A model generated the notes under the pieces. It was not told the origin of the DNA, searched no databases, and saw nothing but the letters and a program-made list of their open reading frames with translations. A stretch of 51,486 nucleotides of DNA from an uncultured Desulfobacteraceae bacterium (GTDB taxonomy: Bacteria > Desulfobacterota > Desulfobacteria > Desulfobacterales > Desulfatirhabdiaceae), in assembly GCA_903953895.1 (NCBI GenBank), contig CAJBLH010000053.1, positions 1 to 51,486 on the forward strand, given 5' to 3'. The translations under genes were made by a program, and so were the position numbers. Shown here in pieces: positions 1 to 51,486 of the stretch. The first letter of the stretch is position 1. Each line of letters opens with the position of its first letter.

Positions 1-325
1 CTCCCCTGATGGTAAGTATTGCGCCTTCTATTTTGACCAACTGAACTATGGACAGTCCGATATGGTTGGGCCTTAACGGCGAACGTGTTGCGAAAACTCC
101 CCGTTCGAATTTGTCCATGAATGGCGTTACAGTAAGACAGGCTCTACCTGCTTTATGGAAAAGATAGATGAGATAAATGTGACTAAAACCGTTCAAATCT
201 TTAAGACCTTCGATATAATGCTCCTGTACATGCACCGTACCTTCGATATTCATCGCCCCCTTAGGCTGTATAGGCATGTTTTCAATATCGGTAAAAGGTG
301 AATGAATAATACCAATCGGTTTCAA
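1..325 (-). CDS. TrmO/TsaA-like tRNA methyltransferase (partial)
   Basis: About 108 residues can be read before the gene runs off the window. It starts at a TTG (325-323) with GAGG about nine bases upstream. The frame carries the family signature with FATRSPLRPNHIGLS near its end, preceded by IGIIHSPF at the N-terminus. The TsaA/TrmO (YaeB) family methylates the N6 of threonylcarbamoyladenosine-37 in tRNA using S-adenosylmethionine; some bacterial relatives have other or unknown roles. The second Pro of the usual RPNPIG motif is His here. The C-terminal half is missing only because the window ends. The family call is secure; the exact substrate is not. Confidence 0.72.
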   Translation of the reverse strand, partial: MKPIGIIHSPFTDIENMPIQPKGAMNIEGTVHVQEHYIEGLKDLNGFSHIYLIYLFHKAGRACLTVTPFMDKFERGVFATRSPLRPNHIGLSIVQLVKIEGAILTIRG

Positions 326-330
326 AATAT

Positions 331-420
331 TTATCCTCTATCCCTTGCATCAAGTACAACACAGTCATCACCTTCCTGACCACTGGATGCAATGTCGGTA
401 ATGGTAACAATCGGTTTCAT
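331..420 (-). CDS. Possible 29-aa upstream ORF
   Basis: A short ATG-started frame that begins MKPIVTITDI and stops just before the Shine-Dalgarno of the TrmO-like gene, so the two could be translationally coupled. Its first residues resemble the start of the downstream protein (MKPIGIIHSP), which may be chance or a small duplication. No domain is recognisable. It could equally be non-coding leader. Confidence 0.2.
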   Translation of the reverse strand: MKPIVTITDIASSGQEGDDCVVLDARDRG

Positions 421-427
421 AAATATA

Positions 428-994
428 TCATTCATGCAGGGCATCAATGAACTCTTTGTCAGAATACAATTTGTTTAATAGGCCTCGAACTAATACAGGG
501 TATTGATTCTGGCCATTTGAAACGGCAACTTCACTGGAAGACGATGACTCGAACTGAATTTCAGCAGAAAGGATTTTATCGAATTCTATATAACCATTTC
601 TGAAAGTGGTGAACCTTGCCTCCATCGAACCATATCCTGTATTGGAATCAGAGATGTCGATCTCATTTTTAAGAAGCATTGTTGATATTTTGACAGTAGA
701 TTTTGAATCCAGTAAATTTGCATCAGCCATGTCTCTTCTAAGTGCATCCTCCAGGTATTGGGCATAGCTCCTTGAAGATGATACCAAAGGATTCCCGCGC
801 AATGTTATGTTGTTGACCTTTTCGTTTAATCTTTTTGGTGTTACAGCCCCGATGTCAACCTTGGATAGATTTTCTCGTTTAAGAGTGTCAATCATTGCGT
901 AATCAGAATAATATTTTGGTGTTATTATGATATCTGTGGCGCAACCGGTAACGGTCAACATGGCCAGAAAACCCATAATCGCATATGATTTCAT
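428..994 (-). CDS. Putative outer-membrane lipoprotein, unknown function
   Basis: A 188-residue protein with a short lipoprotein signal peptide: MKSYAIMG, a hydrophobic stretch and the lipobox LTVTGC, so Cys18 should be lipidated. The mature part is soluble, with mixed alpha/beta character (LRGNPLVSSSRSYAQYLEDA and a C-terminal VLVRGLLNKLY). I recognise a recurrent proteobacterial lipoprotein type but no named family. AAGGGAAG lies at a good distance from the ATG. It starts four bases after the stop of the upstream 171-aa frame, so both are probably one transcription unit. Function unknown; the lipidation signal is the only firm inference. Confidence 0.6.
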   Translation of the reverse strand: MKSYAIMGFLAMLTVTGCATDIIITPKYYSDYAMIDTLKRENLSKVDIGAVTPKRLNEKVNNITLRGNPLVSSSRSYAQYLEDALRRDMADANLLDSKSTVKISTMLLKNEIDISDSNTGYGSMEARFTTFRNGYIEFDKILSAEIQFESSSSSEVAVSNGQNQYPVLVRGLLNKLYSDKEFIDALHE

Positions 995-998
995 GATA

Positions 999-1514
999 TT
1001 ATTCTTCCCTTATACAGCGGCGAGTGCCTAATTTATTCTTACCCAGCGGATGGTCATACAACATTCCCCACATGTCACTTGAAATATTATTCTCATTCTT
1101 CTGAATATATTTTATTAAATTCGGAAAACGGGAAATATATACATAAGCGTTTCTGCTTCCCCGTTCAGACATACTCCAGATATCCGGGCCTCTATTCGTT
1201 GTCAGGAAAAACGAGGATGGATACTTCGAAAGGAAATCATACAGGTCAATAATCTTTTGTTTGCTTCCAGTTAATTGAGGGATACCATAAATGCTCATGG
1301 ATAAAATAATCAAATATTTCCTGCCGGGGCTTATAATATCCGATAAAGGCCGGCTGTAGAACGAGAATCTATATCGGGAAGGCTCGACATAGACAGGCCC
1401 TGCAGAATTATTTCCGTAATAAAAATTGATCCATGTCCTGCGGAACCACCCGTGTGTGCCCAAATAAAATAGGTTTTCATAATTAACCTCGATTTGTAAT
1501 TTTAGGCGCCTCAC
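999..1514 (-). CDS. Hypothetical protein, possible 5' frameshift
   Basis: A 171-residue frame rich in aromatic and basic residues (GWFRRTWINFYYGN, PSRYRFSFYSRP), directly upstream of the lipoprotein gene. No family recognised and no signal peptide seen. The only in-frame start is a GTG without a clear ribosome binding site. A well-placed GAGG precedes an ATG near 1484 in another frame that reads MKTYFIW and then stops after about 50 codons. The two frames overlap exactly where the protein turns into GWFRRTW. The real gene may therefore begin at that ATG and have suffered a single-base indel, or a sequencing error, within its first ten codons. Confidence 0.4.
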   Translation of the reverse strand: MRRLKLQIEVNYENLFYLGTHGWFRRTWINFYYGNNSAGPVYVEPSRYRFSFYSRPLSDIISPGRKYLIILSMSIYGIPQLTGSKQKIIDLYDFLSKYPSSFFLTTNRGPDIWSMSERGSRNAYVYISRFPNLIKYIQKNENNISSDMWGMLYDHPLGKNKLGTRRCIREE

Positions 1515-1684
1515 TGTTTAGAATATTTGCATCATTTTAAATCAGACAAATGGTCATTTCCGGTTCTGAATAACCATTGTTTAGCTGAATCAACCATCAT
1601 AAAGATTCATATCCGGATAGTGTTTTACTGTACGTTCTTTACAAATACTGTGACTGAGCATTGCATCCGAATGATCCTGCTAAC

Positions 1685-2692
1685 TCAGGGCAGCCTATAT
1701 ATAACCCCGCCCCAAGTGAGTCCAGCGCCCAGACCGATAAACATAACATTGCATCCTGACTTCAGCATCCCTTTCTCCATCACTTCATCCAAGGCTATGG
1801 GAATTGTAGCTCCGGTGGTATTTCCATATTTCTGAATATTATTATAAATTTTTTCCTCAGGGATATTCATTCGATCCCTGAATGCTTCATTTATCCGCAA
1901 GTTGGCCTGGTGGGGAATAACCATATCCAGATCTTCAGCTTGGATACCTGCTTTTTCCAGCAGTTCCCGGGCTACTTTAGGTAGTAGAGTGACCGCCAGT
2001 TTGAAAACGGTTTTCCCGTCCATGTAAGGGAAAAACTCCTGTTTGGCCAGTACCGCCGCATTCATGACTGGACCGCTTTTCTGCGCCGGAACCCCCACTT
2101 TCAAAATACCTGCATAATTTCCATCGGCATGAAAGACAGAAGCCAGAATGCCAATTTCCTTGTCAGTCTCTTCACCCTCAATGCAGATTGCACCTGCTCC
2201 ATCGGCAAAAATAACTGCTGTATCGCGATTCTGAGTGGTCAGTTCAAGAAACCGGCTCTGGGTTTCAGCCCCGACCAACAGGATTTTCCGCGCCTTGCCA
2301 CTTCGGATATAGGCATCACACAATTCCAATCCATGAAGAAAACCGGTGCATTGTTGCCGAATATCAAGTGCTGGAACATTTTTAGCACCCAGTTTATGTT
2401 GAAGAATGACACCTGACCCGGGAACATAAACATCTGAGGTCATGGTGGCGAATATAATCAGATCAAGATCGGTAGGTTCCCAACCAGCCCTGCCAAGGGC
2501 TGTCTTTGAGGCTTCCAGCGCCAGGTCCGATGTTCCCACGTCATCACCGTCTTTTACCCAATATCTGCCTTCAATCCCTGTGCGTTGGCGAATCCATTCA
2601 TCTGAGGTGTCCAAAATTTTGGCTAAATCATCGTTGGATACATGATGGTTCGGTAAGAACCTGCCAGTGCTTTTTATAATAGATCGTTTCAT
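1685..2692 (-). CDS. fabH: Beta-ketoacyl-ACP synthase III (FabH family)
   Basis: A 335-residue thiolase-fold enzyme of normal FabH length. FabH condenses an acyl-CoA with malonyl-ACP to start fatty-acid synthesis; relatives use other acyl groups. The catalytic triad is present: Cys115 in QQCTGFLHG, His261 in IPHQANLRI and Asn291 in YGNTTGATIP. The N-terminal DTSDEWIRQRTGI motif and the C-terminal GLGAGLTWG motif are typical. It stands alone and is not next to other fab genes, so it may be a secondary FabH for a specialised starter unit rather than the housekeeping copy. The ribosome binding site is weak. The upstream region resembles that of the SEC-C operon (see the repeats at 2766 and 4025). 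Confidence 0.9.
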   Translation of the reverse strand: MKRSIIKSTGRFLPNHHVSNDDLAKILDTSDEWIRQRTGIEGRYWVKDGDDVGTSDLALEASKTALGRAGWEPTDLDLIIFATMTSDVYVPGSGVILQHKLGAKNVPALDIRQQCTGFLHGLELCDAYIRSGKARKILLVGAETQSRFLELTTQNRDTAVIFADGAGAICIEGEETDKEIGILASVFHADGNYAGILKVGVPAQKSGPVMNAAVLAKQEFFPYMDGKTVFKLAVTLLPKVARELLEKAGIQAEDLDMVIPHQANLRINEAFRDRMNIPEEKIYNNIQKYGNTTGATIPIALDEVMEKGMLKSGCNVMFIGLGAGLTWGGVIYRLP

Positions 2693-2765
2693 AATTTGGT
2701 AACAACCATTTGTTCTCTGTGAAAAGTCTGAAGAGACCTGTGCTGTTAATAAGAAGTTTTTTTGC

Positions 2766-2883
2766 TCATCGCTGTTTTGAATGAGTGACCCATCCTAAAA
2801 AATGATAAACCATATTTGAAATGTCAACAATCTTGCATTATCCTTGAGTTCGGTCATCCTTAAGGATACTTTTGGTATTGTTA
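2766..2883. repeat. Upstream repeat copy A (fabH side)
   Basis: This stretch resembles 4025-4125 further right. Shared blocks are catcgctgtttt, a block ending in caacaatc followed by ttgcattatccttga, and a GATAC-centred palindrome. It lies upstream of the minus-strand fabH gene and contains, on the minus strand, TTGACA (2827-2822). It is probably a shared promoter/operator module that was duplicated. Confidence 0.45.
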
Positions 2884-2975
2884 ACATTTAAATCAGCTAT
2901 CGATTTTCGACGCCGATCTGCCATAACGCACAGATTTTATATTTATTTTTGGCATCCCATTGAACTGAACCAGTG

Positions 2976-3299
2976 CTATTCAATGTAATCTTTGGGTAAA
3001 TCCATATATTCCCACAATTCGTTCTGATGGAGAAAAATTGGATCTGCGTTATTCATTATAAATTCATCAACATCCATGCCATCTATTGTCGGGGGTCGTT
3101 TAACACGCTTCTGCTTACCATTCATAAAAACGGTCATATATTCTTGTTGCCTTTTTTTCTTTGCCGCCTTTTGTGCTGGAGTTAGCTTTTTCTTATTTTT
3201 TTCATTTAAATTTATCTGGCTCGTCGTTGTTTTGTATGGATGTGAAATAAAGAAAACCATTGCGGATTGACCCAATTCGCCATTCGCATTCTTATGCAT
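2976..3299 (-). CDS. Small basic hypothetical protein
   Basis: A 107-residue protein with a Lys-rich middle (KKKLTPAQKAAKKKRQQEY) and an acidic C-terminal third. No domain recognised. Its ATG overlaps the last eight bases of the SEC-C gene, which argues for translational coupling and a shared role. The basic stretch could bind nucleic acid or ribosomes, but that is only a guess from charge. Confidence 0.5.
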   Translation of the reverse strand: MHKNANGELGQSAMVFFISHPYKTTTSQINLNEKNKKKLTPAQKAAKKKRQQEYMTVFMNGKQKRVKRPPTIDGMDVDEFIMNNADPIFLHQNELWEYMDLPKDYIE

Positions 3300-3984
3300 T
3301 TTGCGCTCTTTTTTTCTCTACTTCATTAAGCCTATCAATCAAATCTTTTTTTCCATCGATATTCATATCTAAAGCCATTTTATAGATTTGCTCAGCTCGT
3401 TCATAATCCGGATCATAATTCTTTTTCAATGGCCAAAGATACATATCCCCCCATGCAATATAGCTCCACATATTATCAGGGTATAACTCAATCAGTTTCT
3501 TAAAACAGTTATTTCCTTCTTCAAAATTTCCAAGAGCACACTGGGACTCAGCGATTGCTCTTTTCATATTATGCATTACTGATTCATTTGAGTCTGGAAA
3601 GAGTGAACAAAATTCTTCACAATATGTGATTCTTTTCTGATAATAGATTGGGTTGTCAATGCCTGCATTTCCAAGTTCCATTTCAAGGTCTTGGCACCAA
3701 TTAAAAATTGGTTCACGTCCGGAGAAAACTGTTTCAGCTTCTTTAATGTCTCTGAATTCAGGTTTGAATCTACTTTTTAAATTATCCCATAACTTCAGCC
3801 AAGTATCACATGCCTTTGCAGTTTCATTTTTTTGAAGAAGCGACCATCCTTTTTCCATTAATACATCGAGTTCATCACGATTTTTGACCGAGTGCGAATC
3901 TGATTGATTTTTATTTAAACAACATTTCTTATACTTTTTCCCACTCCCACAAAAGCATAGTTCATTTCTTCCTATTTTAGCCAT
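3292..3984 (-). CDS. SEC-C motif protein with TPR-like repeats
   Basis: A 230-residue protein. Residues 6-22 are a SEC-C zinc motif (RNELCFCGSGKKYKKCC), the module also found at the C-terminus of SecA and in many uncharacterised proteins. The rest is helical with TPR-like features (ALGNFEEGNNCFKKLIELYP, DYERAEQIYKMALDM), suggesting a protein-interaction scaffold. GGAAGGAA precedes the ATG. It is the first gene of a two-gene unit with the 107-aa protein. A plausible promoter, TTGAAT-N17-TATAAA, lies upstream on the minus strand inside repeat copy B. Function unknown. Confidence 0.7.
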   Translation of the reverse strand: MAKIGRNELCFCGSGKKYKKCCLNKNQSDSHSVKNRDELDVLMEKGWSLLQKNETAKACDTWLKLWDNLKSRFKPEFRDIKEAETVFSGREPIFNWCQDLEMELGNAGIDNPIYYQKRITYCEEFCSLFPDSNESVMHNMKRAIAESQCALGNFEEGNNCFKKLIELYPDNMWSYIAWGDMYLWPLKKNYDPDYERAEQIYKMALDMNIDGKKDLIDRLNEVEKKRAQNA

Positions 3985-4024
3985 ATTTTCCTTCCGTTTC
4001 GAATATTTTTACATAGTAACCGGC

Positions 4025-4125
4025 GCATCGCTGTTTTATATGTTAACCACTATGAAAATTCAACAATCATTGCATTATCCTTGAATCCTGCAATCTTTAA
4101 TGATACTAAAAGTATCCTCAATTCT
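4025..4125. repeat. Upstream repeat copy B (SEC-C side)
   Basis: Second copy of the region at 2766-2883. It includes a perfect palindrome GATACT-AAA-AGTATC (about 4102-4116), a candidate operator, and a minus-strand TTGAAT-N17-TATAAA promoter leading into the SEC-C operon. The copies differ by small indels and substitutions. Confidence 0.45.
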
Positions 4126-5139
4126 CCCGACACCCATTCATTAAGAAATTACCCTATGACAAAGCAGCTTTGTCTGTCAAACAAATTGATGCATTCAGGA
4201 TAGACGTCGCAGGGGGGGCACGGCAACGCATAGCCGCGGGAGGGATTTTTGTGTGAACGCGTGCAGAGATTTTTTAAAAATCAGTGATCATTTTGGCAGA
4301 TAATCGGAGAACCGAGGAGATAATTCCAATCAATTAAAACAAATTTGCAGAAATTTCGAGGCAGAATATAAACTGAAGAACGGGGAATGAAGACAACATT
4401 TCATTTTTCCCTGTGATAGGCCTGCGGTCATCCATTTGTCTATTGCTATCAAATCCGGAATCCCACCGTTATTCAGGTCAGGTTCTGTTTATTATAAGCT
4501 TATCCCGTATCTATTAGCGAGGGACATTTCAATCGCAAAATAACAAAACCATTTTGATCAGAGGAAGTAGATGCAAGGCCAAACTCACCCTTTTAAAAAA
4601 ATCTGAACTTTTTGGCAGAAAAAACGCTCAGGTTATTTTCGTCGCCTTTTGTAAAATTTCTGCCGAGATATATTCTACCCAGCAGGGGGGGGTGTCGGCC
4701 GGACGACACCCCCTATCTAATTGATATATAAAATGATATATGCCACTCCCATTTCGTTTTGTATCTAATTTTTTGGTGAAGATACCGAACCACAACCCGG
4801 CATATATCCTCGAAAAAACAGAAAACATCCCCCTTGATAAGGCGATATGATCACTTTCCCCAAATTCATCCGATTAGCAGTCAGAAGATGACTGTGGGTG
4901 AATATCGCAAGGTATTGAGCGGGCAGTTGCAGTCGATGGCGGGGATGAGTGATAATGAACCCGCACATGCGCTCGGAAGAGCTGGAAGGCATCCGTGAAT
5001 CTCTAAAGACAGCTTTTGACGAACTGGGCGAAACACTTCCGCTACGAGGTACTCAGTGCAGGGCAGCTCAAAAAGTACCTGAATGCGGACTGGTAAGAGC
5101 GACAGGTGAACGGTGAGTAACACGGATTGGAGAAAGAAA
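4126..5139. other. Non-coding stretch with strong hairpin and gene debris
   Basis: No convincing intact gene in about 1 kb. A 10-bp GC-rich inverted repeat (GGGGGTGTCG at 4688-4697 with CGACACCCCC at 4704-4713) forms a strong hairpin with no T-run, so it is not a standard terminator. From about 4888 to 5096, short plus-strand frames look like decayed coding sequence: ELEGIRESLKTAFDELGET continues in another frame as YEVLSAGQLKKYLNADW and a stop. This is probably the tail of a gene removed by deletion beside the TrlF operon. Its family is not recognisable. Confidence 0.4.
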
Positions 5140-7776
5140 ATGAGTGATTCATCTGCATTTCCTGAGATATTCAAACATGGCTCCAGTTGGCTGCGTGCTG
5201 ATTTTCATCTGCATACCAGAGCTGACAAGGAGTTCACCTATACGGGCGAAGATAATAGCTACGCTGCCGAATATGTTGCCGGTTTAAAGGCTGCAAACAT
5301 CCAGATAGGGGCTATAGCCAATCACAATAAATTCGATAAAGATGAGTTTAAAGCTCTACGCAAAAAAGCCAGAAAGGAAGATATTTTTCTCCTTCCTGGT
5401 GTCGAACTGTCCATCAACGATGGCGCTAACGGTATTCACACAATCATCGTTTTTCACGATAACTGGCTCGAGAACGGCAATGACTACATCTCTCCGTTCA
5501 TCACCACGATGTTCCCAGGGAAAGCGCCCGTGGAATATCAACATGAAAATGGCCGGAGTGACAAAAGCATTCTCCAGGTTGTGGAAGAGCTGGATAAGAC
5601 TCCCAGAGATTATTTTCTGGTTTTTGCGCATGTCGAACAAAAAAGCGGTCTCTGGCATGAAATGTCTGGTGGCAAGCTGAGCGATTTTGCACAGGGACGC
5701 TATGAGAAGGTGCGGAGACGAGTACTCGGTTTTCAGAAGGTTCGCACCCGCGATGAAAGAACCAAAGTTAAATCCTGGCTTGGCAGTTGGTATCCGGCAG
5801 AGGTAGAAGGCTCTGATTGCAAATCCATCGCTGAGATCGGCAAAGGAGAGAAAAGTTTTATCAAGTTAGGCGCGTTTTCCTTTGATGCCATCAAGTTTGC
5901 TTTGCTCGACAAAGATAGTCGTGTCTGCAACGAGCCCGGAAAGCACAACCATTCTCATATAAAAAGTATCAGATTTGCAGGCGGAACCTTATCTGGGCAG
6001 GAGCTGCATTTTTCACCGGAACTCAATACCATGATTGGCATCCGTGGCAGCGGTAAATCTTCAATATTGGAAGCTATGCGGTATGTCCTGGATATACCTT
6101 TTGGTGAGAAAGCGGGAGATACAAAGTATAAGCTGGAGTTGGTAGGCTTCACCATGGGCAGCGGTGGTAAAGTCGAAATTGACGCCGTTGATCGGTATGG
6201 CCAGCCTTATATCATTCGGCGAGTCTGGAAGGAAAACTACGCTGAAGTTTTGATCGAGGGCAAGCTGCAGCCAGGTGTGTCGGTACGGGAAACAGTTATA
6301 CATAAGCCCATCTATTTTGGGCAGAAAGATCTTTCCAGTACCGGTGAAGGGTTTGAAAAGGACCTGGTTGAAAAGCTTCTGGGGTCGAAACTTGACAATG
6401 TCCGCCGGGAGATTGACGCCCAGAAAACAAAGGTCGTTGCTGCAGTTGACCGGTTGCAGAAAATTACCAGTGTCTCCGAGCAGATATTAGAACAAAAGGC
6501 AATCCAGCAGGACACGGAACACCGCTTGAAGTTCTATGCCGATCAAGGTATTGAAGAAAAACTTCAAAAGCGACTTGATTTTGAAAGTGATATTCGAGCG
6601 ATGCAAAGAGGAATCGGGCTGGCTGAGGGCTTTATCTCTGACTTGGCGAATCTTCTGGCCGGCCACGAAGATGATATCAGGAACTTTGAAGGTCATACCT
6701 CAAAGCATAACAAACAACTTTTCAATTTATTTTACACCGATTATGCGCCTTTTATTCAGACGATCGACCGGATCAAAACAGATTTGGCCTCTTTATTGAA
6801 AAGCAAGGAAGCGATTTTGAAGAGGCAGGCAGAACTTGCTGAAATCCGAAAAGGGCTTGTGGAAGAGTTCGCTGAAATTGAGAGAAAACTTGCAGAAGAG
6901 CTAAGAAGTTCCGGGACTCAGAACATCAGTTCAGAGGAGTTCCTTGCCCTGAAAAAAAAGCTGAGTATGGCAAAACAGATGATTGCAGAACTCGAGAAAC
7001 AGGGTACTCAGAAGGAAGCATTGCAAACAACTTTGTTTGAAGCGTTGCAGAAACTGAACGACCTTTGGCATAAAGAGTTTACGCTCATCAAGCAAGAACT
7101 TGATAAGGTTGGCACAAGCAGTGCATCTTTGTCTATTGAATCGGACTATAAAGAAGACCGGCAGGCATTTCTTGGCTTTATGAAGGAAATGTTCAAAGGC
7201 AGTGGAATACGGGAAACGACGTATCAGGGAATTGTTGATCAATATCAAGATTTTGTTGGCATATATAGAGACATTGAAAATGCAAAACGGTATTTTGGCA
7301 GCAATCCGCAGATATTGAGCGATCTGTTTATGCAGCATCTCAAACCACTTCTTACCTACCAGACCCCGAATAAATTCACCATCAAGTATCGTGGCAAGGA
7401 GTTGCAGCATCACTCCCTTGGGCAGAGGGCTTCAGCACTGATCCTTTTTGTCCTCAGTCAACGGGAAAATGATGTCATTATTATCGATCAGCCTGAGGAT
7501 GACCTGGACAATCAGACCATTTATGAAGATGTAATCAAGCTGATCAGGCAAATGAAGCCGGAGGTGCAATTTATTTTTGCCACCCATAATCCGAATATAC
7601 CTGTGCTGGGAGACGCCGAACAGGTGCATGCCTGTTCTTTTATGGATGACAGGGTTTCCGTTCAGACAGGGAGTGTTGATGACGCCAGCACCCAAAAGAC
7701 AATCGTGAACATTATGGAAGGTGGTCAGGAGGCCTTTAATCGCCGCAAGGAAATTTACCAGATATGGAAACCATAG
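5140..7776 (+). CDS. TrlF-type protein: PHP domain plus SMC-like ATPase
   Basis: An 878-residue protein when started at the ATG with GGAG upstream; a GTG at 5113 would add nine residues. Residues 15-260 form a PHP-type metallo-phosphoesterase (FHLHTRADKEF, then AIANHNKFD). An ABC/SMC-like ATPase follows: Walker A IGIRGSGKSS at about 300-308, a long coiled coil, and the C-terminal signature/Walker B region LGQRASALILF and IIIDQPEDDLDN with a switch His in FATHNPN. This architecture matches the TrlF family, known mainly from genomic context with stress and defence genes. It overlaps the next gene by 13 bases, so the two form one operon. A nuclease or nucleotide-processing defence role is inference. 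Confidence 0.8.
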   Translation: MSDSSAFPEIFKHGSSWLRADFHLHTRADKEFTYTGEDNSYAAEYVAGLKAANIQIGAIANHNKFDKDEFKALRKKARKEDIFLLPGVELSINDGANGIHTIIVFHDNWLENGNDYISPFITTMFPGKAPVEYQHENGRSDKSILQVVEELDKTPRDYFLVFAHVEQKSGLWHEMSGGKLSDFAQGRYEKVRRRVLGFQKVRTRDERTKVKSWLGSWYPAEVEGSDCKSIAEIGKGEKSFIKLGAFSFDAIKFALLDKDSRVCNEPGKHNHSHIKSIRFAGGTLSGQELHFSPELNTMIGIRGSGKSSILEAMRYVLDIPFGEKAGDTKYKLELVGFTMGSGGKVEIDAVDRYGQPYIIRRVWKENYAEVLIEGKLQPGVSVRETVIHKPIYFGQKDLSSTGEGFEKDLVEKLLGSKLDNVRREIDAQKTKVVAAVDRLQKITSVSEQILEQKAIQQDTEHRLKFYADQGIEEKLQKRLDFESDIRAMQRGIGLAEGFISDLANLLAGHEDDIRNFEGHTSKHNKQLFNLFYTDYAPFIQTIDRIKTDLASLLKSKEAILKRQAELAEIRKGLVEEFAEIERKLAEELRSSGTQNISSEEFLALKKKLSMAKQMIAELEKQGTQKEALQTTLFEALQKLNDLWHKEFTLIKQELDKVGTSSASLSIESDYKEDRQAFLGFMKEMFKGSGIRETTYQGIVDQYQDFVGIYRDIENAKRYFGSNPQILSDLFMQHLKPLLTYQTPNKFTIKYRGKELQHHSLGQRASALILFVLSQRENDVIIIDQPEDDLDNQTIYEDVIKLIRQMKPEVQFIFATHNPNIPVLGDAEQVHACSFMDDRVSVQTGSVDDASTQKTIVNIMEGGQEAFNRRKEIYQIWKP

Positions 7777-8915
7777 AAATATTAACAATTCTATCTCAGG
7801 GTGAGGACAGCCTGAATCAGTTTAAAAAAAATATTACCAACGCAGACTCGCTCGCGGCTGAGATTGTCGCCTTCAGTAACGGAAAAGGGGGAAATCTCTT
7901 TATTGGTGTTGATGATGATGGAACTGTTACCGGTTTATCCAAAGAAGATATTCAACGCCTCAATCAGTTGGTGTCGAATACTGCCAGTCAAAGTGTGATC
8001 CCTGCTGTTAATCCGACGACCATGATCGCAACGGTTCACGGCCTTCTTATTCTCATAGTTGAAGTACCCAAAGGCATCAATAAACCGTATCAGGATAAAA
8101 ATGGTGTCTTTTGGGTAAAAAGCGGCGCTGATAAAAGAAAAGCAACCTCGCGCGAGGAGATTCAGCGGCTATTCCAATCATCAGGGATGGTTCATGCCGA
8201 TGTTAATCCTTCAGGCTTGACCGTCGCTGACCTGGATATGCCATATTTCCAGAGATTCTTTGAAAAGCGTTACGGAGAGAAGCTGGAAGATCAGGCATTG
8301 CCGCTTGAGCAGACAATTACAAACATGAATTTGGGCATTGCCGGGGAACTGAATCTTACCGGGGCCTTACTTTTTAGTAAAAATCCATCAACTCGGTTAC
8401 CCGTATTTATTGTAAAGGCAGGGGCTTTTCCTGGCGAAACCATAACAACTGAGTCCTACCTTGATAGTCGTGACATCGGAGGGAAAATTGCGGATATCTT
8501 CCAACAGACACTGAGCTTTATTTTCGCAAATATAACGCATGTGCAAGGTAACCAGACTGTAAACAGTGCTGGGGATCCCGAGATTCCACGGATCGTTCTC
8601 GAGGAGCTGTTGACCAATGCCTTTGTGCATCGCGATTATTTTATTTCTGCTCCGATACGGGTCTTTGTCTTTGTCAATCGCGTTGAAATCATCAGCCCTG
8701 GACATCTGCCCAATAACCTTACTGTAGAGAATATCAAGGCAGGGAATTCAAATTCCCGTAACCCTGTTCTGGCTTCATTTGCCAATCAGATACTTCCGTA
8801 CAGGGGATATGGTTCCGGGATATTACGAGCATTAGCGAATTATTCTTTCATTGATTTTATTGATGACCGTGATGGAAACCTCTTTACCTGTGTCATTAAA
8901 AGAGGCAAGGCATGA
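7764..8915 (+). CDS. Schlafen/AlbA_2-type ATP-binding protein
   Basis: A 383-residue protein. The N-terminal part has the divergent AAA-4/AlbA_2 (Schlafen-related) fold: LNQFKKNITNADSLAAEIVA, FSNGKGGNLFIGVDDDG and FWVKSGADKRKATSREE. The C-terminal part has a HATPase_c_4-like region (VLEELLTNAFVHRDY, VEIISPGHLPNN, YRGYGSGILRAL). Many such proteins are annotated as putative transcriptional regulators, and several occur in phage-defence operons. The ATG lies inside the end of the TrlF gene and its own stop overlaps the start of another frame by ATGA, so it was the middle gene of a longer operon. The role beside TrlF is inferred. Confidence 0.8.
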   Translation: METIEILTILSQGEDSLNQFKKNITNADSLAAEIVAFSNGKGGNLFIGVDDDGTVTGLSKEDIQRLNQLVSNTASQSVIPAVNPTTMIATVHGLLILIVEVPKGINKPYQDKNGVFWVKSGADKRKATSREEIQRLFQSSGMVHADVNPSGLTVADLDMPYFQRFFEKRYGEKLEDQALPLEQTITNMNLGIAGELNLTGALLFSKNPSTRLPVFIVKAGAFPGETITTESYLDSRDIGGKIADIFQQTLSFIFANITHVQGNQTVNSAGDPEIPRIVLEELLTNAFVHRDYFISAPIRVFVFVNRVEIISPGHLPNNLTVENIKAGNSNSRNPVLASFANQILPYRGYGSGILRALANYSFIDFIDDRDGNLFTCVIKRGKA

Positions 8916-8986
8916 TCGATCAATGGTTTAAAAATGAGCTGCGATGTATTTACGATTACCATTCGGTAGCAGTAGGGCTGGCTTGA
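8912..8986 (+). pseudogene. Stub of a third operon gene
   Basis: The ATG overlaps the stop of the Schlafen-type gene (ATGA), the usual coupling inside operons. Only about 24 codons remain (MIDQWFKNELRCIYDYHSVAV) before a stop. The N-terminus resembles the start of PglZ-domain proteins, which occur in several defence systems, but the match is too short to be sure. The rest was probably lost by deletion. Confidence 0.35.
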
Positions 8987-9431
8987 CTCCGTCTCTTACC
9001 GGGGATCATTCAACGGATACCTTGACAGCTATAAGCTCAGTTCGGATCTGGATATCTGGAATGTCAGCCTCCATCATCCCTTCCGGCAGGTGGATGAACG
9101 GTGGCTGGCTGAAATAGGCAAAAACATTTCCGATAAAGCAAACATGCCAACAACGCTGGCTAAATTGCGCAAGCGGAATCAAAGCAGACATGCTAATGCT
9201 CTTGGTATTTGCTTCTGGAGCGATGTGATCAATCTGCTGGAATTTGACCCGAAGGATATCGAATTCCACCGTCACCTCGAAAGAATCGTCCTTCATCAGT
9301 CCGAAATTCCTGTTGAAAACATCGTTGAAATCGTAATCCGCAGGATATTTGAAACTGCGAAGATACACGGTTACAGTGCATTATCGGAAAAAGAAAAGGG
9401 GAAGGCTTTACCACTCCGAATTTCTGGCTGA
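8974..9431 (+). pseudogene. Decayed open frame, unknown family
   Basis: An open frame of about 150 codons that lacks a start at its upstream end and a ribosome binding site. It reads protein-like (YLDSYKLSSDLDIWNVSLHH, FWSDVINLLEFDPKD, VENIVEIVIRRIF). A GTG at 9090 could start a 113-residue product, but nothing supports translation there. It may be an internal or C-terminal fragment of the lost third gene or of another gene. Family not recognised. Confidence 0.3.
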
Positions 9432-9446
9432 ACCAGGGAATATCAT

Positions 9447-9716
9447 TGCCAGGAGTCCATAAATCTCTTCGGCAAACCGTTTGAAGAAGTCCACCGCTGG
9501 CTGGATGAATTTGGCGGAAGCGAGAAATACAGTTTCAGGCATCGAAAAGTACGCCATCACGAAGCCGGAATTGTGGAAGCTTGCAGGCTATTTGGTCAGG
9601 AATCCGAAAAGGCAGCCAAACAGCATATTATTTCGGACCTGAAAACGGAAGGCTGGACCCCGGGCGATTCATTCCCGAAAAATGAAGATGATTATGTAAG
9701 AATCGGGTTCTTTTAG
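9447..9716 (+). pseudogene. Short conserved-type protein lacking a start codon
   Basis: An 89-codon frame ending at TAG 9714-9716 reads like an intact small protein (FEEVHRWLDEFGGSEKYSF, RHHEAGIVEACRLFG, KQHIISDLKTEGWTPGDSF). It resembles a family of ~90-residue hypothetical proteins common in mobile regions. No ATG, GTG or TTG is placed where the family start should be; a stop at 9429 closes the frame. CAGGAG at 9450 could be the old ribosome binding site or coding sequence. Probably a pseudogene whose start was lost. Confidence 0.4.
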
Positions 9717-10034
9717 TCACGCAGCAGGCAATCGTAACTGTTGTTCAGCGCGGATTTGATAATTGAATCGTTGATGGCCCTCTGCCTTGCAGAAAGTCTT
9801 ATCTCATGCGGCAACATTCGATGCGAACTATCAAATGGAGCGCTATACACGATGTTTGGCTGTTGAGGCTGTTATTGGATACCCTATTCCACGTCCAGAA
9901 TGACTACGTTTCATTGACAGAATATGTCTGTTGAGATACGAGTTTCAATAGCGATGTATCATTTTTATGAGTTGCTTTTCGTGTCAAAGCTTTTTGATAT
10001 TTTATCGTATAATACTGAAGGATTAAATAATGGT
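9717..10034. other. Intergenic stretch with gene debris
   Basis: No intact gene. A short plus-strand frame near 9834-9900 (MERYTRCLAVEAVIGYPIP and a stop) looks like a fragment of a lost gene. The end of the stretch carries the GAAGGA sequence that serves the DUF4258 gene. Confidence 0.3.
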
Positions 10035-10382
10035 ATGGTGGATTCCAATAGAAAAATTCCGGAAGACCCGTTGGCGTTTATTCAGCAATGTATAATTGAT
10101 CAAAAAATTTATTGGACGTATCACGTTAATATTCGGATGAAAGGAAGATTCATTTCTCGAAAATTTATTCTTGAATCTATCAGGTGCTTTGAAATAATTG
10201 AAGAATATCCAAACGACAGATACATGCCGAGCTATCTTGTATATTCCAGATATCAAGGTAAGGTTTTCCATGTATTGTTTGCAACTGATGTTGAAGAGAA
10301 ACATGTTCGCGTCATCACGGCGTATTTTCCAAATTTGGATGAATGGGACATTGATCTAAAAACAAGGAGACGATTCCAATGA
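10035..10382 (+). CDS. DUF4258-type protein, probable toxin of a TA-like pair
   Basis: From the ATG at 10035 the product is 115 residues; GAAGGA lies 12 bases upstream. The frame is open upstream to 9924, but that extension lacks a good start. The core fits DUF4258, a small RelE/BECR-like fold often encoded with a YgiT-type zinc-finger protein: YWTYHVNIRMKGRFISRKF, FEIIEEYPNDRYMPSYLVY and KVFHVLFATDVEEKHVRVIT. The stop overlaps the next start by ATGA. By analogy with MqsR/MqsA it may be an mRNA-cleaving toxin, but no activity is shown by the sequence. Confidence 0.7.
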   Translation: MVDSNRKIPEDPLAFIQQCIIDQKIYWTYHVNIRMKGRFISRKFILESIRCFEIIEEYPNDRYMPSYLVYSRYQGKVFHVLFATDVEEKHVRVITAYFPNLDEWDIDLKTRRRFQ

Positions 10383-10606
10383 AATGTCATGTGTGTGGTT
10401 CAGAAATGAACTCCATAATAACGAACCTGCCTTTTAAGGTAAATGATTTGACGATCGTGATATTAAGAGATTTACCCGTTTATCAATGCAGCAATTGCAG
10501 CGAATATTTGTTAGCTGATTATGTTCTGAAACAGGTTGAACGAATTTTCGATAAGGTCAATCAGAACACAGAAATCGAGATAATCAAGTACGCTGAAGCT
10601 GCTTAG
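10379..10606 (+). CDS. YgiT-type zinc-finger protein, antitoxin-like
   Basis: A 75-residue protein with two CxxC pairs (MKCHVCGSEM and YQCSNCSEYLL) typical of the YgiT/MqsA N-terminal zinc finger. There is no helix-turn-helix C-terminal domain as in full-length MqsA, so it belongs to the short YgiT type commonly paired with DUF4258. It is coupled to the upstream gene by an ATGA overlap. The toxin-first order is usual for this pair. Probable role: antitoxin and repressor partner. Confidence 0.75.
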   Translation: MKCHVCGSEMNSIITNLPFKVNDLTIVILRDLPVYQCSNCSEYLLADYVLKQVERIFDKVNQNTEIEIIKYAEAA

Positions 10607-10773
10607 ATGATGATGAAATCCGGCGAATTGCAAATTGGGATCGATTTTTGAATGACGAAGTATCTCTCTGATCGTTCTTCCAAGCGGAAACCCTTCAGAC
10701 AAATCACACAGAGGGGGAAAGACTGTTCAACTGATCATCGGGCTTTGATGAAACTATAAAGGAGGTAATTGTT

Positions 10774-11103
10774 ATGCCGAACCGTATAAAATGTAGCGGT
10801 AACTTTCCTGACAGAATACAACCAAAGAATAAAGAGAAACTCACAAAATTTGTACAGGCTGCTTTGGATTACTATGAAGTTCTTTGTAATGATCCATCAG
10901 GTTATGATTTCACTTGGTCGGAAGAACTCATTGAATTCTCACAGGAAGAAGCCAATAGCTTTTTTATTGGCGTATTACTCGATCAAGGCCAACCGGCGGA
11001 TCGAGCTTGGGCCGGGGGAGAGTCCTTTGCGGTGAATATTCATTTGGTACGTATTCATCCTGAGCCAAAAGATGAACAAAGCCTTCTTTGTCTCTCAATT
11101 TGA
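10774..11103 (+). CDS. Truncated HhH-GPD-like DNA glycosylase fragment
   Basis: A 109-residue frame with an ideal ribosome binding site (AAAGGAGG before ATG). The first 85 residues, especially SFFIGVLLDQGQPADRAWAGG, resemble the start of HhH-GPD DNA-repair glycosylases/lyases, which normally continue well past this point with the helix-hairpin-helix and catalytic residues. Here the last codons (CLSI, stop) are made by the first unit of the 29-bp tandem repeat. The gene was probably cut by a rearrangement at the repeat, and the product is unlikely to be an active glycosylase. Family call moderate to low. Confidence 0.45.
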   Translation: MPNRIKCSGNFPDRIQPKNKEKLTKFVQAALDYYEVLCNDPSGYDFTWSEELIEFSQEEANSFFIGVLLDQGQPADRAWAGGESFAVNIHLVRIHPEPKDEQSLLCLSI

Positions 11104-11166
11104 GAGACTCGATTTTTTGTCTCTCAATTTGAGAGACTCGATTTTTTGTCTCTTATTTTGACCTGG
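11090..11166. repeat. Three phased palindromic repeats (29-bp period)
   Basis: The 19-base near-palindrome gtctctcaatttgagagac occurs at 11090-11108 and again exactly 29 bases later at 11119-11137, with the linker tcgatttttt conserved. A degenerate third copy begins at 11148. A separated fourth copy (17 of 19 bases) lies at 11313-11331. Phased palindromes several hundred bases upstream of a possible sigma-54 promoter (11547) look like activator-binding sites. Confidence 0.6.
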
Positions 11167-11312
11167 TTTATTGAAAATTAAAATACATTTATCTTTTATA
11201 ATATCATACTGTAATGTCTATTTCCGCCAAATCTGATGACCGCAAAAAAAATCACCCAATTGCTCTTGTTTGCATGAATATTCACCCTGGAATCGTATAG
11301 AGCTAATTGTGT

Positions 11313-11331
11313 GTCTCTCATTTTGATAGAC
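11313..11331. promoter_or_regulatory. Fourth, isolated copy of the 19-base palindrome
   Basis: gtctctcattttgatagac matches the tandem palindrome at 17 of 19 positions. It is placed about 220 bases upstream of the candidate sigma-54 promoter, a normal distance for an enhancer-binding protein site. Confidence 0.45.
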
Positions 11332-11546
11332 TTATCAGGGCTGTGTCTGGTTGATAATCACGCCCGGATAATGATCTTAACATTCCATCCATTTTCTATT
11401 TTCTCAATTTTTCAAGTAGTTGGATATTCTATAGCTGAAATGACCCGCAAAGGTATGGGTGTTGTCTGAAAGCGCAAACCAGTTCGATCCAAAATGATTG
11501 CAATATAACAGTTTGATATAAATTGATATTTATAGAGAAATCTTTA

Positions 11547-11562
11547 TTGGCACGTTTGTTGA
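11547..11562 (+). promoter_or_regulatory. Candidate sigma-54 promoter
   Basis: TTGGCACGTTTGTTGA matches the -24 element (TGGCACG) perfectly and the -12 element partly (TTGA instead of TTGC) at the correct spacing. A start about ten bases downstream would place the riboswitch aptamer at the very 5' end of the transcript, which supports the assignment. Confidence 0.5.
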
Positions 11563-11582
11563 AAGAGAACTGTCGAAACCAA

Positions 11583-11684
11583 ATTGTCGTCTGATAAAGG
11601 CAAACCATCCAAAAGGGTGGGACGCAAAACATCTGGCCTAAGTTCTTTTCAGGAATATGGCAGCAGAGATACCGGGCGGGAATA
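11583..11684 (+). ncRNA. GEMM-I riboswitch (cyclic dinucleotide)
   Basis: The hallmark GEMM-I elements appear in order: AAAGGCAAACC at 11596-11606, a stem CCATCC/GGGTGG capped by AAAA, then GGGACGCAAAAC and GGCCTAAG, and a second hairpin ending GCAGCAGAGATACCGGGC. Known class members bind cyclic di-GMP; a subclass in Geobacter and relatives binds cyclic AMP-GMP. By eye the base matching position 20 of the Vibrio aptamer is G, favouring cyclic di-GMP, but the alignment should be checked. It lies between a candidate sigma-54 promoter and a Shine-Dalgarno-sequestering hairpin, upstream of signalling and pilin genes. Confidence 0.85.
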
Positions 11685-11717
11685 AGCGCCTTCTTAATGC
11701 CATTCTGTCACGATTTG

Positions 11718-11774
11718 TTAAGGAGGTTTCTTATGACTGACAACCATCTCAGGTCATATTTCCTCCTTAAGTAG
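11718..11774 (+). promoter_or_regulatory. Shine-Dalgarno-hiding hairpin with 13-codon ORF
   Basis: TTAAGGAGG (11718-11726) pairs perfectly with CCTCCTTAA (11762-11770), and TATGAC (11732-11737) with GTCATA (11753-11758), giving one long stem. The stem buries an ideal Shine-Dalgarno and the ATG of a 13-codon frame (11733-11774, MTDNHLRSYFLLK). Directly after the riboswitch, it could be the expression platform or an attenuation peptide. No T-run follows, so it is not a plain terminator. Confidence 0.5.
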
Positions 11775-11837
11775 GCTAGAATTCCGTCTCATTGTTTTTT
11801 TATTCTGTGTCTTTAACTCTGAATGGAGGGATGAAAT

Positions 11838-12203
11838 ATGAATAAAGTGATTATGACCGTAGATGATTCCGCCAGTATCCGCCAGATGGTCAATTTCACC
11901 CTGCGCAATGCTGGCTACGATGTTGTCGAAGCCGTGGATGGTCAGGATGCTTTAAATAAAGTCAACAGCCAGGCTGTGAACATGGTTTTTGTGGACTTGA
12001 ACATGCCGAATCTGAACGGTATCGGCCTGATCCAGGCGCTGCGGGCAAGGCCGGATTGCAAATTCATTCCCATTGTTATGCTGACAGCGGAATCCCAGGC
12101 GGAAAAAAAAGAGAAGGGAAAATCCGTGGGCGCCACCGGCTGGATCATGAAACCTTTTAAACCGAATCAAATGGTTGCTGTTGTTAAGAAAGTACTCGGA
12201 TGA
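11838..12203 (+). CDS. CheY-like single-domain response regulator
   Basis: A 121-residue receiver domain with nothing attached. The acidic pocket (VDD at 8-10), phospho-acceptor Asp53 in VFVDLNMPN, switch Thr83 and invariant Lys105 in KPFKPNQM are all present. Such proteins carry phosphate from a kinase to a target by binding, as in chemotaxis or pilus-based motility. GGAGGG precedes the ATG. It is the first normal-sized gene downstream of the GEMM-I riboswitch and precedes a pilin-like gene, which suggests surface motility or attachment control. Its kinase is not adjacent. Confidence 0.88.
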   Translation: MNKVIMTVDDSASIRQMVNFTLRNAGYDVVEAVDGQDALNKVNSQAVNMVFVDLNMPNLNGIGLIQALRARPDCKFIPIVMLTAESQAEKKEKGKSVGATGWIMKPFKPNQMVAVVKKVLG

Positions 12204-12266
12204 TGGATAACGACCGGGAAGCTTTCACTTGATGTTTCAAGTAATTTTTAACGAAGGAGCGACATT

Positions 12267-12644
12267 ATGAAAAAATATGGTAATGAAAAAGGATTTACTC
12301 TGATAGGGTTTATGAGAGTCGTTGTGATTATCGGAATACTTTCAGTTATTGCAATACCAAATTTTATTTCTTATCGGAATAAAGCGTATTGTTCTGTAAC
12401 TGAAAGTGATGCACGAAATATCGCTGCCGCTGCTATCGACTATTTTGCAGTTCCACGTCATGCTGGCGTGCCTGCTCTACTGGCTACAATTGAAGCTAAA
12501 AATGCGAATCTGATGAAGGCATTATCTTCAGGGTATGGAACGGAAGTGGAAGATGTTCCACATATTAAAAAGCTTCAGCGAATATTAACGGAAAAGGTGT
12601 ATGGGGAGTTCAACATTATGCGCTCACTATGGTATAAGAATTAA
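12267..12644 (+). CDS. Type IV pilin-like protein lacking Glu5
   Basis: A 125-residue protein with the class III signal of type IV pilins: a short basic leader (MKKYGNEKG), then FTLIG and a hydrophobic helix (VVVIIGILSVIAIPNFISYR). Prepilin peptidase should cut after Gly9. In almost all pilins residue 5 of the mature protein is Glu; here it is Gly (FTLIGFMR instead of FTLIELM). That Glu is important for subunit docking, so this may be a minor or non-assembling pilin or a decaying gene. The C-terminal part lacks a clear disulfide loop. AAGGAG precedes the ATG. It lies 63 bases after the CheY-like gene. Confidence 0.75.
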   Translation: MKKYGNEKGFTLIGFMRVVVIIGILSVIAIPNFISYRNKAYCSVTESDARNIAAAAIDYFAVPRHAGVPALLATIEAKNANLMKALSSGYGTEVEDVPHIKKLQRILTEKVYGEFNIMRSLWYKN

Positions 12645-12938
12645 TCTGGTAAAATTTCAAGACTATTATGGTGTCGTAATTACACTTGTTCGCTACGCCC
12701 TCTCCATGTTGAAATAGACAGGCGAATTCCTCCCAAATGGCTTCCACAGAAAATTACTCTCTTCAGGGTGAGAAGCCGGGCGGTAGCCGAAACGAAGATC
12801 AATGCTTGGTAATCCATGCTATAGATCGGCCCCATCCAAATACTTCCTCTGCACCCCGAGCCATGCTATTAACAATGATGTTGTCACTTCTTCCATCGCC
12901 AATCGTCTAAGCTGCAACTGAGACAAGCGAAATCCAAG
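12645..12938. other. Intergenic, no gene seen
   Basis: About 290 bases with no convincing frame, repeat or terminator. It separates the pilin-like gene from the receiver-GGDEF gene, so the latter may have its own promoter. Confidence 0.3.
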
Positions 12939-13904
12939 ATGAATGATATCCATATCCTATTTGTGGATGATGAACCGGACATTCTGCGCGCGATTGATCG
13001 TCTGCTGCGCAAGGAAAGTTATATCTTGCATTTTGCCGGAAGCGGCTCCGAAGCACTGGCCATCATGGCTAAAACGCCGATGCATATTGTCGTTACCGAT
13101 ATTAAAATGCCTGGGATGGACGGATTGTCTCTGCTCAAACAGATACAGGCGCTCTATCCGGATACAGTTCGAATGGCGCTCAGCGGCTATTTACAGATCG
13201 GTCAATTGCTGCCATGCATCAACACCGGAGAGATTTTTCGGTACGTCACCAAACCTACGAAACCAGAGGATTTGAAAACGTCGCTTCAAGATGCCACTGA
13301 CTATTTAAAGATTCAAAATGACCACATCGCTCATGTACATGAGCTGCATGAAAAAAATGAAAAACAGGAACAGGCGCTGCAACAGCACCAGGAAGTTGAA
13401 AAACAACTGCGACGACTTGCGATCAAGGATGATGTCACCGAGCTGTACAACCGACGTTTTCTGTCGTATTCCATGGAACAGCTTTTCGAGCGGTGCAAGC
13501 GCTACGGGAATGATCTGTCATGCATTATCATCGAACTGGATAATTTTAAGCAACTCAATGATCTTCATGGCTTTCCTTTCGGGGATGTGGTGCTTAAAGA
13601 ATTTTCCAATCGCCTGATCAAGCTGCTCTCCGGAACGGATATTGGATTCCGATACGGCGGCGCGCGGTTTATCGTCCTTTTGCCCAACACCATGCTGGAA
13701 ATAGCGCTGGTTCTGGGCAAGACCATCCTTAAATCATGCCAGAGTACGCCATTTATCCATGAGGGCCGATCCGAAACGATTACCGCAAGTATCGGCGCGG
13801 CATCATTGAGGCAGCAAAACCCGAAAACGCCCGATAGCCTGATGCAGATTGCAGACAGAATACTGGCAGGTTATAAGCTGAGTTTGACACAGAAACACAG
13901 ATAA
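12939..13904 (+). CDS. Response regulator with degenerate GGDEF domain
   Basis: A 321-residue protein. Residues 1-125 are a receiver domain with phospho-acceptor Asp54 (VVTDIKMPGM) and Lys105 (YVTKPTKPED). A short coiled coil (131-160) links it to a GGDEF domain recognisable by DDVTELYNRRFL, IIELDNFKQLND and GFPFGDVVLKEF. The active-site motif is GGARF (240-244) instead of GGDEF, so the catalytic acidic residue is gone and diguanylate cyclase activity is unlikely. It may act as a nucleotide-binding or protein-binding output instead. Its place near a GEMM-I riboswitch fits cyclic dinucleotide signalling. Confidence 0.85.
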   Translation: MNDIHILFVDDEPDILRAIDRLLRKESYILHFAGSGSEALAIMAKTPMHIVVTDIKMPGMDGLSLLKQIQALYPDTVRMALSGYLQIGQLLPCINTGEIFRYVTKPTKPEDLKTSLQDATDYLKIQNDHIAHVHELHEKNEKQEQALQQHQEVEKQLRRLAIKDDVTELYNRRFLSYSMEQLFERCKRYGNDLSCIIIELDNFKQLNDLHGFPFGDVVLKEFSNRLIKLLSGTDIGFRYGGARFIVLLPNTMLEIALVLGKTILKSCQSTPFIHEGRSETITASIGAASLRQQNPKTPDSLMQIADRILAGYKLSLTQKHR

Positions 13905-13932
13905 TGGGAATTCCAAGAATTCGGTGAATTTT

Positions 13933-14412
13933 TTATCGGATACTCTCGTCAGTGTCTGGTTTATGCGGTGTTTCCTTTTCTTTTCTCGGTCGGCTTTTAC
14001 TTTCCACAGGTTCCGGATCCCGGACGGTTTCAATGCTGTCGCTCTCGTTTTTGGCCCTCAGGGTCAGCACCGGGATCAGTACCTTCGAGATTACATAGAC
14101 TTCCTCGACATCTTTGAGCTGTTCCGGGTTTGGGGACTTGATGTCGATATCCAATTCTTTATAGGTGCCGTCATTCATTTTCGCCAACACGAATCTTCTC
14201 CTTTCGCTGATCAGGGTTACATTTTTAATGACCACATAGTCGGTATTGGCCAGCTTCCGTATTCTGCCGGGCGTGCAGTAATCACAGGGATAGTGTTTAC
14301 ACCTTACACAGGTGGCGAATACGCGCATCATATCGCGTTTCCTGCACCAGAAGTATTTTTCCACCTCCGATGGCTCGTTTATGACCAGTGGCGGCTGAAT
14401 ATGCTCATTCAC
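13933..14412 (-). CDS. Hypothetical protein with N-terminal Cys cluster
   Basis: A 159-residue frame with a Cys-rich N-terminal part (WCRKRDMMRVFATCVRCKHY then PCDYC), which could bind zinc or an iron-sulfur cluster, a middle beta-rich part and a charged disordered tail (PEPVESKSRPRKEKE). It was preferred over the opposite-strand 183-aa frame because of the metal-binding pattern and its natural composition. The start lacks a strong ribosome binding site. A second frame just upstream reads YEPPVFDEKEADMADRLSK and stops a base before the ATG, so the true gene could be longer and frameshifted. Function unknown. Confidence 0.5.
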   Translation of the reverse strand: MNEHIQPPLVINEPSEVEKYFWCRKRDMMRVFATCVRCKHYPCDYCTPGRIRKLANTDYVVIKNVTLISERRRFVLAKMNDGTYKELDIDIKSPNPEQLKDVEEVYVISKVLIPVLTLRAKNESDSIETVRDPEPVESKSRPRKEKETPHKPDTDESIR

Positions 14413-14564
14413 GTTTTCGATAACCGATCGGCCATGTCGGCTTCCTTTTCATCAAACACCGGCGGTTCATACTGATGCCACTGTTACGATGCCCGCAACA
14501 GATTTTAATCATGGCCCTCTCTATCATGGTTCTATGGATCATACAAGACAGGACGGCTTAAATT

Positions 14565-14597
14565 CCACTCTGCCCGACTCACGTCCGGGCAGAGTGG
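14565..14597. terminator. Perfect 12-bp hairpin, possible terminator
   Basis: CCACTCTGCCCG (14565-14576) pairs fully with CGGGCAGAGTGG (14586-14597). It lacks a good T-run on either strand (plus side: gagtttaaaaaaa), so it may act as an RNA-end protector or weak terminator between the acyl-CoA synthetase and the gene at 13933. Confidence 0.4.
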
Positions 14598-14803
14598 GAG
14601 TTTAAAAAAAAGGAGATGATGCCGGCACAAAGTATACTGACAAAGGTCATAATCAGCACTTTGAATCTACGCCTTCCCCCGCTGGGAGAGGGAGTTTATG
14701 GAAAGTTCAGATTATGACCGTTGTCAGTATATACACGCATTGTGCTTTTCTGGGATTTCTGCACAGTATGGGGATGGATTTGAAAGGAAGATAAAAATTT
14801 TGA

Positions 14804-14832
14804 CAAAAAAGGACGGCGAAGATTCGCCGCCC
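14804..14832 (-). terminator. Intrinsic terminator of the acyl-CoA synthetase gene
   Basis: Read on the minus strand, just past the synthetase stop: a stem GGCGAA/TTCGCC, extended at its base by GC pairs, is followed by six T residues. Classic rho-independent terminator. Confidence 0.8.
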
Positions 14833-14844
14833 TGGAGACAGGTG

Positions 14845-16524
14845 TTATGCCGTCTGAATTGTCGCGTCTTCTTCGCGCTTCAGTTCTTTGGTGGCACTTT
14901 CCCGAAGCTTGTATTTCTGAATCTTGCCGCTGGCAGTTGTCGGATATTCATCCACAAAGAAAAAAAATGCAGGAATCTTATGAAAGGAAATCTTGTCTTT
15001 GCAAAAGGATTTTAGTTCGTCATCAGATGTTTTTTCGCCAGGTTTGACCTGAACATAGGCCACCACTTCCTCTCCGTATTTTTTGCTGGGAACCCCGATA
15101 ACCTGCACATCTTTGATTTTCGGATGGGTATAGAGAAATTCCTCGATTTCCCTCGGATAAATATTCTCGCCGCCACGAATAATCATGTCCTTGATGCGGC
15201 CCGTGATTTTGCAGTAGCCGTTTTCATCCATGATGGCCAGATCGCCGGTATGCAGCCATTTGTCTTTGTCGATGGCCTTGGCCGTGCCTTCCGGATTCTT
15301 ATAATACCCTTTCATGATGTGATAGCCGCGCGTGCAAAGTTCGCCTTGAATGCCTCGGGGGACTTCCGCACCCGTTGCAGGATCCACAATCTTGACTTCC
15401 ACGTTCGGCAGAGCCTTTCCAACCGTGCTGACCCGCAGTTCAAGACTATCTGTGGTGCGGGTCTGGGTAATACCCGGCGATGCTTCGGTTTGTCCGTAGG
15501 TAATGGTCATTTCCGATGCACCCATGACACTGACGACCTGCTTCATCACCTCAATGGGGCAGGGGGCGCCTGCCATAATTCCGGTGCGCAGATGTGAGGT
15601 GTCGTATTTCTTGTTTTTCAGCTCTTCCAGTTCTGCGATGAACATGGTTGGCACCCCATGCAGCGCCGTGCATTTGGATGCTTCAACAGTTTCCAGAACC
15701 GCTGCAGCCGTAAATGCCTGCACCGGAGCCATACAAGTAGCAGAGACCACGCAGGTCAGCGTGCCTAGAACACAGCCAAAACAGTGAAAAAAAGGAACGG
15801 GAATGCACATGGTATCCTTGGCAGAGAGTACCATGCACTCGGCCAGACTCTTGGCATTTCCGATCAAGTTGGTGTGCGTCAACTGGACGCCTTTGGGGAA
15901 TCCTGTCGTTCCGGATGTATACTGCATATTGATGACATCATCCGGCTCCAGAGAGTTCTGACGGGCAGATAGCTCTGCATCGCTGATTCTGTCGCTCGTG
16001 GCCATTACTTCATTCCAGGTGAACATGCCGGGATGGCTTTCGTTTCCAATAAAGATGACATTCTTGAGCAGAGGGAGTTTGGCGCTTTCCAGTTTTCCAG
16101 GTTGGCAGGTTTTAAGCTCCGGGCAGACATCGTAGATAACATTTAGATATTCATCCGATTCTCGAACACCACCAATCATGATCAGTGTAGATGAATCGGA
16201 TTGTTTCATTAGATATTCCAGTTCGAAGCTTCGGTAGTTGGTGTTGACCGTAACCAATACAGCCCCCATTTTGGCCGTGCTGAACTGCGCCAGTACCCAT
16301 TCCGGAACATTGTTGGCCCAGATGGCGATATGCTCGTGTTTTTGGATGCCCAGAGCCATGAAAGCTTTGGCGGATTGATTGCAGACAGCTTTGAACTGAT
16401 TATAATCGTAGTCGATTCCCAATTTGTGATATTTCAGCGCCTTGCTGGTTCCGAACTGTTCGGCTACGATATCCACCAAACTGCCGATCGTGGTTTTGCC
16501 GACTTCATAACTTGGTAATTGCAT
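14845..16524 (-). CDS. AMP-forming acyl-CoA synthetase
   Basis: A 559-residue enzyme of the ANL (AMP-binding) superfamily, activating a carboxylic acid to its CoA thioester through an acyl-adenylate. Motifs in order: P-loop YTSGTTGFPKGVQ, the aromatic/acid-binding segment FFHCFGCVLG, TYGQTEASP, the adenylate motif LHTGDLA, the hinge GRIKDMIIRGGENIYP and the catalytic Lys in TASGKIQKYKLRE. It is closest in style to medium/long-chain FadD-like enzymes; the acyl substrate cannot be read from sequence. GGGAG precedes the ATG. It is a single-gene unit with its own promoter (16669-16696), a palindromic operator-like site and a strong terminator, consistent with regulation by a TetR-type acyl-CoA sensor encoded elsewhere. 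Confidence 0.92.
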   Translation of the reverse strand: MQLPSYEVGKTTIGSLVDIVAEQFGTSKALKYHKLGIDYDYNQFKAVCNQSAKAFMALGIQKHEHIAIWANNVPEWVLAQFSTAKMGAVLVTVNTNYRSFELEYLMKQSDSSTLIMIGGVRESDEYLNVIYDVCPELKTCQPGKLESAKLPLLKNVIFIGNESHPGMFTWNEVMATSDRISDAELSARQNSLEPDDVINMQYTSGTTGFPKGVQLTHTNLIGNAKSLAECMVLSAKDTMCIPVPFFHCFGCVLGTLTCVVSATCMAPVQAFTAAAVLETVEASKCTALHGVPTMFIAELEELKNKKYDTSHLRTGIMAGAPCPIEVMKQVVSVMGASEMTITYGQTEASPGITQTRTTDSLELRVSTVGKALPNVEVKIVDPATGAEVPRGIQGELCTRGYHIMKGYYKNPEGTAKAIDKDKWLHTGDLAIMDENGYCKITGRIKDMIIRGGENIYPREIEEFLYTHPKIKDVQVIGVPSKKYGEEVVAYVQVKPGEKTSDDELKSFCKDKISFHKIPAFFFFVDEYPTTASGKIQKYKLRESATKELKREEDATIQTA

Positions 16525-16635
16525 GTAAATAGTCTCCCTTTGAATTGATGATGTTCAATATATCTTCAGCGCATAAAAGTTATTATTTTGCAACGATTCA
16601 GAAAAAGGAAGAAAAAAGCGATTCATTCCACATTC

Positions 16636-16649
16636 TGAACGAGCGCTCA
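16636..16649. promoter_or_regulatory. Operator-like palindrome upstream of acyl-CoA synthetase
   Basis: TGAACGAGCGCTCA is a near-perfect dyad (TGA-N-CG..CG-N-TCA), the type bound by TetR-family fatty-acid regulators. It lies about 20 bases downstream of the predicted minus-strand start site, where a repressor would block transcription. Confidence 0.45.
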
Positions 16650-16668
16650 ATCGTAATTATATTATCGT

Positions 16669-16696
16669 TTTATATCCATTTCCTGTATTTTGTCAA
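16669..16696 (-). promoter_or_regulatory. Promoter of the acyl-CoA synthetase gene
   Basis: On the minus strand TTGACA (16696-16691) is followed after 16 bases by TATAAA (16674-16669). This is a near-consensus sigma-70 promoter about 145 bases before the start codon. The rest of 16525-16909 shows only AT-rich leader for the divergent gene. Confidence 0.6.
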
Positions 16697-16909
16697 ATAA
16701 AATCATTGCTGATTGAAAAAATGAACTCAAATTGGAAAACATGGATAGCGCATTTACGTTTGTGTTCAGGCGGCGGTAACTCCGAAAAAGACAAATAAAA
16801 TCATCTCATTTTTGACTTTTTCGAGCGCATCAATTATGATGATACACAGTACAATGCGATCGTCCGATTTTTCTCTCAACAATTTTTCTCAAAAAAAGGA
16901 GGTAAGATT

Positions 16910-17419
16910 ATGGAACAGACAAGCTTGCCGTTTTTCCGGCAACGTCTCATGGGCAGAACGATACTTATCGTTCTGCCGGTGATTATTCTCGTCGCTGCGG
17001 TGATTGTAACAATTTCGTCGCTTCCCAAAAGCTATTATTTTACAGTTCGGGCTGGAGATATCTGTCTGGTAAGAGGCGCTATGTCCAATTGGGTTTTGTC
17101 TGAGCAATCCAATGCGTTCGAGCCTTTTTCAGTAAAGGGCCTAGACTTGAATGGCATTACCGGGGTTGCTTTCAAAACCCAGGAGGACGCCATCGGGGTT
17201 CTTCGCAGTTATTTTCAGAAACGGGTTCAGGAACAGAGTGCGGCGATTCTGGCAAAGGAAAAAGAACTGGCCAGTTCGTATTCCGATCTGTTGAGAGATA
17301 TGACAGGCGCCAAAGCCGGTGGAATTCCGGGATTGGAAAAGAACATCGAAGTCCTCAAAGGCTGGCTCGATATTTACAATGCCAAAATAAAATCTCCAAC
17401 GCCTGCCGCCAAATCGTAG
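16910..17419 (+). CDS. Membrane-anchored hypothetical protein
   Basis: A 169-residue protein with one N-terminal membrane helix (TILIVLPVIILVAAVIVTI, about residues 17-35) and a soluble remainder expected outside the cytoplasm. The C-terminal half has a helical region (KRVQEQSAAILAKEKELASS) that could form a coiled coil. An ideal AAAGGAGG precedes the ATG and a perfect terminator follows at 17434, so it is a single-gene unit. No family recognised. Confidence 0.65.
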   Translation: MEQTSLPFFRQRLMGRTILIVLPVIILVAAVIVTISSLPKSYYFTVRAGDICLVRGAMSNWVLSEQSNAFEPFSVKGLDLNGITGVAFKTQEDAIGVLRSYFQKRVQEQSAAILAKEKELASSYSDLLRDMTGAKAGGIPGLEKNIEVLKGWLDIYNAKIKSPTPAAKS

Positions 17420-17433
17420 TCAACGCGGTCTAT

Positions 17434-17479
17434 AAAATTCCCCTCTTTGCTTTCGTTGCCAAAGAGGGGAATTTTGTTT
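17434..17479 (+). terminator. Strong intrinsic terminator
   Basis: A perfect 16-bp inverted repeat (arms 17434-17449 and 17460-17475, AAAATTCCCCTCTTTG and its complement) with A-rich upstream arm and T-rich downstream arm. It can work in both directions. Confidence 0.85.
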
Positions 17480-17517
17480 ACACCAGCCCTTTTCCGTGAT
17501 TTTTCAGGTATCTGACA

Positions 17518-19062
17518 GTGAACAACAGCGATAATACAGCGTACTCGCCGGAAGAAATTCAAAGCTGCATTTCTTTTCTGGAACACCTGGCCAAAAACAG
17601 CGGCCGGATCATCCATCTTACGGAAGCGCAGAGGATTGCCCTCATGACCGCGGCCGGCCAGCTTTCTCGGCCGGATCGACGTGAACTGAAAAAACGAAAC
17701 AAGGAAAAAAACAAAGCCGAGCGTCGAAGTGTTGTTCAGCATGAGCGCAGCATTCGGGCGGCCACAGGCATCCGCCGCGCACGGCATGGTGTTTTTTTCG
17801 CACCGGAACAGATTCCGGATATGACGGCGGATTTGAATTCAGATCATAACATCTTGAAATCTCCACGCAATTGTTATATTTGCAAAGCGGAATACACCCA
17901 TCTGCATTTTTTTTACGACGCCATGTGTCCGGATTGTGCGACGTTCAATTATCAGAAACGGTTTCAAACCGCTTCGCTTCATGGACTGGTGGCGCTGATT
18001 ACCGGCGCCCGTGTAAAAATCGGCTACCAGGCAACCCTGATGATGTTGCGTGCAGGCGCCAGAGTGATTGCCAGCACCCGATTTCCCGTGGATGCCGCCA
18101 TGCGGTATTCGGGTGAAAAGGATTTTTCCCAATGGGGCGGCCGCCTGCATATTTACGGGTTGGATCTGCGGCACACGCCAAGTGTCGAGTTATTTACCCG
18201 CTATATCGAACAGCACTATGACCGACTGGATATTTTGATCAACAATGCGGCCCAGACGGTTCGAAGACCGCCGGGTTTTTATGCACATCTGATGGATAAC
18301 GAAACCAGCGCCTTTGATACGCTGCCGGAGAATGTTCGATCGCTGCTGGCCGGGTATCGACACTGCGTCAATCAACTGGGTTCATTTTCCGAGCCGAACA
18401 TCGGACTGGAATCCGCACTTTCGGTAACCTGGAACGGGAAAGCCCCCGGTATCGGTCTGCAGGCCTCTGCATTGCTTTCTCAGATTCCTTACAGTTATGA
18501 TCATAGCCTGGCTACGGAAGCCATTTTTCCAAAGGGTGAGCTCGATGCCGATCTTCAGCAGGTGGATTTAAGAGAAACCAATAGTTGGCGACTGCGGCTG
18601 GGCGAAATCCAGACGGCCGAGATGCTTGAAATTCAGCTTGTGAATGCTGTGGCACCGTTTTTGCTGTGCAATCGGTTGGTCCCGATGTTGCGGCGCGATT
18701 ATACCGGCAAGAAGCATATCGTCAACGTAACTGCCATGGAGGGGAAGTTTTTCCGATTTAAGACAACTGGCCGGCATCCGCACACCAATATGGCCAAAGC
18801 CGCCCTCAACATGCTGACCCATGCGTCGGCTGACGATCTTGCCAAGGACGGAATTTTCATGAATGCTGTAGACACCGGATGGGTGACGGATGAAGACCCA
18901 GCCAAACTGGCCGCCTTGAAACAGGAAATGCATGATTTTCAGCCGCCGCTGGATATTGTGGATGGAGCTGCCAGAATTTGTGATCCGTTTTTTCACGGCA
19001 TTCTGACCGATTCTCATTGGTGCGGGAAATTTCTCAAGGATTATCATCCCATTGACTGGTGA
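17518..19062 (+). CDS. Short-chain dehydrogenase with Cys-rich N-terminal extension
   Basis: A 514-residue protein from a GTG start. Residues 1-115 are a charged, helical extension; 119-141 hold two CxxC-type pairs (CYICKAEY and MCPDC) that look like a zinc ribbon. A Rossmann-type SDR domain follows: nucleotide motif [17 protein letters not shown]-type motif [10 protein letters not shown], and NVTAMEGKF. The usual catalytic YxxxK is replaced by TNMAK in [12 protein letters not shown]: Lys is kept but Tyr is Thr. Substrate unknown. The gene sits between a terminator and a phospholipid-synthesis gene, 57 bases before the latter, and the two may be cotranscribed. Confidence 0.8.
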
Positions 19063-19119
19063 GATATCATCAATCGACTTTTCTTGACACTTCAGGGCGC
19101 TTTTCGTAAAAGATCATCC

Positions 19120-20595
19120 ATGAAAAAACTGCAAATATCCCAAAAAGTCACAGCCATTCTGGTATACGGCAGACCCCCTCTGGTCTTTGGGGGTCTGTGT
19201 TGCGCCATTGCCGTCATGTGGACCCAAAATCCGCTGTTGTATACTCTGGGTGTCGTCTTTCTGTTCACGGCCATGGCATTTGACCTGGTGGACGGCTGGT
19301 TTGCCGCGCGCTTCCAGCCCCATCCCACCCTGGCGCATCTGGCAGACCGAATCATGGACAAGGTGGTCTACGCCATTATTTTTCCGTTGGTGGCCGTCGG
19401 GATGATGTGGCGTCTGGTTTACATTACGCCGGATTACCAGAAAACTGATCTGTTGCACGCCATTTTCATTCTGCTTTTATGCATCATCGTACTCATCCGA
19501 GACAGTTTTGCGCATTTTATCCGTGGATTCACGCAGGGAAAAGGACCGGAGCCCGAGAACAGCGAGTTCACACGGCTTCGGACGGTTGTGGCGGCGCCGG
19601 TGGCCGCCCTGCTGTATGCCACAGCCTTTTATATCCCCGAAGGGCCGCCATCCAGACTCTATTTCTGGATTTCATGGCTGGGGAACCTGCCGTTGAAGGG
19701 TCTTTTTGTCATTGAAATCGTTTTCCTGGTTATCAATTTCGGCTCCATTGCCCGGTACTGCCGGAAATACGGAACCACCTTCCTGGATGAGCTCTGCCTG
19801 GGCAACGACATTCTGCGCCGACGCATACTGTCCACTTTTCCAAATGGTTTGACCGTGATGAATGCCATCATGGGGCTTTTGTCGGTCTGGTTCGCCAATC
19901 AGGGACGGGTTCGAGAAGCCTATCTGCTTCTGATCGGTGCGGCCATTTTCGATAAGCTGGATGGCGCCATGGCCCGAAAGCTCGGACTGACCGAACCCCC
20001 GGTCGGTGCTGTCAAGACACCGCGCTTTCAATTGGGCGGAATTCTGGACGATATTTCAGACGGCATCAGTTTTTGCGTGGTGCCTGCCTGGATTTATTAC
20101 CTGGTATTGGCACGGTCGGATGTTCCGGGCATCTCCGATCTGACCGTTGTCTGGATTGCCCTGAGTTACGCGGTGATGGGAATTGTCCGATTGATTTATT
20201 TTACCCTGGATACGTCCCCGATCCCTGGTTTTTTTAAGGGTATGCCCACGCCAGCGGCAGCGCTTCTGGTGACCGCTCCGCTGATCATGTTCAGCCAGGC
20301 TGTTCAGGAGAGTCCCGACACCATCCATTTCTGGGGGTATACCGCCACCTCGGCCATGGTGCTGGCGGCTGTGGCGATGAACAGCTATCCAGTGCGATAT
20401 CTTCATCTTGGGCGGTTCATGGACCAGAGTACATGGTTTCGGCGCACCAGCATTATCTTGTTGCTGGTGGCGGTGTTCAGTCCCTACCTAGGCTATATCT
20501 GCCTGTTGTATCTGCTGCTTTACCTGCTGTCTCCGATTTTCACCCGGCGGGTTCTATCTTCCAACACCGGGCAGAAAACCAGTGCGCACAAGTAG
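19120..20595 (+). CDS. Tandem CDP-alcohol phosphatidyltransferase, membrane protein
   Basis: A 491-residue polytopic membrane protein from the ATG at 19120; a TTG at 19084 would add 12 residues. It contains two CDP-alcohol phosphatidyltransferase domains, enzymes that join a CDP-linked lipid and an alcohol. The second is canonical, with DKLDGAMARK at about 278-287 and GGILDDISD at 306-314, but has a longer insertion between the two halves. The first is atypical: DLVDGWFAARF near residue 55 has one extra residue before AR, Gly is replaced before DRIMD. Probably only the second site is fully canonical. Family length is normally about 200 residues, so this is a duplication-fusion. Substrates unknown. 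Confidence 0.82.
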   Translation: MKKLQISQKVTAILVYGRPPLVFGGLCCAIAVMWTQNPLLYTLGVVFLFTAMAFDLVDGWFAARFQPHPTLAHLADRIMDKVVYAIIFPLVAVGMMWRLVYITPDYQKTDLLHAIFILLLCIIVLIRDSFAHFIRGFTQGKGPEPENSEFTRLRTVVAAPVAALLYATAFYIPEGPPSRLYFWISWLGNLPLKGLFVIEIVFLVINFGSIARYCRKYGTTFLDELCLGNDILRRRILSTFPNGLTVMNAIMGLLSVWFANQGRVREAYLLLIGAAIFDKLDGAMARKLGLTEPPVGAVKTPRFQLGGILDDISDGISFCVVPAWIYYLVLARSDVPGISDLTVVWIALSYAVMGIVRLIYFTLDTSPIPGFFKGMPTPAAALLVTAPLIMFSQAVQESPDTIHFWGYTATSAMVLAAVAMNSYPVRYLHLGRFMDQSTWFRRTSIILLLVAVFSPYLGYICLLYLLLYLLSPIFTRRVLSSNTGQKTSAHK

Positions 20596-20644
20596 AATTT
20601 GAATATCGTTTTTTACCACAGCGTTTGACTGAAAGAATAGCCAC

Positions 20645-20709
20645 CGCGAAGGCGCAAAGATCGCAAAGGGAATCGAAGAAAAAACTGGCATTTTCTTTGC
20701 GCCTTCGCG
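20645..20709. repeat. Intergenic inverted repeat, GCAAAG family
   Basis: A perfect 15-bp inverted repeat (CGCGAAGGCGCAAAG at 20645-20659 with its complement at 20695-20709). The 18-mer ggcgcaaagatcgcaaag (20651-20668) recurs as its exact complement at 33367-33384, so this is a dispersed element rather than a local terminator. Confidence 0.7.
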
Positions 20710-20767
20710 ATGAAATAAAAAATGCTGAACCAAGGCCCTTGCATAAGATGGGGCGGTGAGGAACCGA

Positions 20768-21718
20768 TCAGGCGTGGTTTCTGAGTTTCAGTGCGACGGG
20801 ATGCGGATCCAGATACACCTGCTGTTTCAGATAGGGCTCGCCGGTCTTGCGCACGTAATGGTTCAGAAGCGTGACCGGTACGATCAGGGGCACGAACTCC
20901 TGACGGTATCGGTCGAATATTTCCAGCATCTCCTTCTTCTCGTCAGCGCTGAGCTGGTTTTTGAAATAGCCGAGGATGTGTTCCAGCACGTTCAGGTTTT
21001 TCTTTACCGTCGATTTCATGCGGAGTGTCTCGACCAGAAGGTTTTCATATTGGTCGTAAACGGATTCAATGGGCATGTGCTTTCCTTCGGCAACAAGTTT
21101 GCCCATGGCTCTAACATTGACAGTGCAGTGTGAAAGCAGGAGCAGCTTGTACCGGGTGTGGAAATCGACCAGATTTTTCATGCACCGGCCCACAGCGATA
21201 TTTTCCCGCCAGTGCTTGAGGGTAAAAATCTGTTCGATGAACGTCTCCCGGAGTTTGGGATCGTTCAGCCGTCCTTCTTCCTCGACCGGCAGCAGGGGAA
21301 AGTGCCGGGTGAAGGCTCGGGCAAACAGTCCAACGCCTTTCTTTTCCGGCATGCCCTTCGGGGTGTAGACCTTGACCCGCACCAGCCCGCTGCTGGGGGA
21401 GTCGCTCTTGAAAATAAACCCGCAGAGGTCTTCTTTTTCGAGTTCCCGAACACGCTTTTCGGCCCAAGCGATCATCCGGTCAGTATAGTCCGCATTGCTC
21501 CGGCAGGTAACCAGACGCGGGTTATCCGGGTCACCGAAGAGGCGAAACGTTTCCCGGGGGATGGGGAAGCCGGCTTCCACCTCAGGGCATACCGGAATAA
21601 AATCCAGGTATTCGCCAAGCGTATCCGTCAGATAACGGTCGTGTTTGTGACCACCGTCGAAACGGACATGCTGCCCCAGCAGGCAGGCGCTGATACCAAT
21701 TCTTATCTTGTCTTCCAT
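20768..21718 (-). CDS. DUF523/DUF1722 (YbgA-like) protein
   Basis: A 316-residue two-domain protein. The N-terminal half is DUF523 (GISACLLGQHVRFDGGHK, CPEVEAGFPIPRE, FIFKSDSPSSGL), with Cys residues suited to metal binding. The C-terminal half is DUF1722/YbgA (LVDFHTRYKLLLLSHC, GYFKNQLSADEKKEM, VPVTLLNHYVRK). The same fusion is widespread and often found near photolyase or stress genes; the biochemical role is not established. It lies 22 bases upstream-to-downstream of the PNPOx-like gene on the same strand, so both may be one transcription unit. Confidence 0.85.
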   Translation of the reverse strand: MEDKIRIGISACLLGQHVRFDGGHKHDRYLTDTLGEYLDFIPVCPEVEAGFPIPRETFRLFGDPDNPRLVTCRSNADYTDRMIAWAEKRVRELEKEDLCGFIFKSDSPSSGLVRVKVYTPKGMPEKKGVGLFARAFTRHFPLLPVEEEGRLNDPKLRETFIEQIFTLKHWRENIAVGRCMKNLVDFHTRYKLLLLSHCTVNVRAMGKLVAEGKHMPIESVYDQYENLLVETLRMKSTVKKNLNVLEHILGYFKNQLSADEKKEMLEIFDRYRQEFVPLIVPVTLLNHYVRKTGEPYLKQQVYLDPHPVALKLRNHA

Positions 21719-21738
21719 ATTCCATTCTCTTGATGAAA

Positions 21739-22116
21739 CTAAGCCGGAGTACCGACGAGCGGGAGTTCCCGATCGATGGCGAAATATACCAGAAACCTGG
21801 GTTCCTCATTATCATCGGTGAAGTTGCGACGTTTGATTTTCCGAATCAGTTCCGGGTTCTGTTCTTCTCGGATTTTCTTTAAGAACAGCCGCTTACCGTT
21901 ATAACCCATCCCGTCTTCCATAAAGAGAAACGTGGCATAGGGGTTGGATTGAAGATTGTGATGGGTCAGCCGGTCGCGCATGATAAAAGCCAGGGTGTCT
22001 TCCTCTAAAAAGTGCGGGCGGGAATAGACGGCTGCATCCACTTTTCCGCTGCTGTCGGCGGTAGCCAGTACACCGGACCCTTTTGCATTCTCGAAATATT
22101 CTTTCAGTTTTTTCAT
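21739..22116 (-). CDS. Pyridoxamine-phosphate-oxidase-fold flavoprotein
   Basis: A 125-residue protein from the ATG at 22116, which has AAAGGAG upstream; the frame is open further but without a good start. The split-barrel PNPOx-like fold is recognised from GVLATADSSGKVDAAVYSRP, LAFIMRDRLTHHNLQSNP and ATFLFMEDG. These proteins bind FMN or F420-type flavins; many small members are of unknown substrate. A second paralogue lies at 38447 in a corrinoid-associated operon. Confidence 0.75.
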   Translation of the reverse strand: MKKLKEYFENAKGSGVLATADSSGKVDAAVYSRPHFLEEDTLAFIMRDRLTHHNLQSNPYATFLFMEDGMGYNGKRLFLKKIREEQNPELIRKIKRRNFTDDNEEPRFLVYFAIDRELPLVGTPA

Positions 22117-22260
22117 GATAATCTCCTTTGGCAGATATGATTCATGGCTAGTCTTGAACCACAACACGCGTAGTGGGTCAATAAAAATTCGAAGAAAATG
22201 ATATTCACAAAAAATATCCGCCCAAAATTATAAAATTGCGTGCCCATCAGAAAAAAAATC

Positions 22261-22289
22261 TTGACTACCCGCCGGTGATCGAATAACAA
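22261..22289 (+). promoter_or_regulatory. Promoter of the cobT riboswitch transcript
   Basis: TTGACT (22261-22266), 17-base spacer, TAACAA (22284-22289). A start near 22296 would place the cobalamin aptamer at the 5' end of the RNA. Confidence 0.5.
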
Positions 22290-22316
22290 CAAAATAACAG
22301 TTAAAAAAGAAGACCG

Positions 22317-22488
22317 CTTGGTTATCGGAACACGGTTGAATTCCGTGATGATCCCATCGCTGTAACCGGAATATCTCTTGCGTCGCCTCCATCGTTTTGT
22401 TTGTTGCGGAGGCGGTCACTGGTTCCTTCAGGGGGCTGGGAAGGCTGTGTGGGAGAGGCTCCATCCGGAAGTCAGAAGACGGACCGAG
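22317..22488 (+). ncRNA. Cobalamin riboswitch upstream of cobT
   Basis: The conserved cobalamin (B12) aptamer elements are present in order: an ATCGGAACACGGTT-type P2/P3 entry, TGATGATCCCATCGCTGTAA, GTCACTGGTTCC, CTGGGAAGGC and the B12-box-like CCGGAAGTCAGAAGAC. The closing stem P1 can form between CTTGGT (22317-22322) and ACCGAG (22483-22488). It is followed after 29 bases by an intrinsic terminator, so B12 binding probably ends transcription before the cobT operon. Confidence 0.93.
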
Positions 22489-22517
22489 TGATCAGATGTC
22501 GAGGGCGCGATGGCAAA

Positions 22518-22559
22518 GGGCTCTGAGGAGATTTTTTATCTCCCCAGAGCCCTTTTTTT
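22518..22559 (+). terminator. Riboswitch terminator before the cobT operon
   Basis: GGGCTCTG (22518-22525) pairs with CAGAGCCC, with an inner GGAGAT/ATCTCC stem, and is followed by seven T residues. It is the off-state expression platform of the cobalamin riboswitch. Confidence 0.88.
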
Positions 22560-22608
22560 GTGGCAAAATGATCAGATATGGTACAGGAGTATTTTATGAA
22601 GACGCAGA

Positions 22609-22920
22609 TTGAATTGGCATATCTGCCATATCGATGATGAAGTCGCCAAGGCGATCGCTGCCGAGGAGGAAGGGGCGGACACGCTCATGGAGCTGTTTGC
22701 TGGGGGAAATGTCTCTTTTGGAAACGGTATCCGTGCCGGCGCCATTCACGATAGCCACGACCGCGCCCAGATGGCTGAGATGATCATCAACTGCGAACTG
22801 GCCGAGAAAAAGCGGGAGCAGGAGAAACGGGCCGGGCTGGCAAGACGGGACATGCAAGGTATGGAAGTATTCATGGAAGATATCCGAGGTGATAAAATCT
22901 CACAAGACAAGGAGTTATGA
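22609..22920 (+). CDS. Small acidic protein of the cobT operon, unknown
   Basis: A 103-residue frame starting at TTG and ending in an ATGA overlap with cobT, so it lies in the B12-controlled operon. It reads as a natural protein (CHIDDEVAKAIAAEEEGADT, FGNGIRAGAIHDSHDRAQMA, EMIINCELAEKKREQEKRAG) with a charged helical C-terminus. No family recognised. The TTG has no ribosome binding site. An AGGAG serves instead an ATG at 22596 in another frame that encodes only 13 codons. Either that peptide couples translation to the TTG frame, or the gene has an early frameshift. Confidence 0.5.
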   Translation: MNWHICHIDDEVAKAIAAEEEGADTLMELFAGGNVSFGNGIRAGAIHDSHDRAQMAEMIINCELAEKKREQEKRAGLARRDMQGMEVFMEDIRGDKISQDKEL

Positions 22921-23984
22921 AAATGGAAAAACTGATAGATACCATCGGTTCCATACAGACACCCGACAGAATGATATATGAAAAGGCCCTTTCACGGCTT
23001 GCGGATCAGGCGCGTCCGGCCGGAAGCCTGGGTGTTCTCGAGAATGTTTCCGCCCGGTTGGCGGCCATTGCCGGAACACTCGATGTCCGCCTTCAGAACA
23101 AGGTCATCGTCACCTGTGCCGGCGATCACGGGATTGTCGCCGAAGGGGTCAGCCTCTTTCCCCAGGAAGTCACCCCCCAGATGGTCTTGAATTTTGTTGG
23201 TGGCGGGGCGTCGATCAATGTACTTGGAAAGCATGCCGGCGCCAGAGTCATCGCCGCCGACCTAGGAGTCAATTTCGACTTTGATCCGACCCTTCCCATC
23301 TTCCACAAGAAGGTCGGCAAAGGAACTGCCAATTTTGCCAGAGGCCCGGCCATGACGCGGAATCAAGCGATTCAATCCATCGAAGCCGGCATCGAGATCG
23401 TTGAGGAACTGTTAGCACAGGGGCCGGTGCATCTCCTGGGTACCGGTGATATGGGGATCGGCAACACCACGCCATCGACTGCGGTGATTGCGGCGTTTTC
23501 AGGGCTTCCGGTCGAAAAACTGACAGGCCGCGGTACTGGTATCGGCGATGCCGCACTTGAAAACAAGATTGCCGTTATCGAAAACGCCTTGTTGAAGCAT
23601 GCCCCCGATCCCCGCGACCCGGTCGATGTCCTGACCAAGGTCGGTGGTTTCGAGATCGGCGGACTGGCAGGACTGGTGATTGGTGCTGCAGCAAAAGGTA
23701 TTCCGGTGATCTGTGACGGCTTTATCTCGACTGCCGGGGCGTTGATTGCCTGCGAGCTGGCGCCGGCTGCAAAGGCATACCTATTTGCGAGTCACAGGTC
23801 CGTAGAGGTCGGCCATCGGTACATGCACGAGAGGCTCGGCATCTACCCCCTGCTGGACCTGGGTTTTCGTTTGGGAGAGGGCACCGGGGCAGCCATCGCC
23901 ATGGAGCTCCTCGATGCCGCCACCCGGATTCTTGCGGATATCAAAACGTTTGAAGAAGTGGCCATCAAAAATGCTCAGGTTTGA
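22917..23984 (+). CDS. cobT: Nicotinate-nucleotide:DMB phosphoribosyltransferase CobT
   Basis: A 355-residue enzyme of normal CobT length. It transfers phosphoribose from nicotinate mononucleotide to 5,6-dimethylbenzimidazole or another base, giving the alpha-riboside that becomes the lower ligand of B12. Recognised by VTCAGDHGIVAEGVSLFP, NFVGGGASINVL, GTGDMGIGNTTPSTAV and RLGEGTGAAIAMELLDAA, the last holding the catalytic Glu. Start chosen at the ATG overlapping the previous gene; a second ATG six bases on is equally possible. Expression should fall when B12 is plentiful, through the riboswitch at 22317. Needed here to supply complete corrinoid for the methyltransferases downstream. Confidence 0.95.
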   Translation: MKMEKLIDTIGSIQTPDRMIYEKALSRLADQARPAGSLGVLENVSARLAAIAGTLDVRLQNKVIVTCAGDHGIVAEGVSLFPQEVTPQMVLNFVGGGASINVLGKHAGARVIAADLGVNFDFDPTLPIFHKKVGKGTANFARGPAMTRNQAIQSIEAGIEIVEELLAQGPVHLLGTGDMGIGNTTPSTAVIAAFSGLPVEKLTGRGTGIGDAALENKIAVIENALLKHAPDPRDPVDVLTKVGGFEIGGLAGLVIGAAAKGIPVICDGFISTAGALIACELAPAAKAYLFASHRSVEVGHRYMHERLGIYPLLDLGFRLGEGTGAAIAMELLDAATRILADIKTFEEVAIKNAQV

Positions 23985-24112
23985 TGAGCCTTTGTGCAGA
24001 AATGACGGTGTGATCTATCGGAATCCTCCCCCTGAAACGGTTAGATCGTTTTGCTGACTCTTTAAAAAGATTGACTGACCCGGAAAGGGGGAGAATGATA
24101 TCATAACGGAGA

Positions 24113-24400
24113 TTATCGCTGAACCATCCGGTCCAGAACTTCTCGTAAGATTTCCGGGCCGGGCGTCGTATCGAAAACCAGTTCGCTGTCAATGAAAATG
24201 GAAGGTACCGGAGGCAGGCGTCCGAGCTTTTGAGCGAGTTCATCAAATCGCAGTGCCCCTTTTTTTTGGGTGATGATGACTTTTTCCCACGAAACGGCAT
24301 TGCCGTAATCCGGTGCGACTTCCGTGACCACCAGCGCCATATAGACGCAGGGAATGCAATGCTCGCCTTCATGAATCAATTCAAGATGGACGGTTTTCAT
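24113..24400 (-). CDS. Small thioredoxin-like protein, CIPC motif
   Basis: A 95-residue thioredoxin/glutaredoxin-fold protein with the redox motif CIPC (residues 15-18) after a first beta strand and the cis-Pro signature LPPVPSIFID near residue 68. Such small proteins act as thiol-disulfide exchangers or bind metals through the two Cys. It sits 51 bases from a longer paralogue with the same layout on the same strand, so the pair probably arose by duplication and may be cotranscribed. Partner unknown. Confidence 0.72.
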   Translation of the reverse strand: MKTVHLELIHEGEHCIPCVYMALVVTEVAPDYGNAVSWEKVIITQKKGALRFDELAQKLGRLPPVPSIFIDSELVFDTTPGPEILREVLDRMVQR

Positions 24401-24451
24401 GCTCGTGATCCTGAGGCGCTAATGGGAATGTAAAAAAAGCAACTGCCAACG

Positions 24452-24790
24452 TCAGGCATTAACGGTCAATCCGGACAGCGCTTCTTCGATGGCATCCACC
24501 AGTTCGAAATGTGGCGGAATCTGGTCAAAAATCAGTTCGCCGTTGATCAGCAGGGAAGGTACCGGAGCAAGTCGCGTATGCTTCTTTACCGCATCTTCTC
24601 CGAACAATTCATAGGAAAGTTCCAGGAAACGATTTTTGCCCTTTCCGATCATGATATCCACACGCCGATATTCCACGCGATCTTCATATTGCGGCAGCAT
24701 TTCCTGAACAGCGGCATCCATGAAAAAGCAGGGAAGACAGTAATCTGCTTTATACATCACTTCGACCACAATCTTTTTAGCGGCGTTCAT
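24452..24790 (-). CDS. Thioredoxin-like protein, CLPC motif
   Basis: A 112-residue protein from the ATG at 24790, which has AAGGAG upstream. The redox motif CLPC follows the first beta strand (VVEVMYKADYCLPCFFMDA) and the cis-Pro segment is LAPVPSLLINGELIFD. It parallels the downstream 95-residue protein (CIPC) in length, motif position and ending, so they are paralogues. Likely a thiol-disulfide oxidoreductase or thiol-based metal handler; the substrate is not evident. Confidence 0.74.
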   Translation of the reverse strand: MNAAKKIVVEVMYKADYCLPCFFMDAAVQEMLPQYEDRVEYRRVDIMIGKGKNRFLELSYELFGEDAVKKHTRLAPVPSLLINGELIFDQIPPHFELVDAIEEALSGLTVNA

Positions 24791-25125
24791 TGAAATACTC
24801 CTTGATACAAAATGTTCGATCAAACCGGAATTGTTAGCTGTTCTCTGAGCGTCTATTATCAGATAAATCCGATATGTTCAATACCCACATTGTTTGCCAA
24901 CGCCTGTTTGAGTAGCGGAGCGATTCTGTGAGATGAGCGGATCAAGCGGTGTATCTGGTCTCTTGTGTTCGTTTGGAATTAATTTTGATTGAAATTTTAT
25001 GTGGCATGTCGCATATTGAATAAAAGAGCAGCGGCGTAGACAGATGTATCCTGTCAGGCAGTTCATGTTTCGTTCGTGTAAGCTGTTTGATTTAGAATGA
25101 CAGTGAAAATACAAGGTGAAAAAAA
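24791..25125. other. Divergent intergenic region
   Basis: About 335 bases between the minus-strand thioredoxin-like gene and the plus-strand 88-aa gene. It should hold both promoters, but none stands out by consensus. No hairpin or coding frame is convincing. Confidence 0.3.
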
Positions 25126-25392
25126 ATGGATTTTTCAGATAAGCCAGACTGGCTGGGCCCTATTTATTCCGTAACCCTGATCAATGCGTGGTACGCCGCT
25201 CTGAATTTGCACCTGGCTGAAAAAGGTGTTCTCACGGATGAAGACAGGATCGCTATCCTGGCCCGTGTTCAGTCCCAGTGCAGGGATATGGAGCATTATT
25301 TGGCCACCGAAGCGCAGCAACCGTTTTCCACACGGGAGCTGATGAAAAAATTTGAAAAAATCGCAATGTTTTCCGCGCGATCTCAGCTATAG
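25126..25392 (+). CDS. Small hypothetical protein
   Basis: An 88-residue helical protein (YSVTLINAWYAALNLHLAEK, ARVQSQCRDMEHYLATEAQQ) with AAGGTG before the ATG. No family recognised. It ends 30 bases before the promoter of the second cobalamin riboswitch and is probably outside that regulon. No signal peptide or metal motif is visible. Confidence 0.5.
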   Translation: MDFSDKPDWLGPIYSVTLINAWYAALNLHLAEKGVLTDEDRIAILARVQSQCRDMEHYLATEAQQPFSTRELMKKFEKIAMFSARSQL

Positions 25393-25421
25393 ACATTCAG
25401 AAAATTCAATTAAAATTGTTC

Positions 25422-25451
25422 TTGACTTTCCGAATCTACTATCTCTAGAAT
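25422..25451 (+). promoter_or_regulatory. Promoter of the adenosyltransferase riboswitch transcript
   Basis: TTGACT (25422-25427), 18-base spacer, TAGAAT (25446-25451). A start about seven bases on places the aptamer at the RNA 5' end, as for the cobT riboswitch. Confidence 0.5.
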
Positions 25452-25460
25452 CAGCCAACA

Positions 25461-25632
25461 AAGGTGCTTTTCGGAGCTTAAAAGGGAACCCTGTGAAAAT
25501 CGGGGACGAGCCCGTCGCTGTTACCTTCTCCCAGTTTGGATAAATGGGAAACCTGCTGGCCGTTGTGTGTCACTGTCCAGAATCGAGATGGGAAGACCGC
25601 CGATAGGGGAGGAAGTCAGAAGACCTGCCTTA
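25461..25632 (+). ncRNA. Cobalamin riboswitch upstream of adenosyltransferase
   Basis: Second B12 aptamer: AAGGTGCTTTTCGGAGC entry, AAAAGGGAACCCTGTGAAAA, GACGAGCCCGTCGCTGTTAC, TGTCACTGTCC, GATGGGAAGAC and GGAAGTCAGAAGACCTGCC. One conserved position departs from consensus (CGCTGTTAC rather than CGCTGTAAC). A terminator at 25698 follows, so it should switch off the adenosyltransferase and cobalt transporter genes when B12 is abundant. Confidence 0.93.
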
Positions 25633-25697
25633 ACCAAACTGTGCTTGCTTCGCGGACCATGGCGTGCAGATTTTATCTTGTGGATAAACAGGGATAT

Positions 25698-25733
25698 CCC
25701 CGGATTGAATTCTTTCGATCCGGGGTTTTTTTT
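25698..25733 (+). terminator. Riboswitch terminator before the adenosyltransferase gene
   Basis: CCCCGGAT (25698-25705) pairs with ATCCGGGG (25718-25725) and is followed by eight T residues. Confidence 0.88.
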
Positions 25734-25799
25734 ATTCTAAGACCGGCTCAGCGAGCCAGTCTGATTATTGATCGATCTGAAACAAGGAGAGGATAACGG

Positions 25800-26369
25800 A
25801 TGAAAATTTATTCTGGTGGCGGAGATCAGGGAAAGACCAGCCTGTATAGCGGTGAGCGGGTAGCCAAAAGTCATCCATATTTAGAAGCAGGCGGCGATGT
25901 GGATGAACTCAATTCCGTGATTGGCGGCATCAAGGCCCTGCTGCCGTCGGATTGCAGTCATATCATGCCGGATATTCATCAGATTCAATCCAATTTGATG
26001 AAAATTGGGGCCTATATCGCCACCACCCGAAATTCTCCGGCCCTTGATAAAGTGCCTAAAATTTCCGAGGCAGAGATAAAAAACCTGGAAACAGCCATCG
26101 ACACGCTGCAGAATGATTTGCCGCAACTAACTGGATTTATTGTTCCAAACGGGCATATTTCAGCAGTCATGACCCATATTGCTCGAACCATCTGCCGTCG
26201 GACAGAACGCCATGTGGTGGCGCTTTCCCTGCAGGTCGGCGTTGGCGAGGCGCCCAAGCATCTGCGATATCAACTGATTTATCTGAATCGCCTGAGCGAT
26301 TACCTGTTTACGCTGGCCCGCTACTGTAATCATGTGACGGGTGTTTCCGAAGATCTCTGGAAAACGTGA
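25800..26369 (+). CDS. PduO-type cob(I)alamin adenosyltransferase
   Basis: A 189-residue enzyme of the PduO/MMAB family that transfers the adenosyl group of ATP to cob(I)alamin or cobyrinate diamide. Recognised by the N-terminal ATP-binding motif KIYSGGGDQGKTSLYSG, GDVDELNSVIGG and the C-terminal RRTERHVV and LNRLSDYLFTLARY. AAGGAGAGG precedes the ATG. It is the first gene after the second cobalamin riboswitch and is followed by cobalt transport genes, so salvage and synthesis of adenosylcobalamin are regulated together. Confidence 0.93.
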   Translation: MKIYSGGGDQGKTSLYSGERVAKSHPYLEAGGDVDELNSVIGGIKALLPSDCSHIMPDIHQIQSNLMKIGAYIATTRNSPALDKVPKISEAEIKNLETAIDTLQNDLPQLTGFIVPNGHISAVMTHIARTICRRTERHVVALSLQVGVGEAPKHLRYQLIYLNRLSDYLFTLARYCNHVTGVSEDLWKT

Positions 26370-26446
26370 TCCTGTTTCTCTGCCAAGACGGCGTTACCCA
26401 GACCCTGCCCGGATGAAGTTCGAGAAACATCGAACAAGGAGGCGGC

Positions 26447-27451
26447 ATGCATATCGCTGAAGGAATCATTATCGGTAAAGATGCCTTGCTCTATATGGCC
26501 GCTGGTGTGTCTCTGACGGCCTGGGGTGTATCGCGGATCAACATATTTGCCCGGAAGGCCCCGGAAAACAAACCGCTGCTGGGAATGGGCGCCGCACTGA
26601 TTTTCTTCTTTTCCCTGATTCCGATTCCGGCTTTCACAGGAACCTGCTCCCATCCCTGCGGCACACCGCTGATCGGGATGTTGCTGGGGCCATCCATCGG
26701 CATTGTTCTGAGCGCGATCAGCCTCCTGCTTCAGGCGGCTTTTTTTGCGCATGGCGGGTTCAGCACCTGGGGCGCCAATGTTGTGGCGCTGGGCTTCTTC
26801 GGCTGCTTTTTTGGCTGGGGAGGCTTTCGGTGCATGCGAAAACTCGGTATGCCCCTGTGGGCGGCAGGTTTTTTTGGCGGATTGATCGGGGATATCCTGG
26901 TGTATCTTGCATCCGGACTGATTCTCGGCACAACACTTGTCCGGGCGCCCAATCCGCAATATTCCCTCAGTGGCTATCTGCTGGTCATTTATTCGGCCTA
27001 CCTGCCCACGCAACTGCCCATCGCCACGGGGGAAGCTTTGATTACCGGACTTGCACTGCATTACGCCGGAAGACAACGGCCCGAAATTCTGGTTTCACTG
27101 GGGATACTTGCCAAGAAAGATATCAGACAATCCCTTCTCTTTGTGATACTGCCGGTGATGATTTTGCTCTGTGGGGTGGGATCTGCCGCAATATCCAAAG
27201 CGGATGCTCCGCCGGCGGGGGGCGGCGATGTGGATCTATCCGTCCGGAACAGTACTCCCTCCCGATTTTCCGGGATGGATGAGACAGTCAATGACGCCAT
27301 GGCTGTAAAGGCCGGCCGGCCCGCCCGTGAGCCTTATCTGAACACTGAAAGCATGGGGGATTTATGGAATCTCCTGCTACTATCGGCAGGAGGCATCTGC
27401 GGGTTTATCCTGGGACGCAATTGGCATTTGCTCTGGGGAAAATCCAAATAG
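26447..27451 (+). CDS. cbiM: Cobalt ECF transporter substrate-binding protein CbiM
   Basis: A 334-residue membrane protein. The N-terminus MHIAEG supplies the metal ligands Met1 and His2 after which the family is recognised, and CSHPCGTP carries a further His ligand. About six membrane helices follow, then helices and a loop with an extra C-terminal segment (residues 225-330) that ends in one more membrane helix (LWNLLLLSAGGICGFILG). That tail resembles a fused CbiN/PDGLE-type module. CbiM and NikM are close; cobalt is preferred here because of the cobalamin riboswitch and the neighbouring adenosyltransferase. AAGGAGG precedes the ATG. Confidence 0.9.
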   Translation: MHIAEGIIIGKDALLYMAAGVSLTAWGVSRINIFARKAPENKPLLGMGAALIFFFSLIPIPAFTGTCSHPCGTPLIGMLLGPSIGIVLSAISLLLQAAFFAHGGFSTWGANVVALGFFGCFFGWGGFRCMRKLGMPLWAAGFFGGLIGDILVYLASGLILGTTLVRAPNPQYSLSGYLLVIYSAYLPTQLPIATGEALITGLALHYAGRQRPEILVSLGILAKKDIRQSLLFVILPVMILLCGVGSAAISKADAPPAGGGDVDLSVRNSTPSRFSGMDETVNDAMAVKAGRPAREPYLNTESMGDLWNLLLLSAGGICGFILGRNWHLLWGKSK

Positions 27452-27573
27452 CAGTGAAAATATTGATCACCACGAAATACACGAAGCACATGAAACCCAT
27501 GAAATATTAAATTCGTCGCGCCGTTGCTGCGCCGCGTGCAAATTTATTTGCCGAGGCCAAACCGGTGTCATGA

Positions 27574-29262
27574 ATGTTTACGCGAGAACTGGATCTGATG
27601 CCCCTGAACAACCCGTACACCGAATCTGTCGGCATGATGGACATCCCGTCGAGCCGACTGCCGCAGCATGGCTTGTACTGCTGGGATGGGCGGCTGAAAC
27701 TGGCGATGCTGGCGGCGGCGATCGGGCTTAATATTTTTATGGCCCGGTTCTGGCTGTCCGGGCTGATTTTATTACTGGGAATAATCCTGGGGCGTTACTC
27801 CAGAATACCTGTTCGGCAGTATGGGATTTTTTTTCTGGCGCCTGTCTGGGCCACATCGATCGTGTTTGTGGGGTTTTCTGTGGGGTTCGGGGTGGCGCCT
27901 CTGTATCAGGTGGGGCCGGTGACTATATATCAGGAGGGAATACAACTGGGGCTGGCGGCCGCCGTTCGGGTGGCCTGCGACATGGCCTGGATCGCCGCCG
28001 TGTTTTTAACAACCCCGTTCAATTCCTTGATGCAGGCTTTAAGATGGTACCGGGTGCCGATCGTACTCCTGGATATTACTGCCATGGCGTATCGTTACGC
28101 CGGATTGTTATGGGAGGAATTTCACCGCATGAAAACATCGGCGGTGTCCCGCGGAGGGTTTCGCGGATGGATCAACCGCTATCACAGCACAGCCCGGATT
28201 TTATCACAGGTCATTCTGCGATCCTATGACCGATCTCTGCGGATTCAGCACGCCATGTTTGCCAGAGGGCAGCTCTGTGAAAAAAAGATTTTCGATGCCG
28301 CTCACGATTCCGGACAGAATGATTCCTGTCCGAATCGCTGCGACATCACTCCGGTTCTCGGCGATCCATCCGTGCCGGTGCTGATCTGTACCGATGTGTT
28401 TCATGGCTATGCCGAAACCCGTTCGCTGAAAAAACTGTCGATGACGGTTCATCAGGGAGAAATCGTGGCGCTCTGCGGGCCGAATGGGGCGGGCAAAAGC
28501 ACCCTGCTGAAGCTGATCGCCGGAATTCTCAGCCCTGACAGCGGCAATATCACGTTAAGCGGCATATCTCTTGACGTTTGCGGCCGACAGGATATTTTCA
28601 GGCAGGTTGGGATACTTTTCCAAGATCCAAACGACCAGCTTTTCTGTACGCATGTACAGGAAGATGTGGCTTACGGTCCCTTGAATCTGGGCCTCAATGC
28701 CGATGAAGTGAAACGTCGGGTCACCGCCGCCATGGAACTTATGGAAGTTTCCCATCTGGCGCAGCGGCCGATTCACAGGCTCAGTTATGGAGAAATGCGG
28801 CGGGTCGGACTGGCCGGGGTCATTGCCATGCAACCGCCGCTGATTCTGCTGGATGAACCGACCGCCGGCCTGGACCCGGCATCCACCCGTCACCTCATCC
28901 GGCTTATCCGGCACCTGAACAGCCATCACGGGTATACGTTGATCATGGTGACACACGATATCAACATCGCATCCATGATTGCCACGCGGGTCATCATTCT
29001 GGATCAGGGCGAAATCGTGGCGGACGGATCGCCACGCACGATACTGACGGATCGCAGCCTCCTCGAGAATTCACGGCTGGAGCCCCCTTTATTGACCAGG
29101 CTCTTTCAGGAGCTGGACGCTGGTTCCACCGGCAGTGAAATGATTCCGCTCACGATTGAAGAAGCTCTGGAAAGGCTTGCCTGTCTGAAAAACCGACATC
29201 CTTCCCCGGCAGAAGGGTGCAGCCCATGCTCCAACCCGCAGCAAACGGACCAACGTTTATGA
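27574..29262 (+). CDS. CbiQ-CbiO fusion: cobalt ECF transporter T and A components
   Basis: A 562-residue fusion. Residues 35-235 are the CbiQ-type transmembrane coupling protein with two Arg-containing coupling motifs (VSRGG near 191 and MFARG near 228). Residues 270-515 are the CbiO-type ATPase: Walker A GPNGAGKST at 302-310, Q-loop LFQDPNDQLF, signature LSYGE (in place of LSGGE), Walker B LILLDEPTAGLDP and switch His in MVTHD. In most genomes these are separate genes. With CbiM it makes a complete cobalt importer at the inner membrane. A 122-base gap precedes it and the start has no strong ribosome binding site; in-frame ATGs at 27598 and 27634 are alternatives. Confidence 0.9.
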   Translation: MFTRELDLMPLNNPYTESVGMMDIPSSRLPQHGLYCWDGRLKLAMLAAAIGLNIFMARFWLSGLILLLGIILGRYSRIPVRQYGIFFLAPVWATSIVFVGFSVGFGVAPLYQVGPVTIYQEGIQLGLAAAVRVACDMAWIAAVFLTTPFNSLMQALRWYRVPIVLLDITAMAYRYAGLLWEEFHRMKTSAVSRGGFRGWINRYHSTARILSQVILRSYDRSLRIQHAMFARGQLCEKKIFDAAHDSGQNDSCPNRCDITPVLGDPSVPVLICTDVFHGYAETRSLKKLSMTVHQGEIVALCGPNGAGKSTLLKLIAGILSPDSGNITLSGISLDVCGRQDIFRQVGILFQDPNDQLFCTHVQEDVAYGPLNLGLNADEVKRRVTAAMELMEVSHLAQRPIHRLSYGEMRRVGLAGVIAMQPPLILLDEPTAGLDPASTRHLIRLIRHLNSHHGYTLIMVTHDINIASMIATRVIILDQGEIVADGSPRTILTDRSLLENSRLEPPLLTRLFQELDAGSTGSEMIPLTIEEALERLACLKNRHPSPAEGCSPCSNPQQTDQRL

Positions 29263-30146
29263 CGTCTGCTTCTTATGTGCAACCGCTCGAAGCGCAATGC
29301 CCGCAACCAACTCCGATCCTTTCCGCAGAAGCCCTCTTGCGAGAGCTTCTGTTTGATACCGGAGACAGTATTCTGTTTACGGATACCTCCTTCAGCGTGG
29401 TTGAAGCCAATGCCGGAGCCAGTGAAATTCATCGGATGCCACATGAGCGGATCGTCGGCATCGACTGTCTGTCGCTGATTGTTGAAGCGGAAAGACATGT
29501 ACTGAGCAAGGTTTTACAGAATCTGCGGGACTTCGACGGGTGGTCAGGCGAGATGAAAGGTGTCAGAGAGGAAAACCAGGTCTTTTCCATGACGGTCACC
29601 GTCAAACGGCTGCCTTTGCCGGATCGCACGATCTTTTGTTTTGTCATTCGGGACAGGTCGGAATTCCTGTCGCTGCAGGAGCTCCTGCGTCAGGAAAAAT
29701 CGCAGCGTCGGGAATTATATATCACCCTTCGGAACCTGATGAAGGCTTTTGAAAAAGAAAAGCAGGGGCTGGAGGGGGGGATATCCCACAAGATCGAAAC
29801 CGTGCTGCTTCCGGCGATTGAAAAAGTCATGAAAGAACCCAATACGGAGATCCGCAACAGCTACCTGCATATCATGCGGGAGCAGTTGATCCATCTGACC
29901 AAAGGGTTTTCCCGGGAATTGGAGGGGCGGTTTCTAAAGTTGACACGCTCTGAAATGAGGGTATGCCAGTGCATTCAGGAAGGTCATTCCAGCAAGGAAA
30001 TTGCCGATCTGATGAATGTTTCTTTCGAGACCGTGCAGGTGCATCGCCGCAATATTCGAAAAAAACTGGGCCTTTGCGGCCGTAAAGTAAATCTGTACAA
30101 CTTGTTGTCATCCAGGCCCTTGTTTCAAGCCACTTCGATTCGATGA
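29226..30146 (+). CDS. PAS-LuxR transcriptional regulator
   Basis: About 306 residues from the ATG at 29226 (GAAGG upstream); it overlaps the end of the CbiQ-CbiO gene in another frame. Residues 30-150 form a PAS-type sensor (FDTGDSILFTDTSFSVVEAN, FCFVIRDRSEFLSLQ), followed by a helical linker and a C-terminal LuxR helix-turn-helix (LTRSEMRVCQCIQEGHSSKE, VSFETVQVHRRNIRKKLGL). PAS-LuxR proteins of this layout often regulate neighbouring metabolic genes in response to a small molecule or redox state. It stands between cobalt transport and the corrinoid methyl-transfer genes and may activate the latter. Confidence 0.82.
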   Translation: MLQPAANGPTFMTSASYVQPLEAQCPQPTPILSAEALLRELLFDTGDSILFTDTSFSVVEANAGASEIHRMPHERIVGIDCLSLIVEAERHVLSKVLQNLRDFDGWSGEMKGVREENQVFSMTVTVKRLPLPDRTIFCFVIRDRSEFLSLQELLRQEKSQRRELYITLRNLMKAFEKEKQGLEGGISHKIETVLLPAIEKVMKEPNTEIRNSYLHIMREQLIHLTKGFSRELEGRFLKLTRSEMRVCQCIQEGHSSKEIADLMNVSFETVQVHRRNIRKKLGLCGRKVNLYNLLSSRPLFQATSIR

Positions 30147-30310
30147 ACGGCTGACAGGATTGCAAAGAGAGTCTGAAACCAACCCAAGACCATCTGACGG
30201 TTTTCCTGCCCATTCATTCAAAAACGGTTGTCCAATGCACGGCCATGATCTGATGGGGGTCGTTTGAACCACAATTATTTATTGCTCTCAAATACACTGC
30301 CAAGCATAAC

Positions 30311-30328
30311 AGGTATAAGAATATACCT
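30311..30328. promoter_or_regulatory. Perfect palindrome upstream of the corrinoid operon
   Basis: AGGTATA-AGAA-TATACCT, a 7-4-7 dyad about 105 bases before the start codon of the G3E GTPase gene, with no T-run after it. LuxR-type regulators bind dyads of this size, and one is encoded just upstream. A candidate operator only. Confidence 0.4.
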
Positions 30329-30434
30329 ATTTAATAACTGATCGTCTGCATTTACTGCCGGAAAATTCTGTGTCATGCTAAGCTCAAATCAACTGGATTG
30401 AAATGGTCTGTCAACGCGTTACAGGAGAAGGGGT

Positions 30435-31049
30435 ATGATAATTATTCAGGTCGCCGGTTTTCTGGGCTGCGGCAAAACAACTCTGATGCTCAAATTGTCT
30501 CGGAATCTGGCTGCTGGAGGGGCCCGTAAGGTGGCGCTGGTGGTCAATGAAATCGGAGAGATTCCTGTTGATGGAAAAGTGATCGCAGAAAGCGGGATGA
30601 TGATGAAAGACATCGGCGGCGGCTGTATTTGCTGCGAGGTGGCTGCCACGTTTGCAAAAACGCTTTATCAGATATACAAAGAATTTTCCCCTGAATATGT
30701 GCTGGTAGAACCGACGGGTGTGGCTGTTCCGCATCAGGTCAGTCTGGCCGCCAGAATGAGCGGCCGAGACGCCAAAGTGGCCATCGGGCCGGCCATCGTG
30801 CTGTTCGACGCCACCCGTCCCGCCGAACTGTTGGATATGGATATGCTCGGGCAACTGGTTACGACACAGATCAAGGATGCGGATGTGATCGCCATCAGCA
30901 AGGTGGATGCTGTGGATATGGCAGCCGTAAAAGAATCCGTCACCAAGGTTCGGGAAATCAACCCGAAAGCCAGGATACTGAACCTGTCATCTTTTACCGG
31001 GATGGGGATCGACGAACTGACGGATATCATTCTTAACTGGGAGATATAA
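30435..31049 (+). CDS. CobW-like G3E GTPase with CxCC metal motif
   Basis: A 204-residue P-loop GTPase of the G3E family (CobW, HypB, UreG and relatives), which deliver metals or assist cofactor-dependent enzymes. P-loop FLGCGKTTL, Switch-type VNEIGEIPVDG, the CobW metal-binding signature GGGCICCE (Cys64, Cys66, Cys67) and the guanine-type ISKVD are present. It lacks the C-terminal CobW domain, so it is a short member. AGAAGGGG precedes the ATG. It heads an operon with an unknown protein, a selenocysteine-type paralogue, a UroD-type methyltransferase and CbbQ/CbbO-like genes. Likely role: metal or cofactor delivery to the corrinoid system (inference). Confidence 0.82.
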   Translation: MIIIQVAGFLGCGKTTLMLKLSRNLAAGGARKVALVVNEIGEIPVDGKVIAESGMMMKDIGGGCICCEVAATFAKTLYQIYKEFSPEYVLVEPTGVAVPHQVSLAARMSGRDAKVAIGPAIVLFDATRPAELLDMDMLGQLVTTQIKDADVIAISKVDAVDMAAVKESVTKVREINPKARILNLSSFTGMGIDELTDIILNWEI

Positions 31050-31053
31050 GCCG

Positions 31054-31560
31054 ATGTCGAACTTTTCCGATGAAAGTCCAGGGTGTTACACGGAACATGG
31101 CGTCAGCGGCTATGGGGTTGCTGCCAAAATCAGCCGAAGCGAACCCATGACCGAAGATTTCGTAAAATCCATGGCGGAAAGCATGATGCTGACTATCGCC
31201 GGCAAATGCATGGAACTGGGCGCTAAATGCATCGGTCACATCAAATCCCATCTGCGAACCGAGGCCGGTACCATCAAAGCCGATACCATCGGCGTCGGTC
31301 ACGGCAGCTATTCTTCCGGCCGGCTCGAACACCCGGTCCGGGATGTCTTTATCGCCATCAACAGCATCGTTCAGGGCATCCCAGAGGATGCCGTCAAAGC
31401 GGCGACACTGGAAGGGATGCATGACGTGGCCGGTCAGAACGGGCTTTTTGTGGTGAAAGAAAAAGAACACACGTATTTTGACGAGTTCGATTTTACCGCA
31501 TCCAAACAAGACTATATCAAACAGCTTTCCGAACAACTGGATATGGATCAGGACAGATGA
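31054..31560 (+). CDS. Unknown protein of the G3E/corrinoid operon
   Basis: A 168-residue protein between the two G3E GTPases: four bases after the first and overlapping the second by ATGA, so tightly coupled. It has scattered Cys/His (GCYTEHG, GKCMELGAKCIGHIKSHL) and a Gly-rich loop (IGVGHGSYSSGRLEHP). No family recognised with certainty. The context suggests a partner of the GTPases, perhaps the protein that receives the metal or cofactor. Soluble, no signal peptide. Confidence 0.6.
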   Translation: MSNFSDESPGCYTEHGVSGYGVAAKISRSEPMTEDFVKSMAESMMLTIAGKCMELGAKCIGHIKSHLRTEAGTIKADTIGVGHGSYSSGRLEHPVRDVFIAINSIVQGIPEDAVKAATLEGMHDVAGQNGLFVVKEKEHTYFDEFDFTASKQDYIKQLSEQLDMDQDR

Positions 31561-32147
31561 AGATCATCGCTATTTCCGGTATGCGCGGCAGCGGCAAAAC
31601 CACCCTGATCCGGGAACTGATCGCCCGATCGGTAGCTGCCGGCCAAACTTGCGCCCTGATTGTCAATGAAGACGGTGAGGCGTCTTACGATACCGATTTT
31701 CTCCAGCGGCATGGGGTGGCGGCCGAATTCCTGCGCGGCGGGTGAGTGGGCTGTTCCCTGGCCGCCAGGCTGGTGGCCCTGCAAAAAGAACTGAAACGCA
31801 AACATAACCCGGATTTTCTCTTTATCGAACCATCCGAAATGGTCGTCACCCAAGAGCTAAGAGATGTGATGGCCATGGGGCGGCGGGATATCACCTACGA
31901 GATCGGACCCTTGATCACCCTGGTAAACGGGCCGAAATTTGATTCCCAGTGGCAGAATCGATCGTTTCTGATGATCGGGCAGATGAAAGATGCCGATCTG
32001 GTTTTACTCTCCCGATCCGATCTCATGGATGCGTGCGGCATTCATGCGCTTGAACAAAAATTGATGGATTATGTGCGTTCGCTGTTACCTCTCAGTGTCC
32101 CCTGCAACAGGGGTGTCAAGGAAGTGGTGATGGCGGTTTTGGGTTAA
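31557..32147 (+). CDS. Selenocysteine-containing G3E GTPase (UGA read-through)
   Basis: A 196-residue product if the in-frame TGA at 31743-31745 encodes selenocysteine (Sec63). The part before it has the P-loop SGMRGSGKTTL and VNEDGEAS; the part after continues the same fold (CSLAARLVALQKEL, FLFIEPSEMV). Aligned with the paralogue at 30435, the TGA falls exactly on the first Cys of the CobW motif: GGGCICCE there, GGUVGC here, so Sec63 and Cys66 match Cys64 and Cys67. No alternative start with a ribosome binding site follows the TGA. A fitting bacterial SECIS hairpin lies just downstream. The start overlaps the previous gene by ATGA. Automatic annotation would split or truncate it. A true nonsense mutation is the alternative. 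Confidence 0.85.
31743..31779 (+). promoter_or_regulatory. UGA codon with bacterial SECIS-like hairpin
   Basis: After UGA (31743-31745), GGCCGCCA (31760-31767) pairs over eight positions, including one G-U, with UGGUGGCC (31771-31778). The loop is GGC, beginning 23 bases after the UGA. This fits the bacterial SECIS pattern: apical loop 16-37 bases downstream with a G in its first two positions. Confidence 0.75.
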
Positions 32148-32256
32148 TGAATTTTCTGAAAGTCTATAGTAACCCCCCATGTTCGGGGCGGGCACATCGA
32201 AGAACAAAAATGAGCATGTCCATATAAACGAAGCATTTTCAGAAAGGAGTATCACC

Positions 32257-33297
32257 ATGACACCATTAGAAAGAGTTGGAACTGTCCTGCAAGGGGGAAT
32301 CCCCGATCGCGTCCCTGCCGCTCCCCTGATCTGCGGCGCCTCCCGTCGGGTGTACGGCGTGACCTATGCGGAATGGTCACAGGACGGCGAGCTGATGGCA
32401 AAGTCCATGATTCAGGCCCAGAAACTGATCGGATTTGACGGCATTCTGGGACTGGTGGATCTGTCCGTGGAAGCGGCCGATTTCGGGCAGAAAATGGTTT
32501 TTCCTGTCGAGGATACGGCCCACCCTGAATACAATGATTCATTTGTCAAGACACCGGATGATTTTTATAAAATCCAGCCGGTGGATCCGACCAAATCCCC
32601 GCGGATGAAAGAAGTTCTCCGCTACATGGAAATCGTGGCCAATGAAGTCGCAAAAACCGTTCCCATTATGGGTTTTGTTTATGGGCCCCTTGGCATTCTC
32701 GCGATGATGCGCGGAGCGGAAAACCTGTTTCGGGATTGCTACAAACACCGGGAAGCGGTGATTCACGCCGAGGAAGTCATTACCCCTGTTCTGGTGGAAT
32801 ACATCAAGGCCATGTGCAAAACAGGCGTTCACGCAATTGTCATGGACACCCTGTTTGCCTCTCAATCCATCATGAACAAAAAAATGTGGATGGAGATCGA
32901 GGGTCCCTTTACCAAGATTATGGCTGATACCGTTCGGGAATGCGGGTGCATGCCCATGGTACACAACTGCGGCAATGGCGTTTACTTTGATGTCCAAATC
33001 GAGATGATGCAGCCAACGGCCATTTCTTTTGCCTATCTGCCCGATGACTGCAAGGACACGGCGGAACTGAAACAGAAATACGGTAAGAAGACCACCCTTG
33101 TGGGCTATGTCAGCCCGGCGGCTTATGCATTTCTGGGCACTCCGGAGGAAATGAAGCTGGAATGCAAGAAGCAGATCGAGGAGTTGGGCAAGGACGGCGG
33201 GTTCATTCTGGCTACCGGTTGTGAATTTCCCCCCAACGGCAGCCTGATGAATGCCATCGCGATGATGGAGGCAGTGGAGCTTTACGGAAAATATTGA
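32257..33297 (+). CDS. UroD-family corrinoid methyltransferase (MtaA/MtbA type)
   Basis: A 346-residue protein from the ATG with AAAGGAG upstream; the frame is open 26 codons earlier without a good start. It belongs to the uroporphyrinogen-decarboxylase superfamily but has the zinc triad of the methylcobamide:thiol methyltransferases: His236 and Cys238 in MVHNCGNGVYFD and Cys322 in TGCEFPPN. That separates it from true HemE. The zinc activates a thiol or the methyl acceptor/donor. It lies 109 bases after the Sec-GTPase gene in the same direction. Substrate unknown; a methyl donor or acceptor in the corrinoid pathway is likely. Confidence 0.85.
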   Translation: MTPLERVGTVLQGGIPDRVPAAPLICGASRRVYGVTYAEWSQDGELMAKSMIQAQKLIGFDGILGLVDLSVEAADFGQKMVFPVEDTAHPEYNDSFVKTPDDFYKIQPVDPTKSPRMKEVLRYMEIVANEVAKTVPIMGFVYGPLGILAMMRGAENLFRDCYKHREAVIHAEEVITPVLVEYIKAMCKTGVHAIVMDTLFASQSIMNKKMWMEIEGPFTKIMADTVRECGCMPMVHNCGNGVYFDVQIEMMQPTAISFAYLPDDCKDTAELKQKYGKKTTLVGYVSPAAYAFLGTPEEMKLECKKQIEELGKDGGFILATGCEFPPNGSLMNAIAMMEAVELYGKY

Positions 33298-33324
33298 TGA
33301 ATCCGCTGAGATTTCAAAATGTAA

Positions 33325-33387
33325 GCACAAAGGATGCAAAGATAAATCTGGTTTTTACTGGAAACTCTTTGCGATCTTTGCGCCGAT
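33325..33387. repeat. Intergenic imperfect palindrome, GCAAAG family
   Basis: Arms GCACAAAGGATGCAAAGAT and CTTTGCGATCTTTGCGCC. The right arm (33367-33384) is the exact complement of 18 bases at 20651-20668. It sits inside an operon and ends three bases before the start codon of the next gene, whose Shine-Dalgarno it seems to have displaced. Confidence 0.65.
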
Positions 33388-34233
33388 ATGGAGTTTGAAA
33401 AACTGCTGATGGAAGCCTCAAGAAAACAAAATGGCATTGCCATTGAAAATTACCATATTAGCACCGAGCCCTATTACATATCGATCGGCGATGAAATCGA
33501 AGTCTTCGAGAAGGCATACAAGCTCAAGCTTCCCGTGATGTTGAAAGGCCCCACAGGCTGCGGCAAGACCCGCTTTCTGGAGCATATGGCCTGGAAGCTA
33601 TCCCTGCCGTTGGTGACGATTGCCTGTCATGAGGATCTGACGGCCTCGGATCTGGTCGGACGGTTTCTGCTGAAAGGAGATGAAACGGTGTGGCAGGACG
33701 GCCCGCTGAGTCTGGCCGTGAAGCACGGGGCCATCTGCTATCTGGATGAAGTGGTCGAGGCGCGTAAAGACACCACCGTGGTCATTCACCCCCTGACGGA
33801 CGACCGCCGGATTCTCCCCCAGGAAAAACGAGGGCTTCTTCTGGAAGCCCATCCGGATTTCATGCTGGCGATTTCCTACAACCCTGGTTACCAGAGCGTC
33901 ATGAAAGAGCTTAAACACTCCACGCGTCAGCGGTTTCTGGCCATCGAGTTTACTTACCCGTCTGCGGAAATCGAGCGCACGATCATCATGAAAGAAAGCG
34001 GTCTTGATCGGGATGTTGCTGATCGCCTGGTGCGCCTGGGTGAAATGGTTCGCAATCTGAAACAGCATGGTTTGGAGGAAGGCATCAGCACCCGTCTTCT
34101 GGTTTATGCCGGCAAGCTGATCGCCGATGGCCTTTCTCCGGCCACTGCCTGCAGCGTTGCCGTAACCCGGGCCATGTCCGATGATGCCGAGATGCAGGAG
34201 GCCATTGCTGAAATCGTGACGGGTATCTTCTGA
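33388..34233 (+). CDS. CbbQ/NorQ-like MoxR-type AAA+ ATPase
   Basis: A 281-residue AAA+ protein. Walker [13 protein letters not shown], the pre-sensor region [16 protein letters not shown], Walker [11 protein letters not shown] and sensor 1 [10 protein letters not shown] are typical of CbbQ/NirQ/NorQ. In known systems this ATPase works with a VWA-domain CbbO/NorD protein to remodel metal enzymes such as Rubisco or nitric oxide reductase. Here no such target is nearby; the operon holds a UroD-type methyltransferase and G3E GTPases. The start has no Shine-Dalgarno because a palindromic repeat ends next to it. Cognate VWA partner follows at 34376. Confidence 0.88.
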
Positions 34234-34279
34234 TTCGCGTCAAAATATCAACTCAGGTTGCCAACAAGAAAATATTAAC

Positions 34280-34358
34280 ATGGATAAACAGGATGAGCAG
34301 GATAAAAAAGATAAAAAAGCAGCAGCTTAAACTTTTTTATCCTGTCTATCCTGTCCAT
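34280..34358. repeat. Intergenic palindromic element, ATCCTGTC family
   Basis: Imperfect inverted repeat: ATGGATAAACAGGATGAGC... AAAAAAG (34280-34310) faces CTTTTTTATCCTGTCTATCC... CAT (34332-34358). Repeats of this wording are scattered in many deltaproteobacterial genomes. The right arm is T-rich enough to act as a partial terminator between the two cbb-like genes. Confidence 0.55.
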
Positions 34359-34375
34359 CAATGTGAATTAACCCC

Positions 34376-36643
34376 TTGAGTACTTTCACTGAATTTTGCG
34401 ACGCCAATCCAGGTCTCCTGGACGATTTGAGCGATGCCGGCCGCAGTGCCTACCAGCGGATGTGCGACAGCGTTTCCCATCTGCGCCCTCAAAAAGCGTT
34501 TGTTTTCTTTTCAGATGCGCTTGTCGGTATCCGTTCTCTGACAAAGCATCCCTGCGGGGAGGCCTTGCTGTCGGATATCGTGGCGCTTACCGAACAGAAC
34601 TGGGCCTTGATGCAGTCCTGTGCGACCGCTTTCGGCGTTCTTCCGGCGGATGAGGTGTTTCTCAAAAAATGGATCGACCTGGCTTCCAAACTGGCGATCC
34701 GGGATATCGATGTCGGTGTGAATTTTCTGAATCAGACGCCCGCAGCGATGGAAAAGCTTGGAATCGATGCCATCCTGCAATGGGGCAGCCAGGCGCTTTT
34801 GGCCCTGACCAAAACTCCCGGGATGTGGCAGGCGGTGTCTGCCTACCTGAAACAATCAGCCGCCCTTCACTGCGGTTTTTCGCTGGTGCGCTGGGATTTT
34901 TTTCTGGATCAGGCCAGCCGTATCGCTGTCAAATCCGCCGCTGCGGCCGCAGGCTTCATTGAAATCGGCAACCGGGCCTGCCTGCTGCTGACAGATGAAG
35001 AAACATCCCAATGGGTCAGTGGAGGTTTGGCTTGCGCAAACACGGAGCAGGAACTCGTCAAATATTTCGATGCCGGCTCATTGAAGGCGCTGCAAGCCAG
35101 GGATGGTCTGGCTTCCGGCGTTATGCTCAAGGACCGCACCCAGACCCTTTCTCTGATTTGTGAAGCGCTTCTGGCCCATCCGGTCAAGATCCGCGCCAAC
35201 ACGATACTTTACAGTCATCAGGGATTTGCAGGTGGCGCCGCAACCGACGGGCGGTTTATTTTCCTGCCGGAAGTGGCGCCCACGTTCGCGTTGATGAAGC
35301 TCATGACGCTTCATCAGGCCATGCTGCTGGACCGCGGTCATTTTCTGGAAGAATCCGGCCGAATTTTATTTGATCCGATTTATATTCACATGTATGCCGA
35401 CAAACGTCTGGCGCAGCGTCTTCCTGCCATCGCATCCGAGATGAATCGTCTGGCCGAAGGACGTCTTCCGGAAGGCTACCCTTTCCGGGCAGTTAAATAT
35501 CTGGATGCGCCCCTGCCCTGGTGGGGGGATATCCTGCCGGATTTGATCAGTCAGACCAATGCCACCATTGATGGCATCAAGGCAAAGGTCGCCGATCAAT
35601 ATGAGGATCTGCCCCCGGCGCTGGTGGAAATGTTGATTGGTCAACTCATGGCGCATGGTGATCGGGACCCCGATGCTCTGGCGCAGATGCTGGCAGGTAT
35701 GATCGGAAATCTGGAGTTTCTGTCCCCGGATGCCGAAGACCTCCCGGATACCGTCAAAACATTTCTTTATAGAGAATGGGATGCAAACCTGTCCGATTAC
35801 AAACTGGACTGGTGTCTGGTTCGCCAGCGCATTGCCAGTGAAGATTCAAACCCGTTTGTCGAAAATCTGCGCAGACAGCGCCATGGGCTCATTTCCTTGA
35901 TTCAGCGGCAGTTTACGCGGCTTAAACCGGAACAGTTCCGCCGATATCGGGCTCAGCCTGCTGGAGATGATCTGGACATCGATGCGTTGATCGAAGCCTG
36001 GGTGGATATGCGCTCCGGGTCGCACTTGTCTGAAAATGTGTACATCCGCCGGGATAAGCGGGTCCGGGATGTGGCGGTTCTTTTTCTGGTTGATTTGAGT
36101 GCTTCAACAGAAGAAAAAGTGGATAACCGCCGGGTGATCGATATTCAGAAGGAGGCCATGGCCCTGATGGCCGAAGCCTTGAACGCCCTGGGAGACCCGT
36201 ATGCCATTCTGGGGTTCAGTTCGGATGGGCGTTTCAGGATCGATTTGATTCAGGTAAAGGATTTTTCTGAATCTTATGACGACAGGGCATGCTATCGACT
36301 GGGCAACCTTGAACCTGCGGGCCTGACCCGGATGGGGGCCGTGGTGCGGCATGCGACCTACAAACTGGACGGCGAAGATGCAGCCATCAAGATTCTGGTG
36401 ATCCTGACAGACGGCCGCCCTTACGATCTGGAATACGGCAATCTGGACTACGCGATTGCCGATACCCATAAAGCCATTCAGGAGGCCAGAAGGAAGCGGA
36501 TTCATCCCTTTATCATCACTTCAGACGCCAAAAGCGCCGATTACCTCCGGCGCATCGCCCCTGAGACCCAGAGCATCATCGTGCCACGGGTGGAGATGCT
36601 GCCCGGACTGCTACCGGCAATCTACAAGCGCCTGACCGTATAA
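34376..36643 (+). CDS. CbbO/NorD-like VWA-domain protein
   Basis: A 755-residue protein, the usual partner of the AAA+ protein before it. The N-terminal two thirds are helical and mediate target/ATPase contact in homologues. The C-terminal ~210 residues are a von Willebrand A domain with the MIDAS motif (FLVDLSASTEE) and later ILTDGRPYDLEYG, which bind a divalent metal and a partner acidic residue. It starts at TTG with no obvious ribosome binding site; no earlier in-frame ATG is available. A Rubisco- or NOR-type role is unlikely here; reactivation of a corrinoid enzyme is a hypothesis from context. Confidence 0.85.
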   Translation: MSTFTEFCDANPGLLDDLSDAGRSAYQRMCDSVSHLRPQKAFVFFSDALVGIRSLTKHPCGEALLSDIVALTEQNWALMQSCATAFGVLPADEVFLKKWIDLASKLAIRDIDVGVNFLNQTPAAMEKLGIDAILQWGSQALLALTKTPGMWQAVSAYLKQSAALHCGFSLVRWDFFLDQASRIAVKSAAAAAGFIEIGNRACLLLTDEETSQWVSGGLACANTEQELVKYFDAGSLKALQARDGLASGVMLKDRTQTLSLICEALLAHPVKIRANTILYSHQGFAGGAATDGRFIFLPEVAPTFALMKLMTLHQAMLLDRGHFLEESGRILFDPIYIHMYADKRLAQRLPAIASEMNRLAEGRLPEGYPFRAVKYLDAPLPWWGDILPDLISQTNATIDGIKAKVADQYEDLPPALVEMLIGQLMAHGDRDPDALAQMLAGMIGNLEFLSPDAEDLPDTVKTFLYREWDANLSDYKLDWCLVRQRIASEDSNPFVENLRRQRHGLISLIQRQFTRLKPEQFRRYRAQPAGDDLDIDALIEAWVDMRSGSHLSENVYIRRDKRVRDVAVLFLVDLSASTEEKVDNRRVIDIQKEAMALMAEALNALGDPYAILGFSSDGRFRIDLIQVKDFSESYDDRACYRLGNLEPAGLTRMGAVVRHATYKLDGEDAAIKILVILTDGRPYDLEYGNLDYAIADTHKAIQEARRKRIHPFIITSDAKSADYLRRIAPETQSIIVPRVEMLPGLLPAIYKRLTV

Positions 36644-36680
36644 TTGGCATAAAATCAACTGATTCTCGAAAGGATTTCCC

Positions 36681-37187
36681 ATGACCGACACGTATCAGCC
36701 TTTGGTGGCAAAAGCCCTGGATATGGGTGCGCTGGGTGCCAGACTCATCGATACCCACACGATCGTTTTTGACTCACGGTCCTTTCTGAAATGCCGTTTC
36801 GGCTGCAACCGCTGGGGCCGCTACTGGACCTGCCCGCCGCATCTGAGCATCTCGCCGGAACTGTTCATGGAAGCCTTTAAACAGTATTCCAAGGCGGTAA
36901 TCATTCAAACGGCGGATCCATTAAAAGGCCAAGAGGTTACCCTGGCCATCGAAAAAGAAGCCATGCTGGTCAGCAAAAGCCCTTTTGCTTTTGCAATGGT
37001 GCTTTGCGTCCAGTGCGAGACCTGCGCCTATCCCGAGCCCTGTCGTTTCCCCCATCTGGCCAGGCCGTCCATGGATGCTTATGGAATCGATATCGGAGCC
37101 ACGGTTGCGCCGCTGGGGTTCAAGGTGGAATTCGACCCCGAGGGGCGCCTGCTGCCGGCATGGTACAGCATGGTTTTGGTGGTGTGA
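36681..37187 (+). CDS. DUF2284 Cys-rich metal-binding protein (copy 1)
   Basis: A 168-residue protein with the DUF2284 signatures: CRFGCNRWGRYWTCPP (residues 33-48) and CVQCETCAYPEPCRFP around 109-125. The seven or more conserved Cys probably bind iron-sulfur clusters or another metal. The family is common in anaerobes and often near corrinoid or methyl-transfer genes; function not established. GAAAGG precedes the ATG. It is the last gene of the operon starting at 30435. A second copy of the family ends the window's other corrinoid operon (50703). Confidence 0.82.
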   Translation: MTDTYQPLVAKALDMGALGARLIDTHTIVFDSRSFLKCRFGCNRWGRYWTCPPHLSISPELFMEAFKQYSKAVIIQTADPLKGQEVTLAIEKEAMLVSKSPFAFAMVLCVQCETCAYPEPCRFPHLARPSMDAYGIDIGATVAPLGFKVEFDPEGRLLPAWYSMVLVV

Positions 37188-37191
37188 TATT

Positions 37192-37959
37192 TCATCGAGC
37201 CGCCTTTTTCACCGCTTCCCAGGCGTTTTCTAAAAGCGTGAGGGTTCCGGGGCGGACATCGGTTTTCAAGTTATATTTTTCGTTGAATTCCCGGATGTTT
37301 TCCCGCAGGTGGGCTTCTCCTAGAACCGGGGTGGGTAAAATGAGACTGCGCTTGTAGTTGGCCATCAGGCGTTTCATGATCTTCTCTCTTTTGGGTATCA
37401 GTTTTTCCGGTAAGTCTGCAAACATGATGTTATTACAGTATTTGGAAAATCCCGAATTCATGAACATCGTACCTGCGCACCGGCATTGTTCTGCATAGTA
37501 ATTTTCCCGTCCCCCGATGATCAGCCCTACGCAGTCATCCACGGGGTGTTCGTTGTCCATCGGAAGCAATACCGGAACAGGAACCCTTTTGAAAAGATCA
37601 TCCGCATGATTCAGCGCGTTGCCGCACAGCCCATAGCCCAGAAGCACGGCACCCACATAAGGCGCCATGTTCTCAACCGCTGTTGTCACTCCGTGTGTTA
37701 AATTGGCAATGTTGGAATGAAGCCCCACTTCCAGCACATGAACCAGAACGGCAAGCCCATTGGTTTCTTCTTTTGGGAAATCTGCAACGCCTGCCACCCG
37801 GTGTACCGGTTTAAGTGCCTCATTTTCCAATTTGAGTGCCAGTTCTTTGGAAAATTCGTCTTGCACGACCCAGATTTCTGAAACATCCGGGTCATGCAAG
37901 AGAACGTAGGCGAACTCCAGTTCCAGTATCTGACAGGTTACCACACCCAGATTAGCCAT
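37192..37959 (-). CDS. DUF1638 protein
   Basis: A 255-residue protein from the ATG at 37959, chosen because the upstream small gene stops just seven bases earlier; the frame is open to 38073. The body fits DUF1638: CQILELEFAYVL, LLGYGLCGNALN, VPVLLPMDNEHPVDDCVGLI, and a C-terminal part with Cys residues (QCRCAGTMFMNSG). DUF1638 proteins are frequent beside corrinoid methyltransferases in anaerobic bacteria and methanogens, but their reaction is unknown. It is the last gene of a minus-strand operon that converges on the CbbO/DUF2284 operon (stops four bases apart). Confidence 0.75.
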   Translation of the reverse strand: MANLGVVTCQILELEFAYVLLHDPDVSEIWVVQDEFSKELALKLENEALKPVHRVAGVADFPKEETNGLAVLVHVLEVGLHSNIANLTHGVTTAVENMAPYVGAVLLGYGLCGNALNHADDLFKRVPVPVLLPMDNEHPVDDCVGLIIGGRENYYAEQCRCAGTMFMNSGFSKYCNNIMFADLPEKLIPKREKIMKRLMANYKRSLILPTPVLGEAHLRENIREFNEKYNLKTDVRPGTLTLLENAWEAVKKAAR

Positions 37960-37966
37960 ATCCCGC

Positions 37967-38188
37967 TCATTGTCCGATATTTTCAGCGTTGAAATGATCC
38001 GGAATTTTCTGATCTGGTGTGACACCATAATACCGGGTTCTGGCCTGGCCCCAAAAACAGCCGTTTTTCCCAAGAAGGGATAACTCGATGTTTTGAAGGG
38101 TTTTACACAGCGCGTTGCCCTCCCTGGCGCCTTTACAGATAAAACAGTATTTTTCGCAAAAAACGGGAGGCTGATTGATTTGTGTCAT
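37967..38188 (-). CDS. Small Cys-rich protein, unknown
   Basis: A 73-residue frame starting at ATG with AAGGAG upstream. The N-terminal part has a Cys cluster (FCEKYCFICKGAREG then ALCKTLQ), followed by LLGKNGCFWGQARTRYYGVT. It reads as a conserved small protein, and the four or five Cys could bind a metal or cluster. It lies between a 73-residue gene and the DUF1638 gene with gaps of five and seven bases, so cotranscription is near certain. No family named. Confidence 0.6.
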   Translation of the reverse strand: MTQINQPPVFCEKYCFICKGAREGNALCKTLQNIELSLLGKNGCFWGQARTRYYGVTPDQKIPDHFNAENIGQ

Positions 38189-38193
38189 GTTGG

Positions 38194-38415
38194 CTACTCC
38201 TTGTTTGGCCAGATGCGGTCGGCGTCTTCTTTGGCAAAATAGCAGAAAATGTCCCACTCGAATTCTTTGAAAGAAACCGGACATCGCAGTTTGACCTTTC
38301 GATCGCTGACACCGATGACTTCCCAGTCTCCTTTTCGATGTCCGCCGTCAATGCATATCTTCTGCCCCATCTTGAATGGGTAGGGTTTAAAAACGATGAC
38401 GTGATGTTTTTCCAT
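38194..38415 (-). CDS. Small beta-rich hypothetical protein
   Basis: A 73-residue protein (HVIVFKPYPFKMGQKICIDG, GDWEVIGVSDRKVKLRC), beta-strand rich with a W-containing C-terminus. The spacing to both neighbours in the minus-strand operon is short. No family recognised. The pattern of strands resembles a small SH3- or OB-like barrel, but this is only an impression. Confidence 0.55.
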   Translation of the reverse strand: MEKHHVIVFKPYPFKMGQKICIDGGHRKGDWEVIGVSDRKVKLRCPVSFKEFEWDIFCYFAKEDADRIWPNKE

Positions 38416-38446
38416 TTTCCCCCGAAAGTTGGCGATATATTCTGTA

Positions 38447-38878
38447 TCATTCAGCGCCGATGGATTTCATCCAGCTCTGGCCGAAATCGGCGACAGGTCT
38501 GATATCAACGATTTCAAACGCCACGTAAGCGTGAATCATTTTTTTCGCTGTTTCAATGCCGATTTTGGCGCCGATTTTTCCCTGAATTTCAAGAAGGTTG
38601 TTCCCTGCAGTTTCACAGGCGGCCATCTTCAGATACAGCCGGACGCCCTTCCATTGCTGCGGGGATTCTCCGGGTTCCATGATCATAAACACCGCATTCG
38701 GGTTTTCATTCAGGTTGGCAAATGTCCGGTTGTGCCCCAGCCCCATGACGATGGTTTTTTCATCAATCATGGTGGGTGAACCAAAGAAAGCAACGTCAAC
38801 CTTACCGTCTTTGCTGGCGGTGCTGAGGGTGCCGATTCTGGGTTGTTTATTGAAATAGCCGATCAATGCTTCAGACAT
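38447..38878 (-). CDS. PNPOx-fold flavoprotein (second copy)
   Basis: A 143-residue split-barrel protein (IGTLSTASKDGKVDVAFFGS, MGLGHNRTFANLNENPNAVF, KGVRLYLKMAACETAGN) of the pyridoxamine-phosphate-oxidase-like fold, which binds FMN or related cofactors. AAAAGGAG precedes the ATG. It is the first gene of the minus-strand operon with two small proteins and DUF1638. A flavin-linked redox step connected to corrinoid metabolism is possible but unproven. It resembles the protein at 21739 only in fold and motif order. Confidence 0.75.
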   Translation of the reverse strand: MSEALIGYFNKQPRIGTLSTASKDGKVDVAFFGSPTMIDEKTIVMGLGHNRTFANLNENPNAVFMIMEPGESPQQWKGVRLYLKMAACETAGNNLLEIQGKIGAKIGIETAKKMIHAYVAFEIVDIRPVADFGQSWMKSIGAE

Positions 38879-39134
38879 AAAATCTCCTTTTTGTGAACAT
38901 GTTGATGATGCTTATCAATTGCCAGTGCCGTAACACCTGGCATGGATGGAGTCAAGAACAATTCATGTGTATTTATCGTTTTGTTGCGCCATGAAAGACT
39001 CCAGCGTTTCTATAGCCAAAAGCACCTGCCTTCAGTGAGGTCATAACGAGCAGCAAATTGCAGAGGATCATGCAGTTGGAGCCGTTCTGCTCATGTCGAT
39101 GCTTTGGTTGTTTTTCGTTGTTGCCACAGCCACG

Positions 39135-40880
39135 CTATCCCCCTCTCGGTTTGGCCTTCAGGGCCGTCTCGACAATGGCATTGAGCTTTTCGGTTATCTC
39201 CGGATCGATCCGGTCTATCGGCACAAAAGCGGCCAACTGATGGTAACTGGATTTTCGCAATTCAAGCGGCAGTTCAAGCTTTTTAAAATATTTCTTGAAC
39301 AGCGGTTCCAGAAATTCATCGGTGGCTTTGATTTCGGGAGACCAGGGGCTGCCCTTCTCCAGCGTATCCAGAGCGTTTGACACTTCATTAATCGCCTCAC
39401 GCATGATCTTGAGGCGGTTCTCTCTTTTCTTATAGCCGAACAGATCATCCGGCATATCATATATCGCGTAGGCCAGTAATACATCTTCCAGACAGAAATA
39501 ATTCTCGATTTCGCGGCGATGCCACATCAGCTCCATTAAACCTTCTTCTTCCGACCTCAACTCCTTTTCCAATCGATCGAAAATGGCTATACCCACCAGA
39601 CTCGGCATGGCTTCTTTTAAACCAAAAAAATGATCCCTGGCGCGTTGAGGAAGGTTGGTTTCCACATAGCGTACAAACGCCGTATCCAGATAATCCAAGG
39701 CGTTATGATTCAGGCGTCCGGCAAATGTCTTGAGAATATCCAGATCCGTTGAATTTTCAAGATATAAAACCCACCCTTTTTGTTCTGCCTGATAATACTG
39801 ATCAAAGCCGATATCGCGCAGCGATTTCAGAACCTGAGACCCGCGATCATCGATACGGTGGGGTTTGCCCACAAAGGCGATAACGGTATCCCGCCCGGCA
39901 GCTTCGTTCAGGATGACCTCCGAGTGGCTGGCGGCAATGATCTGGGAGTTTTGTTGTTCCGCTACGTTGACCAGTAAATTATAGGTCTGTCTTTGTCGCA
40001 ATATCTCCAGATGGGCGTCTGGTTCGTCAAGGAGCAAAACGGTACCGTGGTTCAAATACAAATGAGCCAGCAATAAAACAGTTTGTTGCAGTCCGCGACC
40101 GGAGGAAGAAATGTCGAGCGTGTTGTTATGTTCATCTTTGTAAGCCATTGTTATTTCGCTACGCTCCGGAATAAAATCCGGAGAAAGCAACTGTACGCCG
40201 AAAAGCGACCTGATATGACCGGTCAATTCCTGCCAGTAATGGTTTTCATGTTTCTGCTGATAGAGCTGAAAACATAGATTGCGAACCACCTGGGCGGTTT
40301 GCCCCTGTCCGATGAGTACAGCGATTTCTCCGCTTTGTTTGATGAATTCCCGATCTGCCAAACCCGACATCGGCGGCAGAAAAGCGACTTTTACTACGCC
40401 AGCCTCTTCCGGTACAGGCATGCGACCATTTTTATCCTCCGTTCGTAGCGGACGGCAATAGAAGGATTCCTCATTGGCATAATCAAATTCCAGACCGCAG
40501 GTCCACGCCTTCCCCTGTGTAATACCATCAACAATAATTTCAACCCGGACATTTTGCGTTTTTGGCGTTGATTTTTCACCATGCGTTACGCGTTCGACAT
40601 CCCTTACATGCAGATTGCGCCATAACAGGTTGGCGTTAGGTATCGGAATGGACACCAGGTCGCGACGGTTAATAGTAACCCCAGGTCTTTTTTCAGGAGA
40701 AGTCCTGGCTTTTCTTTTTTCGTTCCAGCGCCGCACCCCGATGTTCCATAATGCCAACGCCTGCAGGGCGGTTGTTTTTCCTGAATTATTCGGACCGATC
40801 AGAACAACGGATTTCCCAAGGTCCAGCACAACATCATCAAATCGTTTAAATCTTCTGATTTGCACCCGTGTCAGCATCAT
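39135..40880 (-). CDS. OLD-like AAA ATPase with TOPRIM-like C-terminus
   Basis: A 581-residue RecF/OLD-type ATPase. Walker A LIGPNNSGKTTAL near residue 28, a signature-like region ISSSGRGLQQTVLLLAHL, Walker B TVLLLDEPDAHLE and the His switch AASHSEVILNE. The C-terminal half begins KGWVLYLENSTDLDILKTFA and contains VGIAIFDRLEKEL, resembling the acidic motifs of an OLD-type TOPRIM nuclease. OLD-family proteins act in phage defence and DNA processing. It is a lone gene of different function between two corrinoid-related operons, consistent with insertion as a cargo gene. Nuclease activity is inferred only. Confidence 0.75.
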   Translation of the reverse strand: MMLTRVQIRRFKRFDDVVLDLGKSVVLIGPNNSGKTTALQALALWNIGVRRWNEKRKARTSPEKRPGVTINRRDLVSIPIPNANLLWRNLHVRDVERVTHGEKSTPKTQNVRVEIIVDGITQGKAWTCGLEFDYANEESFYCRPLRTEDKNGRMPVPEEAGVVKVAFLPPMSGLADREFIKQSGEIAVLIGQGQTAQVVRNLCFQLYQQKHENHYWQELTGHIRSLFGVQLLSPDFIPERSEITMAYKDEHNNTLDISSSGRGLQQTVLLLAHLYLNHGTVLLLDEPDAHLEILRQRQTYNLLVNVAEQQNSQIIAASHSEVILNEAAGRDTVIAFVGKPHRIDDRGSQVLKSLRDIGFDQYYQAEQKGWVLYLENSTDLDILKTFAGRLNHNALDYLDTAFVRYVETNLPQRARDHFFGLKEAMPSLVGIAIFDRLEKELRSEEEGLMELMWHRREIENYFCLEDVLLAYAIYDMPDDLFGYKKRENRLKIMREAINEVSNALDTLEKGSPWSPEIKATDEFLEPLFKKYFKKLELPLELRKSSYHQLAAFVPIDRIDPEITEKLNAIVETALKAKPRGG

Positions 40881-41130
40881 CTCAGCAACTTTTAATTAAG
40901 GTTAAACATCTGATAGCAGTTGGTGAGCGGCGAAACGCTGACCACGCATTTGAATATGAACTTCAGCGGTTCAAGTCAACAACAATATTTTTCAGTCCGG
41001 CACTTGAATGTTTTCCAACGATTGACTAATATCCTCCACCGGATACATGTGGATATTTTTAGGAAACTTTATGGAAAAAGCGGTTTGTGACTGTTCACGG
41101 TACAACAAGCAGACAGGAAAAGGCTGAACC

Positions 41131-41670
41131 ATGTTCATCGACTGGCAAGACAAACTGAAACGTGTTGGGAATCGGTTGATGTTCTTCGATATTCCCATTG
41201 CCATGCACTGTCATCACTACAATATCAACCTGCAAAAATTACATGAAGATATCCTGGGCATGGAAGGCGTCCGCCTGATTTATAACGCTGCGGAAGAATC
41301 GAATTATACGGCGTTCAAAATCATGCTGGCGGAATATCCCATGATCCGAAGTCACAAGTCAAAACTTGAATTCGCAGCATCGATTTATCAGCACTGCGGG
41401 CTTGGGGTCATCAATTTCCAGGAGGTGGGCCCGGATGGCGGAATGATCATCAGCCCCTCGAGCCATCACGTAACCGGATGGCTCGCCAAGCACGGGCTTC
41501 GAAAAACCCCTGGCTGTCATTTTACCCGGGGGTGGATTGCCGGGGTTCTGGAAGTCATCTATCATCTTCCCATCGGATATTTCGAGATTCGAGAGCTGAA
41601 CTGTAAAATGATGCGTCATGCCGTCTGTCAGTTCGATGTTCAGTTGAACAGGGGGAAACATGGCCATTGA
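41131..41670 (+). CDS. V4R-like small-molecule sensor protein 1
   Basis: A 179-residue protein of the V4R/4-vinyl-reductase-like type, recognised by the layout ending in a C-terminal Cys pair (LNCKMMRHAVCQFDV) and the middle GGMIISPSSHHVTGWLAKHG. V4R domains bind small molecules and occur in sensors such as XylR-type regulators and in bacteriochlorophyll reductase. It overlaps the next V4R-like gene by 11 bases and precedes a histidine kinase, so it likely feeds ligand information to it. Start by ATG after AAAAGG at normal distance. Confidence 0.6.
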   Translation: MFIDWQDKLKRVGNRLMFFDIPIAMHCHHYNINLQKLHEDILGMEGVRLIYNAAEESNYTAFKIMLAEYPMIRSHKSKLEFAASIYQHCGLGVINFQEVGPDGGMIISPSSHHVTGWLAKHGLRKTPGCHFTRGWIAGVLEVIYHLPIGYFEIRELNCKMMRHAVCQFDVQLNRGKHGH

Positions 41671-42265
41671 CAGCCATAAAATCATACATGCGATTGTGGA
41701 AGGGAGTAAAATCCGGGATGAAAAAGGGATCATTCCGATGTTCGGCGTTTACCTGTCAGTATATTTTACGTCCTATTACAATATCATTTCCTTTGACTTT
41801 TTATCCAAAATGGGAAAACGCCGTGCGCTGGAAGCTGAAAAACTGCTGATTCATGCAGCCCAGGAATGCGGCTATACGACATTTCACGGTATTCGCCGCT
41901 CGTGGGAGTGGGAGGAACTGGTTCAGCCCATGCTGGAAACAATCGATGACCAGATTCAAGGCTTTCTATCGGTTGCCACGGCATTCGGATGGGGCGGAGA
42001 AATGGAGGTGATCGAGCTGATTCCCGGCAACAGGCTCCATTTTCGAGTGTATGAATCCTATGAGTCCGCTGGTTATCTGAAGCGGCGCGGAATTGCCGGG
42101 TCCGGAAAATGCTTTATGTTAAGAGGCGTTGCAGCGGCTTTCATGGATTTGATTTATGGAGACGCCTATCCGGACGGGTGTTTTACCTTCTCTGCAGCAG
42201 AGCCCTTTTGTCGCGCAAAAGGAGATACATTCTGTGAGTTCATTGCTGAAAAGTCATCACCATAA
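41660..42265 (+). CDS. V4R-like small-molecule sensor protein 2
   Basis: A 201-residue paralogue of the preceding protein. The C-terminal V4R-type pattern is clear (AEPFCRAKGDTFCEFIAEK), with YESAGYLKRRGIAGSGKCFM upstream of it. The N-terminal helices resemble those of protein 1. It overlaps both neighbours (11 bases upstream, 32 downstream), so the two V4R proteins and the kinase are made together. Likely role: binding of a small hydrophobic or methylated ligand that sets kinase activity (inference). Confidence 0.65.
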   Translation: MAIDSHKIIHAIVEGSKIRDEKGIIPMFGVYLSVYFTSYYNIISFDFLSKMGKRRALEAEKLLIHAAQECGYTTFHGIRRSWEWEELVQPMLETIDDQIQGFLSVATAFGWGGEMEVIELIPGNRLHFRVYESYESAGYLKRRGIAGSGKCFMLRGVAAAFMDLIYGDAYPDGCFTFSAAEPFCRAKGDTFCEFIAEKSSP

Positions 42266-44483
42266 AATTTCGAGCAGAAACAAGAAATGTTACGAAAAAT
42301 CTGCCTGCTGGCAATTGTTTTCCTGTTCCAGAGTGCTGTGTCCGGCGCATGGCCGAGATGAATTGAATTGCTGGCATGTCCCGCACACCCTGTGTTCGGT
42401 ACAGACCGAAGGGGATTTCTACCAAAAAATCTCGACGTGCCTGGCCTGTGATTATTTCCGGGAAAAGGGAAAAAACCATCCCGGTGGATGGGACGATTTT
42501 CTGGACGGCCAGGTCCACAATTACATTTACAAAGCCCTGGAGAAAATTTATCAGAAAGAGGAAAGCTTTGTTGAAATATTGAATCGCATTCCAGATGGCT
42601 TGTTTACGACGGATAAGGAGTTGCGAATCACATATTTCAACCCGGCGGCTGAAAAAATCACCGGTTTTTCGGCTGCCGATGCTGTTGGGATGTATTGTAA
42701 AGATGTATTCAAAAATAAAATCTGTGAAACGGACTGTGCCCTGAAAAAAGCCTGCGAGATCGGTGGCGACATTCATAACCGGGAATATGTGATTACCAAC
42801 ATCGAGGGGCAGGTACTGCCCATCCTGTGCTCTACGACCGCTTTTCGGGATGTTTCCGGAAAAATCATCGGCGGGCTCGAGATTTTCAAGGATATCACCG
42901 AAATTTACAGCCTTCAGGAAGAAATCATTAAAAGAGAGCGAAAATACAGGCGTGTTTTCGAGGGCAGTCACGACATGATTTACACCACGAACAACAAGGG
43001 GAAAATCCTCGAGATCAATGACGCCGGTGTGCAACTGCTTGGATTTTTAGATAAAGATGAAGTACTGAAGCTTGATCATGCGCGACAGCTCTACCGTTAC
43101 CCCAAAGACCGCGACAGGTTTATCCGCCGGGTAGATGCCAACGGGTTCGTCAAAGATTATGAAGTGGACTTTGTCAAGAAAAGCGGTACGTTTATCCGCG
43201 TGTTGATTTCAAGCCGGAAATACGACAATCCGATCACCGGCGAAATAGAGTATGAGGGAATCATCAAGGACATTACCAAGCGCACACAGGCCGAACAGAC
43301 GGTGCGGGAGCGAAACCTGGAATTGTCCGTGTTGAACAGTGTGGCGGTGGCCATCAATATGACGATGGATATGCCGCATATTCTGGATATCACGTTGAAA
43401 AATGTCATCCGCTCGCTGAAAATCAAACGGGGAGGGATATTCTTAATCGATCACAATACGCGCACCGCCAGGCTTGAAGCCAGTCTGGGATTGCCGGCAC
43501 AGGATATGGATGCCAGCCAGGGGGTGACATTCAAGGATACGGAGCTGCGCAATTACCTCTTGAGCCCCGGGGGGGTGCTGGCGCCCGAACCGATTTTTCC
43601 TGTTTTCAAGGCCAGATACAAGGCTGTCACGGGTCAGAAAGTCCCCTGGCTGTCCTGCATTTTGATTACGTTCAAAGGAAAAAGCATCGGATTTTTCGGT
43701 TTGGACATTCATGTCAACCGCATTTTAAGCGATCATGAGTATCATCATCTTGGATCACTGGGAAATTTTCTGGGCGGTGCAATCGCCAACTCTCAGTTCA
43801 TGAAAGCCATTAATCTTCACCAGCAGGAATTGAGCCGCCTGACCCAGATGCTTTTTTCCAGCCAGGAGGAAGAACGCCGGCGTATTGCGCGGGAACTTCA
43901 TGATGAGGCTGGTCAAGCGTTGACAGCAGTCACATTGAGTCTCGACCGGCTGGAGCAAAACGTTACCGGAAGTCCGGACAAATTGCTCGAGGAAATTGCG
44001 CATATCAGAAAACTGGTTCAGCGGACGTCTTCGGAAATCAGGGGACTTTCGTATCGTCTCCATCCCACCCTGTTGGTGGATCTGGGGCTGGAACCGGCGC
44101 TGAATCTTTATTTCAAGGAAATGAGCGCCCGTTCCGACCTGGATATCGATTTTCGGATGGTGGGGTTCGACAATCGCCTGAAACCGGATATCGAAACCGT
44201 TTTATACCGGTTCAGCCAGGAAGCGCTGACCAACACATTGAAGCATTCGGGTGCGGAAACATTCCGGCTGTCCATCATTAAAAGCTATCCCAAGATCATT
44301 TTCACCGCCGAGGATGACGGCATGGGGTTTGACGGCCAGATCGGCTGCAGCGAAAAAAGAAGCCTGGGGCTGATCGGCATGCGTGAACGGGCCATTCAAC
44401 TGGGCGGAACATTCTCTTTGCTCGGCAGACAGGGACTCGGCGTACGTATCCGGGTTGAAATTCCTTTCGATGAGGCGGATTGA
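42234..44483 (+). CDS. Two-CW / PAS-PAS-GAF sensor histidine kinase
   Basis: A 749-residue kinase from the GTG at 42234, which has AAAAGGAG ten bases upstream. The N-terminus carries a two-CW Cys cluster (CWQLFSCSRVLCPAHG, CWHVPHTLC, TCLACDYF) that may bind a metal or cluster. Then come two PAS domains (LNRIPDGLFTTDKELRITYF; FEGSHDMIYTTNNKGKILEI), a GAF-like region and a HisKA_3/HATPase core with phospho-accepting His556 (RELHDEAGQALTAV) and N/G boxes (FSQEALTNTLKHS, DDGMGFDG). No membrane helices, so a cytoplasmic sensor. It is coupled to the response regulator one base downstream. Confidence 0.92.
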   Translation: MSSLLKSHHHKISSRNKKCYEKSACWQLFSCSRVLCPAHGRDELNCWHVPHTLCSVQTEGDFYQKISTCLACDYFREKGKNHPGGWDDFLDGQVHNYIYKALEKIYQKEESFVEILNRIPDGLFTTDKELRITYFNPAAEKITGFSAADAVGMYCKDVFKNKICETDCALKKACEIGGDIHNREYVITNIEGQVLPILCSTTAFRDVSGKIIGGLEIFKDITEIYSLQEEIIKRERKYRRVFEGSHDMIYTTNNKGKILEINDAGVQLLGFLDKDEVLKLDHARQLYRYPKDRDRFIRRVDANGFVKDYEVDFVKKSGTFIRVLISSRKYDNPITGEIEYEGIIKDITKRTQAEQTVRERNLELSVLNSVAVAINMTMDMPHILDITLKNVIRSLKIKRGGIFLIDHNTRTARLEASLGLPAQDMDASQGVTFKDTELRNYLLSPGGVLAPEPIFPVFKARYKAVTGQKVPWLSCILITFKGKSIGFFGLDIHVNRILSDHEYHHLGSLGNFLGGAIANSQFMKAINLHQQELSRLTQMLFSSQEEERRRIARELHDEAGQALTAVTLSLDRLEQNVTGSPDKLLEEIAHIRKLVQRTSSEIRGLSYRLHPTLLVDLGLEPALNLYFKEMSARSDLDIDFRMVGFDNRLKPDIETVLYRFSQEALTNTLKHSGAETFRLSIIKSYPKIIFTAEDDGMGFDGQIGCSEKRSLGLIGMRERAIQLGGTFSLLGRQGLGVRIRVEIPFDEAD

Positions 44484-44484
44484 C

Positions 44485-45147
44485 ATGACAAAAAGAATCA
44501 AAATCATGATTGCCGAAGACCATACCATCGTCCGACAGGGTCTGGCCCGCCTGTTATCGGATCAACCCGGACTGGAGGTGGTCGGTCAGGCCGTCAACGG
44601 GTGGGAGGCTGTGGAAATGGCCGAAAAACTGAATCCGGACATCATCATCATGGATATCGCCATGCCCAAGATGAACGGCATCGAAGCCTCCAAAAAAATC
44701 CGGAAATTGCTTCCCAAAACAAAAATCATCATCCTTTCCATGTATTCTCATGAACACTACATCCATGAACTGCTCGAAGTCGGGGTTTCCGGATATCTGC
44801 TGAAAGATTCTTCGGGCCGCGACATTATCAAGGCCATCGACGATGCCTTGCAGAACAAAACATCCCTGAGTCCGGCCATTTCCAAAAGAGTGGCGGAAAT
44901 CGCGCATCCCTCCCACAAGAATACGACTCGGGAAGATCGTTTCAATCTGCTTTCCAACCGGGAAAGGGAGGTGTTTCAGCTCATTGCCGAAGGATACGCC
45001 ACCCGCAACATTGCCGATATGCTCTGCGTCAGTCTGAGTACGGTCAAGACCCACCGTGCGAAAATCATGGAAAAACTCGTCGTAAAATCCCCGGTACAAC
45101 TTGTTCATATCGCCATTCAACTGGGTCTGGTCGATCCGGAAATATAG
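44485..45147 (+). CDS. NarL-family response regulator
   Basis: A 220-residue regulator from the ATG one base after the kinase stop; the open frame extends further upstream inside the kinase gene. Receiver domain with acidic pocket AEDH, phospho-acceptor Asp57 (IIIMDIAMPKM) and Lys in LLKDSS, followed by a LuxR helix-turn-helix (LSNREREVFQLIAEGYATRN, LSTVKTHRAKIMEKL). It forms a two-component pair with the two-CW kinase and probably controls the methyl-transfer operon starting 205 bases downstream. Confidence 0.95.
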   Translation: MTKRIKIMIAEDHTIVRQGLARLLSDQPGLEVVGQAVNGWEAVEMAEKLNPDIIIMDIAMPKMNGIEASKKIRKLLPKTKIIILSMYSHEHYIHELLEVGVSGYLLKDSSGRDIIKAIDDALQNKTSLSPAISKRVAEIAHPSHKNTTREDRFNLLSNREREVFQLIAEGYATRNIADMLCVSLSTVKTHRAKIMEKLVVKSPVQLVHIAIQLGLVDPEI

Positions 45148-45211
45148 CATGCCCCCTTTTTTCAGATAAATTCCATTCATTTTTTCAATTTATTCCTGAC
45201 AATGATTGAAA

Positions 45212-45228
45212 ATCATCTTTTAGATGAT
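45212..45228. promoter_or_regulatory. Perfect palindrome before the MtrH-type gene
   Basis: ATCATCT-TTT-AGATGAT, 7-3-7. It lies between the response-regulator stop and the MtrH-type gene. A NarL-type binding site or a short terminator hairpin; no strong T-run follows. Confidence 0.35.
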
Positions 45229-45280
45229 ATTAAATCAAGAATGGATTCGGTATAAGTGCTCAAAATTTCATTGATGGACA

Positions 45281-45295
45281 TCGAGATATTCTCGA
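45281..45295. promoter_or_regulatory. Second palindrome, leader of the MtrH-type gene
   Basis: TCGAGA-TAT-TCTCGA, a 6-3-6 dyad 56 bases before the start codon. It may be an operator or a leader hairpin. Confidence 0.35.
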
Positions 45296-45351
45296 CGGGA
45301 TGTACGCGGGGATGCGCTCCGCTGGGTGATAACAACTCCAGGAGGTAATCT

Positions 45352-46299
45352 ATGTTTCAGTTCGATACAAAACAGAAAGTGTGTGAGGTTGGTTGTGTCA
45401 AATTTGGCGGGCAGCCGGGAGAATACCCCACCGTGGTGTGTTCTTCCATTTTCCAGAAGGGCGACAAGGTTTTTGAAGGCAAACGCAAGGAAGGTTTCAA
45501 TGAAACGCTTGCGGCTTCCCTGTTGACGACACAGGAAAAACTCTGGAAAGAATCCGGTGTTCCCGCCATGGCCGATATCGTCGCCAACACCGGCGATGAG
45601 TTCAAGCGATTCATCGATTTTGTGGTCGCCAATACGTCGATGCCTTTTTGTATCGATGCCTGGGTGATGAAACCCAAACTGGAAGGGGCCGCCTATTGTG
45701 CGGAAAAAGGGCTTCTGGATCGGATGTTTTACAACAGCCTGACGGTCTGGGAACAGGATCTGGAGACCGAAATCCGGGAAATCGCAAAGATTGGCGTCAA
45801 ACATGTACTGTTGGTTGCTTTTGACCAGGCCGACCAGATGCCTTCCGGACGCATTAGCGGAACACAGAAGATTCTGGATGCCATTGAAAAAGTCGGCGCC
45901 AAATTCGAAAGTATTTTTGTCGATACCTCCGTCATGAACGGTCCCGCCACCGCCCTGTGCGGCCTTTCCAACAAGCTGATCAAGGAAAAATGGGGATTTC
46001 CCACGGCGTCCGCTCCCTCCAATGGTTCCTATATGTGGAAAAAGGCGCGTGAAATGTGGGGTTTCAAGGGGTGGTCCGCCGCTGATGCCGCCCTGGAAGC
46101 TCTTTCTGCGTACATGTATCACGACATGATTTTCTCTGGCCCCATGGCAGGCGCCGATCGGATCGTACCGGCTGTCGCCATGGCCGATGCATTTTTGGCT
46201 ACAGCCGTATATGCGGAAACCAAACGGCTTCCAACCGACCCCAATCACCCGCTGTTCAAACTCTTTCCCGAATTTGTAGAGCAGCTCAAGTCACTGTAA
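45352..46299 (+). CDS. MtrH-family methyltransferase (corrinoid to tetrahydrofolate)
   Basis: A 315-residue TIM-barrel-type methyltransferase of the MtrH/pterin family. Segments typical of the family include CEVGCVKFGGQPGEYPTVV at the start, FCIDAWVMKP, TASAPSNGSYMW and the C-terminal FKLFPEFV. MtrH-type enzymes in bacteria move the methyl group from a methyl-corrinoid protein to tetrahydrofolate (methyltransferase II in demethylase systems). An ideal CAGGAGG precedes the ATG. It heads the four-gene set with a UroD-type methyltransferase, a corrinoid protein and RACo. Direction and pterin specificity are inferred. Confidence 0.88.
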   Translation: MFQFDTKQKVCEVGCVKFGGQPGEYPTVVCSSIFQKGDKVFEGKRKEGFNETLAASLLTTQEKLWKESGVPAMADIVANTGDEFKRFIDFVVANTSMPFCIDAWVMKPKLEGAAYCAEKGLLDRMFYNSLTVWEQDLETEIREIAKIGVKHVLLVAFDQADQMPSGRISGTQKILDAIEKVGAKFESIFVDTSVMNGPATALCGLSNKLIKEKWGFPTASAPSNGSYMWKKAREMWGFKGWSAADAALEALSAYMYHDMIFSGPMAGADRIVPAVAMADAFLATAVYAETKRLPTDPNHPLFKLFPEFVEQLKSL

Positions 46300-46348
46300 T
46301 GAATTTTTACGGCTTTTGAAAATACAACAGAATCTGAAAGGAATTGTC

Positions 46349-47392
46349 ATGGCAGAACTTACATCAAAAGAAAGAGTCATTAAATTTTTCAAAAAAGAAC
46401 CCATCGACACCATGCCCGTTTTTTCCGGGATGGGCACGGTGGTGATCCAGGCTGTGAACGAAATGGGAGTTAAATTCGCTCAGGTACACACGACTGCCGA
46501 ACTTTTGGCCGGATCAGCTATGAAATCCAGCGAAATGTGTGGATTGGACGCTGTGTGTATCCCCTACGACATGGCAACCGTCGCACAGGCTGTGGGCTGT
46601 GGCTTGACCCTGTACGAAAACTCCGCGGACATTTTGTATCCTACGGTTCCCAACAAATGGGAAACACTTGAAGCCGTCAACATTCCCGCCGATTTCATGA
46701 AGCGGGAAAGAATGCCCATGGTGGATGATGCTTTTAAAATTCTGGTGAAAGACGGACGGTTTGCAGTGGGCGCCTGGCAGTTGGGTCCTTTCACGCTGGC
46801 CGGCCAGATCATCGAACTGGGGCTGCTCTTAAAGGGCGCAAAGAAAAACAAGGAAGCCGTAGAAGCTTTTTTGACGAAGATGACCGATATCGTGATTGAA
46901 AGTATCAAACATTATGAAAGCCTTGGCGTGGATTTTCTGAACATTCGTGAAATGGGATCCGGAACGGATCTGCTTTCCCCGAAAATGTGGAACTCGCTGA
47001 TTCAGCCCCACCTGACCCGGATTTTCAGCGAACTGAAGACGCCTGCTGTCCTGCATATCTGCGGAGGCACGGATATGATCGTACCGCTGATGAACCAGTG
47101 CGGTGCGGATGCGCTTTCCTTCGATCAGAAAAACACGCTGACCAAAACCCGGGAAGTGGTTGGAAAAGACGTGATCATTCTGGGGAATTTTGACCCATAC
47201 GGTACGCTGGTTCAGATGGAAAATCCGGAGGATGTAAAAGCGGTTGTGAAGAAATGCATCGATGATGGCGTGGATGCTGTCTGGCCGGGTTGCGATCTGT
47301 GGCCGGATGTAAAAATGGATAACGTCAAAGCCTGGGTCAATACCGTCCGGGAATGCGGAAAGAAAGCTTCGCCGGCCATCGGGCGGCTCTAA
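46349..47392 (+). CDS. UroD-family methyltransferase of the four-component set
   Basis: A 347-residue paralogue in fold of the protein at 32257, started at the ATG with GAAAGGA upstream. Zinc triad: His236 and Cys238 in LHICGGTDMIV and Cys315 in PGCDLWPDV. In bacterial O-demethylases of acetogens and relatives, a UroD-type protein can be the substrate-specific methyltransferase I, moving the methyl group from substrate to corrinoid protein. Its place between the MtrH-type enzyme and the corrinoid protein fits that role. The methylated substrate is unknown; a thiol acceptor role, as in MtaA, is the alternative. Confidence 0.87.
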   Translation: MAELTSKERVIKFFKKEPIDTMPVFSGMGTVVIQAVNEMGVKFAQVHTTAELLAGSAMKSSEMCGLDAVCIPYDMATVAQAVGCGLTLYENSADILYPTVPNKWETLEAVNIPADFMKRERMPMVDDAFKILVKDGRFAVGAWQLGPFTLAGQIIELGLLLKGAKKNKEAVEAFLTKMTDIVIESIKHYESLGVDFLNIREMGSGTDLLSPKMWNSLIQPHLTRIFSELKTPAVLHICGGTDMIVPLMNQCGADALSFDQKNTLTKTREVVGKDVIILGNFDPYGTLVQMENPEDVKAVVKKCIDDGVDAVWPGCDLWPDVKMDNVKAWVNTVRECGKKASPAIGRL

Positions 47393-47466
47393 ATATATTG
47401 GCGCTATTTATCAAAAAACTGATGCCTTTTTTTTATTCTTATTTTTGAAGTGGAAAGGAAATGAAC

Positions 47467-48144
47467 ATGTCAAAGACAAAAGAAGAAATGTTGAAAGCGT
47501 TGGCGGAAGCCGTTGTGGAATATGATGAAGATGCCTGCAAGGAACTCTCCCAGGAAGTTCTGGATCGTCCGGAATTGCTCACCCCGATGGAGGCGGTGAT
47601 GAACGGACTTGCCGCAGGCATGGAAGAAGTCGGTCGCCTCTACGATACCCATGAATATTTTGTTCCTGAAGTGTTGATGTGCGCAGATGCACTTTACGCG
47701 GGCCTTGGCATTTTACGGCCCCATATTCCGAAATCTGATGCCGGAGTGAATGCGCAGGTGGTTATCGGTTCCATTCAGGGGGATGTTCACGATATCGGGA
47801 AAAACCTGGTAAAGATGATGTTTGACGTTGCCGGTTGGGGCGTTCATGATCTTGGCCGGGATGTTCCGCTGGAGCAGTTCGTCGAAAAACAGCTCGATAC
47901 CAACTCCGAGGTTGTCGCCATGTCCGCCATGATGACCACCACCATGCTTGGCATGAAGAAAGTTATCGCGATGATCAAAGAGAAAAACCCGGAATGTCTC
48001 ATCATGCTGGGCGGTGCGCCAGTCACCAAAGACGTGGCGAATCTGTTCGGCGCCGATGGCTATGCCGATTCCGCAGGAAACGCCGTTTCCGAAGGCATCA
48101 AGATGATCGGACGTCTACGCGAATTTCAGGCCGCTAAAAAATAA
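47467..48144 (+). CDS. Corrinoid-binding methyl-carrier protein (MtaC/MtbC type)
   Basis: A 225-residue protein from the ATG eight bases after GGAAAGGA; an ATG two codons earlier is less well spaced. The N-terminal half is the four-helix cap (residues 1-88: LDRPELLTPMEAVMNGLAAG and MEEVGRLYDTHEYFVPEVLM). The C-terminal half is the Rossmann-like B12 domain with the lower-ligand His108 in GDVHDIGKNLV and SAMMTTTMLGMK and the GGAPVTKD loop. It carries the cobamide that shuttles the methyl group between the UroD-type and MtrH-type methyltransferases. Confidence 0.95.
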   Translation: MSKTKEEMLKALAEAVVEYDEDACKELSQEVLDRPELLTPMEAVMNGLAAGMEEVGRLYDTHEYFVPEVLMCADALYAGLGILRPHIPKSDAGVNAQVVIGSIQGDVHDIGKNLVKMMFDVAGWGVHDLGRDVPLEQFVEKQLDTNSEVVAMSAMMTTTMLGMKKVIAMIKEKNPECLIMLGGAPVTKDVANLFGADGYADSAGNAVSEGIKMIGRLREFQAAKK

Positions 48145-48152
48145 GCGAACGG

Positions 48153-48233
48153 GGGGACGGAACAGGGTACATGGGGCAGGGTGCAGGGTGCACGCTGATA
48201 CCTGATACCTGCCCCCTGATCCCCGCCCCCTGT
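48153..48233. repeat. GC-rich intergenic repeat element
   Basis: Repeated CAGGGTGCAGGGTGC-type wording faces CCTGATACCTGCCCCC, forming an imperfect inverted repeat between the corrinoid protein and RACo genes. Such CAGGGT elements are dispersed in related genomes. It may lower read-through into the RACo gene. Confidence 0.5.
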
Positions 48234-48251
48234 AATATAGGAGATATGTGA

Positions 48252-50336
48252 ATGGATCAAAACAAGGCCATGGTGATTTTCCAGCCTTCCGGTCGTCGGG
48301 GTGAAGTTCCCAAGGGGATTAACTTGATCGAGGCTTCCCGGCTATTGGGCGTGGATATCGAAGCCCTTTGCGGTGAAAAAAAAGTATGTGGCAAATGTAT
48401 CGTTCGAATTGAAGAAGGAAATTTCGAGAAATACGGTGTTATTTCAGGCATGAAGAATACAAGCGACTGGCAGCCGGAAGTCGAGTCGAAATTCATCAAT
48501 GCCGAAAATCAGGCCAAAGGCTATCGCCTTGGCTGCGTGGCCAAGGTCGAAGGCGATCTGCTCGTATTCGTCCCCGAAGAGTCCCGTGCCGGCAAACAGG
48601 TGGTTTCCAAGGCAGCCCGCGATATCAAGATCGACTGGGATCCAGCGGTAAGACTCTATTTTGTTCAGGTGGTCAAACCGACATTCGAAGATTGTCTGGG
48701 GGACTTTGAACGGATATGCAAGGCGTTGGCCAGAGAATACGGTCTGCCGGAAGTCCTGGAAGTGGATATTCAGACCCTGAGAAAACTTCCCGGCGCATTG
48801 CGGGACGGCAATTATGGTGTAACGGTCAGCGTCTGGAACGAGAAGGAAGTCATTCGCGTACAGCCCGGCAGAGTCGAACATGCTTATGGCATCGCGATCG
48901 ATGTGGGCACCACCACTGTGGCCGGTTATCTGTGCGATCTTACCAACAAGGAAGTCATCAACACGGCATCGATGATGAACCCCCAGTGCAAATACGGTGA
49001 AGATGTCATGGCGCGGATCACTTTTCACATGACCACTCCCGACGGTCTGCAGCGCATGAGTGATGATATCGTCGAAGGGGTGAATGAATTGATTGCCAAG
49101 GCCATTGTCGAAACCCATCCCCCTCTGAAAAAAGTTAAAAAGAAAAAAGGGGAAGAAGGTCCCGACGAATTCGTTGAAGCTCCGGAAGAAGGCAAAACCT
49201 ATCAGCGAATCAAGATGGAAGATATCGAAGATATCACCATCGGATTCAACACGGCCATGCACCATATTTTCCTGGGCCTGGACCCGCAGTTTGTCGGCCT
49301 GGCGCCTTTTCCACCCGTTATTCATCACAGCATGGATATTCGTGCGCGTGATCTGGGCATCAAGGTCAACCCCTCCACCTACGTGTTCGTGCTTCCCAAT
49401 GAAGCCGGTTTTGTGGGCGCGGACAATGTCGGCGTGCTGATCTGTGAAGAACCCTACAAGAGTGACGATATTCAGCTCATTATCGATATCGGCACCAACG
49501 GCGAGCTTGTGCTTGGCAACCGCCATAAATTGATTTCATCCTCCTGTGCCACGGGTCCCGCTCTGGAAGGTGCTCAGCTTTCCTTCGGCATGCGGGCTGC
49601 TCCGGGGGCCATCGAGCGCATCGACATCGAGCCCGGCACTTTTGAAGTCAATTATAAGGTTATCGGACGGGATGCCTGGCGAAAATTTTCGGAACCCCAC
49701 GAGATGAAGGCAAAGGGGATTTGTGGTTCCGGTATTCTGGATGTTCTGGCGGAGCTGTATTCATCCGGCGTCATCACCAAAACAGGCGTTTTCAACAAGA
49801 AGGTTCTCAAAGATCACCCTCGGTTCCGAAAGAACGCGGATACCGGCCAACCGGAGTTCATTCTGGCCTTTAAGGAAGAGTCCTCCATCGATAAAGACAT
49901 CGTTATCACCCAGAAAGATATCCGTCAGATCCAATTGGCCAAGGGTGCGCTATATGCCGGTTGTAAACTGATGGTGAAGCGGATGGGAGTCGAGAAAGTC
50001 GATCGCGTCAAGATTGCCGGTGCGTTCGGCACCCATGTGGATCGGACCAAAGCGCTGACCATGGGGCTTTTCCCGGATTGTGAAATCGAAAAGATTGAAG
50101 GTGTGGGCAATGCCGCCGGTGATGGTTGCCGCGCAGCATTGTTGAATGTAAAGAAACGAAGTGAAGCCAACTGGTGTTCCCGAAATGTCGAATATATCGA
50201 ATTGACGGTGGAGCCGACCTTTGAGCAGGATTTCATGGAAGCCATGCAACTGCCGCACATGACCGATGCTTTCCCGCATCTCGAAGGTGTGGTTCTGCCG
50301 GAAATTCTGCATCAGGCAATGAAAGGCGCCAAGTAG
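48252..50336 (+). CDS. RACo: ATP-dependent reductive activator of corrinoid protein
   Basis: A 694-residue protein. Residues 1-100 are a plant-type [2Fe-2S] ferredoxin domain with ligands Cys40, Cys46, Cys49 and Cys95. After a linker comes the ASKHA-type ATPase (DUF4445): AIDVGTTTVAGYLCDL, IIDIGTNGELVLGN, ATGPALEGAQ and GAFGTHVD. RACo reduces the inactive Co(II) form of corrinoid protein back to Co(I), using ATP to drive the low-potential step. An acidic Lys-rich insertion near residues 295-315 (LKKVKKKKGEEG) is not seen in typical members. AGGAG precedes the ATG. It serves the corrinoid protein encoded just upstream. Confidence 0.93.
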   Translation: MDQNKAMVIFQPSGRRGEVPKGINLIEASRLLGVDIEALCGEKKVCGKCIVRIEEGNFEKYGVISGMKNTSDWQPEVESKFINAENQAKGYRLGCVAKVEGDLLVFVPEESRAGKQVVSKAARDIKIDWDPAVRLYFVQVVKPTFEDCLGDFERICKALAREYGLPEVLEVDIQTLRKLPGALRDGNYGVTVSVWNEKEVIRVQPGRVEHAYGIAIDVGTTTVAGYLCDLTNKEVINTASMMNPQCKYGEDVMARITFHMTTPDGLQRMSDDIVEGVNELIAKAIVETHPPLKKVKKKKGEEGPDEFVEAPEEGKTYQRIKMEDIEDITIGFNTAMHHIFLGLDPQFVGLAPFPPVIHHSMDIRARDLGIKVNPSTYVFVLPNEAGFVGADNVGVLICEEPYKSDDIQLIIDIGTNGELVLGNRHKLISSSCATGPALEGAQLSFGMRAAPGAIERIDIEPGTFEVNYKVIGRDAWRKFSEPHEMKAKGICGSGILDVLAELYSSGVITKTGVFNKKVLKDHPRFRKNADTGQPEFILAFKEESSIDKDIVITQKDIRQIQLAKGALYAGCKLMVKRMGVEKVDRVKIAGAFGTHVDRTKALTMGLFPDCEIEKIEGVGNAAGDGCRAALLNVKKRSEANWCSRNVEYIELTVEPTFEQDFMEAMQLPHMTDAFPHLEGVVLPEILHQAMKGAK

Positions 50337-50343
50337 GGCTGTG

Positions 50344-50688
50344 ATGAATCCAGAAATCACACATACAGATGATGGCACATGCGTATCCGTAAATCCCGGG
50401 ATCTGCGGATTCGTGTGTACCGTATGCGCCCGAAAACTGGAAGCCCGTATGGTGAAGATCGACATTGAAGGTTCAGAGTGTCAACAGATCCTGCGGCTTT
50501 CAGAGATGATTTCCCAAATTGGATTCAGGGATATTTTTGTTCCCTTAACCCGGAATCCGGTCTTTGTCAGTGCCGAAAAGGCCGGATGCCACCCGTCCTG
50601 TGTCATTCCCACCGCTGTCATCAAAGCTGCGGAAGCGGCTCTAGGATTGGCATTGAAGCGTGATGTCGTCATACAATTCAAATCTTGA
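50344..50688 (+). CDS. DUF6951-like small Cys-containing protein
   Basis: A 114-residue protein, started at the ATG (a GTG one codon before is possible). It matches a family seen beside methyltransferases, including in methanogens: VNPGICGFVCTVCARKLEAR at the start, a SECQQI-type Cys, and AGCHPSCVIPTAVIKAAEAA followed by LALKRDVVI. The spaced Cys may bind a metal. It lies seven bases after the RACo stop and overlaps the open frame of the next gene, so it belongs to the same operon. Function unknown. Confidence 0.62.
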   Translation: MNPEITHTDDGTCVSVNPGICGFVCTVCARKLEARMVKIDIEGSECQQILRLSEMISQIGFRDIFVPLTRNPVFVSAEKAGCHPSCVIPTAVIKAAEAALGLALKRDVVIQFKS

Positions 50689-50702
50689 GGAAAGGCGCAT
50701 CC

Positions 50703-51320
50703 ATGAAATGTGATCCTGCTTTGGAACTCAGAAGCAATGTTGTGGAATTCAGGAATTGTGGCGGAATTTCCAGTACACTGATGGCGCGTCTTCATAAAAA
50801 GTGCCAGGAACACGGAATCTCTGCGATTTTACCGTTTCCGGTTGAAAAGATTATCGTCAAGAACTGGGTCAACATGAAATGCCGCTATGGGTGCAGCAAA
50901 TATGGAACAAGCTGGTGCTGCCCCCCGGCAACCCCTGAACCGGAAAAAGCACGGGCGATTCTCTCGGAATACACCACGGCGCTGCTGCTGACCGGTCATC
51001 GTCAATGCGCCGATTTTTATCTCGACAACTGTCGAAAAAGAACGGGCATGGTCCGGTACTGGAAAGGCATCATCAGTACCGAGCGGCTTTTGTTTCTGGA
51101 AGGATATTACAAGGCATTTGCGCTGGTCAGCGGGGTGTGTTCACTCTGCAAAAAATGTGCTTATCCCGATCCATGTCGTTTTCCCCAGGAAAAACGGCCG
51201 ATGATTGAATCTTTTTCCATCGATGTCATCGGAACACTGCGCAATCTTGGTGCCACATCCCATGTTGCCGTGAATACGGGAGAAGCGTTCAACTATCACG
51301 GAATTATCCTGTTGGAGTAG
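50703..51320 (+). CDS. DUF2284 Cys-rich metal-binding protein (copy 2)
   Basis: A 205-residue protein from the ATG with AGGAAAGG upstream. DUF2284 hallmarks: CRYGCSKYGTSWCCPPATPE near residue 60 and CSLCKKCAYPDPCRFPQEKR near residue 150. It is longer than copy 1 at 36681 through an N-terminal segment and an insertion (DNCRKRTGMVRYWKG). It ends the operon with RACo and the DUF6951-like protein. Two members in separate corrinoid operons argue for a role tied to corrinoid methyl transfer, perhaps electron delivery to RACo through iron-sulfur clusters (hypothesis). Confidence 0.8.
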   Translation: MKCDPALELRSNVVEFRNCGGISSTLMARLHKKCQEHGISAILPFPVEKIIVKNWVNMKCRYGCSKYGTSWCCPPATPEPEKARAILSEYTTALLLTGHRQCADFYLDNCRKRTGMVRYWKGIISTERLLFLEGYYKAFALVSGVCSLCKKCAYPDPCRFPQEKRPMIESFSIDVIGTLRNLGATSHVAVNTGEAFNYHGIILLE

Positions 51321-51486
51321 TTCGAGGCGTCGATTTCGACGGTTCTGTATATAAAAAGAAAGGGGGGGCAGGAATATTTTACAAGGTGAACGCATGTTTT
51401 TTTAAATAGATTCTTGAGTTTTCGAAAAATAGTTCAGGACATTTTAGGAAATTTGTGAAATAATAGTTTGGTACACCGTCTTTTTC
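51321..51486. other. Window end, no gene seen
   Basis: AT-rich stretch after the DUF2284 stop. No terminator with a clear stem, and no start of a further gene, can be supported before the window ends. Confidence 0.3.

Follow-up and report, generated by a model that had tools for sequence, protein, structure and literature searches.

A predicted CobW-related selenoprotein and its conserved gene neighborhood in an uncultured Desulfobacteraceae bacterium

Gene content of the locus

The window, by which we mean the whole 51,486-nucleotide stretch of contig CAJBLH010000053.1 analyzed here (assembly GCA_903953895.1), contains a gene for a predicted CobW-related selenoprotein of the G3E type (31557 to 32147, plus strand; hereafter the Sec gene), the product of which is 196 amino acids long with selenocysteine as residue 63 (U63). 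Its frame is interrupted only once, by the TGA at 31743 to 31745, which forms codon 63 and, read as selenocysteine, completes the motif GGUVGC. The read-through protein matches the NF041053 profile (275.3 bits) and the cobW domain (PF02492; 85.8 bits). The genes and features described below are likewise on the plus strand unless stated otherwise.

A G3E paralogue (30435 to 31049; PF02492, 115.2 bits) ends 507 bases before the Sec gene and is the next gene but one. It has the motif GGGCICCE, with an intact CxCC (codons at 30624 to 30635), ExxG, and SKxD. The two G3E proteins are of similar length, contain the same domain, and share approximately 31% identity over 169 aligned columns; the paralogue retains the three motifs and, unlike the Sec gene, has no UGA. 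Its score on the NF041053 profile (120.4 bits) is under the family cut-off of 180. Upstream of the paralogue are genes for a PAS-LuxR regulator (29217 to 30146; PF00196 and PF13426), which also has matches in 5 of the 10 other family loci, and for the CbiQ-CbiO fusion (27574 to 29262; PF02361 and PF00005) and CbiM component (26447 to 27451; PF01891, 144.8 bits) of a cobalt ECF transporter. A cobalamin riboswitch (25445 to 25646; Rfam RF00174, 73.9 bits) lies ahead of the genes for a PduO-type adenosyltransferase and CbiM, and a further one (22302 to 22502) lies ahead of cobT. The transporter genes, cobT, the adenosyltransferase gene, and both riboswitches all lie in the approximately 9.3 kb that precede the Sec gene. 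A minus-strand frame split by a TGA (24452 to 25114; 78 + 141 codons) is located between cobT and the riboswitch that comes second in window order. Further upstream, a c-di-GMP-I riboswitch (11589 to 11676) was found approximately 1.3 kb ahead of a response regulator/GGDEF gene (12939 to 13904).

The gene downstream of the Sec gene encodes an MtaA/URO-D-like methyltransferase (32257 to 33297; PF01208, 185.6 bits). Aligned with the methylcobalamin:CoM methyltransferase structure 4ay7, this protein retains the HxC motif and a later Cys, which we take to bind zinc in methyltransferases of the 4ay7 type. It is followed by genes for a CbbQ/NorQ-type AAA ATPase (33388 to 34233; PF07728 and PF08406), a VWA-domain protein (34376 to 36643; PF00092, 31.2 bits, cut-off 23.8) that, judging from gene order, is a probable partner of the ATPase, and a DUF2284 predicted metal-binding protein (36681 to 37187; PF10050, 110.3 bits). 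Beginning 13 kb downstream of the Sec gene, genes for an MtrH/MtgA-like protein, a second MtaA-like protein, a corrinoid protein, and a RACo-type activator (45352 to 50336) look like a corrinoid methyltransferase set.

The gene directly upstream of the Sec gene encodes an orphan protein of 168 amino acids (31054 to 31560) with a predicted ferredoxin-like α/β fold, and its stop codon overlaps the ATG of the Sec gene. No Pfam or NCBIfam match was found for this protein at an E value of 0.001, and a sequence search of solved structures returned nothing at an E value of 1. Relatives with 57 to 80% identity are present beside the Sec gene in nine other loci. Of the nine class-sample genomes with a Sec gene, eight carry the orphan gene, and genome G412 has a weak match. 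The AlphaFold2 model was fair (pLDDT, 74.8); Foldseek gave no match to it at an E value of ≤0.001, and its best VIA-align Z score was 8.2, a value typical of common arrangements, so that the model points to no function. YjiA appears in the Foldseek list at ranks 20, 21, and 27 (E value, 0.02; TM score, approximately 0.28), which is too weak for use.

Reading of the in-frame UGA

ORF-TGA-ORF patterns are common in themselves, with several dozen in the window, and the hairpin downstream of the UGA is weak evidence when taken from a single sequence; the selenocysteine reading is therefore carried by comparison. UGA was found at residue 63 in all 11 family loci and Cys in none, and U63 aligns with the first Cys of the CxCC metal motif. 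The 11 loci represent 11 different genomes: 9 from the search of the class (window included), G142 from the search of the phylum, and L018 from a Desulfarculaceae MAG. Ten of them were selected by the NF041053 cut-off itself, a procedure by which a distant Cys form scoring below the cut-off could be missed. Amino acid identity to the window protein is 44 to 53% before the UGA and 41 to 57% over 110 residues after it, and such similarity downstream would be expected if translation continued in frame through the UGA.

The genome contains the genes required for selenocysteine incorporation, including selA (596.8 bits), selB (382.4 bits), and two copies of selD (363.3 and 357.7 bits), all above their cut-offs, as well as a tRNA-Sec (75.5 bits; gathering score, 47). 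Within both selD genes (L080 and L081, on contigs C153 and C184 of the same genome) there is a TGA (match codons 10 and 11), and selenophosphate synthetase is probably itself a selenoprotein in both copies. Judged from the comparison of sequences, UGA 31743 to 31745 very probably encodes selenocysteine, and the placement of this residue at the first metal Cys of a G3E (CobW-like) fold is strongly supported.

These results agree with the sequence-only reading of the locus, which had placed an in-frame TGA at the first metal Cys of the paralogue. Its coordinates and the paralogue motif were borne out, as was its view that the two sides of the TGA form one frame and one fold. It had also proposed that the genome be searched for selenocysteine machinery and that homologues be inspected at residue 63, and both came out in its favor, as did the SECIS-type hairpin with a GGC loop that it had placed shortly downstream of the TGA and that we find at 31760 to 31778.

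If the TGA were instead a true stop, the locus would encode two polypeptides, one of 62 amino acids and one of 133 amino acids beginning at GTG 31746, or would be a decaying gene. A GTG does indeed adjoin the TGA on its 3′ side, but the codon in this position differs among loci (GTG, CTC, ATC, GCC, CTG, and ATG), so that a start is not conserved, and the retention of UGA in 11 of 11 loci with similar protein conservation on both sides makes this reading highly improbable. More improbable still is a sequencing or assembly error in which TGC or TGT was misread as TGA; the genome is a draft of 315 contigs, but error is very unlikely because the same TGA is present in 11 loci from 11 genomes, and the family had already been defined by curators as a selenoprotein. 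Reassignment of UGA to Trp is out, since TGA terminates the gene just upstream as a normal stop of this operon (ATGA overlap at 31557 to 31560) and the full selenocysteine machinery is in the genome, and a pseudogene is out in view of the UGA in all 11 loci, the comparable conservation of the two flanking parts, and the variability of the codon that follows.

The hairpin (31760 to 31778, plus strand) lies at a conserved position and consists of 8 bp closed by a GGC loop (31768 to 31770), with 22 nt from the UGA to the loop. Folded alone, it has an energy of −13.4 kcal/mol. With its 3-nt loop, it conforms to the published rule for bacterial SECIS (bSECIS) elements given in section 5 of PMC13188914, which calls for a loop of 3 to 9 nt, a stem of 4 to 16 bp, a G in the first two loop bases, a spacing of 16 to 37 nt, and an energy of at most −7.5 kcal/mol. 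As evidence from one sequence it is weak, because equally good folds were obtained for 89 of 200 shuffles of the 53-nt stretch. Among 1,000 synonymous recodings of that short stretch, 29% contain some hairpin that passes the rule and 2.7% reach the real energy.

Across the family, the published energy limit is satisfied, in our own implementation, by 4 of 10 distinct sequences, compared with 1.6 in synonymous controls (standard deviation [SD], 1.1; maximum, 6 in 1,000), and 120 of 1,503 codon positions elsewhere in the same genes pass the bSECIS rule. A hairpin with a loop G, a spacing of 21 to 22 nt, and no fewer than 5 bp in the stem, one mismatch being permitted, is present in 9 of the 10 distinct sequences; synonymous recodings contain it in 3.1 (SD, 1.3), and none of 2,000 controls reached 9, in a test for which the position was picked after the hairpins had been seen and the controls of which ignore relatedness. 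The exception, L066, has at most 3 bp at the hairpin position. Synonymous codons at positions +4 to +12 after the UGA are identical in 59% of cases versus 31% expected, and this excess of 0.28 is the highest of 149 nine-codon windows (next best, 0.22 at +42), a within-gene comparison in which relatedness is shared by all windows. RNAalifold predicted a six-pair hairpin in which one pair is changed on both sides, with a slight covariation term of −0.44. L072, which is nearly identical to L071, was excluded from the hairpin and synonymous-codon counts of 10 sequences and from the tree described below.

Family membership and altered motifs

The match to NF041053, designated "CobW-related selenoprotein" (CobW_rel_Se), covers profile positions 1 to 194 of 195 with a cut-off of 180 bits, and the trait of that family, a UxxC motif with selenocysteine encoded by UGA, is present as GGUVGC. 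Alike in the full-length match and in UxxC, and with no difference found, the window protein is apparently an ordinary member. The sequence-only reading knew of no selenoprotein described at this position; the family has in fact been described, since a table of a 2026 review (PMC13188914) lists "Cobalamin synthesis CobW-related selenoprotein, NF041053, UxxC," citing Zhang and Gladyshev 2007, on the Olavius algarvensis symbiont, as the first report, and a table in PMC9312934 contains the entry "Cobalamin synthesis protein CobW-like, UxxC." The gene is a further member of a catalogued selenoprotein family and not a new family, and in this respect our finding is mainly confirmatory. A role for the NF041053 family was not found described in our literature search.

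Genomes with a match over the NF041053 cut-off number 2 of 395 in the phylum sample, 9 of 389 in the class sample, and 1 of 8 in the own family, counts that all include the window's genome; in the order to which G142 belongs, the number is 1 of 5. In the own genus, the Sec gene occurs only in the window's genome (1 of 7). Each match above the cut-off contains one TGA. This patchy distribution may reflect loss or transfer.

The window protein has a P-loop, GMRGSGKT, and the Walker A pattern GxxxxGKT is found in all 11 Sec loci (the stricter GxxGxGKT in 8). By the motif definitions of PMC7895991, the remaining G3E motifs are altered. The Gly of hhhExxG is Glu (ExxE) in 11 of 11 Sec loci. The guanine motif [NST]KxD reads SRSD in the window protein, and its Lys is replaced by Arg in 10 of the 11, L065 being the lone Sec locus that keeps Lys (SKTD). 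CxCC has become UxGC in every one of the 11, the middle Cys being replaced by Gly. In 25 other G3E rows, by comparison, ExxG and the guanine-motif Lys are present in all 25 and CxCC in 23. Sec63 and Cys66 are the only invariant Cys or Sec positions in the 11 Sec loci, and no His is invariant; this pair could serve as a redox couple or, together with other ligands, bind metal. A standard metal-GTPase cycle is disfavored by the absence of the middle Cys, ExxG, and the guanine-motif Lys. The earlier designation of the product as a G3E (CobW-like) GTPase holds for the G3E fold, for which the PF02492 score compares with a cut-off of 20.7, but the term GTPase is doubtful for a protein in which ExxG and NKxD are altered and the metal motif is UxGC.

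The Sec protein shares the P-loop, the G3E domain, and the position of the metal motif with COG0523/CobW proteins and YjiA (PDB 1nij and 4ixm). It differs from them in having UxGC rather than CxCC, ExxE rather than ExxG, and SRxD rather than [NST]KxD, and in being only 196 amino acids long with no second domain by Pfam. Its score for the CobW cobalt chaperone (TIGR02475) is 60.2 bits, below the cut-off of 332.1. HypB is a small single-domain metal-handling G3E protein, from which the Sec protein is likewise set apart (TIGR00073; 42 bits, below the cut-off of 121.2). The AlphaFold2 model of the Sec protein, for which two sequences served as input, was of poor quality, with a mean pLDDT of 46.6. 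RecA rows that ranked highest among solved structures for query P0001 were rejected as repeated P-loop matches in RecA fusions, at approximately 13 bits each.

A tree of 35 G3E rows places the Sec proteins in a single clade (100/100), which groups weakly with the upstream paralogues (75/86) under a midpoint root only. The topology is compatible with an old duplication. L023, L025, and L057, with short or empty frames, were excluded from this tree and from the set of 25 motif rows, and the weaker matches L032 to L042 are outside the tree and the motif table.

Conserved neighborhood and possible function

The module in the window has the order CbiMQO, CxCC G3E, orphan, Sec G3E, MtaA-like methyltransferase, and AAA/VWA pair. 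The counts that follow are lower bounds, with several contigs ending within the stretch. The order CxCC G3E, orphan, Sec G3E, and MtaA-like gene is complete in 6 of the 10 other loci and is followed in a seventh as far as the contig end. The orphan gene is immediately 5′ of the Sec gene in nine loci, with the CxCC paralogue ahead of it in eight; in L065 the contig start is too close for the paralogue. The MtaA-like gene is 3′ of the Sec gene in 8 of 10, and in L018 its place is taken by a corrinoid-protein gene (B12-binding_2). The genes for the CbbQ-type AAA and VWA proteins are downstream in seven (in two of these the contig ends within the VWA gene), DUF2284 is found in five, and CbiM and CbiQO are upstream in four, with partial matches in a fifth. 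L066 (genome G765) is without the paralogue, the orphan, and the MtaA-like gene in the 9,000 of 11,578 bases examined.

The 9 of 389 class-sample genomes that have the Sec gene are also those in which an MtaA-like protein of at least 71% identity was found, and in one of them, G765, the two genes are on separate contigs. The remaining MtaA-like matches drop to 48%, save for a second copy in G765 at 60%. In G412, a similar module (L075, 3240 to 9881) comprises a CxCC G3E gene, a weak relative of the orphan gene, and AAA, VWA, DUF2284, and MtaA-like genes with no Sec gene, which indicates that selenocysteine is not required in every module of this kind. Selenocysteine in MtaA-like relatives was considered and rejected: four matches (44 to 48% identity) contain one TGA each, at the end of the alignment and level with the end of the window gene, and we take these to be ordinary stops.

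Taken as a whole, the best explanation of the locus, in which we place moderate confidence, is an NF041053 selenoprotein that provides a metal or redox maturation service. SelB with Sec-tRNA would decode UGA 31743 to 31745 at the hairpin, the 5′ side of which begins at the 15th base after the UGA, yielding a G3E P-loop fold that has a UxxC pair (Sec63 and Cys66) where ordinary members carry CxCC. The Sec protein and the upstream CxCC paralogue would form a paired metal-handling P-loop module, the paralogue acting as the standard metal GTPase of the pair. A metal (zinc, or cobalt from CbiMQO) or a pair of electrons would pass via Sec63 and Cys66 to mature or reactivate the MtaA-like methyltransferase or the corrinoid protein that partners it, with mechanical remodeling by the CbbQ-type AAA and VWA proteins. 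A metal or redox service to the methyltransferase is suggested by the cobalt genes upstream, the corrinoid set downstream, the motifs of the MtaA-like protein, and the observation that CobW binds Co(II) when MgGTP is present, probably via the CxCC thiols (PMC7895991). Gene order and co-occurrence make the MtaA-like methyltransferase the somewhat favored client of the Sec protein, and as its metal we infer cobalt or zinc.

Metal handling rather than pure redox chemistry is an even call. In a redox role, which we consider possible and the less probable course for the protein as a whole, a selenenylsulfide formed between Sec63 and Cys66 would reduce a target (an oxidized thiol of a zinc site or a Co(II) corrinoid, for example) in a reaction switched by nucleotide binding. 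Many redox selenoproteins are listed with UxxC (PMC13188914), the middle Cys of CxCC is gone, and the pair is all that the 11 loci have in common in Cys, Sec, or His. Yet the fold is that of PF02492 and not of thioredoxin, Sec63 stands where CobW-type proteins have their metal site, and genes for cobalt import belong to the operon.

Returning to the maturation service, we tentatively suggest a more specific form, which we would not rate as probable: the NF041053 protein may be a degenerate, possibly nonhydrolyzing G3E protein that forms a selenium-dependent pair with the adjacent CxCC G3E protein, and this pair may, in concert with a CbbQ-type AAA/VWA motor and the orphan protein, load or repair the metal site of one MtaA-like clade. 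Our literature search found no description of such a G3E-pair/AAA-VWA maturation system. What is added to the catalogued family is a functional lead, in that the fixed neighborhood, the co-occurrence with one MtaA-like clade, and the altered GTPase motifs together point to a testable role.

The CbbQ/NorQ-type AAA and VWA gene pair (33388 to 36643) travels with the MtaA-like methyltransferase and cobalt genes, and a metal-insertion or reactivation motor is a possible function of its products.
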